A DNA stretch of 64,000 bases. Source: Oscillospiraceae bacterium. Lineage in GTDB: Bacteria; Bacillota; Clostridia; Oscillospirales; Acutalibacteraceae. A program made the position numbers and the translations under genes. This document shows positions 1 through 64,000 of the stretch, piece by piece. The notes beneath the pieces are model-generated. The model was not told where the DNA came from. It was given only the letters and a program-made list of their open reading frames with translations, and searched no databases. Positions within the stretch are counted from its first letter, which is position 1. Every line of letters starts with the position of its first letter. Location: assembly GCA_015066625.1 (NCBI GenBank), contig SVOC01000006.1, positions 1 through 64,000 of the forward strand, given 5' to 3'.

Positions 1-29
1 ATTGTGTTTTTTTCAAAATTAATTGTCAT
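1..29 (-). CDS. 5' end of an unidentified gene running off the left edge
   Basis: On the minus strand an ATG at 29 is preceded by a good ribosome-binding site (AAAGGAA with about 9 bases to the ATG) and opens a frame of nine codons (MTINFEKNT) to the window edge. Nothing can be said about its function. It points away from the tRNA-Thr fragment at 501-546. It could therefore be the last or first gene of an element integrated at that tRNA, but this is inference. The plus-strand open frame covering the same bases has no ribosome site and looks like a shadow. Confidence 0.35.
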
Positions 30-334
30 CGTTATCATTTCCTTTTCTAAATTATTTTGTTATTTTGCGGTAAGTCGCTACCTTATTTCAGCACTTCAGG
101 TTTCACCGTTTGCCTCTTGGTTTCGTTCACTCCTTTCAGGCGTTTTGTTTTGGTGTGTTCCCCTCTGCTGTGTCTACAGTATATCACGCAACCACAATTT
201 ATCAGTCGTTATAAATGCAAAAAACAAGAAAGATACAAAGCTTCTCAAAAAAAGTTGTATCTTTCTTATTAAATAGTTGTTATTAGGTTGTTATAAAGGC
301 TCATAAATGTTGTTAAAAACTTATTACATACCTG

Positions 335-363
335 TTGATTTTATAATATAATTGTTTTATACT
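335..363 (+). promoter_or_regulatory. Predicted sigma-A promoter
   Basis: TTGATT at 335-340 and TATACT at 358-363 are separated by exactly 17 bases. Transcription would begin near 370 and run through the GAGGTCT/AGACCTC hairpin (381-410) and the ACAAGACC hairpin (475-497). It would then reach the tRNA-Thr fragment and its terminator. No convincing protein gene lies downstream, so any product would be an RNA. Confidence 0.45.
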
Positions 364-380
364 ATTATTGATTTAGAGAT

Positions 381-497
381 GAGGTCTGAGTTAGTATGAA
401 ACAAGACCTCTACATAATTAAGATTCCTAAAACTTGTTTAGTATCAAGGGGTTGTTGGGGGTATCGTCTCCAAAACAAGACCGAGAATCGGTCTTGT
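381..497. repeat. ACAAGACC repeats and hairpins beside the tRNA scar
   Basis: The octamer ACAAGACC occurs at 401-408 and 475-482, and its complement GGTCTTGT at 490-497. The last two form a 10-bp perfect stem (475-484 with 488-497, loop GAA). A second stem pairs GAGGTCT (381-387) with AGACCTC (404-410). Repeats of this kind next to an attachment site are typical of arm-type binding sites for tyrosine recombinases. That role is inferred from position only. Confidence 0.4.
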
Positions 498-500
498 GTG

Positions 501-546
501 CTTGGTAAGGATGAGGTCGGCGGTTCAAGTCCGCCTAGCAGCTCCA
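501..546 (+). pseudogene. tRNA-Thr(GGU) 3' half, probable attachment-site scar
   Basis: The stretch reads as the 3' half of a tRNA: anticodon loop with anticodon GGT (504-506), 3' anticodon strand GGATG (509-513), variable loop, T-arm GGCGG-TTCAAGT-CCGCC (519-535), acceptor strand TAGCAGC, discriminator and CCA (544-546). The matching 5' parts (acceptor GCTGCTA, D-arm, anticodon strand CATCC) are absent upstream, so it cannot fold as a tRNA. A break inside the anticodon stem is where tyrosine recombinases commonly insert integrative elements. The intact tRNA-Thr would be expected to the left, outside the window. Confidence 0.75.
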
Positions 547-548
547 GA

Positions 549-578
549 AAAAAGCACTTCCTGAGGGAAGTGCTTTTT
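549..578 (+). terminator. Rho-independent terminator after the tRNA-Thr fragment
   Basis: A perfect 13-bp stem, 549-561 with 566-578, has a TGAG loop and ends in five T residues. It lies two bases past the CCA end. It is probably the original terminator of the tRNA gene, kept on this side of the break. Confidence 0.8.
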
Positions 579-582
579 CAAC

Positions 583-751
583 GAAATAAATCCCTTACGG
601 GATTTGTGAAATATCCATAGGATGTGAAATATTGCTCAGCAATGTGAAATGCCTGCGGGCGTTGGTGGATTTATTTCATTTCACTTTCTGCATAAGCAGA
701 AAATTTCACGATGACCAACGGTCATTATTTCACATCCGAAGGATATTTCAC
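583..751. repeat. Palindromic element made of GTGAAAT heptamers
   Basis: GTGAAAT occurs at 606-612, 624-630 and 644-650. Its complement ATTTCAC occurs at 678-684, 703-709, 727-733 and 745-751. Nearly every gap between copies is itself a small hairpin, for example ATCC-ata-GGAT, ATTGCT-c-AGCAAT, TTTCTGC-ataa-GCAGAAA and ATGACC-aac-GGTCAT. An outer pair, GAAATAAATCC (583-593) with GGATTTATTTC (667-677), encloses the left half. No open frame of interest runs through it. It looks like a non-coding MITE- or REP-like repeat. The second such element in the window is at 7812-7932. Confidence 0.7.
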
Positions 752-851
752 TAAAACAAAACCGATGCGGCAGAATACGAAGTATACTTACAGCATCGTG
801 TATTACCATTGAAAAGAAAACTATCGCCAAAGAGAATATAAAGTGAAACAT

Positions 852-884
852 ATCTCCTGAAATTCAGATTTCAGGGGATTTTTG
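852..884 (+). terminator. Rho-independent terminator, upstream transcript unknown
   Basis: ATCTCCTGAAAT (852-863) pairs with ATTTCAGGGGAT (868-879) around a TCAG loop, with one wobble, and is followed by a T tract. The 100 bases before it hold no convincing gene. It may close a transcript that reads through the palindromic repeat. Confidence 0.6.
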
Positions 885-900
885 TTTTTTATGAAAACAC

Positions 901-929
901 TTGAAAAAACGGGTTTGTGATGTTATACT
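901..929 (+). promoter_or_regulatory. Promoter of the candidate small RNA
   Basis: TTGAAA (901-906) and TATACT (924-929) are exactly 17 bases apart. The predicted start, about 936, falls on the first bases of the 16-bp stem that closes the structured RNA described next. Confidence 0.7.
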
Positions 930-934
930 AAAAT

Positions 935-1113
935 TACCACACTATAATTTAATATTTTATTCCGATAATAAGGGTTGGTGTTTTTATCTTCGGTAAAAAT
1001 ACGAACTTCTATATTTCTATGCCCTTTTATCGGATATGAAATTATAGTGTGGTAGCTAAACGGAGTTTGTGTTTTTCGTGTGTGCATAACTTCGGTTAGC
1101 ACACACTTTTTTA
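935..1113 (+). ncRNA. Candidate structured small RNA of about 178 nt
   Basis: A perfect 16-bp inverted repeat, 935-950 with 1039-1054, closes a hairpin of about 120 nt. Inside it a second stem pairs 961-974 with 1022-1034 with one bulged base, across an asymmetric internal loop. An apical hairpin lies at about 981-1000. The hairpin is followed by a small AAAC-GGA-GTTT stem (1058-1068) and a terminator. A promoter ending at 929 puts the transcript start at the closing stem. No open frame fits. A long rod with an internal bulge resembles 6S RNA in outline, but I do not recognise the conserved sequence, so the family is left open. Confidence 0.55.
1078..1113 (+). terminator. Terminator of the candidate small RNA
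   Basis: GTGTGTGC (1078-1085) pairs with GCACACAC (1099-1106). An inner TAAC-TTCG-GTTA stem-loop gives a stable UUCG tetraloop, and a single A is bulged at 1086. Seven bases of T-rich tract follow. Confidence 0.8.
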
Positions 1114-1216
1114 TTTTATGGAGAATAAAACGGTGTCAGCTTATTTTGAGGAGGCGAAAATACGATTCTCCATAAACAACATCAAAATACATACAAACCA
1201 AGAGGTGTTTATTGTT

Positions 1217-1789
1217 ATGAAGAAAAAAATTGCAAATGCGGTTCAGCTGGTTTTGTTAATCGCATCATTTGGTATCTTGAATTTGCGAAATATCACAGTG
1301 ATTGGCAACAGCGTATTTAGTCAACCTTATGAGGTTTCTGCTATCAGTCTTATAGAAAAATTTCCTATGTTTTTCATTCCGATGTGTGCTTTATTCTTGC
1401 TCTGTGCGGTTATGTGCATAATTTCCATCATTTCCAAAAGTACATACAAAGACGGTAAAGCCCACGGAGCTGTTGCGATAGTGCTTTTTGTTGTTACAGT
1501 TTTTAATCTTATCACTTGCACACAAGGCGGAAAAGAGCTTTCTGTTATTTCGTCAGAGAAGTTCCCCGGAATAATTGTTATCGGTTTACTGTTTGCAGTA
1601 ATCGTTGTTGCTTTTGCAAAGCGCTCATCGTTCATTGCAGACTCAAAAGAATCACAGCAGACCGTTGTTAATAACATTCAGGAAACCACAAATGCCGATG
1701 AATTGAAAAAATATAAAGATTTGCTTGACAGTGGTGCAATAACTCAGGAAGAGTTTGAAAACAAGAAAAAAGAACTTTTAGGATTATAA
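1217..1789 (+). CDS. Small membrane protein with C-terminal SHOCT domain
   Basis: The protein has 190 residues. Hydrophobic segments at about 7-25, 50-73, 84-100 and 118-135 predict four membrane spans. The last 30 residues (about 161-189) are a SHOCT module: a short charged helix, then L-D-S-G-A-I-T-Q-E-E-F and a lysine-rich helix. SHOCT modules act as oligomerisation or adaptor pieces on many unrelated proteins, so they do not define a function. The ATG at 1217 was preferred over one at 1118. It has an AGAGGTG ribosome site and is followed by a normal MKKK membrane start, while 1118 lies almost on the preceding terminator. The gene stands alone. Confidence 0.75.
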   Translation: MKKKIANAVQLVLLIASFGILNLRNITVIGNSVFSQPYEVSAISLIEKFPMFFIPMCALFLLCAVMCIISIISKSTYKDGKAHGAVAIVLFVVTVFNLITCTQGGKELSVISSEKFPGIIVIGLLFAVIVVAFAKRSSFIADSKESQQTVVNNIQETTNADELKKYKDLLDSGAITQEEFENKKKELLGL

Positions 1790-1793
1790 TATC

Positions 1794-1825
1794 AACAGGG
1801 AGCGGTTTTGCCGTTCCCTGTTTTC
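1794..1825 (+). terminator. Terminator after the SHOCT protein gene
   Basis: AACAGGGAGCGG (1794-1805) pairs with CCGTTCCCTGTT (1811-1822) with one wobble and is followed by a short T tract. Confidence 0.75.
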
Positions 1826-1829
1826 TTCA

Positions 1830-1858
1830 TTGAAAACACAGTATTTTTATGCTATAAT
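1830..1858 (+). promoter_or_regulatory. Sigma-A promoter for the GH43-trmO-SGNH operon
   Basis: TTGAAA (1830-1835) and TATAAT (1853-1858) have a 17-base spacer. It lies 53 bases before the GH43-like gene and just after the preceding terminator. Confidence 0.75.
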
Positions 1859-1911
1859 CAACCCAATGAACCTTAATTTACCGTATTCAAAGTCGAAAAG
1901 AGGTACAAAAG

Positions 1912-2769
1912 ATGAAAAACAGCGAAATAAATATCCGTGACCCGTTTGTTCTTTATGAAAACGAAAAATATTATATGTACGGAACGAGAGCAGAAAATTT
2001 CGGTCAGAAAACCGCAGGCTTCGATGTGTATGTATCAACCGACCTTGAAAACTGGAGTGAGCCCGCAGAGTGCTTTAATTCCGAAAAATATGATATGAAT
2101 CTGAATGTGAACTGGGCACCCGAAGTGCATAAATACAACGGCAGTTATTATATGTTTGCAACCTTCACAAGAAAGAGCAACGGTCTCAGAGGTACGTTTA
2201 TCCTGAAAGCCGGCACTCCTCTCGGTCCTTTTGCGCCTCACAGCAACGGCGTTGTCACACCTGAGGAATGGGAATGCCTTGACGGCACTCTTTACATAAA
2301 CAAAGAAGGCAAGCCGTATATTGTTTTCTGTCACGAGCACACACAGATTATTGACGGCACAATTTGCTATGCACCTCTGAGCGATGACCTTACCGAAAGA
2401 ATCGGAGATGCCGTAACACTTTTCAAGGCATCCGAGCCTTGCTGGGCAGAAGAAATCAAAAACGAAAATGACCACAGAATAACCGACGGTCCTTTTATGT
2501 ACCGCACAAAGACGGGTGAACTTCTGATGCTGTGGTCAACCTTTATAAAGGGCAAATACGCAGAATGTCTTGTTAAATTTACCGACGGCGAGCTCAGCAT
2601 GAATTTTGAGCATCTTGCTCCGCTTATTGATGATGACGGCGGCCACGGTATGATTTTTGGCGGAAAAGACAGTTTGTATCTGACATATCATTCTCCCAAC
2701 TGTACGGGATATGAAAAACCCTGTTTTGTTGAAATTGAGGACAATGGCGATTGCATTCGTATAAAGTAA
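1912..2769 (+). CDS. Glycoside hydrolase family 43-like protein, cytoplasmic
   Basis: The protein has 285 residues and no signal peptide, the usual size of a single five-bladed GH43 propeller. The blade motifs are clear: I-R-D-P-F at 8-12 with D10 as the expected general base, L-D-G-T at 123-126 with D124 as the pKa-modulating Asp, and G-G-H-G-M-I-F at 243-249 with the conserved His. The expected general-acid motif (x-E-G-P) reads T-D-G-P at 191-194. The acid would then be Asp or lie elsewhere. GH43 enzymes usually release arabinose or xylose from plant side chains; the substrate here is unknown. It probably heads a short operon with trmO, 27 bases downstream. Confidence 0.75.
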   Translation: MKNSEINIRDPFVLYENEKYYMYGTRAENFGQKTAGFDVYVSTDLENWSEPAECFNSEKYDMNLNVNWAPEVHKYNGSYYMFATFTRKSNGLRGTFILKAGTPLGPFAPHSNGVVTPEEWECLDGTLYINKEGKPYIVFCHEHTQIIDGTICYAPLSDDLTERIGDAVTLFKASEPCWAEEIKNENDHRITDGPFMYRTKTGELLMLWSTFIKGKYAECLVKFTDGELSMNFEHLAPLIDDDGGHGMIFGGKDSLYLTYHSPNCTGYEKPCFVEIEDNGDCIRIK

Positions 2770-2796
2770 TTTCAGCGTTTTTTTAAGGAGAAAAAT

Positions 2797-3471
2797 ATGA
2801 AGATAATTGCGCATATTCACACCGATTTCACTTCAAAATTCGGCATTCCCCGTCAGAGCGGTCTTGTTGACGAGCTTGAAGCAACAATCATATTTGAGCC
2901 CGAATACCGCATACCCGAAGCCCTCAGAGGCATTGAAGAATATTCCCACATCTGGCTTTTGTGGCAGTTTTCCGAGTGTGCGGATAAAGAGTGGTCGCCG
3001 ACAGTGCGTCCGCCAAGGCTGGGAGGCAACAAAAGAATGGGCGTTTTTGCAACCCGTTCGCCGTTCAGACCAAACCCCATAGGTCTTTCATGCGTTAAAC
3101 TTCTCAGTGTTGAAAAAACAGAAAAATATGGATTTGTTCTGCGTGTTTCAGGAGCTGATTTGCTTGACGGCACGCCGATTTACGATATAAAGCCTTACCT
3201 TCCCTATGTGGACTCCCATCCCGAGGCAAGCAACGGCTTTGCTCTTGATGAAAAACAGGGGAGATTAGCGGTTGAAATTCCCGACGGAATTATTGATGTG
3301 ATACCCGAGGGTAAGCGTAATGCTCTTAAAGCCGTTCTTGCACAGGACCCCAGACCCGGATATCAGAATGAGCCCGACAGGGTATACGGCATTGACTTTG
3401 CAGGTTTTAACATAAGGTTTACTGTTAATGCAGACGACGTACTGACGATTGTTGATATAACAAAGGAATGA
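2797..3471 (+). CDS. trmO: tRNA (adenine(37)-N6)-methyltransferase TrmO
   Basis: The protein has 224 residues and carries the family signature G-V-F-A-T-R-S-P-F-R-P-N-P-I-G at 82-96. D-L-L-D-G-T-P follows about 40 residues later, and a D-P-R-P stretch lies near residue 188. This SAM-dependent enzyme (YaeB/TsaA, UPF0066) methylates N6-threonylcarbamoyladenosine at position 37 of tRNA-Thr. A ribosome site AAGGAG precedes the ATG. It sits between a glycosidase and an esterase, probably by co-transcription rather than shared function. Confidence 0.9.
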   Translation: MKIIAHIHTDFTSKFGIPRQSGLVDELEATIIFEPEYRIPEALRGIEEYSHIWLLWQFSECADKEWSPTVRPPRLGGNKRMGVFATRSPFRPNPIGLSCVKLLSVEKTEKYGFVLRVSGADLLDGTPIYDIKPYLPYVDSHPEASNGFALDEKQGRLAVEIPDGIIDVIPEGKRNALKAVLAQDPRPGYQNEPDRVYGIDFAGFNIRFTVNADDVLTIVDITKE

Positions 3472-3480
3472 GGTGATTTT

Positions 3481-4662
3481 ATGGGTGAAAAATGGGTTCA
3501 GACCTGGGGTCAGGCACATTCCGCATTATCTTTTTTCTATTATCCGTCATGCCCAAAGACATACAGAATGGTTATAAAATCCGCCGTATCGGGCAGTCAG
3601 GTACGCATTGAACTTTCAAATGAATGTGCAAAAAACCCTGTGCTTATCGGTGCTTTGTCAGTCGCAAAGTGCGACGAAAACGGCAATCTCACGGGTGAAG
3701 CAAAGCGTGTAACCGTAAAAGGTCAGGGCGGTTTCTGGCTTAAAATCGGGCAGACTGCGGTTACGGACCCCGTAAAGCTTGATATCGGTGTAAATGAATA
3801 TTTTTGTGTCAGCGCATATGTTAAAAAAGGTGCGCTGAGAAGCGGGAATCTTATTGACAATGTTGACCTTATTACGGTCAAGGGCAATGCTGTTGCCGAA
3901 AAATACATAACCAATCAGCGAAGAATCCGTGACGGCGTAAGAGAGGTTGCTTCAAAGGTACTGAAAATGTATTTCCATAAGCCCATTCCGTTGTTTCAGT
4001 CTGTTGAGCTCCTTAACGGTACAGGGGCAACGGCAATAACGGTTTTCGGTGATTCCATAAGTCAGCAGGGATATTGGACAAATGCTTTTGCCGAGAGAAT
4101 CAGAAATGAATTCCCCGGCAGATATTCGGTAATCAATAAATCAATTATGGGCAACAGAATTCTTCGTGATTTCAGCAGACGGTTCATATGCAAGGGGCTT
4201 TTCGGTATAAGCGGAATCAACCGGCTTGAAAGAGATGTGCTGAATTATGACGATACTGAATACGTGATTTTTGTATTGGGTACAAATGACTTTTTACAGT
4301 ACGGCACCATAACTACTCCGAAAAGTGAAAAGCCAACCGCAAGGGAAGCACTTGACGGCGTTATAAGCATAGGCGAAAGGCTTGCGGAAAAGGGAAAAAA
4401 GTTTGTAGTTTTCAATGTGCTGAATTTCGGCGAATGTATTGATTCAAGACCTGAAAAAGAAAAACTTGTGCACGAATATAACCGGCTTCTTGAAGAGAAT
4501 AAACACCTTTTTTATTCGGTTTATGACCAGGCTTCTGTTTGTGTCAATCCCGAAAAACCGAACTGCTCAAAGAAGGAATATCTCGGTAAAGATAATCTTC
4601 ACCCCAATAAGCTCGGCGGAAAGCTTGTTGCCGATAATATTGATTTAAACATATTCAGATAA
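3481..4662 (+). CDS. SGNH/GDSL-type hydrolase with N-terminal beta domain
   Basis: The protein has 393 residues and no signal peptide. Residues 1 to about 165 look like the beta-sandwich that precedes the catalytic part in some carbohydrate esterases. The SGNH blocks follow: F-G-D-S-I at about 189-193 with the nucleophile Ser, L-G-T-N-D near 264-268 with the oxyanion Asn, and D-N-L-H-P-N near 374-379 with the catalytic Asp and His. This is the layout of GDSL carbohydrate deacetylases. The gene begins nine bases after trmO and ends at a strong terminator. Confidence 0.8.
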   Translation: MGEKWVQTWGQAHSALSFFYYPSCPKTYRMVIKSAVSGSQVRIELSNECAKNPVLIGALSVAKCDENGNLTGEAKRVTVKGQGGFWLKIGQTAVTDPVKLDIGVNEYFCVSAYVKKGALRSGNLIDNVDLITVKGNAVAEKYITNQRRIRDGVREVASKVLKMYFHKPIPLFQSVELLNGTGATAITVFGDSISQQGYWTNAFAERIRNEFPGRYSVINKSIMGNRILRDFSRRFICKGLFGISGINRLERDVLNYDDTEYVIFVLGTNDFLQYGTITTPKSEKPTAREALDGVISIGERLAEKGKKFVVFNVLNFGECIDSRPEKEKLVHEYNRLLEENKHLFYSVYDQASVCVNPEKPNCSKKEYLGKDNLHPNKLGGKLVADNIDLNIFR

Positions 4663-4666
4663 GTAA

Positions 4667-4709
4667 ACACCGCAGTGTGCATTCAGTCACTCTGCGGTGT
4701 CTTTTTTTT
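4667..4709. terminator. Terminator shared by convergent genes
   Basis: ACACCGCAG (4667-4675) pairs with CTGCGGTGT (4692-4700), with extra GTG/CAC pairs inside, and eight T residues follow. It ends the SGNH gene and lies directly at the end of the convergent peptidase gene. Confidence 0.8.
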
Positions 4710-6759
4710 AGTAAATATAGTTTTTGGGGTTCTGGGTTTCACCGTTGCGGATAACCTCAAAGTGAAGGTGGGGTCCCGTGGAGTTACCCGTTGAACCGAC
4801 TTTGCCGATGGTTCTGCCCGCTTCAACATAATCGCCTACGGAAACGGTTATGGAGCCTTTAATCATATGGGCGTAGCGGGTTTTATAACCGTCGCCGTGG
4901 TTGATAAGCACCATATTTCCGTAGCCCGAACTGCTTCGCTGAACAACCTCAACTCTGCCGCTTTTTGATGCTATAACGGGTGTGCCCGATGCACCGCCGC
5001 CTGCCTTTACAAGGTCAATGCCGTTGTGCCAGCCGCTGCTTCGCCAGCCGTAGGGCGAGCTTACTCTGTGGCAGCTGGGTGCAGGCCATAAGAAGCCTGA
5101 ATCCGAAGCCTCGCCGATATATACACCGCCGTAAGAGGTTCGTGTGCCTACGGTAACGATTTCGTCAACGGGTTCGGTTATTGTTTCATAAAGATACTCT
5201 GTATCCTGCAGAACACCGTCAATATAAATCTGGGTTTTGATAACTCTTTCACTGCCGTTGATACCCTTCTGAAGCACCTGTCTGTAGCCGCTGTATTTGG
5301 TAGCATCGCGCCTCTTGACGGTTTCATACTTGATATCCTGAACCGTGGTCGTGGTAACGATTTTTCTTATGCTTATAAGCTTTTCTTCGCCGTTAAGTAT
5401 TTCGGCAAGCTGTGAAGCCTCCCACATAACATCCTCATCGTCGCGATAAAGACCCTGAACATAGTCAATGTTTTCAGCAAAGCCGATTGCGTAGCCGTTA
5501 AGCTCTGCATCCGCTTCATAAGGCTCAAGAATGTCGTAAAATACGGTTTTGGCATCCGCCTCATTCTTCACCGCACAGATGAATTCGCCGTCAATGTAAA
5601 TACCGCAGGCGTTTGTAAGATTGTCAACGGAATTTTCGATGATTTTATCCGAAATAGCCTGAGCATCGTTAAGCTCATCCACCGATACAATGCTCAGATT
5701 GTAGTTTGCGTTAAGGTTGGGGGATGCGGCAACGGTGGCTTCAACCTTTGAAGTATCCGCATAAGCGCTGCCCGTCAGACGGTCTTTTACGAGGCTCTTT
5801 GCCTCAACATAAACAGATTCGTTACTGATGTATCCTATGCTGCGGTCGTTATAAATAACCTCAAGCGCAAAGGTTGCATTGTTCCAATAATTGACCGTGA
5901 TAATCAGAACTGCCAGCGCACCTATGGGCAAAAGTATATTTGCCGCAGATTTGAGCAGACCGCTGTGTCTGTGCACGGCAAGCCTGATATAACGGAAAAG
6001 CACCGACGGAAGTGAAAGAGGCTTTTTGAAAGCATGCCTTATTGATTTGCCGGCATGCTTTATTTCTTTACGGAAGCGAGCTGCTTCTTTTACGGTGTTT
6101 CTCAGCTTTACGGCGGTTTTGCGCTTCGTGCTTTCCGTAACTCCTGAAAGAAATTTATAAAAAGCAACAAAAGGCTTTTTGATTAAACCGAAAACTGCCG
6201 CAAAAACCGCACTGAGCACGGTGCAGATTGTGTTGCCGTATTCATAGAAAAGCGCATAAACGGGGTTAAGCTCATCGGTGTCAAAGATTTTTTCTTCGGC
6301 ATCTTTTTTTACACGCTCTTTTTTCGGCTTTTTCTTCTTTGCTTTTTTAACGGGCTTTCCCTCTTGCTTTTCTTCAGCATCTGAAACGGACAGGGAGCCG
6401 TCATTGATTATATCGTCAATTCTTTCAAGCTCTTCCTTTACCGTTTCACGGCTGTCAAATTCGGGTACCGTTTCCTTGGCGGTTGCAGGTTTCTTTTTGG
6501 GCGAAACCTTGCTTTGTGCCGTTTCAAGCTGTAAAGCATATCTGCGCTCGATATCTTCTTTGATTGCCTGCATTTCAAGGGCGCGTCGTTCTTCGTCCTT
6601 GCGTTTAAGCTCTTCTTCACGGGTCAGAGTCTTTTTCGGCGCAGGCTGTGAGTAAAGCTCGGACAGGTCATAAAAACCGTCTGCAATTTCATCAAGCACC
6701 GATTTCTTTTTGCCGTCTGTATTTTCAGCGTTATTAACTTTTTTCTCTTCGTTGTTCAT
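4708..6759 (-). CDS. Membrane-anchored M23 peptidase with G5 domain
   Basis: The protein has 683 residues. The first 270 or so are highly charged, with lysine runs and predicted coiled coil, and should be cytoplasmic. One membrane span at about 272-290 puts the rest outside. Next come a poorly defined region and a G5 domain at about 470-545, then a LytM/M23 zinc endopeptidase domain at about 575-680. That domain has the H-N-G-I-D metal motif and H-L-H-F-E near the C-terminus. Such proteins cut peptidoglycan cross-bridges. In spore formers G5-M23 proteins can take part in septum or engulfment work, which is inference here. A GGAG site precedes the ATG. Confidence 0.85.
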   Translation of the reverse strand: MNNEEKKVNNAENTDGKKKSVLDEIADGFYDLSELYSQPAPKKTLTREEELKRKDEERRALEMQAIKEDIERRYALQLETAQSKVSPKKKPATAKETVPEFDSRETVKEELERIDDIINDGSLSVSDAEEKQEGKPVKKAKKKKPKKERVKKDAEEKIFDTDELNPVYALFYEYGNTICTVLSAVFAAVFGLIKKPFVAFYKFLSGVTESTKRKTAVKLRNTVKEAARFRKEIKHAGKSIRHAFKKPLSLPSVLFRYIRLAVHRHSGLLKSAANILLPIGALAVLIITVNYWNNATFALEVIYNDRSIGYISNESVYVEAKSLVKDRLTGSAYADTSKVEATVAASPNLNANYNLSIVSVDELNDAQAISDKIIENSVDNLTNACGIYIDGEFICAVKNEADAKTVFYDILEPYEADAELNGYAIGFAENIDYVQGLYRDDEDVMWEASQLAEILNGEEKLISIRKIVTTTTVQDIKYETVKRRDATKYSGYRQVLQKGINGSERVIKTQIYIDGVLQDTEYLYETITEPVDEIVTVGTRTSYGGVYIGEASDSGFLWPAPSCHRVSSPYGWRSSGWHNGIDLVKAGGGASGTPVIASKSGRVEVVQRSSSGYGNMVLINHGDGYKTRYAHMIKGSITVSVGDYVEAGRTIGKVGSTGNSTGPHLHFEVIRNGETQNPKNYIY

Positions 6760-6791
6760 TAAAACGCTCCGAATTTTATATTATCCTATAC

Positions 6792-6820
6792 ATTATAATA
6801 GAAAAACGGCATATTTACAA
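6792..6820 (-). promoter_or_regulatory. Promoter of the M23/G5 peptidase gene
   Basis: On the minus strand TTGTAA (6820-6815) and TATAAT (6797-6792) are 17 bases apart, 33 bases before the ATG. The -35 box lies inside the terminator hairpin of the upstream rfbD gene. Confidence 0.65.
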
Positions 6821-6845
6821 GACTGAATTTGCAGATATGCCGTTT
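6804..6845 (-). terminator. Terminator of rfbD
   Basis: AAACGGCATAT (6845-6835 read on the minus strand) pairs with its complement (6814-6804) around a 20-base loop and is followed on the minus strand by a T-rich tract. It starts nine bases after the rfbD stop codon. Confidence 0.65.
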
Positions 6846-6853
6846 GTTCAAAT

Positions 6854-7696
6854 TTAATTTACATTATCGAGAAAACGTTTCAGCGCATCCTGCCACTCGG
6901 GAAGACGCTCAAAGCCGTTTTCGTCAAGAGATTTTTTTGAAAGACGGGAGTTTGCGGGTCTGACGGCAACGGATTTGTATTCCGCACTGCCGATGGGAAT
7001 GATTTTTGTGTCTGCATGAGAATATTCCATAATCGTTTTTGCGAATTCAGCCCAGCTGCAAAAGCCCTCGTTGGTAGCGTGGTAAACGCCGTACTTTTCG
7101 CCCTGAATCATTTCACAAAGAAGCTTCGCAAGGTCTTTTGTGTATGTGGGTGAGCCTGTCTGGTCGCAGACAACGGATATTTCATCCCTCTCTTTTGCAA
7201 GACGGAGCATTGTTTTGACAAAATTCTTGCCGTTTTCACCGAAAACCCAGGATATCCTTACAACAAAGCACTGCGGGCATTCGCTCATTGCGGCAATTTC
7301 GCCTTGGTGCTTGGTTACGCCGTAATAATTGCAGGGTGACGGGGGAGTGTCCACCTCAAAAGGTTCCGTGCCTTCACCGCTGAAAACATAATCCGTGCTG
7401 ATATAAAGCAGCTTTATTCCGTGCTTGCGGCAGGATTTTGCAATGTTGGCAGTTCCGTCAACATTTATTTTTCTGCAAAGCTCACGCTCCGTTTCGGCAA
7501 CGTCAACATTGGTGAAGGCGGCGCAGTGAATAACGCCGTCTGCATTGCTTTGTGCAATAAAGCTTTCAACGGCTTCGGGGTTTGTTATATCAAGCTCGGG
7601 CAGGTCTGCTTCAACAGCCTCGGCACCGATTTTATCAAGCCGAGCAACAACATCGGAGCCAAGCTGACCCTTTGAGCCCGTAACGATTATTTTCAT
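6854..7696 (-). CDS. rfbD: dTDP-4-dehydrorhamnose reductase
   Basis: The protein has 280 residues, the normal length. The N-terminal Rossmann motif is V-T-G-S-K-G-Q-L-G, and the active-site Y-x-x-x-K is Y-G-V-T-K after the S-T-D-Y-V-F block typical of RmlD. It makes dTDP-L-rhamnose with NADPH, a sugar for cell-surface polymers. The start at 7696 (MKIIVTG) was chosen over an upstream ATG because AAAGGAA sits at the right distance and the family begins here. No other rhamnose genes (rfbA, B, C) are adjacent. Confidence 0.88.
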   Translation of the reverse strand: MKIIVTGSKGQLGSDVVARLDKIGAEAVEADLPELDITNPEAVESFIAQSNADGVIHCAAFTNVDVAETERELCRKINVDGTANIAKSCRKHGIKLLYISTDYVFSGEGTEPFEVDTPPSPCNYYGVTKHQGEIAAMSECPQCFVVRISWVFGENGKNFVKTMLRLAKERDEISVVCDQTGSPTYTKDLAKLLCEMIQGEKYGVYHATNEGFCSWAEFAKTIMEYSHADTKIIPIGSAEYKSVAVRPANSRLSKKSLDENGFERLPEWQDALKRFLDNVN

Positions 7697-7811
7697 AACG
7701 GAAAATTCCTTTGCTTTTTTTGATATTTTACCATATTTTTGCCCCGTTAACAATATTTTTTTGAATTTTACTGTTGCAATCGGTAAAAATGTGATATTAT
7801 ATGTTTTGATA

Positions 7812-7932
7812 AGTGAAAAGTTAAGAGTGAAGAGTGAAAAGTTTCGGATAGGCTCCGCCTATGACCGATTATATAATGGGTACGGGCAAAGCCCGTCATT
7901 AACTATTCACTTTTCATTATTCACTGTTCACT
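7812..7932. repeat. MITE-like inverted-repeat element
   Basis: Imperfect 31-bp terminal arms, AGTGAAAAGT... (7812-7842) and its complement ...ACTGTTCACT (7902-7932), agree at roughly four fifths of positions. The interior holds two hairpins: ATAGGC-tcc-GCCTAT with outer TCGG/CCGA (7844-7868), and ACGGGC-aaa-GCCCGT (7882-7896). The element fills the gap between divergently transcribed rfbD and the PHP gene and has no open frame. Its plan (GTGAA-type units spaced by small hairpins) recalls the element at 583-751. Confidence 0.65.
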
Positions 7933-7986
7933 GACAAGCACACGTTTGCTGTTATGCTTGTTTGTGTAAATAAGGGGGTGCCGAAT

Positions 7987-8805
7987 ATGGCTTTTAAAAA
8001 TCTTATTGACCTTCATACTCACACCGATAATTCGTTTGACGGTCATCATTCAACAATGTTTCTTGCGGAAACGGCATATATGAAGGGCCTGAGAGCGGTT
8101 GCTTTCACCGACCATCTTGAAATGGATGCTTTCCTTAAAGGGAACTTTAACCGCACAGCAATCCAATCATTTTTTGAGGTCGCCAAGGCACGCTCCGCTT
8201 TTAACGGCAAGCTGATAGTATGTGTGGGTGCGGAATTGGGTCAGCCTGTTTACGATATACCTCTTTCAGAAAAGCTTCTGAGCACAATGAAATATGATTT
8301 CGTTATCGGTGCAATACATAATCTTCCCGATAAGCAGGATTTTTACTATATGGATTTCAGCGATGAAAGCATTGATTATATGAAACTGCTTGATGAATAT
8401 TTTGAGTGGGAGCTTAAACTTGCCCGGTGGGGCGGATTTGATACCCTGGCGCATCTTACCTATCCCTTGCGTTACATTGTGGGCAACTACGGCAAAATCG
8501 TTGATATGAGCAGATATTCCGAAATAATCGATGAAATCCTGCTTGAACTTATCAAAAATAAAAAATCACTTGAAATAAACACGGCAGGTCTTCGCAAAAA
8601 AATCGGCGTTACCTCGCCCGATGAAAGCATGGTAAGACGTTACAAAGAGCTTGGCGGCGAGCTTATCACCATCGGCTCCGATGCCCATTACGCAGAGCAT
8701 CTGGGTGCGGATATCGATAAAGGCTACGAGCTTGCCCTCCGATGCGGCTTTGATAAGGTTGCGGTTTATCAGGACAGAACACCAACGCTTATTCCTATTG
8801 AATAA
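7987..8805 (+). CDS. PHP-domain phosphatase, histidinol-phosphatase (HisJ)-like
   Basis: The protein has 272 residues. PHP metal motifs are in order: D-L-H-T-H-T-D near the start, F-T-D-H-L-E, a conserved Glu in G-A-E-L-G, G-A-I-H, and G-S-D-A-H near the C-terminus. This matches the class that removes phosphate from L-histidinol phosphate in many Clostridia, but no other his genes are near and PHP enzymes vary in substrate. The ATG at 7987 with GGGGGTG before it is preferred over one eleven codons upstream. ispE follows after 15 bases. Confidence 0.75.
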   Translation: MAFKNLIDLHTHTDNSFDGHHSTMFLAETAYMKGLRAVAFTDHLEMDAFLKGNFNRTAIQSFFEVAKARSAFNGKLIVCVGAELGQPVYDIPLSEKLLSTMKYDFVIGAIHNLPDKQDFYYMDFSDESIDYMKLLDEYFEWELKLARWGGFDTLAHLTYPLRYIVGNYGKIVDMSRYSEIIDEILLELIKNKKSLEINTAGLRKKIGVTSPDESMVRRYKELGGELITIGSDAHYAEHLGADIDKGYELALRCGFDKVAVYQDRTPTLIPIE

Positions 8806-8820
8806 AGGAGTGTGACGGAT

Positions 8821-9684
8821 ATGAAAATAACGGTTAACGCACCTGCGAAAATCAATCTTTTTCTGGATATCATAGGCAGACTTGATAACGGATACCACAG
8901 CCTTTTTATGGTTATGCAATCGGTTGACCTTGCGGATACGGTTATCATTGAATCCTGTGAGGAAAAAGGAATATTTTTAACCTGCTCTGACGGCAGACTG
9001 CCCACGGACAAAAAAAATATTGCATACAAAGCGGCTGAGAAATTCTGCGGATATGCAGGAATTGAGCCTTCTTTCAGAATACATATTGAAAAGAAAATTC
9101 CCTTTGCCGCAGGTCTTGCAGGGGGAAGTGCGGATGCCGCCGCCGTTATAGCGGGGCTTAATTCAATGCTGAATACAGGCTTTACCCAGAGGCAGCTTTG
9201 CGAAATCGGTCTTTCCGTAGGCAGTGACGTGCCCTTCTGTATTGCGGGAGGTACTCAGCTTTCCCAGAGTACGGGCGGAGTGCTTTCGCCTCTGAAAGAG
9301 CTTGAGGATTGCTTTATTGTGCTTGCAAAGCCCGAAGCGGGAGTGTCCACAGCAGAGGCTTATGCCGCCGCAGATAATACACATCTTTACAGACCCGACA
9401 GTATGCGTATGCTTGATGCCTGCGAAAAGGGTGATTTTGAAGGTATATGCAAATATGCAGGCAATGTTTTTGAGCAGGTAATTGAAGTGCCCGAAAGGGT
9501 TGAATTCAAAAAGATAATGAGAGATTGCGGAGCGTCACTTTGCCAGATGAGCGGCAGCGGACCTACGGTTTTCGGTATTTTCAAGAATATTGAGGATGCG
9601 GAAAAATGCGCCGAGAAGCTTAAAGAAATCTGCAATAATGTTTACCTTGCAAAACCCGTAAACCACGGCGCAACAGTTGTATAA
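8821..9684 (+). CDS. ispE: 4-diphosphocytidyl-2-C-methyl-D-erythritol kinase
   Basis: The protein has 287 residues and belongs to the GHMP kinases. It shows P-A-K-I-N-L at the N-terminus and the ATP loop P-x-A-A-G-L-A-G-G-S-A-D-A-A-A. It also has S-D-V-P-F-C-I and the C-terminal S-G-S-G-P-T-V-F. It phosphorylates CDP-methylerythritol in the MEP isoprenoid route; dxs and ispA of the same route are at 26544 and 25641. The ATG at 8821 was chosen over a GTG at 8812 because the AAGGAG site is ten bases before it. Confidence 0.93.
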   Translation: MKITVNAPAKINLFLDIIGRLDNGYHSLFMVMQSVDLADTVIIESCEEKGIFLTCSDGRLPTDKKNIAYKAAEKFCGYAGIEPSFRIHIEKKIPFAAGLAGGSADAAAVIAGLNSMLNTGFTQRQLCEIGLSVGSDVPFCIAGGTQLSQSTGGVLSPLKELEDCFIVLAKPEAGVSTAEAYAAADNTHLYRPDSMRMLDACEKGDFEGICKYAGNVFEQVIEVPERVEFKKIMRDCGASLCQMSGSGPTVFGIFKNIEDAEKCAEKLKEICNNVYLAKPVNHGATVV

Positions 9685-9690
9685 AGTAAC

Positions 9691-9718
9691 AAAAAGCACC
9701 CCGCAGGGTGCTTTTTTT
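9691..9718. terminator. Bidirectional terminator between ispE and the CARF nuclease gene
   Basis: AAAAAGCACCC (9691-9701) pairs with GGGTGCTTTTT (9706-9716) around CGCA, with T tracts on both strands, so it can end both convergent genes. Confidence 0.85.
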
Positions 9719-9721
9719 GTT

Positions 9722-10969
9722 TCAGTTTGCACTCCACAGCTTTTTCAGCTTGTGCATAAATTTTTCTTCGCTTATCTCATCGATGTTTTCAAAAATTCTT
9801 ATATCCATAGCTTCACAGCGGGCTCTGATATAGGCTTCATTTTCGCCCATCTTTTCCAGCTCCGTTACCGCAAGCACCTTGCGCACATATTTTCCGCCGA
9901 ATTTTTCCGCAACAACAGAAAGCTTATAGAGCTCATCCATTTTGACCATACCGTTTTTGCAGGAAATGAAAACAGGCGTAAGCCCTTTCATAAGAATAAC
10001 ATCGATTTCGTTGCCTACATCCGCACCGTCACTGCCGTGAATATCGCTGTCCCAGTCAATGAATATACCCGTCATAACATCGGTGTAAACGGGCTCGCCT
10101 TCGTCGTCGGTAAGCTCAGCGGCTTTCAGTGCAATAATAAGCTCAAGTATCTGACCGGCTTTTGTGAGGCATTTCATAACCTGCTCATTCTTGAATGAAA
10201 AACTCATGCTTTCGCGGTCGATTTTAAGGTTGTTTATAACGCTCAGGTTGAAAAGCTTTTTGTAGAGGTCGGTCTTGAAATCGCATTTCTCGCCTCTGTT
10301 ATTCATCGCTTCTTTTGCATCAGCAAAATTGATATAGACAGAAAGACTGTCCGGCTCAAGATAAAAGCTGCGGAGCTTATCGAGGATGCTGAGCTGAAAA
10401 TTCCACAGTGAGGGATTCTGCTTGCACAGTGACCACATAACATAAACATCGTCTGTGAATTCATCGTCGAAATCCCAGCAGTAGGTGCCGTTGGATTTTT
10501 CGTCACTGTAAATAATTCTGCCGCCGTTTATTTCAACGGTTTCTTCAACCGTCAGCTCAAGGGGTGCCGAATTGCAGAGTATTCCGTCGGAATCGCAATC
10601 GGTCATGGTGCTGTTTGAAATATTGAAGCGGTGAAGCCTGATTTTATCCGCATTGTCGCAATAGACTATGCCTACCGCAACAAGCGAAAGGTCGTCGCCG
10701 CCGCTGAGATCGATAATGCAGTCGTCATTGTCTTCAAGCACTTCCTCAATGGCATCCACTATTGACATAAGGTTGTTTTTGTTTATTGCCTTTGCCTCGA
10801 ATTCAACTTCGATTCCGCGGTTTCGGGCAATTTTTTTGTAGCCGTCGCTGATGCGGTCAATCTTTTTCTTGCCGTCACCGAGAAAAACCACCTTGTCGGG
10901 AGCACAAAGCAGGGTACTTATCATATTTTCAACGGGAGATTCCCAATCAAAAAATTCGATTATTGTCAT
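9722..10969 (-). CDS. Card1-like (DUF1887) CARF-domain nuclease
   Basis: The protein has 415 residues. Residues 1 to about 125 have the alternating strand-helix pattern of a CARF/Rossmann sensor, with a G-D-G-K-K loop at 31-35 and D-L-S-G-G-D-D at 87-93. The middle (about 170-260) looks like a winged-helix linker. Residues 265-385 carry a PD-(D/E)XK nuclease: E276, N-E-I-D-V at 320-324, and V-F-I-S-C-K-N-G at 333-340. This is the layout of Card1/Can2 nucleases, which are switched on by cyclic oligoadenylate in type III CRISPR systems. No CRISPR array or cas gene is present in the window. The gene is last in a three-gene operon, 14 bases after the AAA-protease gene, with AAAGGAAT before the ATG. 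Confidence 0.72.
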   Translation of the reverse strand: MTIIEFFDWESPVENMISTLLCAPDKVVFLGDGKKKIDRISDGYKKIARNRGIEVEFEAKAINKNNLMSIVDAIEEVLEDNDDCIIDLSGGDDLSLVAVGIVYCDNADKIRLHRFNISNSTMTDCDSDGILCNSAPLELTVEETVEINGGRIIYSDEKSNGTYCWDFDDEFTDDVYVMWSLCKQNPSLWNFQLSILDKLRSFYLEPDSLSVYINFADAKEAMNNRGEKCDFKTDLYKKLFNLSVINNLKIDRESMSFSFKNEQVMKCLTKAGQILELIIALKAAELTDDEGEPVYTDVMTGIFIDWDSDIHGSDGADVGNEIDVILMKGLTPVFISCKNGMVKMDELYKLSVVAEKFGGKYVRKVLAVTELEKMGENEAYIRARCEAMDIRIFENIDEISEEKFMHKLKKLWSAN

Positions 10970-10983
10970 TGTATGTAATTCCT

Positions 10984-13900
10984 TTATACGGTTGTTTTAT
11001 TGAATGAAGGTGAGATTATTGCTTCAATTTCGTTGCCGCTGAGCTGGTTTCTGGCTACAAGCTCCGCAACGAGAGCATTTGTTGCTTCCATATTGTCCTC
11101 GATAATGCGTACTGCTTTTTCAAGCTCGGCACGGAGAATGGCGTTAATCAGACTTCTTATCTCCGATTGAAGCTCATATGTGGGAGAAATTGCAGCAAGA
11201 CCGAAGCCTTCCGTCATTCCGTAACGGCAAATCATATCCGTTGCAAGCATTGTGGCGTGTTCAAGGTCACCCGACGCACCGGTTGAGATACCGCCTTTTT
11301 CCCCGTAATAGACCATTTCGGAGGCTCTGCCTGCCAGAGAGGTTCTGATTTTTGCCAGAAGCTCGTCTTTTGTGAATATTCCCTTGCCTTCGTTATCGCC
11401 GTGCTGCATATATCCGCCGTGATTCCCTCTGGAAACAATGGTTACATATGAGGGCTTTTCTCCGCTGTGACGGCATACGATTGTGTGTCCTGCCTCGTGG
11501 CGTGCCACTCTGAGAATCTGTTCTTCGCTCCATTTTTTTGAATCGCCGCCGTTAAAGCCTTCAAATGCTTCATCAAAGTCCTTGTCATTCACCTTGAATT
11601 TTTCGGATTTGATGGCATTTCTCAATGCAAATTCATAAACCGATTCAAGCTCCGCAAGGCTCATACCCACGGAACGGACTGCAATATTTTCAATCATATG
11701 CTCGCTTATTTCAAATACCGCATTTGAATTCAGCTTGCGTGCAAGGTATGCTTTTCTGGCTTCCTTATCGGGCAGACCGATATAAACCTTTCTGTCGAAG
11801 CGTCTGCAGAGTGCAGGGTCAAGGCTTTTGGCAGTGCCCGGTTCAACATTGAAGTTTGTTGCGGCAAGCACAAAAACGGGTTTTGACGGGTCGGTTTTGA
11901 AGCCGTCCATTTCTGCAAGGAAAGCGGTGAGGGTATCTTCTGAGCCTGAGTTGTTGCCCACTCTTTCTTTTGCAATGGCATCGATTTCGTCTATGAACAG
12001 TATTGAAGGTGCGTATTTACGTGCGGTTCTGAATAAATCGTGAACTGCGGCAGAGCCTTCACCGATGTGGCTTTTAAGGAATTTGTTGCCTTCCGAATTT
12101 ATGAATGTAACGTTGGATTCACCTGCCATTGCCTTGGCGAGCATTGTTTTGCCCGTGCCGGGAGGTCCGTAAAGCAAAATACCTCTGGGAACTTTTACAC
12201 CTGTTGAAGCGAATCTGTCGGGGTCTTTGAGGTAGCTTACAAAATAACGGAGCTCGTCTTTTGCACTGTCTGCACCGATAATGCTGTCAAAAACAACGTC
12301 GGGTCTTGAAATATCGCTGAGAATATTCTTGGAATCGTCAGGGTCCACGGCAACGGTAAGCTCAAAATCAAAAAGAGATATTTCCGCAACCTTGCCGTCA
12401 TCCGAAAGAGTCTGTGATGTTTCAAAGCTTACAACTTTGTTTGCCCTCGAAAGCTTGTTCATGCTTCTCTGCTGGTGAATATATCCGCAAAGCTCCGTAA
12501 CAAGCTGACTGAATCTGCCGTCATCAATCAAGGGTATAATATCTCTTGCACCTTCCTTGGTGTATGAGAACTCTTCTTCTTCCGTAAAGCTGTGGGCTTC
12601 TGTTTCAAAAATATAAAGGGGAGTGCTCGGTGCCGCTGACCTTGCGTGACGGAAGAAATCTCTGCCGGGGGAGTCAATATCGGCTATGTTAAGGCTCTTG
12701 CAGTCGCAGGCGGCATCAAAACATACGTCGCAGAGAATAAGGTCGATATCGCCTTTCTTCAGCAGCTTTTCTGCTGCGGCAAGGTCTGATACCGTTATTA
12801 TTTCCGCCGCATTCTCAGGCACGGACCATCCCTGTGTTGAGGATTCCTGTGCAAAAACAAGCACCTTTGCTTTATTTTTACCGTAGAAAAGCTCGTTGAT
12901 TTCGGGGTCGTTTTCAGGCAGATCCACAGTGAATCTGATTTTTTCAAGATTGCTCAGACCGCTTGAAAGCTTTGAGAAATCAATCAGACGGAAAAGCTCA
13001 AAAAGCTCGCCGTCATAAAAGGCTTCGGCTCTTGCCCTGACGGTTCTTGCATCCGCCGCACCGCCCTCCGCAAAAAGGAGAGAGGGGAAAACTCTTTCGT
13101 CAAATTCGGATTTTATTCCGAATTCAGCTTTAAGGTTATCGGCGTGCCTGAGAACCTCTTTCTTTGCAATGGTTCTGAGATTATGCGCCTCAATATGATT
13201 GAACATAACCACATTTCCCGAAGCAAAGCGTGAGCAAATGGCACCGGGGAAGTAGCTTTCACCCGTGTTGGGGTTCTTATCGCCTGCAAGGGCTTTGAGG
13301 ATAACCTTTCTTGAAAGACCCGAATAGTTGCCCGTTTCAGATTCCTCATAAAGCTTTCTGCCTGCGTTGGTTGTGAAAATCAGAATTGTATCTTTGAAGG
13401 AGATTTCAACATCTGTGTAGTTATCCCTGAGTCTTCCTGCGTCAAGAATCTGCAGGAAAAGGTGGATAACATTGAGGTGTGCCTTTTCGATTTCGTCAAA
13501 GAGAATCACGCAGTGAGGGTTTTCTTCAACATACTGTGTTACGTTACCTCTTTTGCCGTTTTTGTAAACCTTATCGGAACCGCAGAATTCTATAACGGCT
13601 TCATCGTCAGAGTATTCGCTCATATCAAAGCGCCTGAAGGGAAGCTTCAATACCTCTGCCGCACTTTCGGCAAGGAAGGTTTTACCTACACCGGGAGGGC
13701 CTGCGAAAAGAAATGTTGCTCTGGGTCTTTTACGCTTTTTGTCGGTCATTGCAAGCATTTCGGACTGGAAGAATCCCGTTGAAAAAACATTTACCGCATT
13801 ATCCTGACCGAAAATTCTGTCAAGCAGGCTGTCACGGATTCTTTTTGTTTTGTTAATCAGGGATTTTATTCTGTCCTTGCCTTCCTCTTGCGGCTCGGCT

Positions 13901-14376
13901 TCCTGAGCAGGCTTTGTTTCTTCTTCGGTTGCTGCCGTAAAGGGCTTGCCCTCTATGATGTGAGCCTTTATTCCCTCGGTTGGACTGTCGATTATACACT
14001 GCAGAATCATATCTGCACCGATAGTGCTCAGATTGTTGATTTGTGCTCTTTTTCTTGCAGATATCAGTGCTTTGCTTTTTGCGAGCACTCGCTGAGAAAC
14101 GGGGCTTTCATCTGCTGCGGCATATTTTTCAAGCTCAGTCAGTGCGGCTTCAAGATTGGCTGAACGGCTGTGTAATAGCTCCGATACCCGTTTGATTTCA
14201 TTGTCATCAAACGGTAAATCGGCAACGGGGGAAACAGTTTTGTTTTGTGAAATGACATACAGTGCGGCGCAGTAAATGTGTTCAACATAAACCGTGGTTG
14301 CGGCCGCAGCCTCTTTCCTTTCGTTTGCATATGACAGTATGTATTCCGTGAAGGTGCTAAGCTTGATTTCATTCAT
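10984..14376 (-). CDS. ClpN-AAA-receiver-like-FtsH/M41 fusion protease
   Basis: The protein has 1130 residues. Residues 1-145 resemble the double helical repeat of Clp N-domains. About 170-465 is a ClpA/B D2-like AAA+ module with Walker A G-P-P-G-V-G-K-T (226-233) and Walker B D-E at 294-295. About 503-640 has a response-regulator receiver pattern with D550 in L-I-L-C-D-V. About 690-940 is an FtsH AAA module with Walker A (737-744), Walker B I-D-E-I-D (795-799) and R-R-F-D-R (858-862). About 950-1125 is an M41 zinc protease with H-E-A-G-H (960-964) and third ligand D1037. No membrane span is visible, unlike true FtsH, which has two at the N-terminus. Both ATPase sites and the protease site look intact, so an active soluble ATP-dependent protease is expected. 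It lies between a membrane-protein gene and the CARF nuclease gene. Confidence 0.8.
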   Translation of the reverse strand: MNEIKLSTFTEYILSYANERKEAAAATTVYVEHIYCAALYVISQNKTVSPVADLPFDDNEIKRVSELLHSRSANLEAALTELEKYAAADESPVSQRVLAKSKALISARKRAQINNLSTIGADMILQCIIDSPTEGIKAHIIEGKPFTAATEEETKPAQEAEPQEEGKDRIKSLINKTKRIRDSLLDRIFGQDNAVNVFSTGFFQSEMLAMTDKKRKRPRATFLFAGPPGVGKTFLAESAAEVLKLPFRRFDMSEYSDDEAVIEFCGSDKVYKNGKRGNVTQYVEENPHCVILFDEIEKAHLNVIHLFLQILDAGRLRDNYTDVEISFKDTILIFTTNAGRKLYEESETGNYSGLSRKVILKALAGDKNPNTGESYFPGAICSRFASGNVVMFNHIEAHNLRTIAKKEVLRHADNLKAEFGIKSEFDERVFPSLLFAEGGAADARTVRARAEAFYDGELFELFRLIDFSKLSSGLSNLEKIRFTVDLPENDPEINELFYGKNKAKVLVFAQESSTQGWSVPENAAEIITVSDLAAAEKLLKKGDIDLILCDVCFDAACDCKSLNIADIDSPGRDFFRHARSAAPSTPLYIFETEAHSFTEEEEFSYTKEGARDIIPLIDDGRFSQLVTELCGYIHQQRSMNKLSRANKVVSFETSQTLSDDGKVAEISLFDFELTVAVDPDDSKNILSDISRPDVVFDSIIGADSAKDELRYFVSYLKDPDRFASTGVKVPRGILLYGPPGTGKTMLAKAMAGESNVTFINSEGNKFLKSHIGEGSAAVHDLFRTARKYAPSILFIDEIDAIAKERVGNNSGSEDTLTAFLAEMDGFKTDPSKPVFVLAATNFNVEPGTAKSLDPALCRRFDRKVYIGLPDKEARKAYLARKLNSNAVFEISEHMIENIAVRSVGMSLAELESVYEFALRNAIKSEKFKVNDKDFDEAFEGFNGGDSKKWSEEQILRVARHEAGHTIVCRHSGEKPSYVTIVSRGNHGGYMQHGDNEGKGIFTKDELLAKIRTSLAGRASEMVYYGEKGGISTGASGDLEHATMLATDMICRYGMTEGFGLAAISPTYELQSEIRSLINAILRAELEKAVRIIEDNMEATNALVAELVARNQLSGNEIEAIISPSFNKTTV

Positions 14377-14398
14377 TCTTAATCCCGTCCTTTATATA

Positions 14399-14941
14399 TC
14401 AATCTTTTTTTCTGAATCTTATAAGACCTATGATTATTGAAATAAGGTTGAGAACCTCTGTAACAATACCCGAATACGATGAGCAGATTACGTTATAAAC
14501 CAGCCACATGGCGGAGGTGGGCATTGTCAGTGCTCTGAGCTGTTGGGTTTTTGGGCTCCATATGACGAAGGATGAAATCATCATTGCCGCCATAGGCAGA
14601 AGGGATGCAGGGCTTGTGTATGTGGCAAGACCGCCCAGGCATGCAAGAATTGCAAAAACAACGGGGCAGGCGATATGGTCAACCGTTTTTGACCTGCCTC
14701 TGAATGAATATGCAATGCTCCTTGTGAAGCCCACCACGTTGCCTATCATTCCTTCATAAGCGCCCAGCATAAAATACTGAACCGCAAACAAAAATCCCGA
14801 GCACGCCTGCATAACAACAATTCGCTTGTGGGTGCGCTGCTGGAATGAAAGAAGAAGCAGTGCGGCGGCAACAAAGCCTATAAGCTGTGAAACGATGAAA
14901 GTTGTGTCTTTACCCGAAAAATAATTTGTCAGAAAATCCAT
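14399..14941 (-). CDS. YgjV-family inner membrane protein
   Basis: The protein has 180 residues, mostly hydrophobic, with about five or six membrane spans. The pattern (an N-terminal span with G-F-x-A-A, then Q-Q-R-T-H-K and a C-terminal R-F-R-K-K tail) fits the YgjV family, whose function is not established. The gene is first in the operon with the AAA-protease (22 bases downstream) and the CARF nuclease. It has AAGAGG before its ATG. It might anchor or signal to the soluble protease, but this is inference. Confidence 0.7.
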   Translation of the reverse strand: MDFLTNYFSGKDTTFIVSQLIGFVAAALLLLSFQQRTHKRIVVMQACSGFLFAVQYFMLGAYEGMIGNVVGFTRSIAYSFRGRSKTVDHIACPVVFAILACLGGLATYTSPASLLPMAAMMISSFVIWSPKTQQLRALTMPTSAMWLVYNVICSSYSGIVTEVLNLISIIIGLIRFRKKD

Positions 14942-14971
14942 AAAAACCTCTTACTATGTATACTCAATATA

Positions 14972-15000
14972 ATTATAGACCAACAACGAGTAAATGACAA
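14972..15000 (-). promoter_or_regulatory. Promoter of the YgjV/AAA-protease/CARF nuclease operon
   Basis: On the minus strand TTGTCA (15000-14995) and TATAAT (14977-14972) are 17 bases apart and about 30 bases before the first ATG. It begins after the terminator of the upstream yfhO-like gene, so the three genes should form their own transcript. No clear operator was seen. Confidence 0.75.
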
Positions 15001-15013
15001 GTATGAAATGAAG

Positions 15014-15048
15014 AAAAAGGACACTGCCCGTAAAGGCAATGTCCTTTT
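15014..15048 (-). terminator. Terminator of the YfhO-like gene
   Basis: On the minus strand AAAAGGACATTGCC pairs with GGCAGTGTCCTTTTT (stems 15048-15035 and 15028-15014) around a six-base loop, with a T tract. It isolates the following operon. Confidence 0.75.
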
Positions 15049-15051
15049 GAA

Positions 15052-17865
15052 TTATTCTTCTGTTTCTTCCGTGATATCAGAAGTATCAAGCATAAGCTCT
15101 TCTTCCGTGATTTCAACTGCTTCTTCTTCGCTTTTTTCTTCGGGAATATAAGGCATGGGCGGTGTGTAATCGGGCACAAGGCACATTCTTCTTCTGATTC
15201 TTGCAAAGTAAAGTGCCGCAAGGAAGAGTGCAATTACCGTGAATGCGGAAACACATATGCCCATTATAAGTCCGTCGGGCATAAAGCTGATTTCAACGGT
15301 GTGCTCGCCTGCGGTAATGTTGAAGCAAAGGTAGGCATCGTTGAGAGATACATAATCTTCCTCTTTGATTTCAGCACCGTCGACCTTTACGGTCCAGCCC
15401 GAATCGTAGGGGATTGATGTGAAGAAGAGGCAGTCCTCTTCAAGATTTACAGTACCCTTTATTTCGGTTTCTTCAAATGAAGTCACATTGAGCTGACGGC
15501 TTTTAAGAATTTCATATCCTTTGTTCAGAGCTTCTTCGTTTATTGAATAGGGGTAGAAATCGATGTAGCCGTATTCGGAATCTTCGATTTTGATTTTCAC
15601 CTCAACGGTTTCGTCGGGATTCACAATACCCAGGTCGTAGATATAAGGCTCGTCGGTATCCTGAGTTACCTCAACATCGTTGTTGATAATTGTAATGCTG
15701 TCGAAATCTCTTGAGTTTACATAAAGATAGCTGTGTGCGGTTTCTTCGCTGCGGAGAATGAAGGTAAGCTCGCCTTCGCCGTCAGAGGGCTTGGTGTAAT
15801 AGATATCACCTGTTTCAAGACCCGATGTTATTTCATCCATATTGTAGTAAATGACCTCGTCAATGCTCATCATCTTGAACACATCGGAAACGCCTGTTGC
15901 ATATTCAAACCAGTCGCCCTGCACGGTAAAGGGGTTGGTGAGGTCTGAATACCAATCGGCAACATCGCTGTTAACGCCGAAGCCTATGGGCAGGTAATAC
16001 TTGTTTTCAAATGCGGTGAATTTACCCCTCGTCATAAGCTCGCTGTAGTAATCGTTTTCAAGCTCAACATCATCGTTGTTGTCAACAATGTATTTGAGCG
16101 AGTGCATCATATTATAAACGGGTGTCTGCAGGTGATAGGTGTAACTGTTGATATAGTTGCCGTAAAGGCCAAGATCGCTCTGTGTATTTGACATCTTTTC
16201 ATATGCCATTGAGGTAAAGGTTGATACACCGTTGTAGCCGTACCAGGCAGGGTCCATTCTTGCCCTGTTTCGGGTAAGATCCATACGGTACATATCACTG
16301 CCTTCAATTTTATCAAGCTCCGATTTAAGCTGACGGAAATCGTCGTAGTCGCCTGCGTAGTTTGATTTGGGCTGATCCATGCTGTAACGGTCTGTGTTTG
16401 CACAGGCGATTTCACCTATTACACAGCAAAGCAGGAGCACTGCAACCGCAGACTGCTGATATTTCTTATCCCTCATAAGGGCAAATACAAGGCAGTAGGT
16501 AACAACAAAGATAATGCTGATAAGAACCGTAACCTCTTCAACATTCTTTGAGCCGATTTCCTGAATAAGGATAATCGCACCCACAACGCCCATACCTGCA
16601 CCCAGTATGGCTCTGCCGCTGAATTCGTTGAGCCTTGTGAAAGCCTTGTAAGCGATTATAAGCAGAATGAACGAATACATAAATGACCAGCGGTAGGGCA
16701 GGTCGTTGGGGTAATGGAAGCCGTGCCAGATATAGTTGAGAACATTGATGTTGAAGCTGAAATAAAGCAGACCCAGCAGACCGACATGAGCAACCTTTTC
16801 TTTGAGAGGAACGGATTTTGTGAAAAGATAGAGGGGCACAAGCATAAGGGTTGCAACACCGCAGTACACATTGGGGAGGACATCTTCGCCGCTGCTGCGG
16901 ATTGTGGGGTCAACGCTTGCAATGTGGTTTGCAAGGAAGTCGAAAATCGAGAAATATGATTTGTAAACCTCGGGGAAGGTGCCCGATGTTGCGGAGCAGT
17001 TTTTAAGAATGAATACGGTGGGGATAAGTGCAAATGCCGCAATTCCTGCCGCCGCAAGGCTTGCAAATGCAAAGGTAAAGCCGCTTCTCAGGAAGATACT
17101 GCCCTTGATTTTGTTTTTGAGGGTGTAAACCTTTTCGCCCTTGTCGCTGAGAGTATAAGGGATTCTGGGGTCGATTGACTGATTCTGATTTCCGAAATAG
17201 TAAATGAGAAAATAAATGACCGAGAATATGCAGGTCATATAACCCATATAGTAGCTTGAAAGAAGGGTAAGGGCAAGGAATGCAATATAGATTCGGGGAT
17301 TTCTGCGGTTGATGATGTTTTCGATTCCCAGAATAACGAGAGGGAAATATACCATGGCGTCAATCCACATTACATTCCAGTAATACGCAATAAAATAGCC
17401 GCTCATTGCATAAAGGATACCGAAGGCGGCGGTGGTGAAATCCTGCCTGCCCTGAGATTTTTTCAGGTAGAATGTAAACGATGCCGCAGAAAGTGCCGCT
17501 TTTGCAATAATCATACCTGCGATTGCCTCGGGCATATTTTTATGACCGAGAATGAGCATGATTATCATACTCGGGCTCGAAAGGTAGTTGAAGAAGTTGC
17601 CGAGGAACGGTGAACCAAGACCCGTCTGCCACGAATAAAGCAGGCTCTTCATATTGGTGATTCTGTCATAAAGCTCGGCAAACAGAGGACCGTACTGATG
17701 GTAAAGGTCCATTCGCAGAATTGTTGTTTCGCCGAAGGGGAACAGATTGTAGCAATAATAAACAAGCATCATAATGCCGATTGTGCATCCGCAGGCAAGC
17801 CAGCAATATGAGTTATCGGCAAAAATACGCCTGAATATTGACTTTTTCTCGTTGAGCTTTGTCAT
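15052..17865 (-). CDS. YfhO-family multi-spanning membrane protein
   Basis: The protein has 937 residues. The N-terminal half is a string of membrane spans starting at about residue 20, with W-Q-T-G-L-G-S and D-x-x-x-Q-Y-G-P-L loops of the GT-C type seen in YfhO. A large outside domain of about 300 residues follows, then one last span near 880 and an acidic cytoplasmic tail rich in Glu and Thr. YfhO proteins add sugars to lipoteichoic acid in Bacillota, probably from lipid-linked donors. It is monocistronic, between its own promoter and a terminator. GGAGG precedes the ATG. Confidence 0.8.
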   Translation of the reverse strand: MTKLNEKKSIFRRIFADNSYCWLACGCTIGIMMLVYYCYNLFPFGETTILRMDLYHQYGPLFAELYDRITNMKSLLYSWQTGLGSPFLGNFFNYLSSPSMIIMLILGHKNMPEAIAGMIIAKAALSAASFTFYLKKSQGRQDFTTAAFGILYAMSGYFIAYYWNVMWIDAMVYFPLVILGIENIINRRNPRIYIAFLALTLLSSYYMGYMTCIFSVIYFLIYYFGNQNQSIDPRIPYTLSDKGEKVYTLKNKIKGSIFLRSGFTFAFASLAAAGIAAFALIPTVFILKNCSATSGTFPEVYKSYFSIFDFLANHIASVDPTIRSSGEDVLPNVYCGVATLMLVPLYLFTKSVPLKEKVAHVGLLGLLYFSFNINVLNYIWHGFHYPNDLPYRWSFMYSFILLIIAYKAFTRLNEFSGRAILGAGMGVVGAIILIQEIGSKNVEEVTVLISIIFVVTYCLVFALMRDKKYQQSAVAVLLLCCVIGEIACANTDRYSMDQPKSNYAGDYDDFRQLKSELDKIEGSDMYRMDLTRNRARMDPAWYGYNGVSTFTSMAYEKMSNTQSDLGLYGNYINSYTYHLQTPVYNMMHSLKYIVDNNDDVELENDYYSELMTRGKFTAFENKYYLPIGFGVNSDVADWYSDLTNPFTVQGDWFEYATGVSDVFKMMSIDEVIYYNMDEITSGLETGDIYYTKPSDGEGELTFILRSEETAHSYLYVNSRDFDSITIINNDVEVTQDTDEPYIYDLGIVNPDETVEVKIKIEDSEYGYIDFYPYSINEEALNKGYEILKSRQLNVTSFEETEIKGTVNLEEDCLFFTSIPYDSGWTVKVDGAEIKEEDYVSLNDAYLCFNITAGEHTVEISFMPDGLIMGICVSAFTVIALFLAALYFARIRRRMCLVPDYTPPMPYIPEEKSEEEAVEITEEELMLDTSDITEETEE

Positions 17866-17907
17866 ATATAAATTTCCTCCGTAAGAAATTTTTACCTGAT
17901 TATAACT

Positions 17908-17936
17908 AATATATCATAACGGACACTTTATTTCAA
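17908..17936 (-). promoter_or_regulatory. Promoter of the YfhO-like gene
   Basis: On the minus strand TTGAAA (17936-17931) and TATATT (17913-17908) are 17 bases apart, in the gap shared with the divergent spoIIIA operon. No confident sigma-E promoter for spoIIIAA could be picked out in this gap. Confidence 0.6.
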
Positions 17937-18006
17937 GTGAACAAACTGTAAATCCGTTCTACTTTCGGACAAGGGCACATATATTTTCACAAAGGATGTG
18001 AACGCA

Positions 18007-18954
18007 GTGGATAACATAAAACGCTTTGACCTTGCGGCAGGCAGTCTGACCCCTGTGCTTTCTTCAATGCTTACCGCACTTGATGAAGGTGACAAGTCAA
18101 GAATCCGCGAAATCCGTATGCGGTGCCGTAAACCCATTGTTGTCATAACGGATAAAGGTGCGGAATTTCTGACCTGCGGCGGCAGACTTACTCCTCTGTA
18201 TTCGGAGCTGTGTGTAAAAACAGATGAAAAAGAGATGAACGGTATTTTCAGGCGGATGTGCAATTATTCCGTTCACAGCTTCGGTGACGGAATAAACAAA
18301 GGCTACATCACCCTTGCGGGAGGTCACAGAGCAGGTGTTGCGGGTACTGCCGTTGCGGAGAAAGGGCAGATAACCGCAGTGCGCGATATAAGCGCAATCA
18401 ATCTGCGTATTGCCCGTGAAATAAAGGGTGCGGCAAATGAGATTTATAAAGCGGAGTTTGCGGAAGGACTTAAATCCGTTATCATTGCAGGCCCTCCGTC
18501 AAGCGGAAAAACAACGGTTCTCAGGGATTTGATCCGCCAGCTTTCGGGTGCGGAGAGGGGCAGATTTTACAAAACCTTTGTCTGCGACGAAAGGGGCGAG
18601 CTTGCCGCCGCGGTTTCGGGAATCGAGCAGAACGATATGGGGATAAACAGCGATATCCTGACCTCTTATCCCAAATATGAAAGTATTATGATCGGTTTGC
18701 GCTCCTTTTCACCCGATATCATCGTCTGTGACGAGGTGGCATCCGAGGATGAGGCGGGAGCCGTTGAAACGGGTGTCAACAGCGGTGTGCATTTTGCACT
18801 GAGCATCCACGCAAGGGATGAAAGGGAGCTTAAAACAAAGCCTGTTCTCCGCAGACTTCTTGAAACCGGAGCCTTTTCCGATGTCATTCTTCTGTCGGGA
18901 ATTCATACGGGCAGAACCGAAAAAATTATGGGGGCAGGTGATATTCTTGCTTAA
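18007..18954 (+). CDS. spoIIIAA: Stage III sporulation protein AA, ATPase
   Basis: The protein has 315 residues. It is a secretion-type ATPase with Walker A G-P-P-S-S-G-K-T-T at about 163-171 and a Walker B region ending I-V-C-D-E. It powers or helps assemble the SpoIIIA-SpoIIQ channel that links mother cell and forespore during engulfment. A GTG at 18007 is ten bases after AAAGGA and is preferred over the GTG at 17998, which is only one base past it. It is the first of eight linked spoIIIA genes, normally under sigma-E. Confidence 0.92.
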   Translation: MDNIKRFDLAAGSLTPVLSSMLTALDEGDKSRIREIRMRCRKPIVVITDKGAEFLTCGGRLTPLYSELCVKTDEKEMNGIFRRMCNYSVHSFGDGINKGYITLAGGHRAGVAGTAVAEKGQITAVRDISAINLRIAREIKGAANEIYKAEFAEGLKSVIIAGPPSSGKTTVLRDLIRQLSGAERGRFYKTFVCDERGELAAAVSGIEQNDMGINSDILTSYPKYESIMIGLRSFSPDIIVCDEVASEDEAGAVETGVNSGVHFALSIHARDERELKTKPVLRRLLETGAFSDVILLSGIHTGRTEKIMGAGDILA

Positions 18955-19459
18955 ACTTGCATCAATGCTTCTTTTTTTCGGAGGGTTCATATGTGCAGGC
19001 AGATTTTTTGCCTCACGCCACATAAAAAAGGCGGAGCTTATCGGGGATTTAATGCTTATGCTGTCTGTAATAAAAACCCGTCTGCGTTACGACTGCCTGC
19101 CGGTGCCTGAGCTTCTTCGTGTGCTTTGCGGCACGGATAAGCTGAAAAATCTGCATTTCATTTCCGATTGTGCCGAAAGAGTTGAAAATGGCGAGGCTTT
19201 TCCTTCTGCGTGGAAAAACTCTGTTGAATCAGACGGAGAGCTTTGCCTGTTGCTTGATAACTGTAAGGCATATCTTATTCAGCTCGGTGAGGATATAGGC
19301 GCAACCGATGTTGAAGGTCAGCTGGGGTGCTGTGAATATTATGAGCAGTTTTTTGGAAAAGAGCTTGCGCTCCGTGAAGAAAACGGAAAAAAGTATGCAA
19401 AGCTTTATCCTTCACTGGGAGCAATGCTGGGCATTGCGGCGGCAATAATCATAATCTGA
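18947..19459 (+). CDS. spoIIIAB: Stage III sporulation protein AB
   Basis: A TTG start at 18947 gives 170 residues, the standard SpoIIIAB length, and overlaps spoIIIAA by eight bases with GGTG just upstream. An N-terminal hydrophobic anchor is followed by a helical domain resembling type II secretion GspF. The C-terminus ends in another hydrophobic stretch (L-G-A-M-L-G-I-A-A-A). It is part of the mother-cell channel complex. Confidence 0.9.
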   Translation: MLKLASMLLFFGGFICAGRFFASRHIKKAELIGDLMLMLSVIKTRLRYDCLPVPELLRVLCGTDKLKNLHFISDCAERVENGEAFPSAWKNSVESDGELCLLLDNCKAYLIQLGEDIGATDVEGQLGCCEYYEQFFGKELALREENGKKYAKLYPSLGAMLGIAAAIIII

Positions 19460-19468
19460 GGTGTAAAT

Positions 19469-19663
19469 ATGGATTTTACGGTGGTCATCAAGATTGCGGC
19501 GGTTGGGATTATAGTTGCAATTCTCAATTCCATACTTGTCCGCTCGGGGCGTGACGATTACGCACTGATAACAATTCTTGCAGGCATTGTGGCGGTGCTT
19601 ATGATGCTTATTCCGCAGTTTGCGAGCCTGCTTGATACGGTGCAGAGCATAATGGATTTCTGA
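19469..19663 (+). CDS. spoIIIAC: Stage III sporulation protein AC
   Basis: The protein has 64 residues and two membrane spans around a central G-R-D-D-Y loop, the usual SpoIIIAC form. It is a membrane part of the SpoIIIA complex. It starts nine bases after spoIIIAB with GAGG upstream and is followed one base later by spoIIIAD. Confidence 0.92.
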   Translation: MDFTVVIKIAAVGIIVAILNSILVRSGRDDYALITILAGIVAVLMMLIPQFASLLDTVQSIMDF

Positions 19664-19664
19664 T

Positions 19665-20054
19665 ATGGATATTGTCAAAATTGCATTTCTCGGAATAATC
19701 ACCGCATTGCTTTATGCCCTTGTGCGTAATATTAAGCCCGAAATGGCACCTCTTGTCATATTGGGAGGCTGCGGTGTGCTGCTTGTTACGCTTTCGGGGA
19801 AGCTTACGGAAATTACCGAAAGTGTAGGCAATATGACAGAGCTTGCGGGGCTTGATAACGAAAACATAAAAATACTTCTCAAAGCACTGGGAATCTGCAT
19901 CGTAACGCAGTTTGCCGCCGATATATGCTACGATAACTCCTGCTCGTCGGTTGCGGCAGCGGTTGAGCTTTCGGGCAGGGTAGGGGCACTGATACTTGCA
20001 TTGCCTATGCTTGAAACCGTTGCAAGCCTCGGGATTGGACTGATAAACGGATGA
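19665..20054 (+). CDS. spoIIIAD: Stage III sporulation protein AD
   Basis: The protein has 129 residues and about four membrane spans. The A-A-D-I-C-Y-D-N motif near residue 85 is typical of SpoIIIAD. It overlaps spoIIIAE by four bases (ATGA), so translation of the two is coupled. Confidence 0.92.
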   Translation: MDIVKIAFLGIITALLYALVRNIKPEMAPLVILGGCGVLLVTLSGKLTEITESVGNMTELAGLDNENIKILLKALGICIVTQFAADICYDNSCSSVAAAVELSGRVGALILALPMLETVASLGIGLING

Positions 20055-21169
20055 TACCGAAAATTCTTACAGCACTTATGATTGCTGTTATATTTTCCGT
20101 GAATGCTTTTGCTTCAAACACGGATGAATATTATAAAGACAGCCTTGAAGCAAGTGGCGCAAAGGAGCTTGCGGATTATCTTTCCGATGAAACTGAGGAT
20201 TATCTGGAAAAGTTGGGCTGTGACGATTTGGATTTCGAAAAGATTCTTTCCGTATCGCCCAAATCGGTTTTTACTTTGCTTCTCGATACGGTCAGAGAAG
20301 GATACAAAAAGCCTTTAAAATGTGCTCTTTCCGCTTCGGGAATCGTGCTTCTTGCAAGTGTATCATCGGCATTCTTTTCAAATGACGAAAAGATCGGAGC
20401 GGTACTCAACATAATTTTCGGAGGCACACTTGTGCTTTGCATATTCATACCGGCTTCACAAAGCATAAAAGCCGCGGTTTCCGCAATGCAGATGTGTGCC
20501 GATTTTGAAAAAGCTCTCATTCCCGTGCTTGCAGGTATTCTCACCGCAGGGGGCAACCCTTCTCTTGCTCTCAGTTTCAAGGGGGCGGCATTTGCGGCGG
20601 CGGAATTTGTTCAGGCGTTTTCAAATGATTTTGCCCTGCCTGTTGTCGGTATATCGGGTGCCCTGAGTGTAAGCGGTGCAATGCTGCCCACTCTGCGGCT
20701 GGGTGCAATAAGCGATATCATCCGCAAAACCCTTATAACCTTGCTGGGATGTATATCGGGGCTTTTCACGGGCTTTCTTTCTCTTAAAAGTATACTGGCA
20801 TCTTCTGCCGACGGTATGATAGTGAAGGGTGTGAAAATGGCGGCATCCTTTGTGCCTGTTGTGGGCGGTGCATTGGGCGAGGCTTATACATCCGTTGCGG
20901 CAAGCATCTCTCTGCTGAAAAGCACGGTGGGAATTTACGCAATAATCGTTCTTGCACTGACCTGCATTCCCTCTGCCGTCAGCCTTTTTATGTGGGTGCT
21001 GGCAATGCGTGTTTCCTGCACCGTCAGTGAGCTTACGGATTGCAGAGTGTGTTCGGATATTCTCAAAGCCGTGTCGTTTATCTTTTCGATGACAAACGCA
21101 ATTCTTCTGCTCTGTTTTGCAGTGTTTGCGGTATCGTCGGGTATTGTTTTAAGTATACGGGGTGGTTGA
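20051..21169 (+). CDS. spoIIIAE: Stage III sporulation protein AE
   Basis: The protein has 372 residues. A short N-terminal hydrophobic segment and a polar region of about 80 residues are followed by six to eight membrane spans. The central P-x-L-x-x-x-L-T-A-G-G segment is conserved in the family. It is the largest membrane subunit of the SpoIIIA channel. spoIIIAF begins on the next base. Confidence 0.92.
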   Translation: MIPKILTALMIAVIFSVNAFASNTDEYYKDSLEASGAKELADYLSDETEDYLEKLGCDDLDFEKILSVSPKSVFTLLLDTVREGYKKPLKCALSASGIVLLASVSSAFFSNDEKIGAVLNIIFGGTLVLCIFIPASQSIKAAVSAMQMCADFEKALIPVLAGILTAGGNPSLALSFKGAAFAAAEFVQAFSNDFALPVVGISGALSVSGAMLPTLRLGAISDIIRKTLITLLGCISGLFTGFLSLKSILASSADGMIVKGVKMAASFVPVVGGALGEAYTSVAASISLLKSTVGIYAIIVLALTCIPSAVSLFMWVLAMRVSCTVSELTDCRVCSDILKAVSFIFSMTNAILLLCFAVFAVSSGIVLSIRGG

Positions 21170-21634
21170 TTGGATTTTTTAAGGCAGTGGGCGGTAAGCC
21201 TGATTGTTTCTGCGGCGGCAGTTACGGTTGTGATTATTCTTACACCGAGAGGCTCAACGGATAAAACCGTCAAAGCAGTTGCTTCCGTATTTGTCATATC
21301 CGTAATTTTCACTCCCTTTGCTCAGATGAAAATTGATTTCCCGACCCTTGAAGCGGCGGCGGATTATAATGATGAAATTTACTGCGATTTGAATGATTCA
21401 ATGCTTGAAGCCTGCCGCAATGCGGTTGAAAATGCACTGACCGAAAAGGCTGAGGAAATGAATGTTACCCTTGAAGAAATATGCATAAATGCGGATATTA
21501 ATACAGATGGTTGTATAATTATACACGGTTTATCCGTAACCGTCAGCCCGTATGACGGCTGTGATTTGCAGGAGCTTTCAAGTGTGCTCGGCGAAGCGGC
21601 AGGTGTGCCCGTAACTGTTTTGAAGAATGAATAA
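21170..21634 (+). CDS. spoIIIAF: Stage III sporulation protein AF
   Basis: The protein has 154 residues and starts with TTG right after the spoIIIAE stop, with GGGGTGG upstream. Two membrane spans occupy residues 5-60. The remainder is a ring-forming soluble domain of about 90 residues resembling that of SpoIIIAG. Confidence 0.88.
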   Translation: MDFLRQWAVSLIVSAAAVTVVIILTPRGSTDKTVKAVASVFVISVIFTPFAQMKIDFPTLEAAADYNDEIYCDLNDSMLEACRNAVENALTEKAEEMNVTLEEICINADINTDGCIIIHGLSVTVSPYDGCDLQELSSVLGEAAGVPVTVLKNE

Positions 21635-21649
21635 GGAACGGTTTTTAAT

Positions 21650-22210
21650 GTGGAAAAAATGTTGCAGACAATCAGAAATACGGTCAGAAAAATATCCGTA
21701 AAAACCAAGCTGAGTGCAAAAATGCTGGGTGCGGTGCTGCTACTTGTTACGGGCGCGGCAGTGCTGATTTTCAGCGAATTTACAGCCGAAAAGAATGTTG
21801 CCGTTCAGGCGGAAACAACACAGCTTAAAACAGATGTAAAGGAATACACCGCAGAGCTTGAAGAACGGCTTGTATCAATAATTTCGGCCATTGACGGTGC
21901 GGGAGCAACCAAGGTTATGGTGACCCTTGAAAGCGGCAGTGAGGAGATATATCTGAGCAATTTTGACTACGGAGAAAACAGTGATTCAAACGGTAAAAGC
22001 AGCTATGAGCGCAAGGATGAATTTGTTATTATTGACGGCTCTTCGGGGCAGGAGGGAATAGTTATCAGAACGGCAGAGCCCAAGGTGCGCGGAGTTGCCG
22101 TTGTGTGTGCGGGCGCAGGCAGCGATGCCGTGTGTGCCGAAATAGTTGAAGCGGTAACCGCATTGCTTGATATAAGCAGTGCAAGAGTAAGCGTTGCAAA
22201 GATGAATTGA
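21650..22210 (+). CDS. spoIIIAG: Stage III sporulation protein AG
   Basis: The protein has 186 residues, starts with GTG, and has one membrane span at about 25-43. A soluble ring-building domain follows; in this family SpoIIIAG assembles into a large ring in the space between mother cell and forespore. Its position between AF and AH fits. An ATG three codons later is an alternative start. Confidence 0.88.
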   Translation: MEKMLQTIRNTVRKISVKTKLSAKMLGAVLLLVTGAAVLIFSEFTAEKNVAVQAETTQLKTDVKEYTAELEERLVSIISAIDGAGATKVMVTLESGSEEIYLSNFDYGENSDSNGKSSYERKDEFVIIDGSSGQEGIVIRTAEPKVRGVAVVCAGAGSDAVCAEIVEAVTALLDISSARVSVAKMN

Positions 22211-22250
22211 TTCATTCTTTGTATAAAAATACATAATCGGAGGAATAATT

Positions 22251-22829
22251 ATGATTATCAGAAAAAGACAGCTTTTGCTTGCAACTCTCATTATTGCCCT
22301 GGGTGCGGCGGTGTTTGTGAATTGGTATTACACAAAGCCCGACATTGCGTCCGCAGGCACGGACAGCACTGTTTCGGCAACGGAGCAGGATTCCTTGCAG
22401 GGTGCGAATATGGGTGATGCGCGGTATGTCAATTCAACAAGCGTTTCCGCTGACGATGTTGCGGCGCAAGCGAAGGCAAACGAGTATTTCGCCAGTGCAA
22501 AGCTCCGCAGGCAGAATGCCCACGATGAAGCGGCTGAGGCTCTCAATGACATTATCAAAGACAGCTCATCCTCTGCGGATGCGGTTTCGGATGCGTCGGA
22601 GGTTCTGGGCGAGCTTTCAAAATCCATAGCCCTTGAAAGTGACCTTGAAAACCTGATTTATGCAAAGGCAGGCTGTGAAAATCTTGTCATCCTCAACGGA
22701 GGCACTGCCGAGATAATTGTTGAAAACGGCTCCCTTGACGATGTTTCGCTTGTGAAAATCAAAGAAATCGCAGTAAAGCAGACAGGTCTGGGCGTAGATA
22801 AAATTTCTATTACCGAAATGGAGTATTAA
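22251..22829 (+). CDS. spoIIIAH: Stage III sporulation protein AH
   Basis: The protein has 192 residues. The N-terminal anchor is followed by the family's V-N-W-Y-Y-T-K motif (residues 24-30). The C-terminal YscJ-like domain in this family pairs with forespore SpoIIQ across the engulfment space. A GGAGGAAT site precedes the ATG. It is the last gene of the operon. Confidence 0.92.
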   Translation: MIIRKRQLLLATLIIALGAAVFVNWYYTKPDIASAGTDSTVSATEQDSLQGANMGDARYVNSTSVSADDVAAQAKANEYFASAKLRRQNAHDEAAEALNDIIKDSSSSADAVSDASEVLGELSKSIALESDLENLIYAKAGCENLVILNGGTAEIIVENGSLDDVSLVKIKEIAVKQTGLGVDKISITEMEY

Positions 22830-22850
22830 AATAAATATTTTCAAAATATA

Positions 22851-22879
22851 TTGTATATTTAAACATAAAGTGGTATAAT
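22851..22879 (+). promoter_or_regulatory. Promoter of the nusB-recN gene run
   Basis: TTGTAT (22851-22856) and TATAAT (22874-22879) are 17 bases apart. It gives the housekeeping genes a vegetative promoter separate from the sporulation operon upstream. Confidence 0.75.
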
Positions 22880-22920
22880 TCTCTCAAACATAACATCAAA
22901 TCCTTTTTTCGGAGGGAATT

Positions 22921-23319
22921 ATGACAAGACGTGAAGAAAGAGAGCAGGCGTTTATTCTGCTTTTCGAAAAATCATTTGACGGCGAAACCGCAGTTGAAGA
23001 GCTTTATGATTTTGCGGTTGAAAATGAGGCAATAACAGGCAGTAAGTTTGTGAAACAGCTTGCTTTCACAGCCTGGGAAAATGTTGAAGAAATCGACGAA
23101 ATCATCGAAAAGTATTCAAAGGGCTGGAAGATAAGCCGTATTTCAAAGGTCGCCCTTGCTGTGCTCAGACTTGCAATTTGTGAAATCAAGTATTTTGACG
23201 ATATTCCCGTAGGTGTTTCAATAAATGAAGCCGTTGAGCTTTGCAAAATATATGCCGCCAAGGATGATTCCGCATTTGTAAACGGCATTCTCGGTTCGGT
23301 TTCAAGGGAAGAAAAGTAA
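22921..23319 (+). CDS. nusB: Transcription antitermination factor NusB
   Basis: The protein has 132 residues, all helical, with the N-terminal R-R-E-E-R-E-Q-A box and the C-terminal D-D-S-A-F-V-N-G-I-L-G block of NusB. It binds boxA RNA with NusE and supports rRNA transcription. GGAGG precedes the ATG. Its stop overlaps the next start (TAATG). Confidence 0.93.
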   Translation: MTRREEREQAFILLFEKSFDGETAVEELYDFAVENEAITGSKFVKQLAFTAWENVEEIDEIIEKYSKGWKISRISKVALAVLRLAICEIKYFDDIPVGVSINEAVELCKIYAAKDDSAFVNGILGSVSREEK

Positions 23320-24251
23320 TGCGTACTCTGGGAATAGATACAAGCAACTATACAACCTCTGCCTGCATTTACGACAGTGAAACGGGCGAGGTTTTTCAGC
23401 GGAAGCTTCTTCTGCCCGTGAAAGAAGGGGAGAAGGGTCTGCGTCAGAGCGATGCGGTTTTTCATCACACCGCAAGGCTTTATCCGCTTGTTGAAAAGCT
23501 TTTTGAATGCTGCGGCACGGAGCTTGATGCAATCGGTGTTTCCGAAAAGCCAAGGGATGCAGAGGGCTCGTATATGCCTTGCTTCCTTGTAGGCGTAAAT
23601 GCGGCAAGGTGCATCGCCGGTGCAACGGGGAAGCCTGTTTACGGTTTTTCCCATCAGGCAGGACACATTGCGGCGGCACTTTATTCAAGCGGAAAAATGA
23701 ATCTTATGAACGAAAAATTCATTGCCTTTCACGTTTCCGGAGGCACAAGCGAAATGCTTCTTGTATCTCCGGGCAGTGAGAGGGTTTTTGACGTTGAGAT
23801 AATCGGAGAAACCCTTGACCTCAACTGCGGACAGGCTGTTGACAGAGCGGGGGTTATGATGGGTATTCCCTTTCCTTGCGGCAAAGAGCTTGAAGCACTT
23901 GCGCTCAGAAGCGATAAGGTGTTTAACCCCAAGGTCTGCGTAAAAGACGGCAAGTGCAGTCTTTCGGGTCTCGAAAATCAGTGCAGAAAAATGCTTGAAA
24001 GCGGCGAAAGCAAAGAAGATGTTTCGCGCTACTGCCTTGATTTCATATGCAAAACCCTTGAGAAAATGACGGAATATGCATTGAGTGAATACGGTAATCT
24101 GCCTCTGGTTTTTGCAGGTGGAGTAATGTCGAATTCCATCATCAGAAACAAGATTCAGAGCAGATTCGGTGCAGGCTTTGCTCAGCCTGATTTTTCCTGC
24201 GATAATGCGGCAGGTGTTGCCATACTTGCGGGGAGGGCTTTGAATGAGTAA
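23319..24251 (+). CDS. M22/TsaD-like (Kae1 family) paralogue
   Basis: The protein has 310 residues and has the ASKHA fold of TsaD. It shows G-I-D-T-S-N-Y at the start, the metal motif H-Q-A-G-H near residue 112, H-V-S-G-G-T-S, D-x-A-G-V-M-M-G, and F-A-G-G-V-M-S-N near the C-terminus. Clostridia carry this second, shorter family member beside their true tsaD; its substrate is not settled. It overlaps nusB by one base and xseA by eight, and stands where folD lies in Bacillus. Confidence 0.8.
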   Translation: MRTLGIDTSNYTTSACIYDSETGEVFQRKLLLPVKEGEKGLRQSDAVFHHTARLYPLVEKLFECCGTELDAIGVSEKPRDAEGSYMPCFLVGVNAARCIAGATGKPVYGFSHQAGHIAAALYSSGKMNLMNEKFIAFHVSGGTSEMLLVSPGSERVFDVEIIGETLDLNCGQAVDRAGVMMGIPFPCGKELEALALRSDKVFNPKVCVKDGKCSLSGLENQCRKMLESGESKEDVSRYCLDFICKTLEKMTEYALSEYGNLPLVFAGGVMSNSIIRNKIQSRFGAGFAQPDFSCDNAAGVAILAGRALNE

Positions 24252-25452
24252 CGGCGTGGTGCTGAGCGTAAGTCAGCTCAACAGATATGTGAAGTCGATA
24301 ATTGAGCAGGATATGAATCTGCAGACCGTTTTTGTTGAAGGGGAAATCTCAAATTTCACCAATCATTACAAAACGGGTCACTACTATATGACCGTCAAGG
24401 ATGCCGATTCCTCAATCAAAGCAGTTATGTTCAAAACCGCAAATATGCGCCTTAAATTTGTTCCCGAAAACGCAATGAAGGTTATCATAAAGGGCAGGGT
24501 TGCGGTGTTTGAGCGTGACGGTCAGTATCAGCTTTATATTGACGATATGATTCCCGAGGGTACGGGTGCCCTGAGCCTTGCTTTTGAAAAGCTTAAAGAA
24601 AGGCTTGCAAAGGAAGGTCTTTTTGATGCTGAAAAGAAGAAGCCCATACCCGTTTACCCCGAAAGGGTAGGCGTTGTAACCTCGCCTACGGGTGCGGCAA
24701 TCAGAGATATAATCAATGTTATATCCCGCCGCTTTCCGCTGACGGAGCTTGTTCTCTGTCCCGTTGCGGTGCAGGGCGAATACGCGGCGCCTCAGATTAA
24801 AGCGGCGATAGAGCTTTTCAATAAAAAGAAAGCGGCGGATGTGCTTATTGTGGGCAGAGGCGGCGGCTCCGTTGAAGAGCTTTGGGCTTTTAACGAAGAA
24901 ATTGTTGCAAGAGCAGTTGCCGCAAGCGAAATACCCGTTATTTCGGCGGTAGGCCACGAAACGGATTTCACAATCTGCGATTTTGCGGCGGATTTGAGAG
25001 CACCCACACCATCTGCGGCGGCAGAGCTTGCAGTGCCCGATTCGTTTCAGCAGCATGAAATGCTGGGGTCTTTCGGCAGACGGATTAGGAATTCCGTCAG
25101 TGACAGAATCGGTTGGGAAACCGCAAGGGTAAAGCTTGTCAAAGCAACCCTTCAAAGGCACAGTCCGCAGAATTATATAGACAATCTCCGTGTGAGATGC
25201 GATAAAGCCGTTATGGCTATGGAGTCGGCGGTGAGCCGCGATATGGCTCTCAAATCAAAGGAGTTTTCCTCCTTGTGTGAAAAGCTGGATGCCCTCAGCC
25301 CGTTAAAGATTCTTGCAAGGGGCTACGGTGCGGCACTCAGGCAGGGTAAAATAATTTCGGATGTCAATGCTGTTGAAAGAGGAGAAATAATTGACCTCAT
25401 ACTCGGCAACGGCACACTCGAATGTGAAGTAAAGGATATTAAAAATGGCTAA
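24244..25452 (+). CDS. xseA: Exodeoxyribonuclease VII large subunit
   Basis: The protein has 402 residues. The N-terminal OB-fold (L-N-R-Y-V-K, then V-E-G-E-I-S-N) is followed by the catalytic domain with G-V-V-T-S-P-T-G-A-A-x-R-D and G-R-G-G-G-S-x-E-E-L. G-H-E-x-D-F-T and P-T-P-S-A-A-A-E follow. With XseB it degrades single-stranded DNA. It overlaps its neighbours by eight bases on each side. Confidence 0.95.
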   Translation: MSNGVVLSVSQLNRYVKSIIEQDMNLQTVFVEGEISNFTNHYKTGHYYMTVKDADSSIKAVMFKTANMRLKFVPENAMKVIIKGRVAVFERDGQYQLYIDDMIPEGTGALSLAFEKLKERLAKEGLFDAEKKKPIPVYPERVGVVTSPTGAAIRDIINVISRRFPLTELVLCPVAVQGEYAAPQIKAAIELFNKKKAADVLIVGRGGGSVEELWAFNEEIVARAVAASEIPVISAVGHETDFTICDFAADLRAPTPSAAAELAVPDSFQQHEMLGSFGRRIRNSVSDRIGWETARVKLVKATLQRHSPQNYIDNLRVRCDKAVMAMESAVSRDMALKSKEFSSLCEKLDALSPLKILARGYGAALRQGKIISDVNAVERGEIIDLILGNGTLECEVKDIKNG

Positions 25453-25648
25453 TCTGAACTACGAAAAATCGGTTGCAAGGCTTGAAGAAATAACCGAAAA
25501 GCTTGAAAACGGCAATCTTCCTCTTGAAGAAATGATAAAGCTTTATGAGGAAGGCACTGCCCTTGCCGCGAAATGTGCAAAGGTGCTGGATGCGGCTCAG
25601 CTTAAAATCACGGAGCTTTCCGCCGGAAAGGCAAATGACGATGAATGA
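25445..25648 (+). CDS. xseB: Exodeoxyribonuclease VII small subunit
   Basis: The protein has 67 residues, a helical hairpin with the signature Y-E-x-S-V-A-R-L-E-E-I and L-E-x-G-x-L-P-L-E-E. It forms the helical arms of exonuclease VII. It is translationally coupled to xseA and ispA by short overlaps. Confidence 0.94.
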   Translation: MANLNYEKSVARLEEITEKLENGNLPLEEMIKLYEEGTALAAKCAKVLDAAQLKITELSAGKANDDE

Positions 25649-26540
25649 TTTCAATAAGATTTTTGCAAATTATGTTGATGAGATAAATAAAGCGGCGGCT
25701 TATTATGTTTCAGCCGATGCATTCAAAGGCAGGGAGTCCTCGGGGCTTGAGGCAATGCTTGATGCCATGGCATATTCCCTCGGTAACGGGGGCAAGCGTA
25801 TAAGACCCGTGCTTACTCTTGAATTCTGCCGTCTTTGCGGCGGTGATTACAGAGCTGCAATTCCTTTTGCAATCGGTGCTGAAATGATTCATACCTATTC
25901 CCTTATCCACGATGATTTGCCCTGTATGGATAACGATGATATGCGCAGAGGTAAGCCCTCAAGCCATAAAGTTTACGGCGAAGCAAATGCCCTTCTTGCA
26001 GGCGACGGACTTCTCACTCTCGCTTTTGAAACCGTGCTTTCCGCAGATGTATCTGCCGATAAAAAAGCAAAAGCGGCGCTTGAGCTTGCAAAGGCGGCAG
26101 GGGTTTCGGGCATGATAGGCGGTCAGGTAATGGATCTTTCCAACGAAGGCAAGAAGGTTTCGCTTGATGAAATCCGTGCCACCGACAGACTTAAAACAGG
26201 CGAAATGATACGGGTCGCGGCGGTTATGGGCTGTATTGCCGCAGGTGCGGACAGCGAAAAAATTGCCGCGGCAGAAAAATATTGTGAAAATATCGGACTT
26301 GCCTTCCAGATAGTTGATGATATTCTTGATGTGACAAGCGACGACGCTACTCTCGGCAAGCCCGTGGGAAGCGACAGTCAGAATAGAAAATCAACCTATG
26401 TTTCCCACCTGGGGGTTGAAAAATCCTCAGAGTACGCCCGTCAGATTACCGAGGAGGCAAAGGCGGCACTTGATATTTTCGGCAGTGAAGGAGAATTTCT
26501 CTCGGAGCTTGCGGACAGGCTTTCCGAAAGAAAGAATTGA
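25641..26540 (+). CDS. ispA: Farnesyl/geranyl diphosphate synthase
   Basis: The protein has 299 residues. It carries G-G-K-R-I-R-P, the first aspartate motif H-D-D-L-P-C-M-D-x-D-D-x-R-R-G near residue 85, G-G-Q-x-x-D, and the second aspartate motif D-D-I-L-D. The small-residue insertion in the first motif is typical of bacterial IspA. It condenses IPP with allylic diphosphates. The ATG at 25641 is ten bases after AAAGG and is preferred over one at 25635. Confidence 0.93.
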   Translation: MNDFNKIFANYVDEINKAAAYYVSADAFKGRESSGLEAMLDAMAYSLGNGGKRIRPVLTLEFCRLCGGDYRAAIPFAIGAEMIHTYSLIHDDLPCMDNDDMRRGKPSSHKVYGEANALLAGDGLLTLAFETVLSADVSADKKAKAALELAKAAGVSGMIGGQVMDLSNEGKKVSLDEIRATDRLKTGEMIRVAAVMGCIAAGADSEKIAAAEKYCENIGLAFQIVDDILDVTSDDATLGKPVGSDSQNRKSTYVSHLGVEKSSEYARQITEEAKAALDIFGSEGEFLSELADRLSERKN

Positions 26541-26543
26541 TAT

Positions 26544-28412
26544 ATGACAGATAAATGCTCAATTCTCAACAGAATATGTGGCCCGTCGGATGTGAAAAAG
26601 CTTGACGACGGTCAGCTTGAAGCACTGTGCACGGAAATACGTAAAACTCTTGTTGATACCGTGGCATCAACGGGAGGTCACCTTGCGTCAAATCTGGGCA
26701 CGGTTGAGCTTACCGTTGCTTTGCATAAGATGTTCAATTCACCCGAGGATAAAATAGTTTGGGATGTGGGTCACCAGGCTTATGCCCATAAATTGATTAC
26801 TGGCAGATATTCCTCATTCTCAACACTCAGAACAGAAAACGGAATATCCGGCTTTGTCCGTCCCGACGAAAGCGAGCACGACAGCTTTTACGAAGGTCAC
26901 GCAGGTGTTTCATTATCTCAGGCGGCAGGCATTGCGGCGGCAAATGCATCAAAAGGCTCAAAGAATTTTGCCGTTGCGGTTATCGGTGACGGCTCATTCG
27001 GAAACGGTATGGTTTATGAAGCTCTCAATCACGCAGGTTCAACAAAGTCAAGGCTGATTGTTATTCTCAACGATAACGAAATGTCCATTTCGGAAAATGT
27101 TGGTGCAATGGCAAGGTATCTTGCCGCTTTCAGAGCCAAGCCCGAATACTATAAATTCAAGGCAGGCACGGAAAAGACTCTCCGCAGGATTCCTCTTGCA
27201 GGTAAACCCCTTGCCCGATGCCTTATGAAAATCAAACAGAACCTTAAAAATTTAATCTATTCCAGCTCATTTTTCGAAGATCTGGGATTCAAGTATATCG
27301 GACCTATTGACGGTCACAACATCGGCAAGCTTTGCGAGGCTATGGACAGTGCAAAGATGGTTGCCGCACCCGTTGTCATTCATATCAATACCCTCAAAGG
27401 CAGAGGCTATGATTTTGCCGAAACGTCACCCGAAAAGTTTCACGGCATTTCAAAATTTGATGTGAATACGGGTGAGCCTCTTTCATCGGGCGGCAGCTAT
27501 TCCTCCTATTTCGGCAAAACCCTTTGTGCCTTTGCGTCGAAGGACAAGCGTATATGCGCCATTACGGCGGCAATGGCTTTGGGTACGGGTCTTGAAGATT
27601 TCTCAAAGACCTATGCAGAAAGATTTTATGACGTGGGTATTGCTGAGGAGCACGCGGTTACCTTTGCAAGCGGTCTTTCCGCAGGGGGGATGATTCCCGT
27701 TTTTGCGGTTTATTCAACCTTCCTTCAGAGGTGTGCCGACCAGCTTATTCACGACGGTGCCCTGCAAAGAAGAAAAACGGTTATTGCCGTTGACAGAGCA
27801 GGCTTCGTAGGTGAAGACGGCGAAACACATCAGGGCCTTTTTGATGTGTCGATGGTGCAGAGTGTGCCCAACACAACCGTTTATTCTCCCGCAACATATA
27901 ACGAGCTTTCAAAGGCAATGTATAACGCGTTTTATAAAGACGAGAACCTTGTTATCGTAAGATATCCCAGAGGCAGTATGCCCGATGCAGGGGATTTCGG
28001 CAACACAAGCGGCGCGGATTACGAGATTATCGGTAACGCCGAGGCAGAGATTGCAATAGTCACCTACGGCAGGCTGTATTTCAATGCGGTCAAGGCAATT
28101 CATCTGCTTGCCGAAAAAGGTCTGAATGTGAAAATAATCAAGCTTCACAAAATAAAACCATTGCCCCACGGTGCGGTTGAAGAAGCGTTGAAATGCAAAA
28201 AGCTTTATTTCTTTGAGGAAGGTATGCGTTCAGGCGGCATAGGCGAAGGCTTTGCGTCGAAGCTCCTTGAAAACGGTTACTGCGGCACCTGGTCGCTGAC
28301 AGCCGTTGACGGCGAATTTGTTTCGCACGCAAGTGTTACCGCACTTATGGAAAAATATTCTCTCAGCGGAGAAAAAATGGCAAATAAAATATATGACGAG
28401 GTTATGCAATGA
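26544..28412 (+). CDS. dxs: 1-deoxy-D-xylulose-5-phosphate synthase
   Basis: The protein has 622 residues, full length. The thiamine-diphosphate motif G-D-G-S-F-x-N-G lies near residue 150 with N-D-N-E-M-S-I after it. The second domain has D-V-G-I-A-E-E-H with the catalytic Glu, and D-R-A-G-F-V-G-x-D-G-x-T-H-x-G appears as D-R-A-G-F-V-G-E-D-G-E-T-H-Q-G. It makes DXP from pyruvate and glyceraldehyde phosphate, the first step of the MEP pathway. It starts three bases after ispA and overlaps tlyA by four. Confidence 0.96.
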   Translation: MTDKCSILNRICGPSDVKKLDDGQLEALCTEIRKTLVDTVASTGGHLASNLGTVELTVALHKMFNSPEDKIVWDVGHQAYAHKLITGRYSSFSTLRTENGISGFVRPDESEHDSFYEGHAGVSLSQAAGIAAANASKGSKNFAVAVIGDGSFGNGMVYEALNHAGSTKSRLIVILNDNEMSISENVGAMARYLAAFRAKPEYYKFKAGTEKTLRRIPLAGKPLARCLMKIKQNLKNLIYSSSFFEDLGFKYIGPIDGHNIGKLCEAMDSAKMVAAPVVIHINTLKGRGYDFAETSPEKFHGISKFDVNTGEPLSSGGSYSSYFGKTLCAFASKDKRICAITAAMALGTGLEDFSKTYAERFYDVGIAEEHAVTFASGLSAGGMIPVFAVYSTFLQRCADQLIHDGALQRRKTVIAVDRAGFVGEDGETHQGLFDVSMVQSVPNTTVYSPATYNELSKAMYNAFYKDENLVIVRYPRGSMPDAGDFGNTSGADYEIIGNAEAEIAIVTYGRLYFNAVKAIHLLAEKGLNVKIIKLHKIKPLPHGAVEEALKCKKLYFFEEGMRSGGIGEGFASKLLENGYCGTWSLTAVDGEFVSHASVTALMEKYSLSGEKMANKIYDEVMQ

Positions 28413-29218
28413 GTGAAAAATTGCGGCTTGATGTTGCCGTCTATGAAAGAGGCTTTGCGGAAACAAGAGAAAAAGCAAAGGCGATGATAATGGCAGGCAG
28501 CGTCTATCTTAACGGTCAGAAAGCCCTTAAAGGCGGCGTGAATATAAAAGAAACGGATGTAATCGAGGTCAGGGGTGCGGTGAATCCCTTTGTCAGCAGA
28601 GGCGGTCTGAAGCTTGACAAGGCGATGAAAAGCTTCGGTCTTGACCTTACGGATTGCATATGTATGGATATCGGTGCATCAACCGGCGGCTTTACGGACT
28701 GTATGCTGACAAACGGTGCAAAAAAGGTTTTTGCCATTGATGTTGGCTACGGTCAGCTTGCCTGGAAGCTCAGGTGCGACGAAAGGGTAGTCAACCTCGA
28801 AAGAACCAATTTCCGCTACGTTACCCGTGAGCAGGTGCCCGACGAAATTGATTTTGCAAGCGTTGACGTATCATTTATATCGCTGAAGCTTATTCTGCCC
28901 GTTATGCATACTCTGCTTAAAGCCGGTGGCAGGTCAGTGTGCCTCATAAAACCCCAGTTTGAAGCAGGTAAAGAAAATATCGGCAAAAAAGGTGTTGTAA
29001 GGGATAAATCAGTTCACGCCGATGTGGTGAGAAACATAACGGATTTTGCCGCAGAAAACGGATTCAAAGTTCTGGGAGTGGACTTTTCTCCCATAAAGGG
29101 TCCCGAAGGCAACATTGAATACCTTATGCATATTGAGAAAACGGATAACGGTGAGATGCTGTGGGAAGGCTCCGTTGAGGAGCTTGTTGAACGCTCTCAC
29201 GAAAATCTTGATAAATAG
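28409..29218 (+). CDS. tlyA: TlyA family rRNA 2'-O-methyltransferase
   Basis: The protein has 269 residues. An S4 RNA-binding domain occupies about 1-60 (L-R-L-D-V start, then G-x-V-x-x-N-G-Q). An FtsJ-type methyltransferase follows with D-I-G-A-S-T-G-G-F-T-D and L-I-K-P-Q-F-E. TlyA methylates riboses in 16S and 23S rRNA. The position between dxs and nadK/argR is standard for Bacillota. Confidence 0.92.
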   Translation: MSEKLRLDVAVYERGFAETREKAKAMIMAGSVYLNGQKALKGGVNIKETDVIEVRGAVNPFVSRGGLKLDKAMKSFGLDLTDCICMDIGASTGGFTDCMLTNGAKKVFAIDVGYGQLAWKLRCDERVVNLERTNFRYVTREQVPDEIDFASVDVSFISLKLILPVMHTLLKAGGRSVCLIKPQFEAGKENIGKKGVVRDKSVHADVVRNITDFAAENGFKVLGVDFSPIKGPEGNIEYLMHIEKTDNGEMLWEGSVEELVERSHENLDK

Positions 29219-29229
29219 AGGGTAAGACT

Positions 29230-30078
29230 ATGAAAATTGTTCTTATACCGAACCTGACCCGTAAAGAAGCGGCAGGTGTTACGGCAGGTATCTGCCAAAG
29301 CCTTAAAAAGCTTGGTGCGGATTTCTGCTTCACGGATGAATACAGAAATGAATTTGAGCATACGGGTGCGGCGTTTCTGCCGGAAAATGAAGCGCTTGAC
29401 GGCTGTGACGCGGTTATTGCCGTAGGCGGAGACGGTTCGATTATCCACGCCGCAAAGCTTGCCGCCGTCAGGCACAAGCCCATTCTCGGCGTCAATGCAG
29501 GCAGGCTTGCATTTATGGCAGGTCTTGAAGATAACGAGCTTCATCTGCTTTCAAGGCTTATTGAAGGGGATTACACTCTCGATAAACGGCTTATGCTCAA
29601 AATGAACATAAAGAGAGGCAATGAAATCATCGGCAGTGACTACTGCGTGAACGACTGCCTTATCACCAACGAAGAAAAGCAGAGAATGACGGCTATTGAT
29701 GTGTCTCTTAATTCAAGCCGATTCAACAGCTATCTGTGTGACGGTGTACTCATTTCAACTCCCACGGGCTCAACTGCATATTCTCTTTCCGCAGGCGGTC
29801 CCGTTGTTGACCCCGAGCTTGAAAGCATACTGCTTACCCCTCTCTGCCCCCATTCCCTTGTGGACAGGTCCCTTATTTTCAGACCCGATGCGGTGCTGAC
29901 CGTTGAATCCGCAGAGGGAAATACTCTTTGCATTTCATCGGACGGGGTTCAGCCTCTCACCATTGAAAGCGGCTGTTACGCTGAGGTTTCAAGGGCTGAA
30001 TTCACTGCAAATTTCATCAGAATAAAGTCGGATAATTTTATCGACATACTTTATAAAAAACTTGCACAAAGAAGATAA
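29230..30078 (+). CDS. nadK: NAD kinase
   Basis: The protein has 282 residues. It shows the G-G-D-G motif (A-V-G-G-D-G-S-I) near residue 67, N-x-G-x-L-A-F, and T-P-T-G-S-T-A-Y-S-L-S-A-G-G-P near residue 180. It makes NADP from NAD and ATP. It has GAGGG eleven bases after the tlyA stop. Confidence 0.94.
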   Translation: MKIVLIPNLTRKEAAGVTAGICQSLKKLGADFCFTDEYRNEFEHTGAAFLPENEALDGCDAVIAVGGDGSIIHAAKLAAVRHKPILGVNAGRLAFMAGLEDNELHLLSRLIEGDYTLDKRLMLKMNIKRGNEIIGSDYCVNDCLITNEEKQRMTAIDVSLNSSRFNSYLCDGVLISTPTGSTAYSLSAGGPVVDPELESILLTPLCPHSLVDRSLIFRPDAVLTVESAEGNTLCISSDGVQPLTIESGCYAEVSRAEFTANFIRIKSDNFIDILYKKLAQRR

Positions 30079-30093
30079 AGGAGATTAAGGATT

Positions 30094-30543
30094 GTGAAAA
30101 AGAGAAGACACGAAGCCATAATCAGACTCATTGACCGTCATTGCCTCTCAACCCAGACAGAGCTTCTTGAAATGCTTAAAAGCGAGGGCATTGACACAAC
30201 CCAGGCAACCATTTCAAGAGATATCAAGGATTTAAGGCTCATTAAGAAGGTTGACGAAATGGGCAGAAGCCGATATGCCGTTGACAACGGTGATTCAGGC
30301 GAGCTTCTCGGTAAGTACAGAAGCATATTTGCTCATTCCGTTATTTCAGCCGATTATGCTGGCAACACAATTGTTATCCGCTGCTATACAGGTATGGCTC
30401 AGGCCGCCTGTGCTGCTCTGGATTCAATGCACTGGGAGGGTCTTGTAGGCACTCTTGCAGGTGACGATACCATTTTTGCTCTTTGCAGAACACCTGAGCT
30501 TGCAAATCAGATGAAAGAAGCCATTATGGAGCTTGTAGGCTGA
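30094..30543 (+). CDS. argR: Arginine repressor ArgR/AhrC
   Basis: The protein has 149 residues and starts with GTG after AAGGAG. The N-terminal winged helix has the S-Q-T/T-Q-A-T-I-S-R-D-I-K recognition helix, and the C-terminal half is the arginine-binding oligomer domain with the A-G-D-D-T-I-F block. It represses arginine synthesis and can activate breakdown. No arg operon is in the window. Confidence 0.93.
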   Translation: MKKRRHEAIIRLIDRHCLSTQTELLEMLKSEGIDTTQATISRDIKDLRLIKKVDEMGRSRYAVDNGDSGELLGKYRSIFAHSVISADYAGNTIVIRCYTGMAQAACAALDSMHWEGLVGTLAGDDTIFALCRTPELANQMKEAIMELVG

Positions 30544-30553
30544 GGTAGTTTTT

Positions 30554-32224
30554 ATGCTTGTCGGTTTGAAAATCGAAAATATAGCCGTTATCGAAGGTGC
30601 GGAGATTGAGTTTGACAGCGGTCTTAACGTCATGACCGGTGAAACGGGCGCAGGTAAATCCATTGTGATTGATGCCATCAATGCCGTGCTGGGGGAGCGT
30701 ACATCAAGGGAGCTTATCCGCAGCGGTGCAGACAGTGCAAGGGTTTATGCGGAATTTGCGGATATAAGCGGTGAAACGCAGCGTATTCTTGATGAAATGG
30801 GGATTGAAAAAATGCCCGATGATACACTTGTGCTCAGCCGTTCAATCAACGCATCCGGCAAAAATATATGCCGTATCAACGGCTGCCCTGCAACGGTTTC
30901 CGCTTTGAAGGAAATCGGTGCGGGTCTTATCAACATACACGGTCAGCATGACAGTCAGGCATTGCTTTCGCCTGATAAGCATTGCGGCTTTATTGATTTG
31001 CTCGCTGAAAATCAGGCTTTGAGAAGTGAATACAGGCAGGTATTTTCGAGCCTTGTTTCCGTGAAAAAAGAGCTCGATTCGCTTTACGACACAAGGGATG
31101 AAAAAGCGGCAAGGCTTGACTATCTGAATTTCGTTATCGGTGAAATTGAGCAGGCGCAGGTCCGTGAGGGCGAAAGAGATGAGCTTGCAAAAGAAAAGGA
31201 GCTTTTACAGCACAGCGGCAGAGTGATAAAGGCACTTGAAAAAGCCTATTCCGAACTCAGTGACGAGGGCGGTATTCTTTCGGGTATCGAGGACTGTGCA
31301 GGGGAGCTTGAAACGGCTTCAAAATATTACAAGGATGCCGAGAATGCGGCAAAGGGAGTAAGAGGTATTTCTTACGAGCTTGCGGATTATGCGGCAGAAA
31401 TCAGAGGCCTTGCAGAGGGCTTTGATTACAGCCCCGAAAGGCTTTCCGAAATCAACGAAAGGCTTGATTTTCTCTACCGTCTTTCAATGAAGTACGGCGC
31501 AACTGAAAAGGATATTCTTGATACACTTCAAAAATCCGTTGCGGAGAGGAATGCCATTGAGGTTTCGGATGAAAGGATATCCGAGCTTGAAGAAAAGCTT
31601 TATGCTCTTTCCGATGAAATAAAAATTCTTTCCGCAAAGCTGACGGAAAGCAGAATGAATACGGCAGCGGACTTTGAGAAAAAGGTGAAGGCAGAGCTTG
31701 AATTCCTTGATATGCCCAAGGTTGAATTCATTGTTGACCGTAAATCCACCGCCCTTACATCAAAAGGTGCGGATGCCATCGAATTTTTAATCAGTGCCAA
31801 TGCAGGTCAGGAGCCCCGACCCATAGCAAAAATCGCTTCGGGGGGCGAGCTTTCAAGAATTATGCTTGCAATAAAAAATGTTCTTTCCGATAAAGACAGC
31901 GTTGATACTCTTATCTTTGACGAAATCGATACGGGTGTCAGCGGCTCTGCGGCAGAGAAAATCGCACTGAAGCTTCATCAGGTTTCAAAAGGCAGGCAGG
32001 TTATATGCGTAACCCACCTTGCCCGTATTGCCGCACAGGCAGACAGCCATATGAAAATTACCAAAACCGTTGCAGACGGAAAGACATTTACCAAGATAGA
32101 TACCCTTGATTTTGACGGCAGAGCCGCCGAAATTGCAAGGATAACCGCAGGCGGCAGCGTAACCGCTCTGCAGATAGAAACAGCAAAAGAAATGCTGAAT
32201 AACGCAAGGAGGGATTCTGTATGA
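30554..32224 (+). CDS. recN: DNA repair protein RecN
   Basis: The protein has 556 residues and is an SMC-like ATPase: Walker A G-E-T-G-A-G-K-S at about 31-38, a central coiled coil, A-S-G-G-E-L-S-R signature and Walker B L-I-F-D-E-I-D-T-G-V-S-G. It gathers ends of broken DNA. It overlaps the next gene by four bases, so that gene is in the same transcript. Confidence 0.95.
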   Translation: MLVGLKIENIAVIEGAEIEFDSGLNVMTGETGAGKSIVIDAINAVLGERTSRELIRSGADSARVYAEFADISGETQRILDEMGIEKMPDDTLVLSRSINASGKNICRINGCPATVSALKEIGAGLINIHGQHDSQALLSPDKHCGFIDLLAENQALRSEYRQVFSSLVSVKKELDSLYDTRDEKAARLDYLNFVIGEIEQAQVREGERDELAKEKELLQHSGRVIKALEKAYSELSDEGGILSGIEDCAGELETASKYYKDAENAAKGVRGISYELADYAAEIRGLAEGFDYSPERLSEINERLDFLYRLSMKYGATEKDILDTLQKSVAERNAIEVSDERISELEEKLYALSDEIKILSAKLTESRMNTAADFEKKVKAELEFLDMPKVEFIVDRKSTALTSKGADAIEFLISANAGQEPRPIAKIASGGELSRIMLAIKNVLSDKDSVDTLIFDEIDTGVSGSAAEKIALKLHQVSKGRQVICVTHLARIAAQADSHMKITKTVADGKTFTKIDTLDFDGRAAEIARITAGGSVTALQIETAKEMLNNARRDSV

Positions 32225-32994
32225 AATTCGGTGTTTGCGTAGGTACCGACATTGAAAAAATGAAGCTTATCAAGGCTGCAGGCTATGATTATGCGGAGGG
32301 TCACTGCCAGGAAATTGCAAAAAAAGATAAGGCGCATCTTGATGCAATGAAGGCAACGGGTCTGCCCGTTGTTGCGGCAAACTGCTTTATCGGTATGCGT
32401 ATTATGGGCGAAGAAAAAGACGAAACCGCAATAAACGCTTACCTTGCACAGCTTTTTGAAAATGCATCTTACCTGAGTCTGAAATACCTTGTTTTCGGCT
32501 CATCGGGGGCAAGGCATATTCCCGATGGTATGAGCCTTGAGGAGGGCAGAGGTCATATAATTGATTTCCTTAAAAATTCCGTTGTACCTCTTGCGGAAAA
32601 ATATAACATCACCATTGCCGTTGAGCCTCTCAGACCTGAAGAGTGCAATGCGGTGAATACGGTTGCAGACGGTGTTGAAATTGCAAAGACAGTTAATTCG
32701 CCCTTTGTGAAGGTACTTGCCGATGTTGCTCATATGTATGTTCAGAATGAGCCTGTGGAGTGCCTGATTGAATATAAAGATTGGCTTGTGCACGCCCATA
32801 CCTCAAACCCCGCACCTGACCCGTCATCCGGCAGAAAAAGAATTTATCCCACTGAAAATGATGAGTTCAGGCAGGCGGATTTCATTGAGGCTCTCAAAGC
32901 TGCAGGTGTTGAATACTGCTCAATCGAAGCGGAAGTTATCGACTTTGAAAATGACATAAAAAATGCTATGGCAGTGCTTGAAAAAATGAGGTGA
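32221..32994 (+). CDS. Xylose-isomerase-like TIM-barrel sugar isomerase/epimerase
   Basis: The protein has 257 residues and is an AP-endonuclease-2-type TIM barrel with metal ligands in V-E-P-L, D-V-A-H, H-A-H and I-E-A-E. The family includes sugar and ketosugar epimerases such as DTE; the substrate cannot be read from sequence. It overlaps recN by four bases and is followed three bases later by an SGNH hydrolase, so the pair forms a catabolic tail on the recN operon. Confidence 0.78.
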   Translation: MKFGVCVGTDIEKMKLIKAAGYDYAEGHCQEIAKKDKAHLDAMKATGLPVVAANCFIGMRIMGEEKDETAINAYLAQLFENASYLSLKYLVFGSSGARHIPDGMSLEEGRGHIIDFLKNSVVPLAEKYNITIAVEPLRPEECNAVNTVADGVEIAKTVNSPFVKVLADVAHMYVQNEPVECLIEYKDWLVHAHTSNPAPDPSSGRKRIYPTENDEFRQADFIEALKAAGVEYCSIEAEVIDFENDIKNAMAVLEKMR

Positions 32995-32997
32995 TAA

Positions 32998-33723
32998 ATG
33001 AAGCTTTCAAAAAATGATGTTGTACTTTTTTCGGGTGATTCCATAACCGACGGCAACCGTGGTAAAAGTATGGATTGCAACCACATTATGGGTCACGGAT
33101 ATCAGTATATTGTCGCAGGCAGGCTTGCTCTTGACAATGCGGAAAATATGCCCAAGTTCATAAACAAAGGCTACTCGGGTGATGTTGCGGAAGGTCTTCT
33201 TGAAAATTGGCAGAGGGATGTTATTGATAACAAACCTACTTTGCTGAGTATTCTCGTGGGTGTCAATGACGGCGGACGCGGTTATTTTGACAAAATCACT
33301 CCCGATGAAGCTTGCGAGAGGCATGAAAAAGGGCTCAGGGCAATTCTTGAACTTACCCGTAAGGAATTGGGCGATATTAAAATTGTTCTCTGTGAACCTT
33401 TCTATTGTCCGCTTGACAAATCGGATTATTCTTATAAGTTTACGCCTCATCCCGACGGTGTTGAGGGTCCGTTCAAGCGCCCCGACAGTAACGACCCCGA
33501 GGATTCGGTTGCGTACAGAGCTGCGGCAAACGAAAAAATCAGGGCTGTAACAAAGAAAATTGCAGAGGATTTCGGCTGCATTTTCGTTCCTCTTTACGAT
33601 AAGATTTATGAGCAGGCGGCAAGGAGCAGAATTGAGTATTTTGTATGGGACGGCACCCACCCCAGCATAGCTGGCCACATGCTTATTGCAGAGGAATGGC
33701 TGAAAGCACTTGACAAAGTGTGA
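32998..33723 (+). CDS. SGNH/GDSL hydrolase, cytoplasmic
   Basis: The protein has 241 residues, a single SGNH domain: F-S-G-D-S-I-T near residue 11, an oxyanion Gly (K-G-Y-S-G-D), G-V-N-D near residue 83, and D-G-T-H-P near residue 219. There is no signal peptide. This form is common among GDSL esterases that remove acetyl groups from sugars. It lies after the TIM-barrel isomerase and is probably its partner in sugar use. Confidence 0.82.
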   Translation: MKLSKNDVVLFSGDSITDGNRGKSMDCNHIMGHGYQYIVAGRLALDNAENMPKFINKGYSGDVAEGLLENWQRDVIDNKPTLLSILVGVNDGGRGYFDKITPDEACERHEKGLRAILELTRKELGDIKIVLCEPFYCPLDKSDYSYKFTPHPDGVEGPFKRPDSNDPEDSVAYRAAANEKIRAVTKKIAEDFGCIFVPLYDKIYEQAARSRIEYFVWDGTHPSIAGHMLIAEEWLKALDKV

Positions 33724-33739
33724 GACGATAATGTATCAT
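33710..33739 (+). promoter_or_regulatory. Possible tyrS promoter
   Basis: A perfect TTGACA (33710-33715) is followed after 18 bases by TATCAT (33734-33739), 44 bases before the tyrS ATG. The -35 box lies in the end of the SGNH gene. The gap is too short for a T-box leader. Confidence 0.5.
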
Positions 33740-33783
33740 ACACTGAATAAATAAGTAAATAATTACCGAAAGGAATGTTTAAT

Positions 33784-35007
33784 ATGCAGATTTATGAAGA
33801 ACTTGTTGCAAGAGGACTTATTGCACAAGTAACAGACGAAAAAGAGATAAGAGAGCTTATCAATAACGGCAAGGCAGTTTTCTATATCGGCTTTGACCCC
33901 ACCGCAGACAGCCTTCATGTCGGTCACTTTATGGCTCTCTGCCTTATGAAGCGTCTTCAGATGGCAGGCAACAGACCCATCGCTCTTCTCGGCGGCGGTA
34001 CCGGTATGATCGGCGACCCCTCGGGCAGAAGTGATCTGCGTCAGGTTCTTACCAAAGAAACCATTGAGCACAATGTTGAGTGCTTCAAAAAGCAGATGAG
34101 CCGTTTCATCGAATTCGGTGAAGGCAAGGCTATGATGATTAACAATGCGGACTGGCTTCTTGACCTTAACTATGTTGAGGTTCTCCGTGAGGTAGGTGCC
34201 TGCTTCTCAGTTAACAATATGCTCCGTGCAGAGTGCTACAAGCAGAGAATGGAAAAGGGTCTCAGCTTCCTTGAATTCAACTATATGATTATGCAGAGCT
34301 ATGACTTCTATCATCTTTTCAAGGAATACGGCTGTAATATGCAGTTTGGCGGCGACGACCAGTGGTCAAATATGCTTGGCGGTACGGAGCTTATCCGTAA
34401 AAAGCTTGGCAAGGATGCCTATGCTATGACCATCACTCTTCTCCTTAACTCCGAAGGCAAGAAGATGGGTAAAACCGCTTCGGGTGCAGTGTGGCTTGAC
34501 CCCGAAAAGACTTCACCCTACGAATTCTATCAGTATTGGCGTAACGTTGCGGATGACGATGTGCTCAAATGCATCCGTATGCTTACCTTCCTTCCCCTTG
34601 AAGAAATTGATGCAATGGACAGTTGGGAAGGCAGTCAGCTCAATACAGCAAAAGAAATTCTTGCGTTTGAGCTTACAAAGCTTGTTCACGGCGAAGAAGA
34701 AGCAACCAAGGCTCAGGCTGCCGCAAAGGCCATTTTCAGCGGTGCCGCAGACCTTGACAATATGCCTGCAACAACTCTTGCCGATGCTGATTTTACAGAC
34801 GGTTCAATAGATATTCTCGATATCCTTATGAAGGCTGAAATCACAAAGTCAAGAGGCGAGGGCAGACGTCTTGTTCAGCAGGGCGGTATTTCCGTTGACG
34901 ATGCAAAGGTAACGGATTTCACTCTCAGCTTCACTCAGGCGGCTCTCAAAGAGAAGCCCGTTGTTGTCAAGAAGGGCAAGAAAATCTTCCATAAGATTGA
35001 GGCGTAA
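33784..35007 (+). CDS. tyrS: Tyrosyl-tRNA synthetase
   Basis: The protein has 407 residues. The class I motifs are H-V-G-H (A-D-S-L-H-V-G-H-F, near residue 41) and K-M-G-K-T (near residue 225). A C-terminal S4 domain starts at about 345. The ATG at 33784 is about eight bases after AAAGGAA and is preferred over an ATG at 33775, which almost touches it. No T-box leader is present. Confidence 0.94.
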
Positions 35008-35037
35008 GTCTTTATTTTGAAAAAAGGAAGCGGAAAT

Positions 35038-35991
35038 ATGAAAAAATCGGTGAAAGCAATTACGGGTCTTGCACTGGGTGCAGGTGCGGCGGTGCTTGCC
35101 GCAGGCGAGCTTGTGTATCATTGCATGATGAATATGGATGTTCATCATTGGATGAAATCAAAGGGTCTTTTCTGCAATGAGGAAGAGGATAAATTCTGGG
35201 CTGAAAGCGAAATTTATCAGCAGGGTCTTGCCTGGTATGATGAAATCAAGCCCGAAATCCTGACAATCTTCTCTTCGCTTGGCAGAGATATGCGTGCCGA
35301 TTATATTCCTGCACAAAATCCCTGTGAAAAATGGGCAATAGTTATTCACGGCTATTCCGCAAAAACCAACGTTATGTCCCATTATGCGTGGAAATATCAT
35401 ACGCTTGGATATAACGTGATTCTTCCTCATATGGTGGGTCATGACAGTGATTCCGTCAGATATTGCTCAATGGGATTCCACGATAAAACAGCAGTCAAGG
35501 ATTGGATTTCATACATTGTAAGGCAGAATCCCGAGGCTAAAATACTTATGCACGGTGTATCAATGGGCAGCGCAACAACAATGCTTGTCACGGGCGAAGA
35601 TATTCCCTCAAATGTTGTGTGCGCCGTTGCGGATTGCGGCTACACAAGCTGCTGGGATGAATATGCTTATCAGGCAAAGCAGATGTTTCGTTTACCTGCA
35701 TTTCCGATTATTCATTCGGCAAATTTTGCTTCACTTCGCCGCAAGAATTTTGATTTCAGGCTTTGTGCACCCATTGAAGCAGTTAAAAAATCCAAAACAC
35801 CCACATTGTTTATTCATGGTGCGGATGACGATTTTGTTCCCTATCATATGATGAAACCGCTTTATGAAAGCTGTACCGCACCCGATAAGCAGATGCTTAC
35901 GGTGCCCGACTCATTCCATGCAAATGCGGCATTTGCGGGAAACGAGCTTTATTGGAATACAACGGAAGAGTTTATTTCCAAATACTTTTAA
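35038..35991 (+). CDS. Alpha/beta hydrolase with N-terminal membrane anchor
   Basis: The protein has 317 residues. An N-terminal hydrophobic segment (about 8-30) should hold it at the membrane. The catalytic set is G-V-S-M-G-S (nucleophile Ser near residue 180), D in G-A-D-D-D-F near 266, and a C-terminal His in F-H-A-N. An H-G-Y oxyanion motif precedes. The family (YqkD/BAAT-like) cleaves esters of unknown nature. The ATG at 35038 follows AAAGGAAG. It probably shares the tyrS transcript and ends at a terminator. Confidence 0.78.
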   Translation: MKKSVKAITGLALGAGAAVLAAGELVYHCMMNMDVHHWMKSKGLFCNEEEDKFWAESEIYQQGLAWYDEIKPEILTIFSSLGRDMRADYIPAQNPCEKWAIVIHGYSAKTNVMSHYAWKYHTLGYNVILPHMVGHDSDSVRYCSMGFHDKTAVKDWISYIVRQNPEAKILMHGVSMGSATTMLVTGEDIPSNVVCAVADCGYTSCWDEYAYQAKQMFRLPAFPIIHSANFASLRRKNFDFRLCAPIEAVKKSKTPTLFIHGADDDFVPYHMMKPLYESCTAPDKQMLTVPDSFHANAAFAGNELYWNTTEEFISKYF

Positions 35992-35996
35992 ATATT

Positions 35997-36036
35997 AAGT
36001 CCGGAGTGCGGATATGCATTCCGGGCTTGTTATTTT
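35997..36036 (+). terminator. Terminator after the alpha/beta hydrolase gene
   Basis: AAGTCCGGAGTGC (35997-36009) pairs with GCATTCCGGGCTT (36016-36028) with wobbles and is followed by a T-rich tract. Confidence 0.7.
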
Positions 36037-36040
36037 TCTA

Positions 36041-36069
36041 TTGCTTATACACAGAATATTTGATATAAT
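36041..36069 (+). promoter_or_regulatory. Promoter of the OYE-SDR-flavoprotein-GH3 operon
   Basis: TTGCTT (36041-36046) and TATAAT (36064-36069) are 17 bases apart, 31 bases before the first ATG. No operator or regulator gene is evident next to it. Confidence 0.65.
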
Positions 36070-36100
36070 TGTATATTATAAAATAAAAAGGGAAATGATT

Positions 36101-37318
36101 ATGCAGACTGTTCTTGATTCCGAAATAAAATTACATAACAGAATAATAAAAAACCGTGTTGTGTTTCATCCTATGGAGGGCTGTGACGGCACATCAGAGG
36201 GTGCGGTTGATGAGCTTACCCGCCGCCGTTACCTTCGTTTTGCCCGAAGCGGAGCAGGCATAATATGGTTTGAAGCAACCGCTGTCTGCCCCGAAGGCAG
36301 AGCAAATCCAAGGCAACTTTATATTAATGAAAATACAAAGGATTCATTCAAATCGCTGATTGAAGAGGTAAAGGCACTTTCACTTGAAGCGAACGGCTTT
36401 GAACCGGTCATAATCGTTCAGCTTACCCACAGCGGCAGATTCAGTAAGCCAAACGGTACACCCGAGCCCATTGTTGCATACCGCAACCCTCACTGGGAAA
36501 TCGGCAAAGAAAATCAGCCTTATGTGATTGCAACGGATGATTACTGTAAAACCATTCCCCAAAAATATTATAACGCCGCAATTCTTGCCCGTGAGGCAGG
36601 CTTTGACGGCATTGACGTTAAATGCTGTCACGGTTATCTTTTCAATGAATTTCTCAGTGCAAAAGAGCGTGACGGAATTTACGGCGGAAGCCTTGAAAAC
36701 AGAACAAGACTCTATTTTGAGTGCATCGATTCCGTCAAGAATGCGGTGGGTGAAGAGGTTTTTGTTACAACAAGGCTCAATGCCTGCGACTGCTTCCCTT
36801 ACCCTTACGGCTACGGTGTTGACGAAAACAACAACATCGATTTAACCGAAACCAAGCTTATCATAAAGGGTTTGTACGACAAAGGAATAAGGCTCATAAA
36901 TCTTACCCTGGGCAATCCCTATCTCATACCTCATATAAACCGACCCTGTATCAATGCACCCGAAGACGGTGGTGTGGGTATGGAGAGAATTTATAAAGTT
37001 ACAAAAGAGCTGAAAAGTGAATTCAAAGATATACTGTTTATTGCATCGGGTCTTACATATCCCGGTGAAAATGCAATGAACTACGCCGAAAAAATCATTG
37101 ACGAAGGTGTGGCTGATTTAGCAGGCTTCGGCAGGCTTACCTTTGCATACCCCGATTTTTATAAGGATTATCTTGAAAAGGGTGTCCTTGATAAAAAGAA
37201 GCTTTGCCTCAAATGCAGTAAGTGCTCTCAGCTTATGCGTGCAGGCACGGTGGCAGGCTGCCCCGTAAGGGACTCGGAGGTTTATATGCCCTATTACCGC
37301 AAATTCGTTACAGTATAA
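36101..37318 (+). CDS. Old Yellow Enzyme-family NADH:flavin oxidoreductase
   Basis: The protein has 405 residues and is an FMN TIM barrel: K-N-R-V-V-F-H-P-M near the start, Q-L-T-H-S-G-R, then F-D-G-I-D-V-K and H-G-Y-L-F-N-E-F-L-S with R-D after it. The C-terminus has cysteines in C-L-K-C-S-K-C and a later C-P, as for the 4Fe-4S site of 2-enoate reductases. The NAD-binding C-terminal part of long OYEs is missing, so another protein may pass on electrons. The ATG at 36101 is seven bases after AAAGGGAA. Confidence 0.82.
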   Translation: MQTVLDSEIKLHNRIIKNRVVFHPMEGCDGTSEGAVDELTRRRYLRFARSGAGIIWFEATAVCPEGRANPRQLYINENTKDSFKSLIEEVKALSLEANGFEPVIIVQLTHSGRFSKPNGTPEPIVAYRNPHWEIGKENQPYVIATDDYCKTIPQKYYNAAILAREAGFDGIDVKCCHGYLFNEFLSAKERDGIYGGSLENRTRLYFECIDSVKNAVGEEVFVTTRLNACDCFPYPYGYGVDENNNIDLTETKLIIKGLYDKGIRLINLTLGNPYLIPHINRPCINAPEDGGVGMERIYKVTKELKSEFKDILFIASGLTYPGENAMNYAEKIIDEGVADLAGFGRLTFAYPDFYKDYLEKGVLDKKKLCLKCSKCSQLMRAGTVAGCPVRDSEVYMPYYRKFVTV

Positions 37319-37330
37319 AGAGGTGTTTTT

Positions 37331-38068
37331 ATGACGGCAGTTATTACGGGAGGCAGCAGAGGAATAGGTCTCGGCATCGCCAGAGAACTTCTCAAAATCG
37401 GATATACGGTTATTCTTACTGCAAGAAAAAGAAGCGATGAGATTGATTCACTTCAGCTTCAATACCCATTGAAGGTTTTTTTTGAGGTCTGTGATATTTC
37501 TGTTATGCAATGCATTGAAAATCTTGTTGATTCCGTAAAGGATAAGTTCGGCAAAATAGATTTGCTTGTGAATAATGCAGGCGTTGCACCGAAAGTACGC
37601 AAGGATATTCTTGAAATAACACCCGAGGATTTTGATTATCTTGCGGATATCAACCTGAAAGGCACCTTTTTTGTTACCCAGAAATTCGCTCCTCTGCTTA
37701 TTGAAAACGGCGGCGGAAGAATAGTCAACATTTCTTCAATGTCAGCCTATACCGCATCCGTCAACAGAGGGGAATACTGCATTTCAAAAGCAGGTATTTC
37801 AATGATGACAAAGCTGTATGCCGCACGCCTTGCGGAATACGGCATAAGCGTGCTTGAAATAAGACCGGGTATAATCGAAACGGATATGACTTCAAAGGTC
37901 AAAGAAAAATACGAAAAACTGATTGCCGACGGCATAACTCCCATAAAGAGAATGGGTCAGCCCGATGATATCGGCAAATGTGTTGCCTCAATAGCACAGG
38001 GCAATTTTGATTTCTGCACGGGCACGGTAATTGACTGTGACGGCGGCTTTAATGTGAGATGCTTATGA
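37331..38068 (+). CDS. Short-chain dehydrogenase/reductase
   Basis: The protein has 245 residues. The cofactor motif is T-G-G-S-R-G-I-G (6-13). N-N-A-G follows near residue 86, Ser in N-I-S-S-M-S, and the catalytic Y-C-I-S-K. It is closest in form to 3-oxoacyl-ACP reductases. The operon context with an OYE and a fumarate-reductase-like flavoprotein suggests reduction of a ring ketone instead. It overlaps the next gene by four bases (ATGA). Confidence 0.8.
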   Translation: MTAVITGGSRGIGLGIARELLKIGYTVILTARKRSDEIDSLQLQYPLKVFFEVCDISVMQCIENLVDSVKDKFGKIDLLVNNAGVAPKVRKDILEITPEDFDYLADINLKGTFFVTQKFAPLLIENGGGRIVNISSMSAYTASVNRGEYCISKAGISMMTKLYAARLAEYGISVLEIRPGIIETDMTSKVKEKYEKLIADGITPIKRMGQPDDIGKCVASIAQGNFDFCTGTVIDCDGGFNVRCL

Positions 38069-39837
38069 AAAAGGTTTACGATGCAATTATAATCGGCAGC
38101 GGTGCCGCCGCATACGGCGTTGCAGACCGTCTGCATAAGCAGGGAGTAACAAATATTGCTCTTATTGCCGAAAACAGACTCAGCGGCACATCCCGTAACA
38201 CGGGCAGTGACAAGCAGACCTATTACAAGCTTTCTCTTGACGGCTTTACTCAGGACAGCCCATACAGAATGGCAAGCGATATTTTTGCATCGGGCTGCTG
38301 CGACGGCGAAAAAATGTATATTCAGGCGGTAAACAGTGCCGAATGTTTTCTCAGACTCTGTGATTACGGAGTGAATTTTCCCAGAGACGAATTCGGCGGC
38401 TATCCGGGTTATAAAACAGACCACGATAACACCGTCAGAGCAACTTCCGTAGGGCCTCTTACCTCAAAAATAATGACGGAAAAGCTTGAAAAGGTTGTTC
38501 TCAATAAAAACAGAACTCCGTTTTACGATAACCGTCAGGTTATCGAAATTCTGAAAGACGGCGGTAATGCCGCGGGCGTTGCCGTTCTTAATACAGAAAC
38601 AGAAGAATTTGAGTGCTATTATTCTCATAATGTAATATGTGCAACGGGTGCGCCTGCCTGCATCTATGAAAATTCGGTTTACCCTCATTCACAGCACGGT
38701 ATGACGGGTGTGCTGATTGATGCAGGTGTACGTCTTTGCAACTTTTCACAGTGGCAGTACGGTATGTCGTCTGTTGATTTCAGATGGAATGTTTCGGGCA
38801 GTTTTATGCAGGTTGTTCCCCGATTTGTCAGCGTTGACAGTGACGGCTGCGAGTATGATTTCCTGAATGAATATTTTGCCGATACGGGTGAAATGTGCAG
38901 TAACATCTTCCTTAAAGGCTATCAGTGGCCGTTCAGCTATGAAAGGGCAGAGAAATCATCAATAATCGATATTGCGGTACATAATGAAACAAGTAAGGGC
39001 AGAAGGGTTTATCTTGATTTCACCCGAAACCCCGAGGGCTTTTCGTTTGATATGTTAAGCGATGAAGCCCGTGATTATCTCGAAAAGAACGGTGCAACAG
39101 CCCCAAAACCCGTTGCCAGGCTTAACAAACTCAACCCCAAGGCGATTGATGTTTACTCTGAGCAGGGCATTGACCTTTACACCGAAAGGCTGAGGATTGC
39201 GGTCTGTGCACAGCATAATAACGGCGGTGTTTATACCGATAATAACTGGGAAACCGATGTAAAAGGGCTTTATGTTATCGGCGAAGCCGCAGGCACCTTT
39301 GGTCTTGCAAGGCCGGGAGGCAGTGCACTTAACGATACTCAGGTCAGCGGACTTCTTTGTGCAAGGCACATAAGCAAAAAGGATATTTCTTTATGCAATT
39401 TTGAAATGCCCGATGATTATTTTGATAAATACGGTTGTTTCACCGCAGACGAAACCGTTGATTATTCCCACATAAAATTAAAAATGAGCAAATCTGCCGC
39501 ATTTCTCCGCAATAAAGAGGAGTGCACTGCTTTGCTTGATGAAATAAATGCCGTTCTTTCTTCATATCCGCTGAGGCATAAGTCACTGAGCGCATATTTT
39601 TATGATAAAGATATGCTTACAAGTGCAAAGGCTCTGCTTGAAACAATAATCGGCGAAATGCCTTTGACGGGCAGCCGAGGGGGAGCCGTATTTACGGAAA
39701 ACGGTGAAACGGTCAAAGAAGATGTTTCATACAGAAAATATCTGACCGTAACCGAAAACGGGAAGATTTATTTTGAAGATGTGAAGCCCGTTCCCGTAGC
39801 GGATGAACCCTTTGAAAAATATCTTAACAGAATTTAA
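38065..39837 (+). CDS. FAD-dependent oxidoreductase, fumarate reductase/SdhA-like
   Basis: The protein has 590 residues. The FAD motif I-I-G-S-G-A-A-A-Y is near residue 9. The SdhA/NadB-type block with H in A-Q-H-N-N-G-G-V is near residue 390, followed by G-E-A-A-G-T-F-G and G-G-S-A-L-N-D-T-Q. The usual R-G and M-G-G motifs are changed, so the substrate is probably not succinate. It could be a flavin reductase acting on an unsaturated ring. The start at 38065 overlaps the SDR stop. Confidence 0.75.
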   Translation: MKKVYDAIIIGSGAAAYGVADRLHKQGVTNIALIAENRLSGTSRNTGSDKQTYYKLSLDGFTQDSPYRMASDIFASGCCDGEKMYIQAVNSAECFLRLCDYGVNFPRDEFGGYPGYKTDHDNTVRATSVGPLTSKIMTEKLEKVVLNKNRTPFYDNRQVIEILKDGGNAAGVAVLNTETEEFECYYSHNVICATGAPACIYENSVYPHSQHGMTGVLIDAGVRLCNFSQWQYGMSSVDFRWNVSGSFMQVVPRFVSVDSDGCEYDFLNEYFADTGEMCSNIFLKGYQWPFSYERAEKSSIIDIAVHNETSKGRRVYLDFTRNPEGFSFDMLSDEARDYLEKNGATAPKPVARLNKLNPKAIDVYSEQGIDLYTERLRIAVCAQHNNGGVYTDNNWETDVKGLYVIGEAAGTFGLARPGGSALNDTQVSGLLCARHISKKDISLCNFEMPDDYFDKYGCFTADETVDYSHIKLKMSKSAAFLRNKEECTALLDEINAVLSSYPLRHKSLSAYFYDKDMLTSAKALLETIIGEMPLTGSRGGAVFTENGETVKEDVSYRKYLTVTENGKIYFEDVKPVPVADEPFEKYLNRI

Positions 39838-39847
39838 CGAGGTGCCT

Positions 39848-40591
39848 ATGAGTAGCTTTAAACTCGGTGTTTGCAGCGTTACATTCAGAAAATTGAGTGC
39901 TGCAAAAGTAGTTGAAATTGCAAAAAAAGCAGGTGCGGAATATATCGAATGGGGCGGTGATGTCCATGTGACAAACATGGAAGAAGCCCGGATAGTAAAA
40001 TCCGTCTGTGACAACGAGGATATAAAAATCTGCTCCTACGGCAGCTATTACAGAGTGGGATGCGGAGACAAAACCGAGTGGGAAAAGATATGCCGCATTG
40101 CAAAAACGATGAACGCACCATCCGTAAGGGTGTGGCTGGGAGATAAAAACAGCGAGGAAACAACGCAGGCTGAATATAACCGCATCCTTGAGGATTTAAA
40201 ATGCATCTGCGACCTTGCAAAAAAATATAATCTTCTTGTGTGCCCCGAATGCCACGATAACACATACAATAACAACACGGATGCTTTTTTGAAAATTAAA
40301 AATGACCTTAAAGCGGATAATTTCAAGACATATTTTCAGTCAAGATACCTGAGATATGATTATGATATCGACAGAATCGAAAAAACCTTTGACTATATTG
40401 AAAATGTTCACATAAGCTACCGTGACCTTGCAAGGGAGCAGAGATTCAGAAAGAAAGATAAAACATATCTTGACAGGCTTCTCAAAAAGCTTCTGAAAAT
40501 GAATTTCGGCGGTGTGGTGCTTATTGAATTCAGCAAAGGCTCAAAAGAAAAGAACTTTTTAAAGGATATGAAAAAACTTAAAAGTTATTGA
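39848..40591 (+). CDS. TIM-barrel sugar isomerase/epimerase
   Basis: The protein has 247 residues and belongs to the xylose-isomerase-like family, as does 32221-32994, but is clearly different in sequence. Possible ligands are E in C-P-E-C-H-D, Q/R near Y-F-Q-S-R, H in N-V-H-I-S-Y, and E in L-I-E-F-S-K-G. Some relatives act on 3-keto sugars or on C-glycosides. The ATG at 39848 follows GAGGTG; an earlier ATG at 39803 lies inside the flavoprotein gene. Confidence 0.72.
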   Translation: MSSFKLGVCSVTFRKLSAAKVVEIAKKAGAEYIEWGGDVHVTNMEEARIVKSVCDNEDIKICSYGSYYRVGCGDKTEWEKICRIAKTMNAPSVRVWLGDKNSEETTQAEYNRILEDLKCICDLAKKYNLLVCPECHDNTYNNNTDAFLKIKNDLKADNFKTYFQSRYLRYDYDIDRIEKTFDYIENVHISYRDLAREQRFRKKDKTYLDRLLKKLLKMNFGGVVLIEFSKGSKEKNFLKDMKKLKSY

Positions 40592-40607
40592 TATGGGAGG
40601 AAGTAAA

Positions 40608-42677
40608 ATGAATTTTGAAAAAGCTTTGCAGATTTATAAAGAAAATCCCGTGTCTGAGGTGCTTGAAAGTGTTACAAATCAGCTTCTCGGTGAAATGACT
40701 CTCAAAGAAAAGGTTCGTCTTATGCAGGGTCACGCCATGGGAGTTACAATAAAAAACACCCTTACAAAGGGCAGATATTACAACGGCGAAGCCTACCCTG
40801 CAGGCGGATGTAAAAGGCTCGGGATTCCGCCTGTATTGTTTACCGACGGACCTCGCGGTATCGTTATGGGCAAATGCACCTGTTTCCCCGTTTCAATGCT
40901 CCGCGGCGCAACCTTTGACGATGAGCTTGAATACGAAATCGGTAAGGTTTTTGCAAAGGAAGCGAGTGCTCTCGGTGCAAACCTATATGCAGGCGTATGC
41001 ATAAATCTTCTGCGTAACCCCATGTGGGGCAGAGCTCAGGAAACCTACGGCGAAGACCCATTCCTGCTTGGTAAAATGGGTGCTGCGCTTACAAAAGCTA
41101 TGCAGGAAAACGGCATAATTGCCTGCCCCAAGCACTATGCACTCAACAGTATTGAGGATTTGCGTTTCAAGGTTGACGCAAAGGCAGATGAGAGAACACT
41201 GCACGAGGTATATCTGCCTCACTTCAAAAGGTGTATCGACGCAGGTGCAATGTCAATAATGGGTGCCTATAATAAAGTCAACGGTACATACTGCTGTGAA
41301 AATAAAGAACTTCTCACAGACATATTAAGAGATAAATGGGGCTTTGAAGGCTTTACTCTCTCCGATTTCTTTTACGGAATTTACGATGCGGTAAGAAGCG
41401 TAAAAGCAGGTATGGATATGGAAATGCCTTATTTCTTCCGCTATGCCGTGCTTAATCATAAGCTGAAAAAGGGCGAGCTGACCGAGGCGGATATTGACCT
41501 GAGTGCAGGCAGAATTCTGAAAGCACTCATAAAAACTCTGCCTGCTTATAAGGAACAGCCCAAGTCCGTTATCCTTTCGAAAGAGCATACCGCCCTTGCA
41601 CGAAAGGCTGCGTCAAAAGGAACGGTTCTGCTTAAGAACAGCAATAAAATTCTGCCAATATCCGAAAACAAAAAAATTGCGGTTGTAGGCAGATACGCAA
41701 ATAAGATTAATGTGGGTGACCACGGCAGCAGCAATGTTTACAGCCCTTATACCGTAACCGCATACGAGGGAATCAAAAACCGTTTCGGCAGTGATAATGT
41801 AACCGTGTATAACGGCTGTGATACCGAAAAAGCGGCCCAAGCTGCAAAGAAATCCGATTACATTGTTGTCTGTGTGGGCAGTGACTGGCTTCAGGAAGGC
41901 GAGTTCCTTGTTAATCTGGGCAATGTGAAAAAGAAGCCCAAGGGTTCAGGCGGCGACAGGGCGGATTTACGCATACCTGCCGAAGATGTTGAACTCATCA
42001 AAGCCATGTCCGCAACGGGCAAAAAGCTTGTTGTTAACATTATGGGCGGCAGTGCCTATGTTATCAAAGAGTGGACAGACTGTGCGGATGCAATTCTGTT
42101 TTCATTCTACAGCGGACTTGAGGGGGGCAATGCCCTTGCGGATATTCTCAGCGGCGATGTAACACCCGGCGGCAAGCTTCCCTTTACAATCGCATATAAC
42201 GATACGGATTACCCAGATTTTCTTCATATTGCCGATAATAAAACTAAAATTGATTACGGCTATTATCACGGCTATACTCTTTTTGACAAAAAGAATGTTG
42301 AACCGCAGTATCCCTTCGGTTTCGGTCTGTCATACACGGATTTTGAAATTTCGGGCTGTACCGCAGAAAAAGACGGAGATAACATTACCGTCAACGCAAC
42401 CGTTAATAATACGGGTGATGTCTGCGGTGACGAGGTTGTTCAGGTTTATTTTTCAAGCAAAAACACTCTTGACGACCGCCCTGTAAAGCTTCTCAAAGGC
42501 TTTAAGAGGATTACTGTCGGTGCAGGCGAAAGTGCGGAAGTTTCAATAACTGTTCCCGTTGATGATATCAAATTCTATGACCCCGAGGCAGGGGATTGGA
42601 AAGCCGACGGTGAGTATATGGTTATGGTGGGTACGGACAGCAGAAATACCGTTGCCGCAGGTGAAATCACTTTCTGA
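40608..42677 (+). CDS. GH3 beta-glucosidase, cytoplasmic
   Basis: The protein has 689 residues with the classic GH3 order: TIM barrel (T-D-G-P-R-G, R-N-P-M-W-G-R, E-T-Y-G-E-D-P, K-H-Y), nucleophile Asp in L-S-D-F near residue 255, then the alpha/beta sandwich. A C-terminal fibronectin-like domain starts at about 580. The usual S-D-W reads S-D-F. There is no signal peptide, so it should act on glucosides taken into the cell. The ATG at 40608 has GGGAGG seven bases upstream. Confidence 0.88.
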   Translation: MNFEKALQIYKENPVSEVLESVTNQLLGEMTLKEKVRLMQGHAMGVTIKNTLTKGRYYNGEAYPAGGCKRLGIPPVLFTDGPRGIVMGKCTCFPVSMLRGATFDDELEYEIGKVFAKEASALGANLYAGVCINLLRNPMWGRAQETYGEDPFLLGKMGAALTKAMQENGIIACPKHYALNSIEDLRFKVDAKADERTLHEVYLPHFKRCIDAGAMSIMGAYNKVNGTYCCENKELLTDILRDKWGFEGFTLSDFFYGIYDAVRSVKAGMDMEMPYFFRYAVLNHKLKKGELTEADIDLSAGRILKALIKTLPAYKEQPKSVILSKEHTALARKAASKGTVLLKNSNKILPISENKKIAVVGRYANKINVGDHGSSNVYSPYTVTAYEGIKNRFGSDNVTVYNGCDTEKAAQAAKKSDYIVVCVGSDWLQEGEFLVNLGNVKKKPKGSGGDRADLRIPAEDVELIKAMSATGKKLVVNIMGGSAYVIKEWTDCADAILFSFYSGLEGGNALADILSGDVTPGGKLPFTIAYNDTDYPDFLHIADNKTKIDYGYYHGYTLFDKKNVEPQYPFGFGLSYTDFEISGCTAEKDGDNITVNATVNNTGDVCGDEVVQVYFSSKNTLDDRPVKLLKGFKRITVGAGESAEVSITVPVDDIKFYDPEAGDWKADGEYMVMVGTDSRNTVAAGEITF

Positions 42678-42691
42678 TGCGTGGTGTGTTT

Positions 42692-43729
42692 ATGAAAAAA
42701 AGCAGATTTTCTCCCGATAAATTTATGGGAGAGCTTTATCTGAATATTCCCCGAAAGCCTTATGAAAATGCAAAGAATGCCGATGATGTATCCGAAATCG
42801 GCAGAGAAATAAAAGCAAAAACAAAAGAGCTTCTGGGAACAGACAGAATTCCCTGTAAACCCGAAAAACTTGATATTGTTCCCGACGGAAAGGCACTTGA
42901 ATACCCCGAATATACCTTGCAGAGATATTCGGCAGAAATCTGTAAGGGTCTGAATATGCTGTTTTATGTTCTTACTCCCAAAAGCATAAAATCCGCACCG
43001 GGTGTTGTTGCGCTTTGCGGACACGGCTACGGGGTAAGGCAGATTTTAAGAATAAAAAAGAACGGCAAGAAAAAGCATTTCAATTATTTTGACAATTATC
43101 AGAAGAATTTCGGTGCGGAGCTTGCAAAAAGGGGCTGTGTTGTTGTTGCGCCCGAGCTTTTCGGTTTCGGTGAAGCAAGGCTTCAGAAGGATTTGAAAAA
43201 GCCCTTTTACATCAGCTCCTGCGATGAGCTTTCGCACCATCTTCTGCCCTACGGTCTTACGGTTGCATCAATGCGTGTTTATCAGGCGCTTGTGTGTGCC
43301 CAAATACTTTCGGGTATGGAATATGTCGATAAAAGCAAAATATCCTGTATGGGTATTTCGGGCGGCGGACTTACGGCGCTGTATGCTTCGGTTGTTGAAG
43401 AAAAATTCAGCAAAACCGTTATCAGCGGATATGTGAATACTTTTCGCAGCAGCATACTTTCAAGGTGGCATTGCCCCGATAACTACATTCCCCATATACT
43501 TGAAACCGGTGAAATTTATGATTTTGCCTGCGCCCTTGCACCGAGAGAGCTGCTTATAGAATCGGGCAGAAAAGATAAGCTTTTCCCTATTGAAGCGAGC
43601 GAAGAGGCACACGGAAAAATAAAAAGAGTTTATTCTCTGGCAGGTGCCGAAGATAAACTATCTATCGACGTTTTTGACGGCAGGCATTCCGTCAGCGGAA
43701 GAAAGTCATTTGATTTTTTAAGCAAATAA
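42692..43729 (+). CDS. Alpha/beta hydrolase, acetyl-xylan-esterase/dienelactone-hydrolase-like
   Basis: The protein has 345 residues and no signal peptide. It has C-G-H-G near residue 110, nucleophile G-I-S-G-G-G near 220, an Asp in S-G-R-K-D-K-L-F near 300, and His in D-G-R-H-S. The large N-terminal cap is like that of the abhydrolase_7 family. It is the last gene of the OYE operon and may remove acyl groups from the glycoside before or after GH3. The ATG at 42692 was taken for its spacing from GTGGTG. Confidence 0.75.
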   Translation: MKKSRFSPDKFMGELYLNIPRKPYENAKNADDVSEIGREIKAKTKELLGTDRIPCKPEKLDIVPDGKALEYPEYTLQRYSAEICKGLNMLFYVLTPKSIKSAPGVVALCGHGYGVRQILRIKKNGKKKHFNYFDNYQKNFGAELAKRGCVVVAPELFGFGEARLQKDLKKPFYISSCDELSHHLLPYGLTVASMRVYQALVCAQILSGMEYVDKSKISCMGISGGGLTALYASVVEEKFSKTVISGYVNTFRSSILSRWHCPDNYIPHILETGEIYDFACALAPRELLIESGRKDKLFPIEASEEAHGKIKRVYSLAGAEDKLSIDVFDGRHSVSGRKSFDFLSK

Positions 43730-43732
43730 AAA

Positions 43733-43771
43733 TACCGTACATTGTTATTTGCAACAGTGTACGGTAAATTT
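43733..43771. terminator. Bidirectional terminator
   Basis: TACCGTACATTGTT (43733-43746) pairs with AACAGTGTACGGTA (43753-43766) with one wobble. An A tract lies on the left and a T tract on the right, so it ends the esterase gene and the convergent heparinase-like gene. Confidence 0.8.
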
Positions 43772-43772
43772 T

Positions 43773-45752
43773 TTATATTACAGGTTCAAGAGTTACGCAG
43801 ATTTCTGCTGTTTTAACATCTTCAAGGTGTACGGTCAGTTTGCTTATATCCGGATAATACGCATCGTATTCATACCTGCCTTTGAGTGCTTCGGCTTTCA
43901 TTACGGAAAATTTGCCGTCACCCGAAAGGCTTGCTTTCATCTGCTTTCCATTTATTGTGAGAATTGCGGCTTTGCCGTTATCGGTTATTTCAATATCCGC
44001 CTTTGTGTGCATAAACCAATAAATTTCGCTCGGTACAAGACATTTCAAATTGTCCGTAATTTTAAGACTTGAACCGTTATAAAGCTCAAATTCTCTTGTA
44101 ACCTTTGTTGCGCCGTTCATTCTATATGCATCTGTCATATCCAGCAGTGCGGTGCCGCCGTTTTCATTTTCTTCAAATGATGTCAAATCACATCGGGCAA
44201 GAACATATTGGTCGTCAAGTGTTGCATTCGGGTTTATGACTAGAGTGTTCTGACCTTCCGCACGCTTACAATAGTTTTTCCATCTGCCGCCTGCGGGAGT
44301 GTTGAGAAAATAGCCGGGTGCATCATAGCTGCCCGGGCCAAGCTCCTCAGCCCAGCGTTCACCCATAGCATCAAATACAAATGTGCCGATATCAAGGTCG
44401 CCGTGATTTGTGAAATTATATCCGCCTTTTATGCCTGCAAAAGCGGCATTCTCATCAAGATACGCACTTCGCATAAGCACAAGGGGCTGACCCACATCGG
44501 ATTCAAGATAACTGCAAAGAGGTTCGTTATCAAAATCTGTTGCCGTCTGTGAATATTCTCTGTTATACCAGAGTGAGGAAAGTGCATTTTCTTTGCCTGA
44601 GCCGTTTCTTTCGGTGCTGTCGGATGTATTGATTACAAAAGTATCGGGGAAATCGGCGCACTGATATGCACTCAGCAGGGGAGCGGTATATTCATCCGCA
44701 TACCAGTGAAGAACAGGTGTGAAGCACTGCTCCGCTTTATTATCGCCGAAGTTGAACATACCCGTGGGTGTGGTTATGTATACGGGGAAATAACCGAGCT
44801 CTTTGAAGCCTGCAATCTCAGACATTCCGAAATCCGAACCGAATCGATTTCTTGACGAAGCAATGAAATAAACAATGGTGTTCATACCCGATTGGCAGTA
44901 GCCGGGGCCTTCCGCATATACACCGTCAGGTGTGAAATTCTCAAAGGCTATGGGCATATTCTCATAGCACATTGCAAGAAATTCAGCTGCTTTTTCAGGG
45001 TTTTTATCCGCAAATGCCATGCAGGCAATTCCTATACCGCTGTAGCAAATGCTGTTCCAGTTGTTTTTTGACCAGGTGAACCAGTGGTTATCATTGAGGG
45101 CAGGCTCAATGGCATATTCCCAGGTAACCGATGAAAACAGAGCCTTGGCATCGTCATCAAGATAACCGTAAAACCAGTCATAACCGATTGAAACCGCAAG
45201 TGCCATTTCTGCTGTGGCGAGGAAATGAGAAGTGCACCAATCATCATAGGAACACACATTTTTCAGTTCATCAACGGCTCTGTCCGCATATTTTTCATTA
45301 CCAGTAATCTGCCACGCATAGCCCAGAATAACCGTTCTGTTTATGACTTCTCTTGAAATGGGCAGAATGCTGTCCTCTTCGTCAAGCACATAGGGTAGAA
45401 GGGGATAGATATTTGTATCAAGCAGTGCATCTGCGTTTGCAATGACGGATGAATAAAGCGCCTTTGTGTATTCCGTAAAAGATGCACTTTTTACTTCGTT
45501 ACGCACAATGTCAAAACGGGATTTATCCGAAAGAATAAAGGGATGTTCCGTTTTTTTGCTTTGCGTAAGAATCTCAAAAAGCTCCTGCTGTGAAACGGAA
45601 TTTTTGTTTTTATCCAGTGAAATATAGTCAATTCCAACCTTCACCATATCGGGGATTACCGCAAAATACGGAACAATATTTGTGACACCCAATGCAATTA
45701 TCAACGCTACGGAAATTATTATTCCGAGAAAAGCTTTTGTCCTTTTCTTCAT
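43773..45752 (-). CDS. Heparinase II/III-like polysaccharide lyase, membrane-anchored
   Basis: The protein has 659 residues. An N-terminal membrane segment (about 8-28) carries it outside. Residues 100-390 are the alpha/alpha toroid with N-N-W-N-S and E-G-P-G-Y motifs. Residues 420 to the end are the beta-sandwich with N-H-G-D-L-D-x-G-x-F and W-A-x-E-L-G-x-G-x-Y. Such lyases cut uronic-acid-containing chains, including host glycosaminoglycans and alginate-like polymers. The closest family (PL12, 15, 17 or 21) was not resolved. Confidence 0.78.
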   Translation of the reverse strand: MKKRTKAFLGIIISVALIIALGVTNIVPYFAVIPDMVKVGIDYISLDKNKNSVSQQELFEILTQSKKTEHPFILSDKSRFDIVRNEVKSASFTEYTKALYSSVIANADALLDTNIYPLLPYVLDEEDSILPISREVINRTVILGYAWQITGNEKYADRAVDELKNVCSYDDWCTSHFLATAEMALAVSIGYDWFYGYLDDDAKALFSSVTWEYAIEPALNDNHWFTWSKNNWNSICYSGIGIACMAFADKNPEKAAEFLAMCYENMPIAFENFTPDGVYAEGPGYCQSGMNTIVYFIASSRNRFGSDFGMSEIAGFKELGYFPVYITTPTGMFNFGDNKAEQCFTPVLHWYADEYTAPLLSAYQCADFPDTFVINTSDSTERNGSGKENALSSLWYNREYSQTATDFDNEPLCSYLESDVGQPLVLMRSAYLDENAAFAGIKGGYNFTNHGDLDIGTFVFDAMGERWAEELGPGSYDAPGYFLNTPAGGRWKNYCKRAEGQNTLVINPNATLDDQYVLARCDLTSFEENENGGTALLDMTDAYRMNGATKVTREFELYNGSSLKITDNLKCLVPSEIYWFMHTKADIEITDNGKAAILTINGKQMKASLSGDGKFSVMKAEALKGRYEYDAYYPDISKLTVHLEDVKTAEICVTLEPVI

Positions 45753-45971
45753 AATATCACACCTTTTCTTTATTGAGCTGCTGTAAATTATAAAACTGAA
45801 ATAAATACGACATATTTTTTTATTTGAATTATAACACAGAGGTTTATAAAAATCTACTGTTTACAGAGTGATTAAAAAGCGTGAACCGATTTTCTTGAAG
45901 TGCAGAAAAGATTAAGATTTTTTATTTACTGAACAATTTTCACCATAAATGTATAAATACTTTGTTTCTTC

Positions 45972-46000
45972 TTGAAAAGAAAAAGCGAATCAAATATAAT
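45972..46000 (+). promoter_or_regulatory. Promoter of the enoate reductase gene
   Basis: TTGAAA (45972-45977) and TATAAT (45995-46000) are 17 bases apart, 36 bases before the ATG. The 45753-45971 gap holds nothing else I can support. Confidence 0.75.
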
Positions 46001-46036
46001 TGTATACAAGAAAAATATCTTGGCAGGTGTTTGCGT

Positions 46037-48010
46037 ATGAATTCAAAATATCCGAATTTATTATCACCGGGTAAAATCGGTAAGGTCGAGCTTCGCAACA
46101 AAACCGTTATGGCGGCAATGGGAATGAGTCAGGCGGAAAACGGCTTTGTAAATAAGGCTGTGCTTAACCATTATGCCGAAAGAGCAAAGGGCGGAGTGGG
46201 TGCGATTATTGTTGAGGTTACCTGCGTTGATTCGCCTTTGGGTCTTAATACAAAGGGTATGCTTGTTATTGATGACGATAAATACATACCCGGTATGGCT
46301 CAGCTTGCCGATGTTATTCACGAGGGCGGCTCAAAAGCGTTTTTGCAGATTTCCCATACGGGCAGAGGTGCAAGAAGAAAGATTATCGGCGGTCAGCCCG
46401 TTGGACCAAGTGCGGTTGCAATGCCTTATTCATATATGATGGGTCTTGCAAACGAAACACCCCGTGCACTGACAATTGACGAAATAAAGAATATTGAAGA
46501 AAAATACGCTCAGGCGGCTCTGCGTGCCCAAAAAGCAGGCTTTGACGGCGTTGAGATTCACGCTGTCGGCTACTATCTTGGTCAGCAGTTTTTATCGAAA
46601 ACCGCAAATATCCGCACTGATGAATACGGCGGCAGCCGTGAAAACAGAATCCGTTTTCACCTTAATATAATCAAAAGAATCCGTGAGCTTTGCGGCGATG
46701 ATTTTGCAATCATAGTCAAGCTTTCCGTTATCGAAATGGGCAAGGACGGCGGCATTTCAATGCCTGACGGTCTTTATTACTGCAAAAAGCTGCAGGAGGC
46801 AGGCGTTGACGCCATTGAAGTGCTTGCCGGTATATGGTCAGGCGAAGCGGGTAAAAATCAGAAGCCCGAATCCGCATATTCCGACTGTATGGCGGTTGCG
46901 CTCTGCCTTGTTATGAAAATCGGTCTTGCAATTACCGCAGGTAAAAAGAAAATAACCCTTATCGGCGGCGGACGGGCACAGAATCCCGTTGCGTCGGAGA
47001 AGGCACTCAAATCAGGTCAGTGCGATCTGATTTTCATAGGTCACGGCCTGCTTGCTCAGCCCGACCTTGTCAACCTTATCGACGAGGGCAGAGAAGACGA
47101 AATAAGACCGTGCATCGGCTGCGGTCACTGCATTGACCACCAGCTTCAGCACGGCGCAAGGGCTGTATGCTCGGGTAATGCGGTGCTTGCAAGAGGGGAT
47201 AATGACCACACAATCATTCCTGCCGAAACCAAGAAAAAGGTTGTTGTTATCGGTGCGGGCGTTGCAGGTGTTGAGGCGGCAAGAATTGCGGCAATGAGAG
47301 GGCATACGGTTGATATTTACGATATGTCGAACGAAGTGGGCGGTCAGATGAATATTGCCTGCAAGCCTCCTTTCAAGCAGCATCTCGGTCTTATGAAGCC
47401 CTATCTTGAAAGACAGCTCGAAATCCACGGCGTAAATGTTCATCTCGGCAAAAAGATGACAAAAGAAGATGTTCTTGCACTGAATCCCGATGCCGTTGTA
47501 TGCGCAACGGGTATAAAAAACAGCACCCTCAATATTGAAGGTGCAGGCAGAGCAATAAATGCGGTTGATATCCTTGACGGTGCATCAAGCGGAAAGAATG
47601 TTGTTGTTATCGGCGGCGGTTCAATCGGATGCGAAACCGCTGAATTCCTTGCAAAGCAGGGTAAAAAGGTAGCGATTATTGAAATGACCGATACCCTTGC
47701 AGGCAACACGGGTAAAACCGCGCAGACCATTCTTCTCGGTCACCTGAAGGGTAACGGCGTTAAACTGCTGACGGAGTGCAGGGTCGAAAAGATAACAGCA
47801 ACGGATGTTGTTTATAAATCGAAAGACGGAAAGGTAAGCTCCGTCAAAGCCGATACCGTTGTTGTTGCAATCGGTAACAGACCCGAAACATCTCTTTACG
47901 ATTCACTTAAGGATGAGATTAAGGAGATATACAATATCGGCGATTCAAACGGCGGCGGAATAATCCCCAACGCTGTCTACGACGGATACACCGTAGGAAA
48001 TTTGATATAA
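46037..48010 (+). CDS. 2-Enoate reductase / BaiCD-like flavoprotein
   Basis: The protein has 657 residues: an OYE TIM barrel (N-K-T-V-M-A-A-M-G, H-T-G-R-G, H-A-V-G-Y-Y-L) to about 340, Fe-S cysteines in C-I-G-C-G-H-C and a later Cys near 385. A disulfide-reductase-type FAD/NAD half follows with V-I-G-A-G-V-A-G-V-E and V-I-G-G-G-S-I-G-C-E. This is the form of 2,4-dienoyl-CoA reductase, 2-enoate reductase, flavonoid reductases and the bile-acid enzymes BaiCD/BaiH. The substrate is not readable. The ATG at 46037 with AGGTG upstream replaces one 25 codons earlier. Confidence 0.85.
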   Translation: MNSKYPNLLSPGKIGKVELRNKTVMAAMGMSQAENGFVNKAVLNHYAERAKGGVGAIIVEVTCVDSPLGLNTKGMLVIDDDKYIPGMAQLADVIHEGGSKAFLQISHTGRGARRKIIGGQPVGPSAVAMPYSYMMGLANETPRALTIDEIKNIEEKYAQAALRAQKAGFDGVEIHAVGYYLGQQFLSKTANIRTDEYGGSRENRIRFHLNIIKRIRELCGDDFAIIVKLSVIEMGKDGGISMPDGLYYCKKLQEAGVDAIEVLAGIWSGEAGKNQKPESAYSDCMAVALCLVMKIGLAITAGKKKITLIGGGRAQNPVASEKALKSGQCDLIFIGHGLLAQPDLVNLIDEGREDEIRPCIGCGHCIDHQLQHGARAVCSGNAVLARGDNDHTIIPAETKKKVVVIGAGVAGVEAARIAAMRGHTVDIYDMSNEVGGQMNIACKPPFKQHLGLMKPYLERQLEIHGVNVHLGKKMTKEDVLALNPDAVVCATGIKNSTLNIEGAGRAINAVDILDGASSGKNVVVIGGGSIGCETAEFLAKQGKKVAIIEMTDTLAGNTGKTAQTILLGHLKGNGVKLLTECRVEKITATDVVYKSKDGKVSSVKADTVVVAIGNRPETSLYDSLKDEIKEIYNIGDSNGGGIIPNAVYDGYTVGNLI

Positions 48011-48014
48011 AAAT

Positions 48015-48043
48015 AACCCGTGCGGTTTTATACCGCACGGGTT
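48015..48043. terminator. Terminator between convergent genes
   Basis: AACCCGTGCGGT (48015-48026) pairs exactly with ACCGCACGGGTT (48032-48043). The T tract is better on the minus strand, so it probably ends the SGNH gene mainly and the enoate reductase gene partly. Confidence 0.75.
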
Positions 48044-48070
48044 TGATGCTTTAGTAAGAGGTACAGTGAG

Positions 48071-48922
48071 TTATGCAAATATCCCTGCAAAGAAATTATA
48101 TACAACAGAAATCGCATTAAATATAAATCCTACCATTCTGAGTGACGATGTAAATATTGCGGGTATCTCAATATCTTTGCCCTCTGCGGCAATAACGGGA
48201 GCAGCATTGCTTCCGAGATTGAGCTCATAAAGCTTGTCGAGAATGGTTTCGGCGATTATTTCATTCCCTTTTGCGCTGGGATGAATTTCATCGTCGGCAT
48301 AGTTTGCCATATCATCGCCCAGCGCCGTTGCCACATCAACAATAACAATTTCACCGGGATTTTCCGAATTGTATCGATTGATTGCGGCGTTGATTCTGTC
48401 TGCACCTTCCTGATAAGGAGCTCTGAGATAACCCGACTGAGGGTTATAAAGAGTCTGCATAAGAATAACGGCATCTTCGTTGTGAGAATTTATTATATCG
48501 ATTATTTCGCAAAAGTTTGTGTAAAAGCTTTCTGCGATTTTATCATATTCAGTGTGATCTCCCAATACTATGGAGTCAAACATAAGACCGATAAGATTGC
48601 TCATGAGGAAATCGTTGCCGCCGATTGATATGCTGATAATATCAGCTTTTTTCAGGTCGGCAATTACGCTCTCGTTGCTGAGTCGGTTTATAAGGTTTGT
48701 TGTTGTGTGACCCGGAATTGAGTGATTGGCATAATCATAGCCGTTGGTATCAGAAACAATTTTTCCGTAGCATGCCTCCCTGGAATTTGAAATTCCCGAG
48801 CCGTAAGCTATCGAATCGCCGAGAACAAGATAAAACTTCTTTTCATTTTCTGCATATCCGCAAATGCTGAACACACTGAAAATCATAACAATACATAAAA
48901 CAATTGCTGTAAATTTTTTCAT
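48071..48922 (-). CDS. Exported SGNH hydrolase with hydrophobic C-terminal tail
   Basis: The protein has 283 residues. A signal peptide ends near C-G-Y-A-E (about 25). SGNH motifs are L-G-D-S-I-A-Y-G near 35, G-G-N-D near 100 and D-E-I-H-P near 215, the arrangement of secreted GDSL lipases/esterases. The last 25 residues are strongly hydrophobic and aromatic (F-I-F-N-A-I-S-V-V-Y-N-F-F), which may tie it to the cell surface. Similar tails end two other exported proteins nearby. Confidence 0.82.
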   Translation of the reverse strand: MKKFTAIVLCIVMIFSVFSICGYAENEKKFYLVLGDSIAYGSGISNSREACYGKIVSDTNGYDYANHSIPGHTTTNLINRLSNESVIADLKKADIISISIGGNDFLMSNLIGLMFDSIVLGDHTEYDKIAESFYTNFCEIIDIINSHNEDAVILMQTLYNPQSGYLRAPYQEGADRINAAINRYNSENPGEIVIVDVATALGDDMANYADDEIHPSAKGNEIIAETILDKLYELNLGSNAAPVIAAEGKDIEIPAIFTSSLRMVGFIFNAISVVYNFFAGIFA

Positions 48923-48946
48923 TCGTATTTTCTCCTTTTTTATTTA

Positions 48947-48975
48947 AATATATCATTCCGATATTCTTTAGTCAA
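48947..48975 (-). promoter_or_regulatory. Promoter of the exported SGNH gene
   Basis: On the minus strand TTGACT (48975-48970) and TATATT (48952-48947) are 17 bases apart, 25 bases before the ATG. Confidence 0.65.
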
Positions 48976-49048
48976 TGGTTTTCTTTTCGGTTTGAACAAT
49001 ACAGGTGTCTGTTGAACAAAATTAAACATATAGTCCTCGTTTTTTTTA

Positions 49049-49077
49049 TTGAAACCAGGTGAAAATAAATGTATAAT
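49049..49077 (+). promoter_or_regulatory. Promoter of the exported GH3 gene
   Basis: TTGAAA (49049-49054) and TATAAT (49072-49077) are 17 bases apart and 31 bases before the ATG, with GAAGAGGTG as ribosome site between them. Confidence 0.75.
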
Positions 49078-49108
49078 TAAACCATAAATTGAAAGAAGAG
49101 GTGTTCCG

Positions 49109-51712
49109 ATGAAAAATAAGTTACTGAAAGTTATTTCACTCATGCTTGTTTTTTCGCTTATGATTGGCAATATCGCCTTTGCAACAAGCGGGGATGTTGA
49201 CCCTGAAATCATAGCAGAAACAAAAGAAACCGCAATTCAGATTGAAAGTGAAGGTATAGTTCTTCTCAAAAATGAAAATAACTTCCTTCCCCTCAGCAAT
49301 AAGAAGGTCAATATTTTCGGTGCAGGCTCGGTTTGTCCGTTTTTCGGCGGAGCAGGTTCCGGTGCCATAACAACCGATGACCCCGTGACTCTTTACGAAG
49401 CTTTTGAAGCGGAAGGCATTGAATACAATGCTGAGCTCCGTGCTCTCTACGAAAAGCACTGCCTTTCAAACGAGCTCCCCAAAACCGATAACACTGTTAT
49501 CAACAATCTTCTGCAGGTGCTTCTTGCGAAAAATACCCTTGAAGAAATGGACCCCAAGCATCTTACGGATGAGCTCCTTGCAAATGCAGTTAAATTTTCG
49601 GATACCGCAATAATCGTTATCAGCCGTACCAGTGCGGAAGGCACCGACCATACGGTTGAAACCCTCAGTATTTCCGACGATGAAAAAGCAATGATTGAAA
49701 AGGTAACATCGGCATTTGAAAATGTTGTTGTGCTTTTCAATATCGGCAATGTTATGGAAATGGGCTGGATTGACGAATACGAAAGCATCAAAGCGGCGGC
49801 GATTATCTGGATTCCCGGTGAATTCGGTATGACCGCAGTGCCCCGTATGCTTGACGGCAAGGTTAATCCCTCGGGCAGACTTACTGACACAATCTCATAT
49901 AAAATTGAAGACCATCCTTCAAGTGTCTGCTTCGGCAGTAATTCATATGACGGCGGCAAGCATTTTGTTGAATATTACGAAGGCATTTATATTGGCTACC
50001 GCTATTTCGAAACCTTTGCCAAAGATAAGGTGCAGTATCCCTTCGGCTACGGTCTTTCATACACAAGCTTTGAAAAGAATGTTGTTTCAACCGATTTCAA
50101 CGATGAAACCATAACCGTAAGAGTGAATGTCACAAATACGGGAAATATGGCAGGCAAAGAGGTTGTTCAGGTTTATTACAGTGCGCCCTATACCGCAGGC
50201 GGAATTGAAAAGAGTGCAATCTGTCTGGGCGGCTTCGCAAAAACAAAAATGCTTGAACCGGGTGACAGCGATACGCTTACAATCACATTCCGAACAGACG
50301 ATATGGCATCCTATGACTATAAGGTGAATGAAGCCTGGGTGCTTGACGAAGGTACATATAAAATCACTGTTGCAAACGATGTAAGAAATCACATTGCCGC
50401 ATATGATTATGAAATTGCAGAAACAAAGATAATCAAAAACGACTCCGTAACAGGAACGGAAATTGAAAATCTTTTTGAAGATGTATACAGCGGATATGAA
50501 ATTATGTCAAGAGCGGATGTAAATTCAACCTATCCCTCACTCCGTGAACTCAATAAGGACGATTATCTTGTTGATGTTGATAAAACTCCCGACCCCGTAA
50601 CCGAGGGCGAAGCACCGAAAATGGGTGTGAAGTACGATGAAACAATTACTTTGCAGGATGTTGCGGAGGACGAAACTCTGTGGGATGCATTCCTTGACCA
50701 GCTCACACTTGATGAAATGACAATGCTTGTTATCAACGGCGGTTATGAAACCCACGGCGTTGACCGTCTTGGAATTCCTCACACAATGGATAACGACGGA
50801 CCTTCAAGCGTTAAGGGAAGAAACGGTCTTGTCTATACCGACAGCGGTACTGCATACCCCTGCGCAACCGCAATCGGCTGTACCTGGAATGTTGACCTTG
50901 CTTACGAAATGGGTGAGGGTGCAGGTAAAGAGGCGGCGGATATGGGAACAGATACCTGGTATGCTCCCGGTGCAAACATCCACCGTAACCCCAGAGGCGG
51001 CAGAAACTTTGAATATTTCTCGGAGGACCCCATAATTTCAGGAATTATGGCAGCTGAAATCATCAAGGGTGCAAATTCCCAAAGCCTTGTCACAACAATA
51101 AAGCATTTTGCCCTCAACGACCAGGAATCTCACAGAAACGGTATTTTTACCTGGTGCGATGAGCAGGCAATGCGTGAAATTTATCTCAAAGCATTTGAAA
51201 TTCCCGTTAAGGAAGCACAGCCCAAGGGAATAATGTCCGCATATAACAGAATCGGCACAAAATGGTGCGGCTCGAGCTCGGCACTCCTCAAAGATCTTCT
51301 CCGTGAAGAATGGGGCTTCGAGGGATTTGTTGTTTCAGACTATTCGTCAAACTTCACGGGCAGCGGCTATATGAGCCCTGTGCTTGCAGTTTATAACGGC
51401 AACGATACAATTCTTTCGGGAATGTGGGCACTGCAGGCGGTGCAGCATAAAGCGGCAGTTAAGCTTGCCTATGTCAAAGACCCTGTCGGTTTCGGCAACG
51501 CTCTGCGTGAAGCCTGCAAGAATCTCTGTATAATGAAAATGGAAACAAAAGCATTCAAGAATCCCGAAATAACTTATGATTCGTCCCTTATCGGTTCGCT
51601 TGATACATTCGATGATTGGGAATTCGAGTTCCCGTATATTTTCACTTTTGTAAGATTTGTTTTCAATAATATTCTGAATGTTATTATCTACGCTTTCAGA
51701 TTTATTCTGTAA
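49109..51712 (+). CDS. Exported GH3 glycosidase with permuted domain order
   Basis: The protein has 867 residues with a signal peptide (about 1-26). The order is reversed from classic GH3. The alpha/beta sandwich comes first (E-G-I-V-L-L-K-N-E, about 50-290). A fibronectin-like domain follows (Y-P-F-G-Y-G-L-S-Y-T-S-F, about 310-440), then a linker and the TIM barrel (about 510-830). The barrel has D-N-D-G-P, R-N-P-R-G-G-R, K-H-F-A-L-N and nucleophile V-V-S-D-Y near 750. Permuted GH3 enzymes are known in rumen bacteria. The C-terminus is a hydrophobic aromatic tail (F-V-R-F-V-F-N-N-I-L). Confidence 0.85.
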   Translation: MKNKLLKVISLMLVFSLMIGNIAFATSGDVDPEIIAETKETAIQIESEGIVLLKNENNFLPLSNKKVNIFGAGSVCPFFGGAGSGAITTDDPVTLYEAFEAEGIEYNAELRALYEKHCLSNELPKTDNTVINNLLQVLLAKNTLEEMDPKHLTDELLANAVKFSDTAIIVISRTSAEGTDHTVETLSISDDEKAMIEKVTSAFENVVVLFNIGNVMEMGWIDEYESIKAAAIIWIPGEFGMTAVPRMLDGKVNPSGRLTDTISYKIEDHPSSVCFGSNSYDGGKHFVEYYEGIYIGYRYFETFAKDKVQYPFGYGLSYTSFEKNVVSTDFNDETITVRVNVTNTGNMAGKEVVQVYYSAPYTAGGIEKSAICLGGFAKTKMLEPGDSDTLTITFRTDDMASYDYKVNEAWVLDEGTYKITVANDVRNHIAAYDYEIAETKIIKNDSVTGTEIENLFEDVYSGYEIMSRADVNSTYPSLRELNKDDYLVDVDKTPDPVTEGEAPKMGVKYDETITLQDVAEDETLWDAFLDQLTLDEMTMLVINGGYETHGVDRLGIPHTMDNDGPSSVKGRNGLVYTDSGTAYPCATAIGCTWNVDLAYEMGEGAGKEAADMGTDTWYAPGANIHRNPRGGRNFEYFSEDPIISGIMAAEIIKGANSQSLVTTIKHFALNDQESHRNGIFTWCDEQAMREIYLKAFEIPVKEAQPKGIMSAYNRIGTKWCGSSSALLKDLLREEWGFEGFVVSDYSSNFTGSGYMSPVLAVYNGNDTILSGMWALQAVQHKAAVKLAYVKDPVGFGNALREACKNLCIMKMETKAFKNPEITYDSSLIGSLDTFDDWEFEFPYIFTFVRFVFNNILNVIIYAFRFIL

Positions 51713-51736
51713 TTTCAGTTAGGGGGAGAGAAAAGT

Positions 51737-52621
51737 ATGTTACGGATTTTAGAGAGAATTATTGCAGTTATCCTTTCTTCATTCAGCGTTTTTTCAACCT
51801 TTATCGGAGGGCTTTCATTCGAAGGATATGAAGTGTTCAAAGACCTTGCCTACGGTGAAGCTGAAAGAAACATTATGGATATCTATGTTCCCGAATCGGC
51901 ATATGATAACGAACACAACGGTGTTATTCTTTATATCCACGGCGGTTCGTGGACTTCGGGCAACAAAGAGGATATGGCGGATAAATGCAAACGCTTTGCA
52001 AAAAAAGGCTACATTACCGCAACAATGAATTATACTCTTTATGATGACGGGCTTTTCGGCAAGGTAACTGCGCTTACGATGTGCGATGAAATCGGCAAGG
52101 CAATAGACAAAATCAAAGTTTTTTCCGATGAGAAAAATCTCAACATAACAAAACTTGCGGTTTCGGGTTATTCGGCAGGCGCACACCTTTCAATGCTTTA
52201 CGGCTTTTCGAGGGCGGATGACTCCGCAATTGAGCTTGTATTTACCGCAAATCAGGTAGGCCCTTCCGATTTTCACGCGGAAGTCTGGGGCAGTGCAGGT
52301 CTTGCAAGTATGCTTTCGGGCATTGAAATTACTGCTGAAATGAAAGAAAACGGCGAAGAAGAAGCCGTTATAAATCTTGTTTCACCCACTGCTTATGTAA
52401 CCAAAGATACGGTTCCTTCCGTACTTGCTTACGGCGGTACGGATATGATTGTTCCTTCCGGTAATGCGGAAAGAATAAAATCCGCTTTCGAAAACGCAGG
52501 TGCAGTTCACAGCTATATTCTTTATCCGCTTTCAAATCACGGTCTGAAGCTTGACCCTCTGTGCGAAATGGAATATATAAACACCGTTGAGCAGTATTGC
52601 ACGGAGTATTTCGGATATTAA
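51737..52621 (+). CDS. Exported or anchored alpha/beta esterase (HGG type)
   Basis: The protein has 294 residues with an N-terminal hydrophobic segment (about 4-26). It has the oxyanion H-G-G-S-W near residue 70, the nucleophile G-Y-S-A-G near 145, an Asp in G-G-T-D-M near 235, and a C-terminal His in S-N-H-G-L. This is the hormone-sensitive-lipase/BD-FAE type, common among enzymes that remove acyl or feruloyl groups from plant xylan. It starts 24 bases after the GH3 gene, so the two form an operon. Confidence 0.82.
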   Translation: MLRILERIIAVILSSFSVFSTFIGGLSFEGYEVFKDLAYGEAERNIMDIYVPESAYDNEHNGVILYIHGGSWTSGNKEDMADKCKRFAKKGYITATMNYTLYDDGLFGKVTALTMCDEIGKAIDKIKVFSDEKNLNITKLAVSGYSAGAHLSMLYGFSRADDSAIELVFTANQVGPSDFHAEVWGSAGLASMLSGIEITAEMKENGEEEAVINLVSPTAYVTKDTVPSVLAYGGTDMIVPSGNAERIKSAFENAGAVHSYILYPLSNHGLKLDPLCEMEYINTVEQYCTEYFGY

Positions 52622-52650
52622 CGGTCTTTAAAAATGTAAATAAAAACAAC

Positions 52651-52682
52651 AAACCCGGGGTGCGGTGCACTCCGGGTTTTGT
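52651..52682. terminator. Terminator after the esterase gene
   Basis: AAACCCGGGGTGC (52651-52663) pairs with GCACTCCGGGTTT (52667-52679) with one wobble. It lies between convergent genes and can serve both. Confidence 0.75.
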
Positions 52683-52699
52683 GTGCTTATATCGGCGGC

Positions 52700-53788
52700 T
52701 TATCCGAGACGGTTAATCATATCAAAATGCTCGGTGTATAACCTTAAAACATCGGTGTTTACTTTAAAGAATCCGCCTTGAAGCGACATATGGTCTCCCT
52801 GATAAACGGGCATAATATTCCATACGCCTTTGCTGATATTGTTTTGGTCAAACTCTGTTGCAGGTGCGCTTGACGGTGCACAAGCGGAAACAGTGTTTAC
52901 AAGCCCGTCATTTTCAAGCCAGCTTTCATCAACAACGTAGCCGCCTTGGGTTGTGCCTCTAAGCTTTCCTATTTCATCGGAACTGCTCTGAAACATAAAT
53001 TCCATTCTGCCTTTATCTGCACTGTATGTGCCGTCGCTGTTTTTTGTTGTCGCCGTGCAGGGTATGGAGAAATAGTATGTATTTTGGTCTGTTACCATAT
53101 TCTTGTTTATTTCAAGAGCGTGGTCAATAAACATATCATATGCGGCACTGTCCGTGTTATCGGGCATTGAATTCTCAAGACCATAAGATGTTGTGCCGTT
53201 ATGTGGCGCAGCAAGAGAGGTGAGCGAATAAATCCAATCGGATTTTCCGCCTGTGAAAAGCGGCGAAATATCATCGGCGGCAGTTGCTTTTATTTCTGCT
53301 TCGTTACCTTTTGCCATAAGCGTTGCGAAAACCCGGATGGTTGCACCGCCGAATGAATGTCCGAGGAGATTTATTTTGTTATCTGAATCCCATTTTTCAA
53401 TAAGAGCCTTACCCGTATAATCCTTGCCGTATCTTTCGTGGCCGCAATATTCGCTGTGAGCCTTGCCGTAGTCTACAACGCTGCCTGTGAGCTGTGCATA
53501 AAGCTCGCAGGCTCTGTCCCAGGCACTTGCTGTGCCGGAAACAGATGCTCCGTAGCAGTCGTAACCGTTCTTTTCAATTTTTGAAAGGAGTTCACCGCCG
53601 AACATTCCCCAGTAAGGAAGGATTTTGTAGTGCATATCATATTCGCCCCAGCCCATAAGACCGTGAACGAAAACATAAGGGTAGTTTGTGTTCCATTGAG
53701 TTTTGTCGGGCTGTTCGGTTTTAGCGGGAAAGAACAGCGAAAAGATGCTTATGATTATTGCCATAGGTACCGAAATTATTTTTGCCAT
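52700..53788 (-). CDS. Exported lipase of family I.5 type
   Basis: The protein has 362 residues with an N-terminal signal or anchor. Motifs are V-F-V-H-G-L-M-G-W-G near 40, the nucleophile G-H-S-F-G-G-A near 143, and a late D/H pair (D-G-L, D-H-M). The block C-G-H-E-R-Y-G-K near 115 matches the H-x-R-[FY]-G stretch near the zinc site of Geobacillus family I.5 lipases. These hydrolyse triglycerides. GGAGGAAA precedes the ATG. Confidence 0.8.
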   Translation of the reverse strand: MAKIISVPMAIIISIFSLFFPAKTEQPDKTQWNTNYPYVFVHGLMGWGEYDMHYKILPYWGMFGGELLSKIEKNGYDCYGASVSGTASAWDRACELYAQLTGSVVDYGKAHSEYCGHERYGKDYTGKALIEKWDSDNKINLLGHSFGGATIRVFATLMAKGNEAEIKATAADDISPLFTGGKSDWIYSLTSLAAPHNGTTSYGLENSMPDNTDSAAYDMFIDHALEINKNMVTDQNTYYFSIPCTATTKNSDGTYSADKGRMEFMFQSSSDEIGKLRGTTQGGYVVDESWLENDGLVNTVSACAPSSAPATEFDQNNISKGVWNIMPVYQGDHMSLQGGFFKVNTDVLRLYTEHFDMINRLG

Positions 53789-53819
53789 TTTTATTTCCTC
53801 CGTTCTTGTTTATACCTGT

Positions 53820-53848
53820 ATTTTACTACCTGTGAGAGAAAAAGACAA
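53820..53848 (-). promoter_or_regulatory. Promoter of the lipase gene
   Basis: On the minus strand TTGTCT (53848-53843) and TAAAAT (53825-53820) are 17 bases apart, 32 bases before the ATG. Confidence 0.55.
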
Positions 53849-53942
53849 TGCACAATGCTTCTTGCGTTTGTTTAAAAATGCACATAAAATCAGCGGATTG
53901 TACCTGGAGATGTTTTTGATGTGAAAGAAAATTCATCATATT

Positions 53943-53986
53943 GTGAGAATTTGTTGTTGTATTTCTCACCTTTTCCATAGTATACT
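53943..53986 (+). promoter_or_regulatory. Promoter and inverted repeat before the M3 peptidase gene
   Basis: TTGTAT (53957-53962) and TATACT (53981-53986) are 18 bases apart. The inverted repeat GTGAGAA (53943-53949) with TTCTCAC (53963-53969) straddles the -35 box and could be a repressor site; no regulator gene is near to match with it. Confidence 0.45.
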
Positions 53987-54020
53987 ATAACTGTTAAAAA
54001 CCAACAAAAGGGGAGATACA

Positions 54021-55712
54021 ATGAAAGTTTCCGAGATGCCGTATCAGAGAATTACCGCCCCGGAATTCAAAGAGCAGGCAGAGAAAATAATTGCAAAAAT
54101 CAAGGCGGCGAAATCCGCAGAGGATTTGAAAGCGGCGAGGGATGAATATAACAAAATCAGCGAAGATGTTGACACTGCCGCATCCCTTGCAAACTGCCGA
54201 TTTACACTCAACACAAGGGATGAATTCTACAATGCGGAGATGGATTATTACGATAACGCAATGCCGCTTTTCTCCGAAATTGAGAACGAATACAAAAAGG
54301 CGATGCTCGATTCACCCTACAGAGCAGATGCCGAAAAGCTCATAAATCCCAGAGTTTTCAAGGGCTTTGAGATGTCGCTCAAAACTTTTTCACCCGAAGT
54401 TATTGAGGATTTGCAGCAGGAAAATGCACTCGTCACACGCTACTCAAAGTTTATGGGTGAACTCGCATTTGAGTTTGAGGGCGAAAAAATGCCCCTCTCT
54501 GTTTTGAGGGGTAAGCTCGAGGATGACAGCCGTGATGTCCGCAGAAAAGCCGCAGAGGCTATCGGCAAAACAATGGAAGCGAATGCCGAAACATTCGACG
54601 AAATTTTTGACGGACTTGTTAAAATCCGCACCCAAATCGCAAGAAAGCTCGGCTATAAAAACTTCGTTGAACTCGGCTATTACAGAATGGGCAGGGTAGA
54701 CTATGACGAAAAAATGGTTGCCGCATTCAGAAAGAGTGTTGAAACCGATATTGTTCCTGCCGTTGCAGAGTTAAAAGAGAGAATCCGCAACCGTCTTGGT
54801 CTTGATAAGATAATGTATTATGACGATGCAATAAGCGTTACGGGTGAAATGCCCCGACCTGTCATTGATACACCCGCAATCTTTGATAATGCACTCAAAA
54901 TGTATCACGATATGAAGCCCGAAATCGGTGACTTTATGCAGAGAATGCTTGATGCCGAAGCCTTTGATGTTGAAGCACGTGACGGCAAATTCGGCGGCGG
55001 CTACTGCACCACATTTGCAAAATACAAGCAGCCGTTTATCCTTGCAAACTTCAACGGCACAAGCGGCGATATTGATGTTATCACCCACGAATTCGGTCAT
55101 GCATTGGCGGCGGATTATATGTTCAAATACGCTCAGCCCGACTATCCTACAGGAATGGAAACTCACGAGTGCCACAGTATGAGTATGGAATTTCTTTGCC
55201 ATAAGTATATGGATGGCTTCTTCGGTGCAAGCTCTGATAAATACCGTTATAAACACATCGTTGATGCACTTTCTTTTATTCCGTACGGCACGATTGTTGA
55301 CGAATTCCAGCATATTGTTTATGAAAATCCCGGCCTGACACCTGATGAGAGAAAGAGCGAATATCTGAAGCTTGAAAAGAAATACAGACCTTATATTTCG
55401 TTTGAGGGTATTCCTTATCTTGAACTTGGTACACGCTGGCAGTATCAGATGCATATTTACGAAAGCCCGTTTTACTATATCGACTACTGTATCGCACAGT
55501 GTGTTGCACTCGGTTTCCTCAGCCTTTCGAGAGAAGATTTTGACGGTGCACTCGAAAAATATGTTGAATTTCTTAAAAAGACAGGCGGTGTATCTCTGGG
55601 AGAACTGATTGAGGGTGCGGGTCTTAAATCACCCTTCGGTGAAAACGCACTGAAAAATACCGCTTGCAGTACGGCGAAAATTATTGAGAAAACAGAAGAG
55701 GAACTTTTCTGA
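54021..55712 (+). CDS. M3 family oligoendopeptidase (PepF-like)
   Basis: The protein has 563 residues and no signal peptide. The helical N-terminal half leads to the zinc motif H-E-F-G-H near residue 357, with a third ligand in E-x-H-S-M-S-M-E-F about 25 residues later. A G-x-x-Y-x-x-E/H pattern near the end matches M3B peptidases. It cuts short peptides in the cytoplasm. It is alone between its promoter and a terminator. Confidence 0.9.
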   Translation: MKVSEMPYQRITAPEFKEQAEKIIAKIKAAKSAEDLKAARDEYNKISEDVDTAASLANCRFTLNTRDEFYNAEMDYYDNAMPLFSEIENEYKKAMLDSPYRADAEKLINPRVFKGFEMSLKTFSPEVIEDLQQENALVTRYSKFMGELAFEFEGEKMPLSVLRGKLEDDSRDVRRKAAEAIGKTMEANAETFDEIFDGLVKIRTQIARKLGYKNFVELGYYRMGRVDYDEKMVAAFRKSVETDIVPAVAELKERIRNRLGLDKIMYYDDAISVTGEMPRPVIDTPAIFDNALKMYHDMKPEIGDFMQRMLDAEAFDVEARDGKFGGGYCTTFAKYKQPFILANFNGTSGDIDVITHEFGHALAADYMFKYAQPDYPTGMETHECHSMSMEFLCHKYMDGFFGASSDKYRYKHIVDALSFIPYGTIVDEFQHIVYENPGLTPDERKSEYLKLEKKYRPYISFEGIPYLELGTRWQYQMHIYESPFYYIDYCIAQCVALGFLSLSREDFDGALEKYVEFLKKTGGVSLGELIEGAGLKSPFGENALKNTACSTAKIIEKTEEELF

Positions 55713-55719
55713 TAAAGAA

Positions 55720-55750
55720 AACGGCTTGCAAAACGCAAGCCGTTATTTTT
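55720..55750. terminator. Terminator between convergent genes
   Basis: AACGGCTTGC (55720-55729) pairs exactly with GCAAGCCGTT (55735-55744) and is followed by T residues; it lies at the ends of both the M3 peptidase and the esterase gene. Confidence 0.8.
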
Positions 55751-56792
55751 ACTTTATGCCGATTATCATTTTTATGGCGTTGAAGAGAAGCTCAAAGAAA
55801 CCGAGAACACCGTCGCAGTGAATAATGTTGTCTGTTGAATGTTCGGGTGTGAGATTGCCTGTTCCTGCTATGGGTGTGCCGTCATAATCAGATGTATGTG
55901 AGGTGAGCCAGCATATCATTCCGTCGGGGTAGGAAAGCTTTACTTCTTCACCCAGACCGTTTACGGTTGACATATTATGATAATCACCGTTCGCATCCGT
56001 AAACATATCGTGATTTACTGCAAACCAGGCGTGGTGGCTACTGCTTGTTTTTGTGCCGTCTTCGTAGCATACCTTTGTAAGAGTTGAAAGTCTGCAATCT
56101 TCCGCAACATTTGAAGCGGTGGTAATTCTTTCAAAGGTAGGTGAAACTGCCATATAGTAGTTAACAAGGGGGTCACGGGTGCTTGAAGTAATCCATACGG
56201 GAGTGTCGGCGAGCATACCGCAAAGCTCTTCCGAAGGTGACCATGCAGGGCAGATAGGGAAGGCCGCGGCAAACATTTCGGGGTAGGCAACCGCCATTTT
56301 GAGGGTCATTTTACCGCCCATTGAGTAACCGCCTACATAAATTCTTGTAAGGTCAATGTTTTCTTTGTTATATGCAATGAATTCATCGATAGCGGCTCTG
56401 AGAGGCTCAATCATTTCGTTGCTCCAGAAGATATTGTCTTCTTCTCTTGAACGTGCGGCAAGGATGAACGCACCGCCTGCAGGCTTAAAGCGTGCCTGAA
56501 ATTCATCGCTTGTCCAGTATGCGATGTTACTCTTTTTAACGGGAGCGCCGGGCTCTTTGCCGTCGCCCATACCGTGAAGCCACACAACAAGGGGATACTT
56601 TGTTGTGTCATTTTCTTTGACAGGGGAATAGTAGCTGTAATCAACGGTGTATCCGTTGGTTTCGGGACCTTCGTCCTGAACAAACTGTGCTTTGAGGGGC
56701 TCGATTCCGCCTTCTTTTGAAAGGGCAAAAGCACCTGTGGGCAGGGTGAGGATGAATGCCAGAGCAAGGATGATTGCTGTTAACTTCTTCAT
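55749..56792 (-). CDS. Exported PHB-depolymerase-like esterase with hydrophobic tail
   Basis: The protein has 347 residues with a signal peptide ending at A-F-A-L (about 24). It has V-V-W-L-H-G-M-G-D near 70, the nucleophile G-Y-S-M-G-G near 155, a possible Asp in S-S-T-R-D-P, and His in S-S-H-H-A-W. This fold includes feruloyl and acetyl-xylan esterases. The last 20 residues form a hydrophobic tail (F-F-E-L-L-F-N-A-I). It is last in the sulfatase operon, 12 bases after the DUF2804 gene. Confidence 0.8.
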   Translation of the reverse strand: MKKLTAIILALAFILTLPTGAFALSKEGGIEPLKAQFVQDEGPETNGYTVDYSYYSPVKENDTTKYPLVVWLHGMGDGKEPGAPVKKSNIAYWTSDEFQARFKPAGGAFILAARSREEDNIFWSNEMIEPLRAAIDEFIAYNKENIDLTRIYVGGYSMGGKMTLKMAVAYPEMFAAAFPICPAWSPSEELCGMLADTPVWITSSTRDPLVNYYMAVSPTFERITTASNVAEDCRLSTLTKVCYEDGTKTSSSHHAWFAVNHDMFTDANGDYHNMSTVNGLGEEVKLSYPDGMICWLTSHTSDYDGTPIAGTGNLTPEHSTDNIIHCDGVLGFFELLFNAIKMIIGIK

Positions 56793-56804
56793 TTTTCATT
56801 CTCC

Positions 56805-57827
56805 TTAGTTTTTGTTTATTACTCTTTCAGCGAACATAAGCAGGTTTTTGATTTCAAGAACGGTGCCGTCATCCAACACTGCTTTTCCGCTTATCTTTCC
56901 GAAAACCTGATGTGCGTTGCGCTTGATAACAAGGGCGTTAATATTTGAGCTGTTATCATAAACAGGTCTGAAATCCATGTCGAATCGTCCATCGGAGCTG
57001 ATGATTTTCCAGGGCTGCATAATGTCATCGGGAATGTCAAAACGGATACGGTCAAGCTTGTGGCATTTGCCGTCATAGAAAAACATATTCTCGCTGGCGG
57101 CGGTTGTATCGCCGAAGCCGTAGCCCAGATTAAAGCCGAAGCGTTTGCCGTTCACATAGCCGTTTCCTGAGCTCCAGTACCAGGTGTTTTCGTATGTCCA
57201 TACGCCTCTGCCCCAATCCAGGGTTGCAAAGTTCCTTTCGGGGGTAAGGTCAATGGTTACATCGCCGAATTTTATGTAGCCCTTTGCAGGCATACAGTTA
57301 ATTTTCTGATTGTAGTAAAACGCCTTTTTATCGGTTTCCCATGGAGTTGCGATAACCATTGTATCGTCGTTTTCAAACTTGCGGAGCTTTATGTCAAAAT
57401 CAAGAGTGGGTCTTGTTTTTGTGGCTTTGTAATGACCTGTCAGCCTTCTGAAACCGTCTTCGTGATAATAAGCAAGGCTTGCGGCGGAATTTCTGTAAAA
57501 GATATCTCCCTTTGAGCTGTCGGTAGGCATATGAAGTCTGCCGTTGGGCATTATGATGGGTATTACATAATCGTATTTTTTGCCTTCGTTCAAATCAAAA
57601 AGAGTGGCGTTTGCAAGACCCAGATAGCGATTATCCGAAATAACCGTTGAAAAGGCAAAGCCTCTGTCATCAACGATAATGTAATAATCCCATTCTTTTA
57701 TTCTGATTTTGCTTGCCTTGACATCGAAGGGGCTGTATTCGGCAATGAGCTTGTTAGCCCAGCCTGCTTCAAGGATTTTGCCTTCAAGGTCAAGCAGTCT
57801 TTGCGGTTTTTCAAGTTTATGGTTCAT
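56805..57827 (-). CDS. DUF2804 family protein
   Basis: The protein has 340 residues with no signal peptide or membrane span. It is rich in beta strands and aromatic residues. The block L-D-W-G-R-G-V-W near residue 205 and W-Y-W-S-S-G-N-G after it are characteristic of DUF2804. The function is unknown; the lipocalin-like look suggests binding or modification of a lipid or glycoside. It sits 25 bases after the sulfatase gene in the same operon. Confidence 0.82.
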   Translation of the reverse strand: MNHKLEKPQRLLDLEGKILEAGWANKLIAEYSPFDVKASKIRIKEWDYYIIVDDRGFAFSTVISDNRYLGLANATLFDLNEGKKYDYVIPIIMPNGRLHMPTDSSKGDIFYRNSAASLAYYHEDGFRRLTGHYKATKTRPTLDFDIKLRKFENDDTMVIATPWETDKKAFYYNQKINCMPAKGYIKFGDVTIDLTPERNFATLDWGRGVWTYENTWYWSSGNGYVNGKRFGFNLGYGFGDTTAASENMFFYDGKCHKLDRIRFDIPDDIMQPWKIISSDGRFDMDFRPVYDNSSNINALVIKRNAHQVFGKISGKAVLDDGTVLEIKNLLMFAERVINKN

Positions 57828-57852
57828 TTTTTCTCTTTCTCTCCCGGCAGTG

Positions 57853-59133
57853 TCAATCTGTTATTTTTAAAACAGGTTCACCTGCTTTTTTCATATATCC
57901 AAGCAAAAGCTTTCTCATTTCAAGCCTGATTTCACTATGCTCGGGGCTGTGAATGAGGTTGTTTTTTTCATACGGGTCGTTTTCAAGGTCATAGAGGAAA
58001 TCGTCCTTATATTCATCGGCGAAGGCTTTGTCTGCATTCTTTGCGGAAACGCTGTATTTCCATCTGTCCGTGCGTACCGCTCTGCCTATCTGACTTTCCG
58101 AGATCTGAATAAATACGCTTTCGTGACCTTTTTTATCTGTCAGGCTCTTGCCCATAAAATGCTCGGGAATTTCGGCACCTGCAATGTCAAGCACGGTTGC
58201 AGGCAGGTCGATAAGGGAAACAAGGTCGTTTATTCTGCCGCCGCCCGTGAAGGCACCGCCCGTGATTACAAGGGGCACTTTTATACTGTTTTCGTGGCAG
58301 GAACGCTTGTATTCCATGTTGCGTGTTCTGAAATGACAGCCGTGATCCGATGTGTAAATAATAACCGTGTTATCATAAAGACCCTCGTCTTTAAGTGTCT
58401 GAATAAGTCTTCCGAAGTTTGTGTCAACACTGTTGCAGCAGGCGAGGTAGGAGGGCATCTGAACACGCCAGTCGCCTAATGTGCCTTTAAGGTCGCCGGG
58501 TACTTCGTAATTTCTGAATTTATTTTTCAGACCCTTGGGTGATTCAAATCGGAGTCTGTCATTCTGGTGATGGGGTTCGAGCTGAGAAACGAACATAAAG
58601 AAGGGCTTTTTGTGGGGCTTTTTAAGATACTCAATGGCAAAATCGTTGATTTTATCGGCTCTGTAACCCTTGAAATCAAGTTTGTTATTGTTTTCGTCAA
58701 ACACATAACCGTTGTAGCCGTGAGAAGTGAATTCAAGAATATCCGCAGCTCTCCAATAATCGTATCCGCCTCTGCGCTCTTTGGGTGTGGGCTTTGTGGC
58801 AAGCCTGTGCTCACTGTCTGAGGCAAGATGCCATTTGCCGATATATGCAGTGTCATATCCTGCTTCCGTCAGATAATGGGCAATTCCCTTTGTATCCGTG
58901 GGAAGGGCAATATCGTTTCTGTAGCAGCCGTTCTGTGAAGCATAAACACCGCTCTGGAGGCAGGCTCTCATAGGACCGCATACGGGCTGGCAGGTGAAGG
59001 CGTTTTCAAAAAGAGTGCCTTCCTCTGCAATCTTGTCAAGATTTGGTGTTACGGGCAGCTTCTGACCGTAACAGCCTGCGGAATCGGCTCTCTGCTGGTC
59101 GGAAAAATAAAAAATAATGTTGGGTTTATTCAT
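57853..59133 (-). CDS. Cysteine-type sulfatase, cytoplasmic
   Basis: The protein has 426 residues. N-terminal F-Y-F-S-D-Q-Q-R supplies metal ligands. The modification site C52-G-P54-M-R56 followed by G62 matches C-x-P-x-R, whose Cys becomes formylglycine. G-K-W-H near 105 and S-D-H-G near 245 complete the S1 fold. There is no signal peptide, so a sulfated sugar would need to be imported. The maturase gene ends two bases before this start, so the enzyme and its activator are made together. Confidence 0.92.
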   Translation of the reverse strand: MNKPNIIFYFSDQQRADSAGCYGQKLPVTPNLDKIAEEGTLFENAFTCQPVCGPMRACLQSGVYASQNGCYRNDIALPTDTKGIAHYLTEAGYDTAYIGKWHLASDSEHRLATKPTPKERRGGYDYWRAADILEFTSHGYNGYVFDENNNKLDFKGYRADKINDFAIEYLKKPHKKPFFMFVSQLEPHHQNDRLRFESPKGLKNKFRNYEVPGDLKGTLGDWRVQMPSYLACCNSVDTNFGRLIQTLKDEGLYDNTVIIYTSDHGCHFRTRNMEYKRSCHENSIKVPLVITGGAFTGGGRINDLVSLIDLPATVLDIAGAEIPEHFMGKSLTDKKGHESVFIQISESQIGRAVRTDRWKYSVSAKNADKAFADEYKDDFLYDLENDPYEKNNLIHSPEHSEIRLEMRKLLLGYMKKAGEPVLKITD

Positions 59134-59135
59134 AT

Positions 59136-60200
59136 TTATCTCACGCTCCTCATTTTTTCAACAACGTGCATTATGAAATCCATTCTGGGACAGTAGCCGT
59201 CGAGTTGATTGTAAAGGCTTCTGTAACGCTTGCAGCCCGAACCGCAAAGTGTTTTTACCCTGCAGTTTTCGCAAAGCTTGTTTTTGGGTTCATCATGTTC
59301 AAAAAATCTTTTGAGTCCGTCGCAGTTCAGAATATCGTTTATATCCGCCTCGTTTATATTGAGACATCTGAATTCGTCAAGGCAGTAAAAATCGCAGGGG
59401 TAGCAGGTGCCGTCTGCCTCGACAACAAGCTGAGCGTTGCATCTTCCGCTTGCACCGCACTGCTCCGCAACGCCTTTCGTCATAAGGGAAAGCAGGTTAT
59501 CAAAATCACGGACATAAAAATGTCTGCCTTTTGAAACCTCTGAAAACCATATGTTGAAAAATCTTTTCTGGAATCTTGCAAGCTGTTTTGCGCTGAGGCT
59601 GTATTCCGTTTTGCTTCCGTCCAGAGGGTCAAGGCAATAAATGGGCTGAACATCGCGGAAACCGTTTTCGGAATAGAAATTGAAAAGCTCGGCAGCATCA
59701 GTTTCTGACGTAATTACAGAAAGAATATTGAAGCTTACACCGTGCTTTTTCAGCAGATTTATTCCCTGCATTGCACCGTCAAATGAGTTACAGCGGTTTT
59801 TGTTATGCTTGTCCTTAAAACCGTCAAGGGATACACCGATTAAGAAATTGTTTTCTTTGAAGATTTTACAGAAATTTTCATTAATAAGAGTCCCGTTTGT
59901 TTGCAAAGAATAATAAATTTTGCTGCCATCGGTTTTATGTTTTTCTGCAATGCGGATGAAATTTTCAAAAAAATCACATCCTGCAATCAAAGGCTCACCG
60001 CCCTGAAACATAAAGGTGACGGATGAATTATCGCCGCAGAAATCAAAAGTTTTTTTAATGAGATTTTCTGCGGTTTTAAGGCTCATAAAAGAGCCGTGAG
60101 CGGATTGCCTTACCTTTGCCTCGTCGCAGTAAAAGCAGTAACTGCATTTAAGGTTGCAGGCAGAGGATGCAGGTTTTATCAAAGCGGTCATCTGCCGCAT
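59136..60200 (-). CDS. Anaerobic sulfatase-maturating enzyme (radical SAM)
   Basis: The protein has 354 residues. The radical SAM cluster is C15-x3-C19-x2-C22, and the C-terminal SPASM domain has the cysteines for two more clusters, ending C-G-S-G-C. It turns the active-site Cys of the sulfatase into formylglycine without oxygen. It is the first gene of the four-gene minus operon, with AAGAGGTG upstream, so the operon is built around sulfate removal. Confidence 0.93.
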   Translation of the reverse strand: MRQMTALIKPASSACNLKCSYCFYCDEAKVRQSAHGSFMSLKTAENLIKKTFDFCGDNSSVTFMFQGGEPLIAGCDFFENFIRIAEKHKTDGSKIYYSLQTNGTLINENFCKIFKENNFLIGVSLDGFKDKHNKNRCNSFDGAMQGINLLKKHGVSFNILSVITSETDAAELFNFYSENGFRDVQPIYCLDPLDGSKTEYSLSAKQLARFQKRFFNIWFSEVSKGRHFYVRDFDNLLSLMTKGVAEQCGASGRCNAQLVVEADGTCYPCDFYCLDEFRCLNINEADINDILNCDGLKRFFEHDEPKNKLCENCRVKTLCGSGCKRYRSLYNQLDGYCPRMDFIMHVVEKMRSVR

Positions 60201-60263
60201 AAAAACACCTCTTTTGCAAATTATATATCGGGTGATTGTGTGAAATTTAAAGGATATTATTTT

Positions 60264-60638
60264 ATGTGCTTCGGCGTAGGTGCCGTTTTATACGGGCTTA
60301 TTGAAGTTGTGACAAGGGGTTATACACATTGGACCATGGCACTTACAGGCGGTACGGTTATGGTGCTTCTCAATCTTATAAATCAGACGAGAGAGCTTCA
60401 TATACTCATAAAATGCCTGCTGGGTGCCGTGGTTATAACAAGCCTTGAATTCTGCGTGGGAATGATTGCTAATGTTGCCCTTGGCTGGAATGTATGGGAT
60501 TATTCGGATAAACCGCTTAATATATGGGGTCAGATTTGCCCTCAGTTTACTCTTGTGTGGTATTTCCTGAGCATTCCCGCCTTTGCACTGTGCTCGTTTA
60601 TTGAGAGCCGATTCAGCTTGCGGCAACGTAATTCTTAA
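60264..60638 (+). CDS. Small four-span membrane protein, CmpB/putative ABC permease family
   Basis: The protein has 124 residues and about four membrane spans, with G-W-x-V-W-D-Y near residue 80 and Q-I-C-P-Q-F near 95, which fit the family called putative ABC-transporter type IV (CmpB). The function is unknown. The ATG at 60264 is nine bases after AAAGGA; a GTG at 60240 has a poorer site. Its last 26 bases overlap the end of the convergent amidase gene. Confidence 0.75.
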   Translation: MCFGVGAVLYGLIEVVTRGYTHWTMALTGGTVMVLLNLINQTRELHILIKCLLGAVVITSLEFCVGMIANVALGWNVWDYSDKPLNIWGQICPQFTLVWYFLSIPAFALCSFIESRFSLRQRNS

Positions 60639-63510
60639 TACCTTGCACGGTTGCCTCGGCAAGAATATCTCTGTTTGCCGCAGTCTGCAATACGGCACAT
60701 TCATCCTGATTTGATACAAAGCCGTATTCAATGAGTATTGCAGGGCATTCTTCAACCCTTGCAACTCTGAAAGCATAGAAGTTTGAGCCTCTGCTGACCT
60801 TGCCGTGTATATCGGGCTTGTCAGCATAGATTTTTGTTTTGTATGCTTCAACTATGCTGCTGTGCACCGCTTTTGCAAGGGGCTGTGAATAGGCTCTGTA
60901 ATAATAAGCCGATGTGCCCATTGCGGAGGCGGATGTGCTTGAATCGCAGTGAATGGAGATAAACATATCGGGGTTTCTGTCACGCACTGCATTGTTTCTG
61001 TCGGTATAGCATACCCATTTATCCGTTGAACGGGTCATTACAACATTCGCACCTTCTGCTTCAAGCAACTCCTTGACCTTGGTTGCAATTGAGAGGTTAA
61101 TATGCTTTTCTGCATCAAGACCTGTGGCTGTTGAGGCACAGGCCGCACCGGGGTCAATGCCGCCGTGACCGGGGTCAAGCATAATTGTATATCCGCTCAA
61201 TGAGGAGGGCTTGTGGTTTATTGTAATAACAAGGTTGCCGTCTTTGTTGTATTCGTAATGGAAGCCGTAGAATTTTCCTCTTTCAGCAAGAGTAAAGGAA
61301 AGAGTAACGGTTGATTTGCCGCTGTTTGCTGACCATTTTCCCGCTTTGCATACCGAACCGTTAAGAGCCAAATCGCCGTGCGCCTCAACCGTATCGCTGA
61401 ATGTGAATTCAAGCCCCGTGCAGTTAAGGGATGAAACCACAACGGGACGGCTTGCGTTGCCGTTATAGAGGGAATAGGTCTGACCTGTAAGCTTTGCGTT
61501 GAATGCAACGTTTCTGTTCATTTCAAGCACAATAACCGTATCCCCTCCGGATATACCGCACGATATAACATTGATGCTGTTTTTCGGCATAACGTAGCCG
61601 TCTTTTATGCTGACATGAGCAACCTTGCCGTCACTGCCGCTTGCAAGCCTTTCTTCACGGAGCTTGGGTACTTTAACGCCCGATGAAAGAACATAGTATG
61701 TTTCGTCGTCACAGATTACTTCGGCGGTTACATAGTCAACCGTGCCTTTGAGAAGGGGAGAGCAATCGGGCACGGAGAAGGTTTTTGTGTTGTTGCCGGG
61801 GTAGGTTTCAACATAATCGTCAATTATTTCGCATATCTTTGTCGCACCCAGACCGTAATTTTCGGTGTAGCTGTATTTCTGAAGTGTGCCCTGGAATGAA
61901 GAAGCTTCGGTCTGGGTACTGCTTGTCTGCGTTTCGGTGGAGTCCTGTCCCTGAGAGACGGAGGATTCATTTGATGATACATCCGTACCTGTAACTTGAG
62001 TAGCGGGCTCGGTTGTGGCAGTGGGGGGCTCGGTTGTGGGCGGCGGAGTTACAACAATCTTTGCGGAAACATTGATTGCCGCACCGCTGAGTGATTCCGT
62101 AAGTGAGCTGTATTTTACCGTTACCTTGTATTTGCCCAGCTTCTGTACGGAGCTTGTGCTTGCAGGTGTATTCAGCGTTGCACTGAATGTTGTGAAGTCC
62201 GAAGCCTCGTCAATGGTGTTATCCTCAGAATCGTTGGTTTCGCCCGTAGCCGTCATTTTGTAGGTTTTTCCGTTGAATTCAACAGATACCGTTGCTTTCT
62301 TATGAGCAACCGCAAAAACCTCAACCTGCATTTCACCGGGAACGGTAATGGTTTCCGACGGCGAAACGGATTTCAAAAGTTTTATCTTGTAGGTTACATT
62401 GTATGTGTAGGTTTTGCCCTTGTGTTCAAATTTGATTGTGTTACTGCCTGCTTTCAGTGAGATATCAATGGCGAAATCGCCGTTTTTTGAAACTTTAAGC
62501 ACCTGACCGTTGCATTTCAGCTCGTGGGCAGGGCTGCTTGTGCCTCTGAAAGTGATGGTTGACTGCTCTGTGGTAATGTTTGTTTTTTTGTGGCTTGTAA
62601 GCGAAAAGTCCTTATCCAGCAGATAGGTGTCACGCTTCTTTATGTAGCTCATAACAATATCCGCCGCAGTACCGCTTGCTTTTGAAATTTCTTCATAAGG
62701 CGTAAATGCAAGACCCCTGCACAGCGGCATATCTGCCGAGGCTTTGATAAGCTCAACGGTATCGGCGGCTTTATCCGCCGAATAGGATGAAAGACCGCTT
62801 AAATCGTGGCACAGCCAGAGGGGGCTTGTTTTTTCATTCCATACGGTGCGTGCCGTTTCAAAAACAGAGTCCTTGCCGCTTTCGTGGCGAAGGAAAACAA
62901 AATCGGCTTTTCTTCCGTCAACAAGCGAAATAAGTGCAGCAGATGCTTTTGATGTGAAGGTGGGCTCAATGCCTATAACCATAGCGGAGTCAAAGGCTTT
63001 GATTTCATCGCACAGAGCACCTGCCTTCTGCTCAAAATCGGAAAGAGTTTCATCATACCCGCCGATGATGATGAAATCCGTGTTGTACTGCTTTGAAAAA
63101 GCGGTCAGGAAATCACTGCTCTGCGATACATCGGCATACACGCCGTAATAAAGTGAGCCTGCTTTTGCGCTTTCAAGAAGAGGTGCAACATCCGATGCAT
63201 TGCTTTCGGTAAGCGCGAAAATAACTGTGTTGAAGCCTGATTTTTCAAAGCCTGCAAGCTCATCACCGCTTTTATCCGAATATTCCGAATACACCGCCGC
63301 AACAACGGATTCGGGTACGGCGGTTTTGGGTCTGCCCGAATCAATCATCGGCTGTGTTGTGGTTTCTGTCTGAGCTGCAGTTGTTGCTTCGTCGGTGAAA
63401 TTCTTTTTCAGTGAATCGAATTTACCCGTTACGAACATTGCAACGATAATGCCGATTATTATAACGGCAATGCCTATTGTGACTGCTGTGAGAATTTTAG
63501 TCTTTTTCAT
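60613..63510 (-). CDS. N-acetylmuramoyl-L-alanine amidase with degenerate GH-like N-terminal domain
   Basis: The protein has 965 residues. An N-terminal membrane anchor (about 9-29) is followed by a Thr-rich linker. A TIM-barrel-like domain (about 65-290) comes next, ending R-G-L-A-F-T-P-Y-E. Beta-rich repeats (about 310-480), a Thr/Ser/Pro linker (about 490-545) and another beta region follow. An amidase_3 domain occupies about 775-965 with L-D-P-G-H-G-G, S-I-H-C-D and I-E-Y-G-F as zinc and catalytic motifs. It should cut the stem peptide from muramic acid. It overlaps the upstream GHL10 gene by one base (TAATG). Confidence 0.86.
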   Translation of the reverse strand: MKKTKILTAVTIGIAVIIIGIIVAMFVTGKFDSLKKNFTDEATTAAQTETTTQPMIDSGRPKTAVPESVVAAVYSEYSDKSGDELAGFEKSGFNTVIFALTESNASDVAPLLESAKAGSLYYGVYADVSQSSDFLTAFSKQYNTDFIIIGGYDETLSDFEQKAGALCDEIKAFDSAMVIGIEPTFTSKASAALISLVDGRKADFVFLRHESGKDSVFETARTVWNEKTSPLWLCHDLSGLSSYSADKAADTVELIKASADMPLCRGLAFTPYEEISKASGTAADIVMSYIKKRDTYLLDKDFSLTSHKKTNITTEQSTITFRGTSSPAHELKCNGQVLKVSKNGDFAIDISLKAGSNTIKFEHKGKTYTYNVTYKIKLLKSVSPSETITVPGEMQVEVFAVAHKKATVSVEFNGKTYKMTATGETNDSEDNTIDEASDFTTFSATLNTPASTSSVQKLGKYKVTVKYSSLTESLSGAAINVSAKIVVTPPPTTEPPTATTEPATQVTGTDVSSNESSVSQGQDSTETQTSSTQTEASSFQGTLQKYSYTENYGLGATKICEIIDDYVETYPGNNTKTFSVPDCSPLLKGTVDYVTAEVICDDETYYVLSSGVKVPKLREERLASGSDGKVAHVSIKDGYVMPKNSINVISCGISGGDTVIVLEMNRNVAFNAKLTGQTYSLYNGNASRPVVVSSLNCTGLEFTFSDTVEAHGDLALNGSVCKAGKWSANSGKSTVTLSFTLAERGKFYGFHYEYNKDGNLVITINHKPSSLSGYTIMLDPGHGGIDPGAACASTATGLDAEKHINLSIATKVKELLEAEGANVVMTRSTDKWVCYTDRNNAVRDRNPDMFISIHCDSSTSASAMGTSAYYYRAYSQPLAKAVHSSIVEAYKTKIYADKPDIHGKVSRGSNFYAFRVARVEECPAILIEYGFVSNQDECAVLQTAANRDILAEATVQGIKNYVAAS

Positions 63511-64000
63511 TAGTTTGTTCCCCGTTTTAAATTCTGCATTTCTTCGGCACAGTCGGCTCGTGTAAGGTCACTGTATGAAAACATAACAAAGCCGCTGTAT
63601 TCCGTGTTTGCTCTTATGCAGGCAAGCTGACGGGCAAGTATATCCGTGTGCTCCTGCCATTCTTTACTGCCTGAGAGTGCATATTCATCATATGTGCCGC
63701 ACTTATATGCACCAATGCCGCAGGCAAGGTCTGTATTTTTATTTCTCCTTAAAGCTCCCCATTGAACAAGAAGGGATGTAAAATCCGCCGTTTCATGTTC
63801 AAATCCGAAATAAATCTGCGGAATTATCAGATCCGCATAGCCTTCTTCCGAAAGCCACATTTCACAGTCTGCAAAATGCTTTTCTTTGTTTTCTTCAAGC
63901 CTTCCGCTTGGGCTTATGCTGAAAATCAGGTCGGGATTTTCAGCCTTTACCGCCTTGTAAAGCGCGCTGACAAAGGCATTTATGTTTTCTTTGCGCCATT
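63510..64000 (-). CDS. Glycosyl-hydrolase-like 10 (GHL10/YngK-type) protein, C-terminal part
   Basis: The frame is open to the right edge, so only the last 163 residues are seen. The visible part reads W-R-K-E-N-I-N-A-F-V, then F-S-I-S-P-S-G, D-L-I-I-P-Q-I-Y and finally G-F-V-M-F-S-Y-S. This matches GHL10 proteins, TIM barrels that act on cell-wall or other glycans. The start lies outside the window. Its stop overlaps the amidase start, so the two are translated together, probably for cell-wall turnover. Confidence 0.82.
   Translation of the reverse strand, partial: WRKENINAFVSALYKAVKAENPDLIFSISPSGRLEENKEKHFADCEMWLSEEGYADLIIPQIYFGFEHETADFTSLLVQWGALRRNKNTDLACGIGAYKCGTYDEYALSGSKEWQEHTDILARQLACIRANTEYSGFVMFSYSDLTRADCAEEMQNLKRGTN

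Follow-up and report, generated by a model that had tools for sequence, protein, structure and literature searches.

Recurrent linkage of a soluble dual-AAA zinc protease gene and a Card1/Can2-related CARF nuclease gene

Background

CARF effectors have been studied mostly beside type III CRISPR systems. In a 64,000-nucleotide stretch of an Oscillospiraceae genome (contig SVOC01000006.1; the whole stretch analysed is called the window here), a CARF nuclease gene is found next to the genes of a large protease and a small membrane protein. Do these genes form one system, and what might such a system do? The question has some bearing on orphan CARF proteins in general. If the reading favoured below is true, a CARF nuclease family would be linked to membrane proteins of the RyR type and to an AAA protease that is large and self-contained, which would open a concrete route to the signals of orphan CARF proteins and to the ways in which bacteria restrain CARF-type nucleases.

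Results and discussion

Layout of the locus

The unit and its flanking signals are as follows.

9691..9716, two-way: terminator-like hairpin separating the CARF gene from the adjoining gene, 11 pairs
9722..10969, minus strand: gene of a CARF plus PD-(D/E)xK-type nuclease, a relative of Card1/Can2 (DUF1887, CARF4), 415 aa
10984..14376, minus strand: gene of a soluble dual-AAA zinc protease, 1130 aa
14399..14941, minus strand: gene of a YgjV-type inner membrane protein (PF10688), 180 aa, co-directional with the protease gene
14972..15000, minus strand: promoter-like site 5′ of the YgjV gene, TTGTCA-17-TATAAT, 11 of 12 consensus positions
15015..15048, minus strand: terminator-like hairpin 3′ of the upstream YfhO gene, 15 pairs

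The open reading frames, all complete in the sequence, confirm the three co-directional genes of the preliminary description, with gaps of 22 bases (YgjV to protease) and 14 bases (protease to CARF). An AGG/GGA-type ribosome site precedes the ATG of each gene, and the gene beyond the 9691..9716 hairpin, adjoining the CARF gene, is presumably ispE. The terminators claimed on both sides are also there: no terminator-like hairpin of the region is longer than the two that flank the unit, although the total of 12 such hairpins is within the range of shuffled sequences (9.4 +/- 3.2). The claimed consensus promoter is the best match in the region, but the region has no excess of such matches (13, against 12.1 +/- 3.5 in shuffles).

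The protease

Three domains were matched in the protease: a Clp-D2-type AAA module (AAA_2, aa 217-348), an FtsH-type AAA module (aa 733-867) and Peptidase_M41 (aa 950-1120). The zinc site consists of HEAGH plus D1037; H960, E961, H964 and D1037 are invariant across 45 aligned rows, and Walker A and B of the first AAA module are intact. Judging from its sequence, the protease has lost neither of its ATPase sites, nor its zinc site. No transmembrane segment was found by hydropathy in the window protease or in 68 of 71 relatives. The FtsH model gives 340 bits, below its cut-off of 600. The anti-phage ATPase IetA/IteA was considered and rejected, since the NCBIfam IteA model gives 146.8 bits against a cut-off of 510 and matches the AAA region only. 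The combination of a Clp-type AAA, an FtsH-type AAA and M41 in one soluble protein was not found in the literature searched.

Two further domains proposed in the preliminary description hold only in part. The family profile of the N domain weakly matches ClpA N-domain structures (4e-4), but none of 30 family members matches Clp_N of Pfam at 0.01. The receiver-like domain gives a weak profile match to response regulators (E 0.007), but stays below the cut-off of Pfam Response_reg (0.082), and it looks degenerate in the alignment. Apart from this fold, no recognised ligand domain was seen in the protease. Mean identity among the proteases is 18% in the N domain, 32% in the receiver-like domain and 58-64% in the two ATPase domains.

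The CARF nuclease

The 415-aa protein matches PADLOC CARF_PDDEXK (8e-32 over aa 2-410), and its profile matches are to VC1899 (2.7e-10) and Can2 (1e-7; structures 1xmx and 7bdv). It has the CARF-then-PD-(D/E)xK domain order of Card1/Can2. Pfam Card1_endonuc is below the cut-off for the window protein (0.016) and above it for a relative, L192 (3.8e-8). The acidic pair of the NExD motif, E321 and D323, is present in 32 of 32 aligned members, all 300-600 aa long (L201 falls outside this range); the pair of Can2 is described as E276/D278 (PMC7969007). The glutamate of ExK, placed at the metal site as E323 in Cdn1 and E302 in TsuCan2 (PMC12825302, PMC7969007), is replaced by serine (S336-C337-K338) in all 32. 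Another glutamate, E346, is located eight residues past K338, again in 32 of 32, and may substitute for the missing one; a permuted PD..K..D/E site is described for CCGG-family restriction enzymes (PMC6344858). By these aligned residues, the CARF protein keeps the acidic pair and the lysine of the nuclease.

The ligand pocket was compared at the Can2 cA4 contacts Ser19, Thr42 and Lys99, Tyr118 being outside the comparison. The Ser19 and Lys99 positions are acidic in all 30 members with letters there, and the Thr42 position has mixed residues, never Thr. The ExK and cA4-contact comparisons rule out Card1 in the strict sense. The description of the protein as a Card1-like CARF nuclease stands for the PADLOC and profile matches, NExD and the lysine, but not for the ExK glutamate or the pocket.

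Could the CARF gene be a borrowed cyclic-oligoadenylate effector, orphaned from a type III CRISPR system, with the protease as a mere neighbour? In one genome (G024), a CARF protein 42% identical to that of the window is encoded directly 3′ of a CRISPR operon of type III-B; the Cas10 of that operon has SGGDD. This CARF protein bears the same acidic pocket residues as the window subfamily. Therefore, cA4 sensing is conceivable, and the acidic pocket is weakened as an argument against cyclic oligoadenylates. However, no Cas10 palm (PF22335) was found in the window's genome, which is 97.7% complete, and one was found in just 3 of the 27 CARF/protease genomes examined, a set of 27 that includes the window's. 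Together with the above-chance linkage to the protease described below, this makes an orphaned effector improbable.

Linkage of the protease and the CARF nuclease

Among 300 genomes of the host family, 9 carry the protease (best two candidates per genome scored), 42 carry CARF homologues (including partial matches within larger frames) and 8 carry both. The corresponding p of 6e-7 treats genomes as unrelated; the 9 protease genomes represent 8 genera. In 4 of the 8 genomes with both, the two genes are less than 6 kb apart (chance 7e-8). The protease is absent from all 4 other members of the window's genus.

Across 84,980 species genomes scanned, 142 protease relatives were confirmed. Locus counts rest on the best 80 of these, 77 of which have a protease frame (L155, L178 and L200 have none above threshold). 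The neighbours in the 77 loci include YbjN-like proteins (36), a TM-RCK-RyR-like protein (27), which is thus the recurrent membrane partner of the protease, and CARF proteins (20, counting L179, a second contig of L169's MAG with the same genes, and a weak match in a 1501-aa frame of L201). Same-strand runs with CARF (n=14) show eight different core-gene strings, and 12 of them contain the TM-RCK-RyR-like gene. On the protease tree, from which L179 and 6 proteases shorter than 1050 aa were dropped and to which 5 rows from other searches were added, the CARF link must have changed 13 times or more, rows with short flanks being left unlabelled (22 of 75 for CARF). Protease and CARF distances are correlated (r 0.67, 25 pairs, 0 of 2000 permutations, with the 300-600 aa limit given above). 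Independent pairs on the tree gave no significance for CARF versus TM-RCK-RyR (median p 0.375). The protease N domain does not track CARF presence (p 0.25); its association is with TM-RCK-RyR (p 0.005) and YbjN (p 0.04), in tests that treat relatives as independent.

The protease and the CARF nuclease are therefore a recurrent link above chance, found across many species with several arrangements of the genes and not confined to the species of the window. The expectation that the two genes usually occur together failed: 34 of the 42 CARF genomes in the 300-genome set lack the protease, and 57 of the 77 protease loci have no CARF in the flanks covered, which reach at least 5 kb on both sides in 40 of the 77 only. 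Moreover, a wider set has CARF in 47 of 391 genomes, and G623 and G649, both with the protease, fall outside these 47.

Membrane proteins and modularity

The preliminary description had made YgjV, a clear family member (Imp-YgjV match, E 1e-40), the membrane partner of the system. A YgjV gene was found near the protease in one of the 77 loci (L143), in convergent orientation there. Therefore YgjV is probably a resident flanking gene outside the conserved cassette, and it was ruled out as a cassette component. In L143, the cassette with CARF occupies the same site, between ispE and YgjV, and is inverted. Protease and CARF are 56-59% identical to those of the window, versus 70-83% for the flanking genes. 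Another reading of the unit is that its genes are chance neighbours sharing one transcription unit, and YgjV does resemble such a neighbour. For the protease-CARF pair, which recurs in so many species and orders, a chance neighbourhood is very unlikely, and we are confident that the two make up one functional module.

The partner seen elsewhere has RyR and TrkA_N matches, and a 94-aa RyR protein (PF02026, 5e-39) is also among the partners. No copy of the TM-RCK-RyR-like protein was found in the window's genome. The window may contain an accessory cassette that is modular in gut-type Clostridia, here in a two-gene version with protease and CARF nuclease; we propose this tentatively, as part of the best overall explanation. 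The free loss and gain of cassette parts would also fit a rival in which protease, CARF nuclease and membrane protein each kill or arrest on their own, in response to a common ligand or signal and with no mutual regulation, much as a single CRISPR system can have several ancillary effectors. TM-RCK-RyR-like and CARF partners are indeed present also in genomes without the protease. Such parallel effectors are nevertheless rather unlikely, given that the protease has no recognised ligand domain save the degenerate receiver-like fold.

Genomic setting

A classical defence-island setting was not found: among 82 co-members scanned, hand-picked from 180 operon co-members, 12 PADLOC families occur, each in 1 of 82. 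Their Pfam matches are spread over 90 families, and even the commonest family occurs in no more than 4 of the 82. Phage and plasmid records contain no CARF match and no protease with 80% cover, all protease matches being limited to the FtsH-like part, and viral contigs gave no match. Therefore there is no sign of mobile carriage, and these searches lend the mobile element reading no support. The base composition is not foreign either: the contig is chromosomal and the GC of the cassette is like that of its surroundings.

A rival reading is stress proteostasis with no immune role, in which the protease removes damaged proteins while the CARF nuclease and the membrane protein tune RNA and ions within the same stress regulon. 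The chromosomal setting, the GC, the lack of matches in plasmids and phages and the diffuse co-members are on its side. On the other hand, the spread is patchy even within the host family and the window's genus, the cassette diverges faster than its flanks and is exchanged at the same site, and the presence of a CARF nuclease and of RyR-type partners also counts against it. We consider this explanation unlikely, though worth keeping in mind.

A possible function

The pair recurs above chance, in several orders and with sensor-domain partners. Therefore the sensing-and-response unit of the preliminary description is plausible, though with a different membrane partner than YgjV. Our preferred reading, held tentatively, is a defence or stress cassette that is modular, diverges fast and is gated by ligands, and whose protease would control the effectors. 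The soluble protease would act as regulator. Substrate choice would fall to the variable N domain and the receiver-like domain, assisted in relatives by YbjN-type small proteins; the two AAA rings would unfold the substrates and M41 would cut them. We infer that the protease has as clients the effectors encoded beside it, which are ligand-gated: the CARF nuclease in the window and, in other cassettes, the channel-like protein too. The protease may hold these effectors low, or free them upon a danger signal. Ligand-bound CARF would then let the nuclease cut RNA or DNA and stop growth, as in Card1/Can2, in an antiviral or severe-stress response. The weak steps here are that the protease regulates the effectors and that the purpose is defence. 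A bolder version is more doubtful: a new protease-centred, ligand-gated immune or stress system, in which a soluble double-ring Clp/FtsH hybrid, equipped with a zinc protease of its own, controls exchangeable effectors (SxK-type CARF nuclease, TM-RCK-RyR channel) by means of YbjN-type adaptors and of recognition domains that evolve fast, with CARF reading a signal other than cA4.

Comparison with known systems

The preliminary description knew of no system of this composition, and none with a protease, a CARF nuclease and partners was found in the literature searched. The swappable cassettes in which related bacteria carry the protease suggest a danger-response system, one that seems undescribed. 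Each part has known relatives. The nuclease shares with Card1/Can2 the N-terminal CARF, the C-terminal PD-(D/E)xK-type domain, the NE(I/L)D pair and the lysine; it differs in the serine at the ExK glutamate, in the acidic Ser19/Lys99 positions and in belonging to a genome with no Cas10 palm match. The C-terminal half of the protease is like FtsH (AAA, HEAGH, third zinc ligand). However, FtsH has transmembrane segments at its N terminus and only one AAA ring, while the window protease has two AAA modules and no transmembrane segment by hydropathy, adds Clp-type AAA, N and receiver-like domains, and scores below the FtsH model cut-off. With ClpA/ClpC-type unfoldases it shares the D2-type AAA and a weakly ClpN-like N domain, but it carries M41 in cis, and its second AAA module is FtsH-type.

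As described (PMC9704534), SAVED-Lon (CRISPR-Lon, CalpL) also joins a nucleotide-signal domain and a protease in one response; there the two are fused and tied to type III CRISPR, while the window has separate genes, M41 and a nuclease partner. The MoxR-vWA FtsH ternary conflict systems are described as having two FtsH-type AAA modules, the first inactive, together with MoxR and vWA (eLife 2020;9:e52696). By that description they resemble the window protease in combining an FtsH-type AAA with a second AAA, and they occur in conflict-type operons. In the window, by contrast, the motifs of the first AAA, a Clp-type one, are intact, and the genes beside the protease are YgjV and CARF, not MoxR and vWA.

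Three-gene unit and its flanks

The unit comprises the following open reading frames:

14399-14941, minus strand, YgjV membrane protein
10984-14376, minus strand, 1130-aa protease
9722-10969, minus strand, 415-aa CARF nuclease

As the preliminary description had stated, the three genes (14941-9722) are co-directional and lie 22 and 14 bases apart. The region's two longest terminator-like hairpins bracket them. The best promoter match of the region lies ahead of YgjV, but promoter matches as such are no commoner than in shuffled sequences. YfhO (Pfam) is the neighbour on one side; on the other are genes that, judged by their sequences, are probably ispE and PHP.

A scan of 84,980 species genomes by one peptide pattern yielded 142 confirmed relatives of the protease, and the best 80 loci were examined. 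Among these best 80 of 142, YgjV was found at one locus, L143, which is also the sole one compared with the window flanks gene by gene. At L143, PHP and ispE are followed by the protease, a membrane protein termed TM-RCK-RyR-like and the CARF nuclease on the plus strand, and by YgjV on the minus strand. L143 and the window share these flanking genes and their orientation; in the window, the protease and CARF genes are inverted and the third cassette gene is missing. Identity is 70-83% in the flanking genes (YgjV 77%), 58.5% in the protease and 56% in the CARF nuclease. The suggestion that YgjV is a membrane partner is therefore abandoned: it accompanies the cassette at a single one of these 80 loci, on the strand opposite to it. 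In four other members of the genus, ispE is kept in all and PHP in three, and neither YgjV, protease nor CARF was found beside ispE in their stretches (one contig stops just past ispE). On these comparisons, the most plausible reading is that YgjV is resident in the flank and that the protease-CARF cassette is exchangeable. The cassette may use the YgjV transcript.

Co-occurrence of the protease and CARF genes

Among 300 Acutalibacteraceae genomes, 9 carry the full-length protease, 42 carry CARF homologues (partial matches counted) and 8 carry both (Fisher p 6e-7, uncorrected for relatedness, the 9 protease genomes falling in 8 genera). With the 17 strongest CARF matches only, p is 1e-10, likewise uncorrected. 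The pair is adjacent in two of the 8 shared genomes (G000, the window's own, and G064) and within 6 kb in G260 and G290; in the other four, which are drafts, the genes lie on separate contigs. Across 391 class-level genomes the protease is scarce: matches at E 1e-110 that span the bulk of it occur in three (G000, G623 and G649, the G649 match having no N domain). The proposed link holds in that the two genes meet above chance, but neither requires the other, because G623 and G649 are outside the 47 of 391 class-level genomes with CARF.

Partners of the protease

All but one of the best 80 of 142 loci are titled Clostridia or subgroups, the exception being an uncultured bacterium, and many titles name a gut sample. 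A protease match was present in 77 of the 80, with flanks of at least 5 kb on both sides in only 40; the flanks of these 77 contain YbjN-like proteins (36), TM-RCK-RyR-like proteins (27), CARF (20) and a 94-aa RyR protein (13). The YbjN-like label comes from one protein tested (PF10722, 2e-9). The TM-RCK-RyR-like protein is a recurrent neighbour, present in 26/300 family genomes and 7/9 protease genomes; it was not found in the window's genome. It is so labelled for two to four hydrophobic segments, and its C-terminus has a profile match to bacterial RyR structures (6e-10 to 5e-4); the L143 protein matches TrkA_N (1.2e-4) and RyR (0.0045), both slightly below Pfam cut-offs.

Same-strand runs (gaps of at most 250 bases) in these best 80 loci include CARF in 14, in eight distinct strings of core genes; the TM-RCK-RyR-like gene accompanies CARF in 12 of the 14. 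CARF lacking TM-RCK-RyR, as in the window, is a minority arrangement (2/14 runs; 7/21 of the rows that have labels for both genes inside 6 kb). In a tree built from 75 proteases, the least number of changes is 13 for the CARF link, 16 for TM-RCK-RyR and 18 for YbjN; independent pairs of CARF versus TM-RCK-RyR on this tree were not significant. Protease and CARF distances are correlated (r 0.67, 25 pairs, 0/2000 permutations), to which shared species history contributes.

Several other proteins were seen in these neighbourhoods. A conserved pair of genes follows the protease at L144 (12885-14451) and also at L145, L154 and L187: one encodes a zincin-like protein that carries HEFGHALGLGD, the other a protein of 153 aa that is weakly TerB-like (0.006, under cut-off). 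A protein of ~270 aa, weakly sigma-factor-like (Sigma70_r2, 0.022), recurs close to the protease (L181, 13878-14711; also L162, L185, L191 and L212), immediately after the CARF gene in L181 and L191. In the protease's run at L071 (G290), a 1193-aa STAND-like NTPase (11336-14917; NPHP3_N 3e-5, slightly below cut-off) lies between the TM-RCK-RyR-like and CARF genes. At L120 (G235:C41:31000-48000), a stretch with no protease of the window's family, a TM-RCK-RyR-like protein is clustered (5093-13735) with an AAA protein assigned by clustering to the AAA_lid_6 type, a 703-aa weakly RCK-like protein and a TIR-LRR protein.

Protease domains and potential role

Three parts of the protease are clear: two AAA modules, one of Clp-D2 type and one of FtsH type, and an M41 protease. 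Both modules' Walker motifs, HEAGH (960-964) and D1037 are invariant in 45 aligned relatives. Of the two further domains described earlier, the N domain is weakly ClpN-like by family profile (4e-4 to ClpA structures) but has no Clp_N match in Pfam, and the receiver-like domain, in the middle of the protein, has a weak profile match (0.007) and a conserved aspartate, but the remaining receiver residues are missing in our reading of the alignment. These two domains diverge far faster than the ATPase domains, with mean identities between relatives of 18% (N) and 32% (receiver-like) against 58 and 64%. In contrast to membrane-anchored FtsH, no transmembrane segment was detected by hydropathy in the window protease, nor in 68/71 relatives. 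FtsH-like and Clp-like proteins are encoded elsewhere in the same genome, so the dual-AAA protease is an extra one.

At the level of sequence, then, ATPase and protease residues are intact, most nuclease residues are kept, the linkage is repeated and the recognition-type domains diverge fast. The protease would control ligand-gated effectors, and the CARF nuclease, once triggered, would act on nucleic acid. A defence role is favoured by the patchy spread, the exchange at a single site and the types of partner. It draws no support from phage, plasmid or viral collections, in which full-length protease copies were absent, or from the operon neighbours: among 82 hand-picked of 180 co-members, TIR occurred in 4 and PADLOC families in one each. 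A stress role instead of defence is possible. No paper among the listed matches describes the protease/CARF/RyR/YbjN combination; a CARF classification and a 2015 nucleotide-centred conflict survey may mention parts.

Comparison of the CARF nuclease with known systems

The CARF family profile matches the solved structures of VC1899 (2.7e-10) and Can2 (1e-7). At L104 (G585:C96, 1501-3984), a single 827-aa frame joins a CARF nuclease to a tRNA nucleotidyltransferase, the latter with a PolyA_pol head domain at 6e-39; this is either a genuine fusion or the result of a lost stop codon. The window's own genome has, at a contig end, a CBASS-type nucleotide cyclase with an E1-E2 protein (G000:C9:1-9000, 269-2745); this is a different contig from the window, and we draw no link to the CARF protein.

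Of 27 genomes scanned for a Cas10 palm, 3 gave a match; the window's genome, among the 27, gave none. In G024 (G024:C9:1-18000, 336-8227), the gene directly after a type III-B operon (Cas6, Cmr1, Cas10 with SGGDD, Cmr3-6) encodes a CARF nuclease that belongs to the same SxK subfamily as the window's. In the ligand pocket, the positions equivalent to Can2 Ser19 and Lys99 are acidic in 30/30 members with letters there, which argues against Can2-like cA4 binding. This reading is weakened by the G024 nuclease, since it has the same acidic residues directly behind a type III-B operon.

In the active site, E321, D323 and K338 are conserved in 32/32 distinct members, the first two being counterparts of Can2 E276 and D278 (PMC7969007). 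Unlike in Can2, the glutamate of ExK is replaced by serine in 32/32, and a glutamate, E346, is present in 32/32 eight residues past K338. A separate group of relatives (L106, L107, L108 and L113) also has SCK, with the acid one residue earlier. Because a permuted PD..K..D/E site is known in CCGG-family restriction enzymes (PMC6344858), the site of the CARF nuclease is likely active but rearranged.
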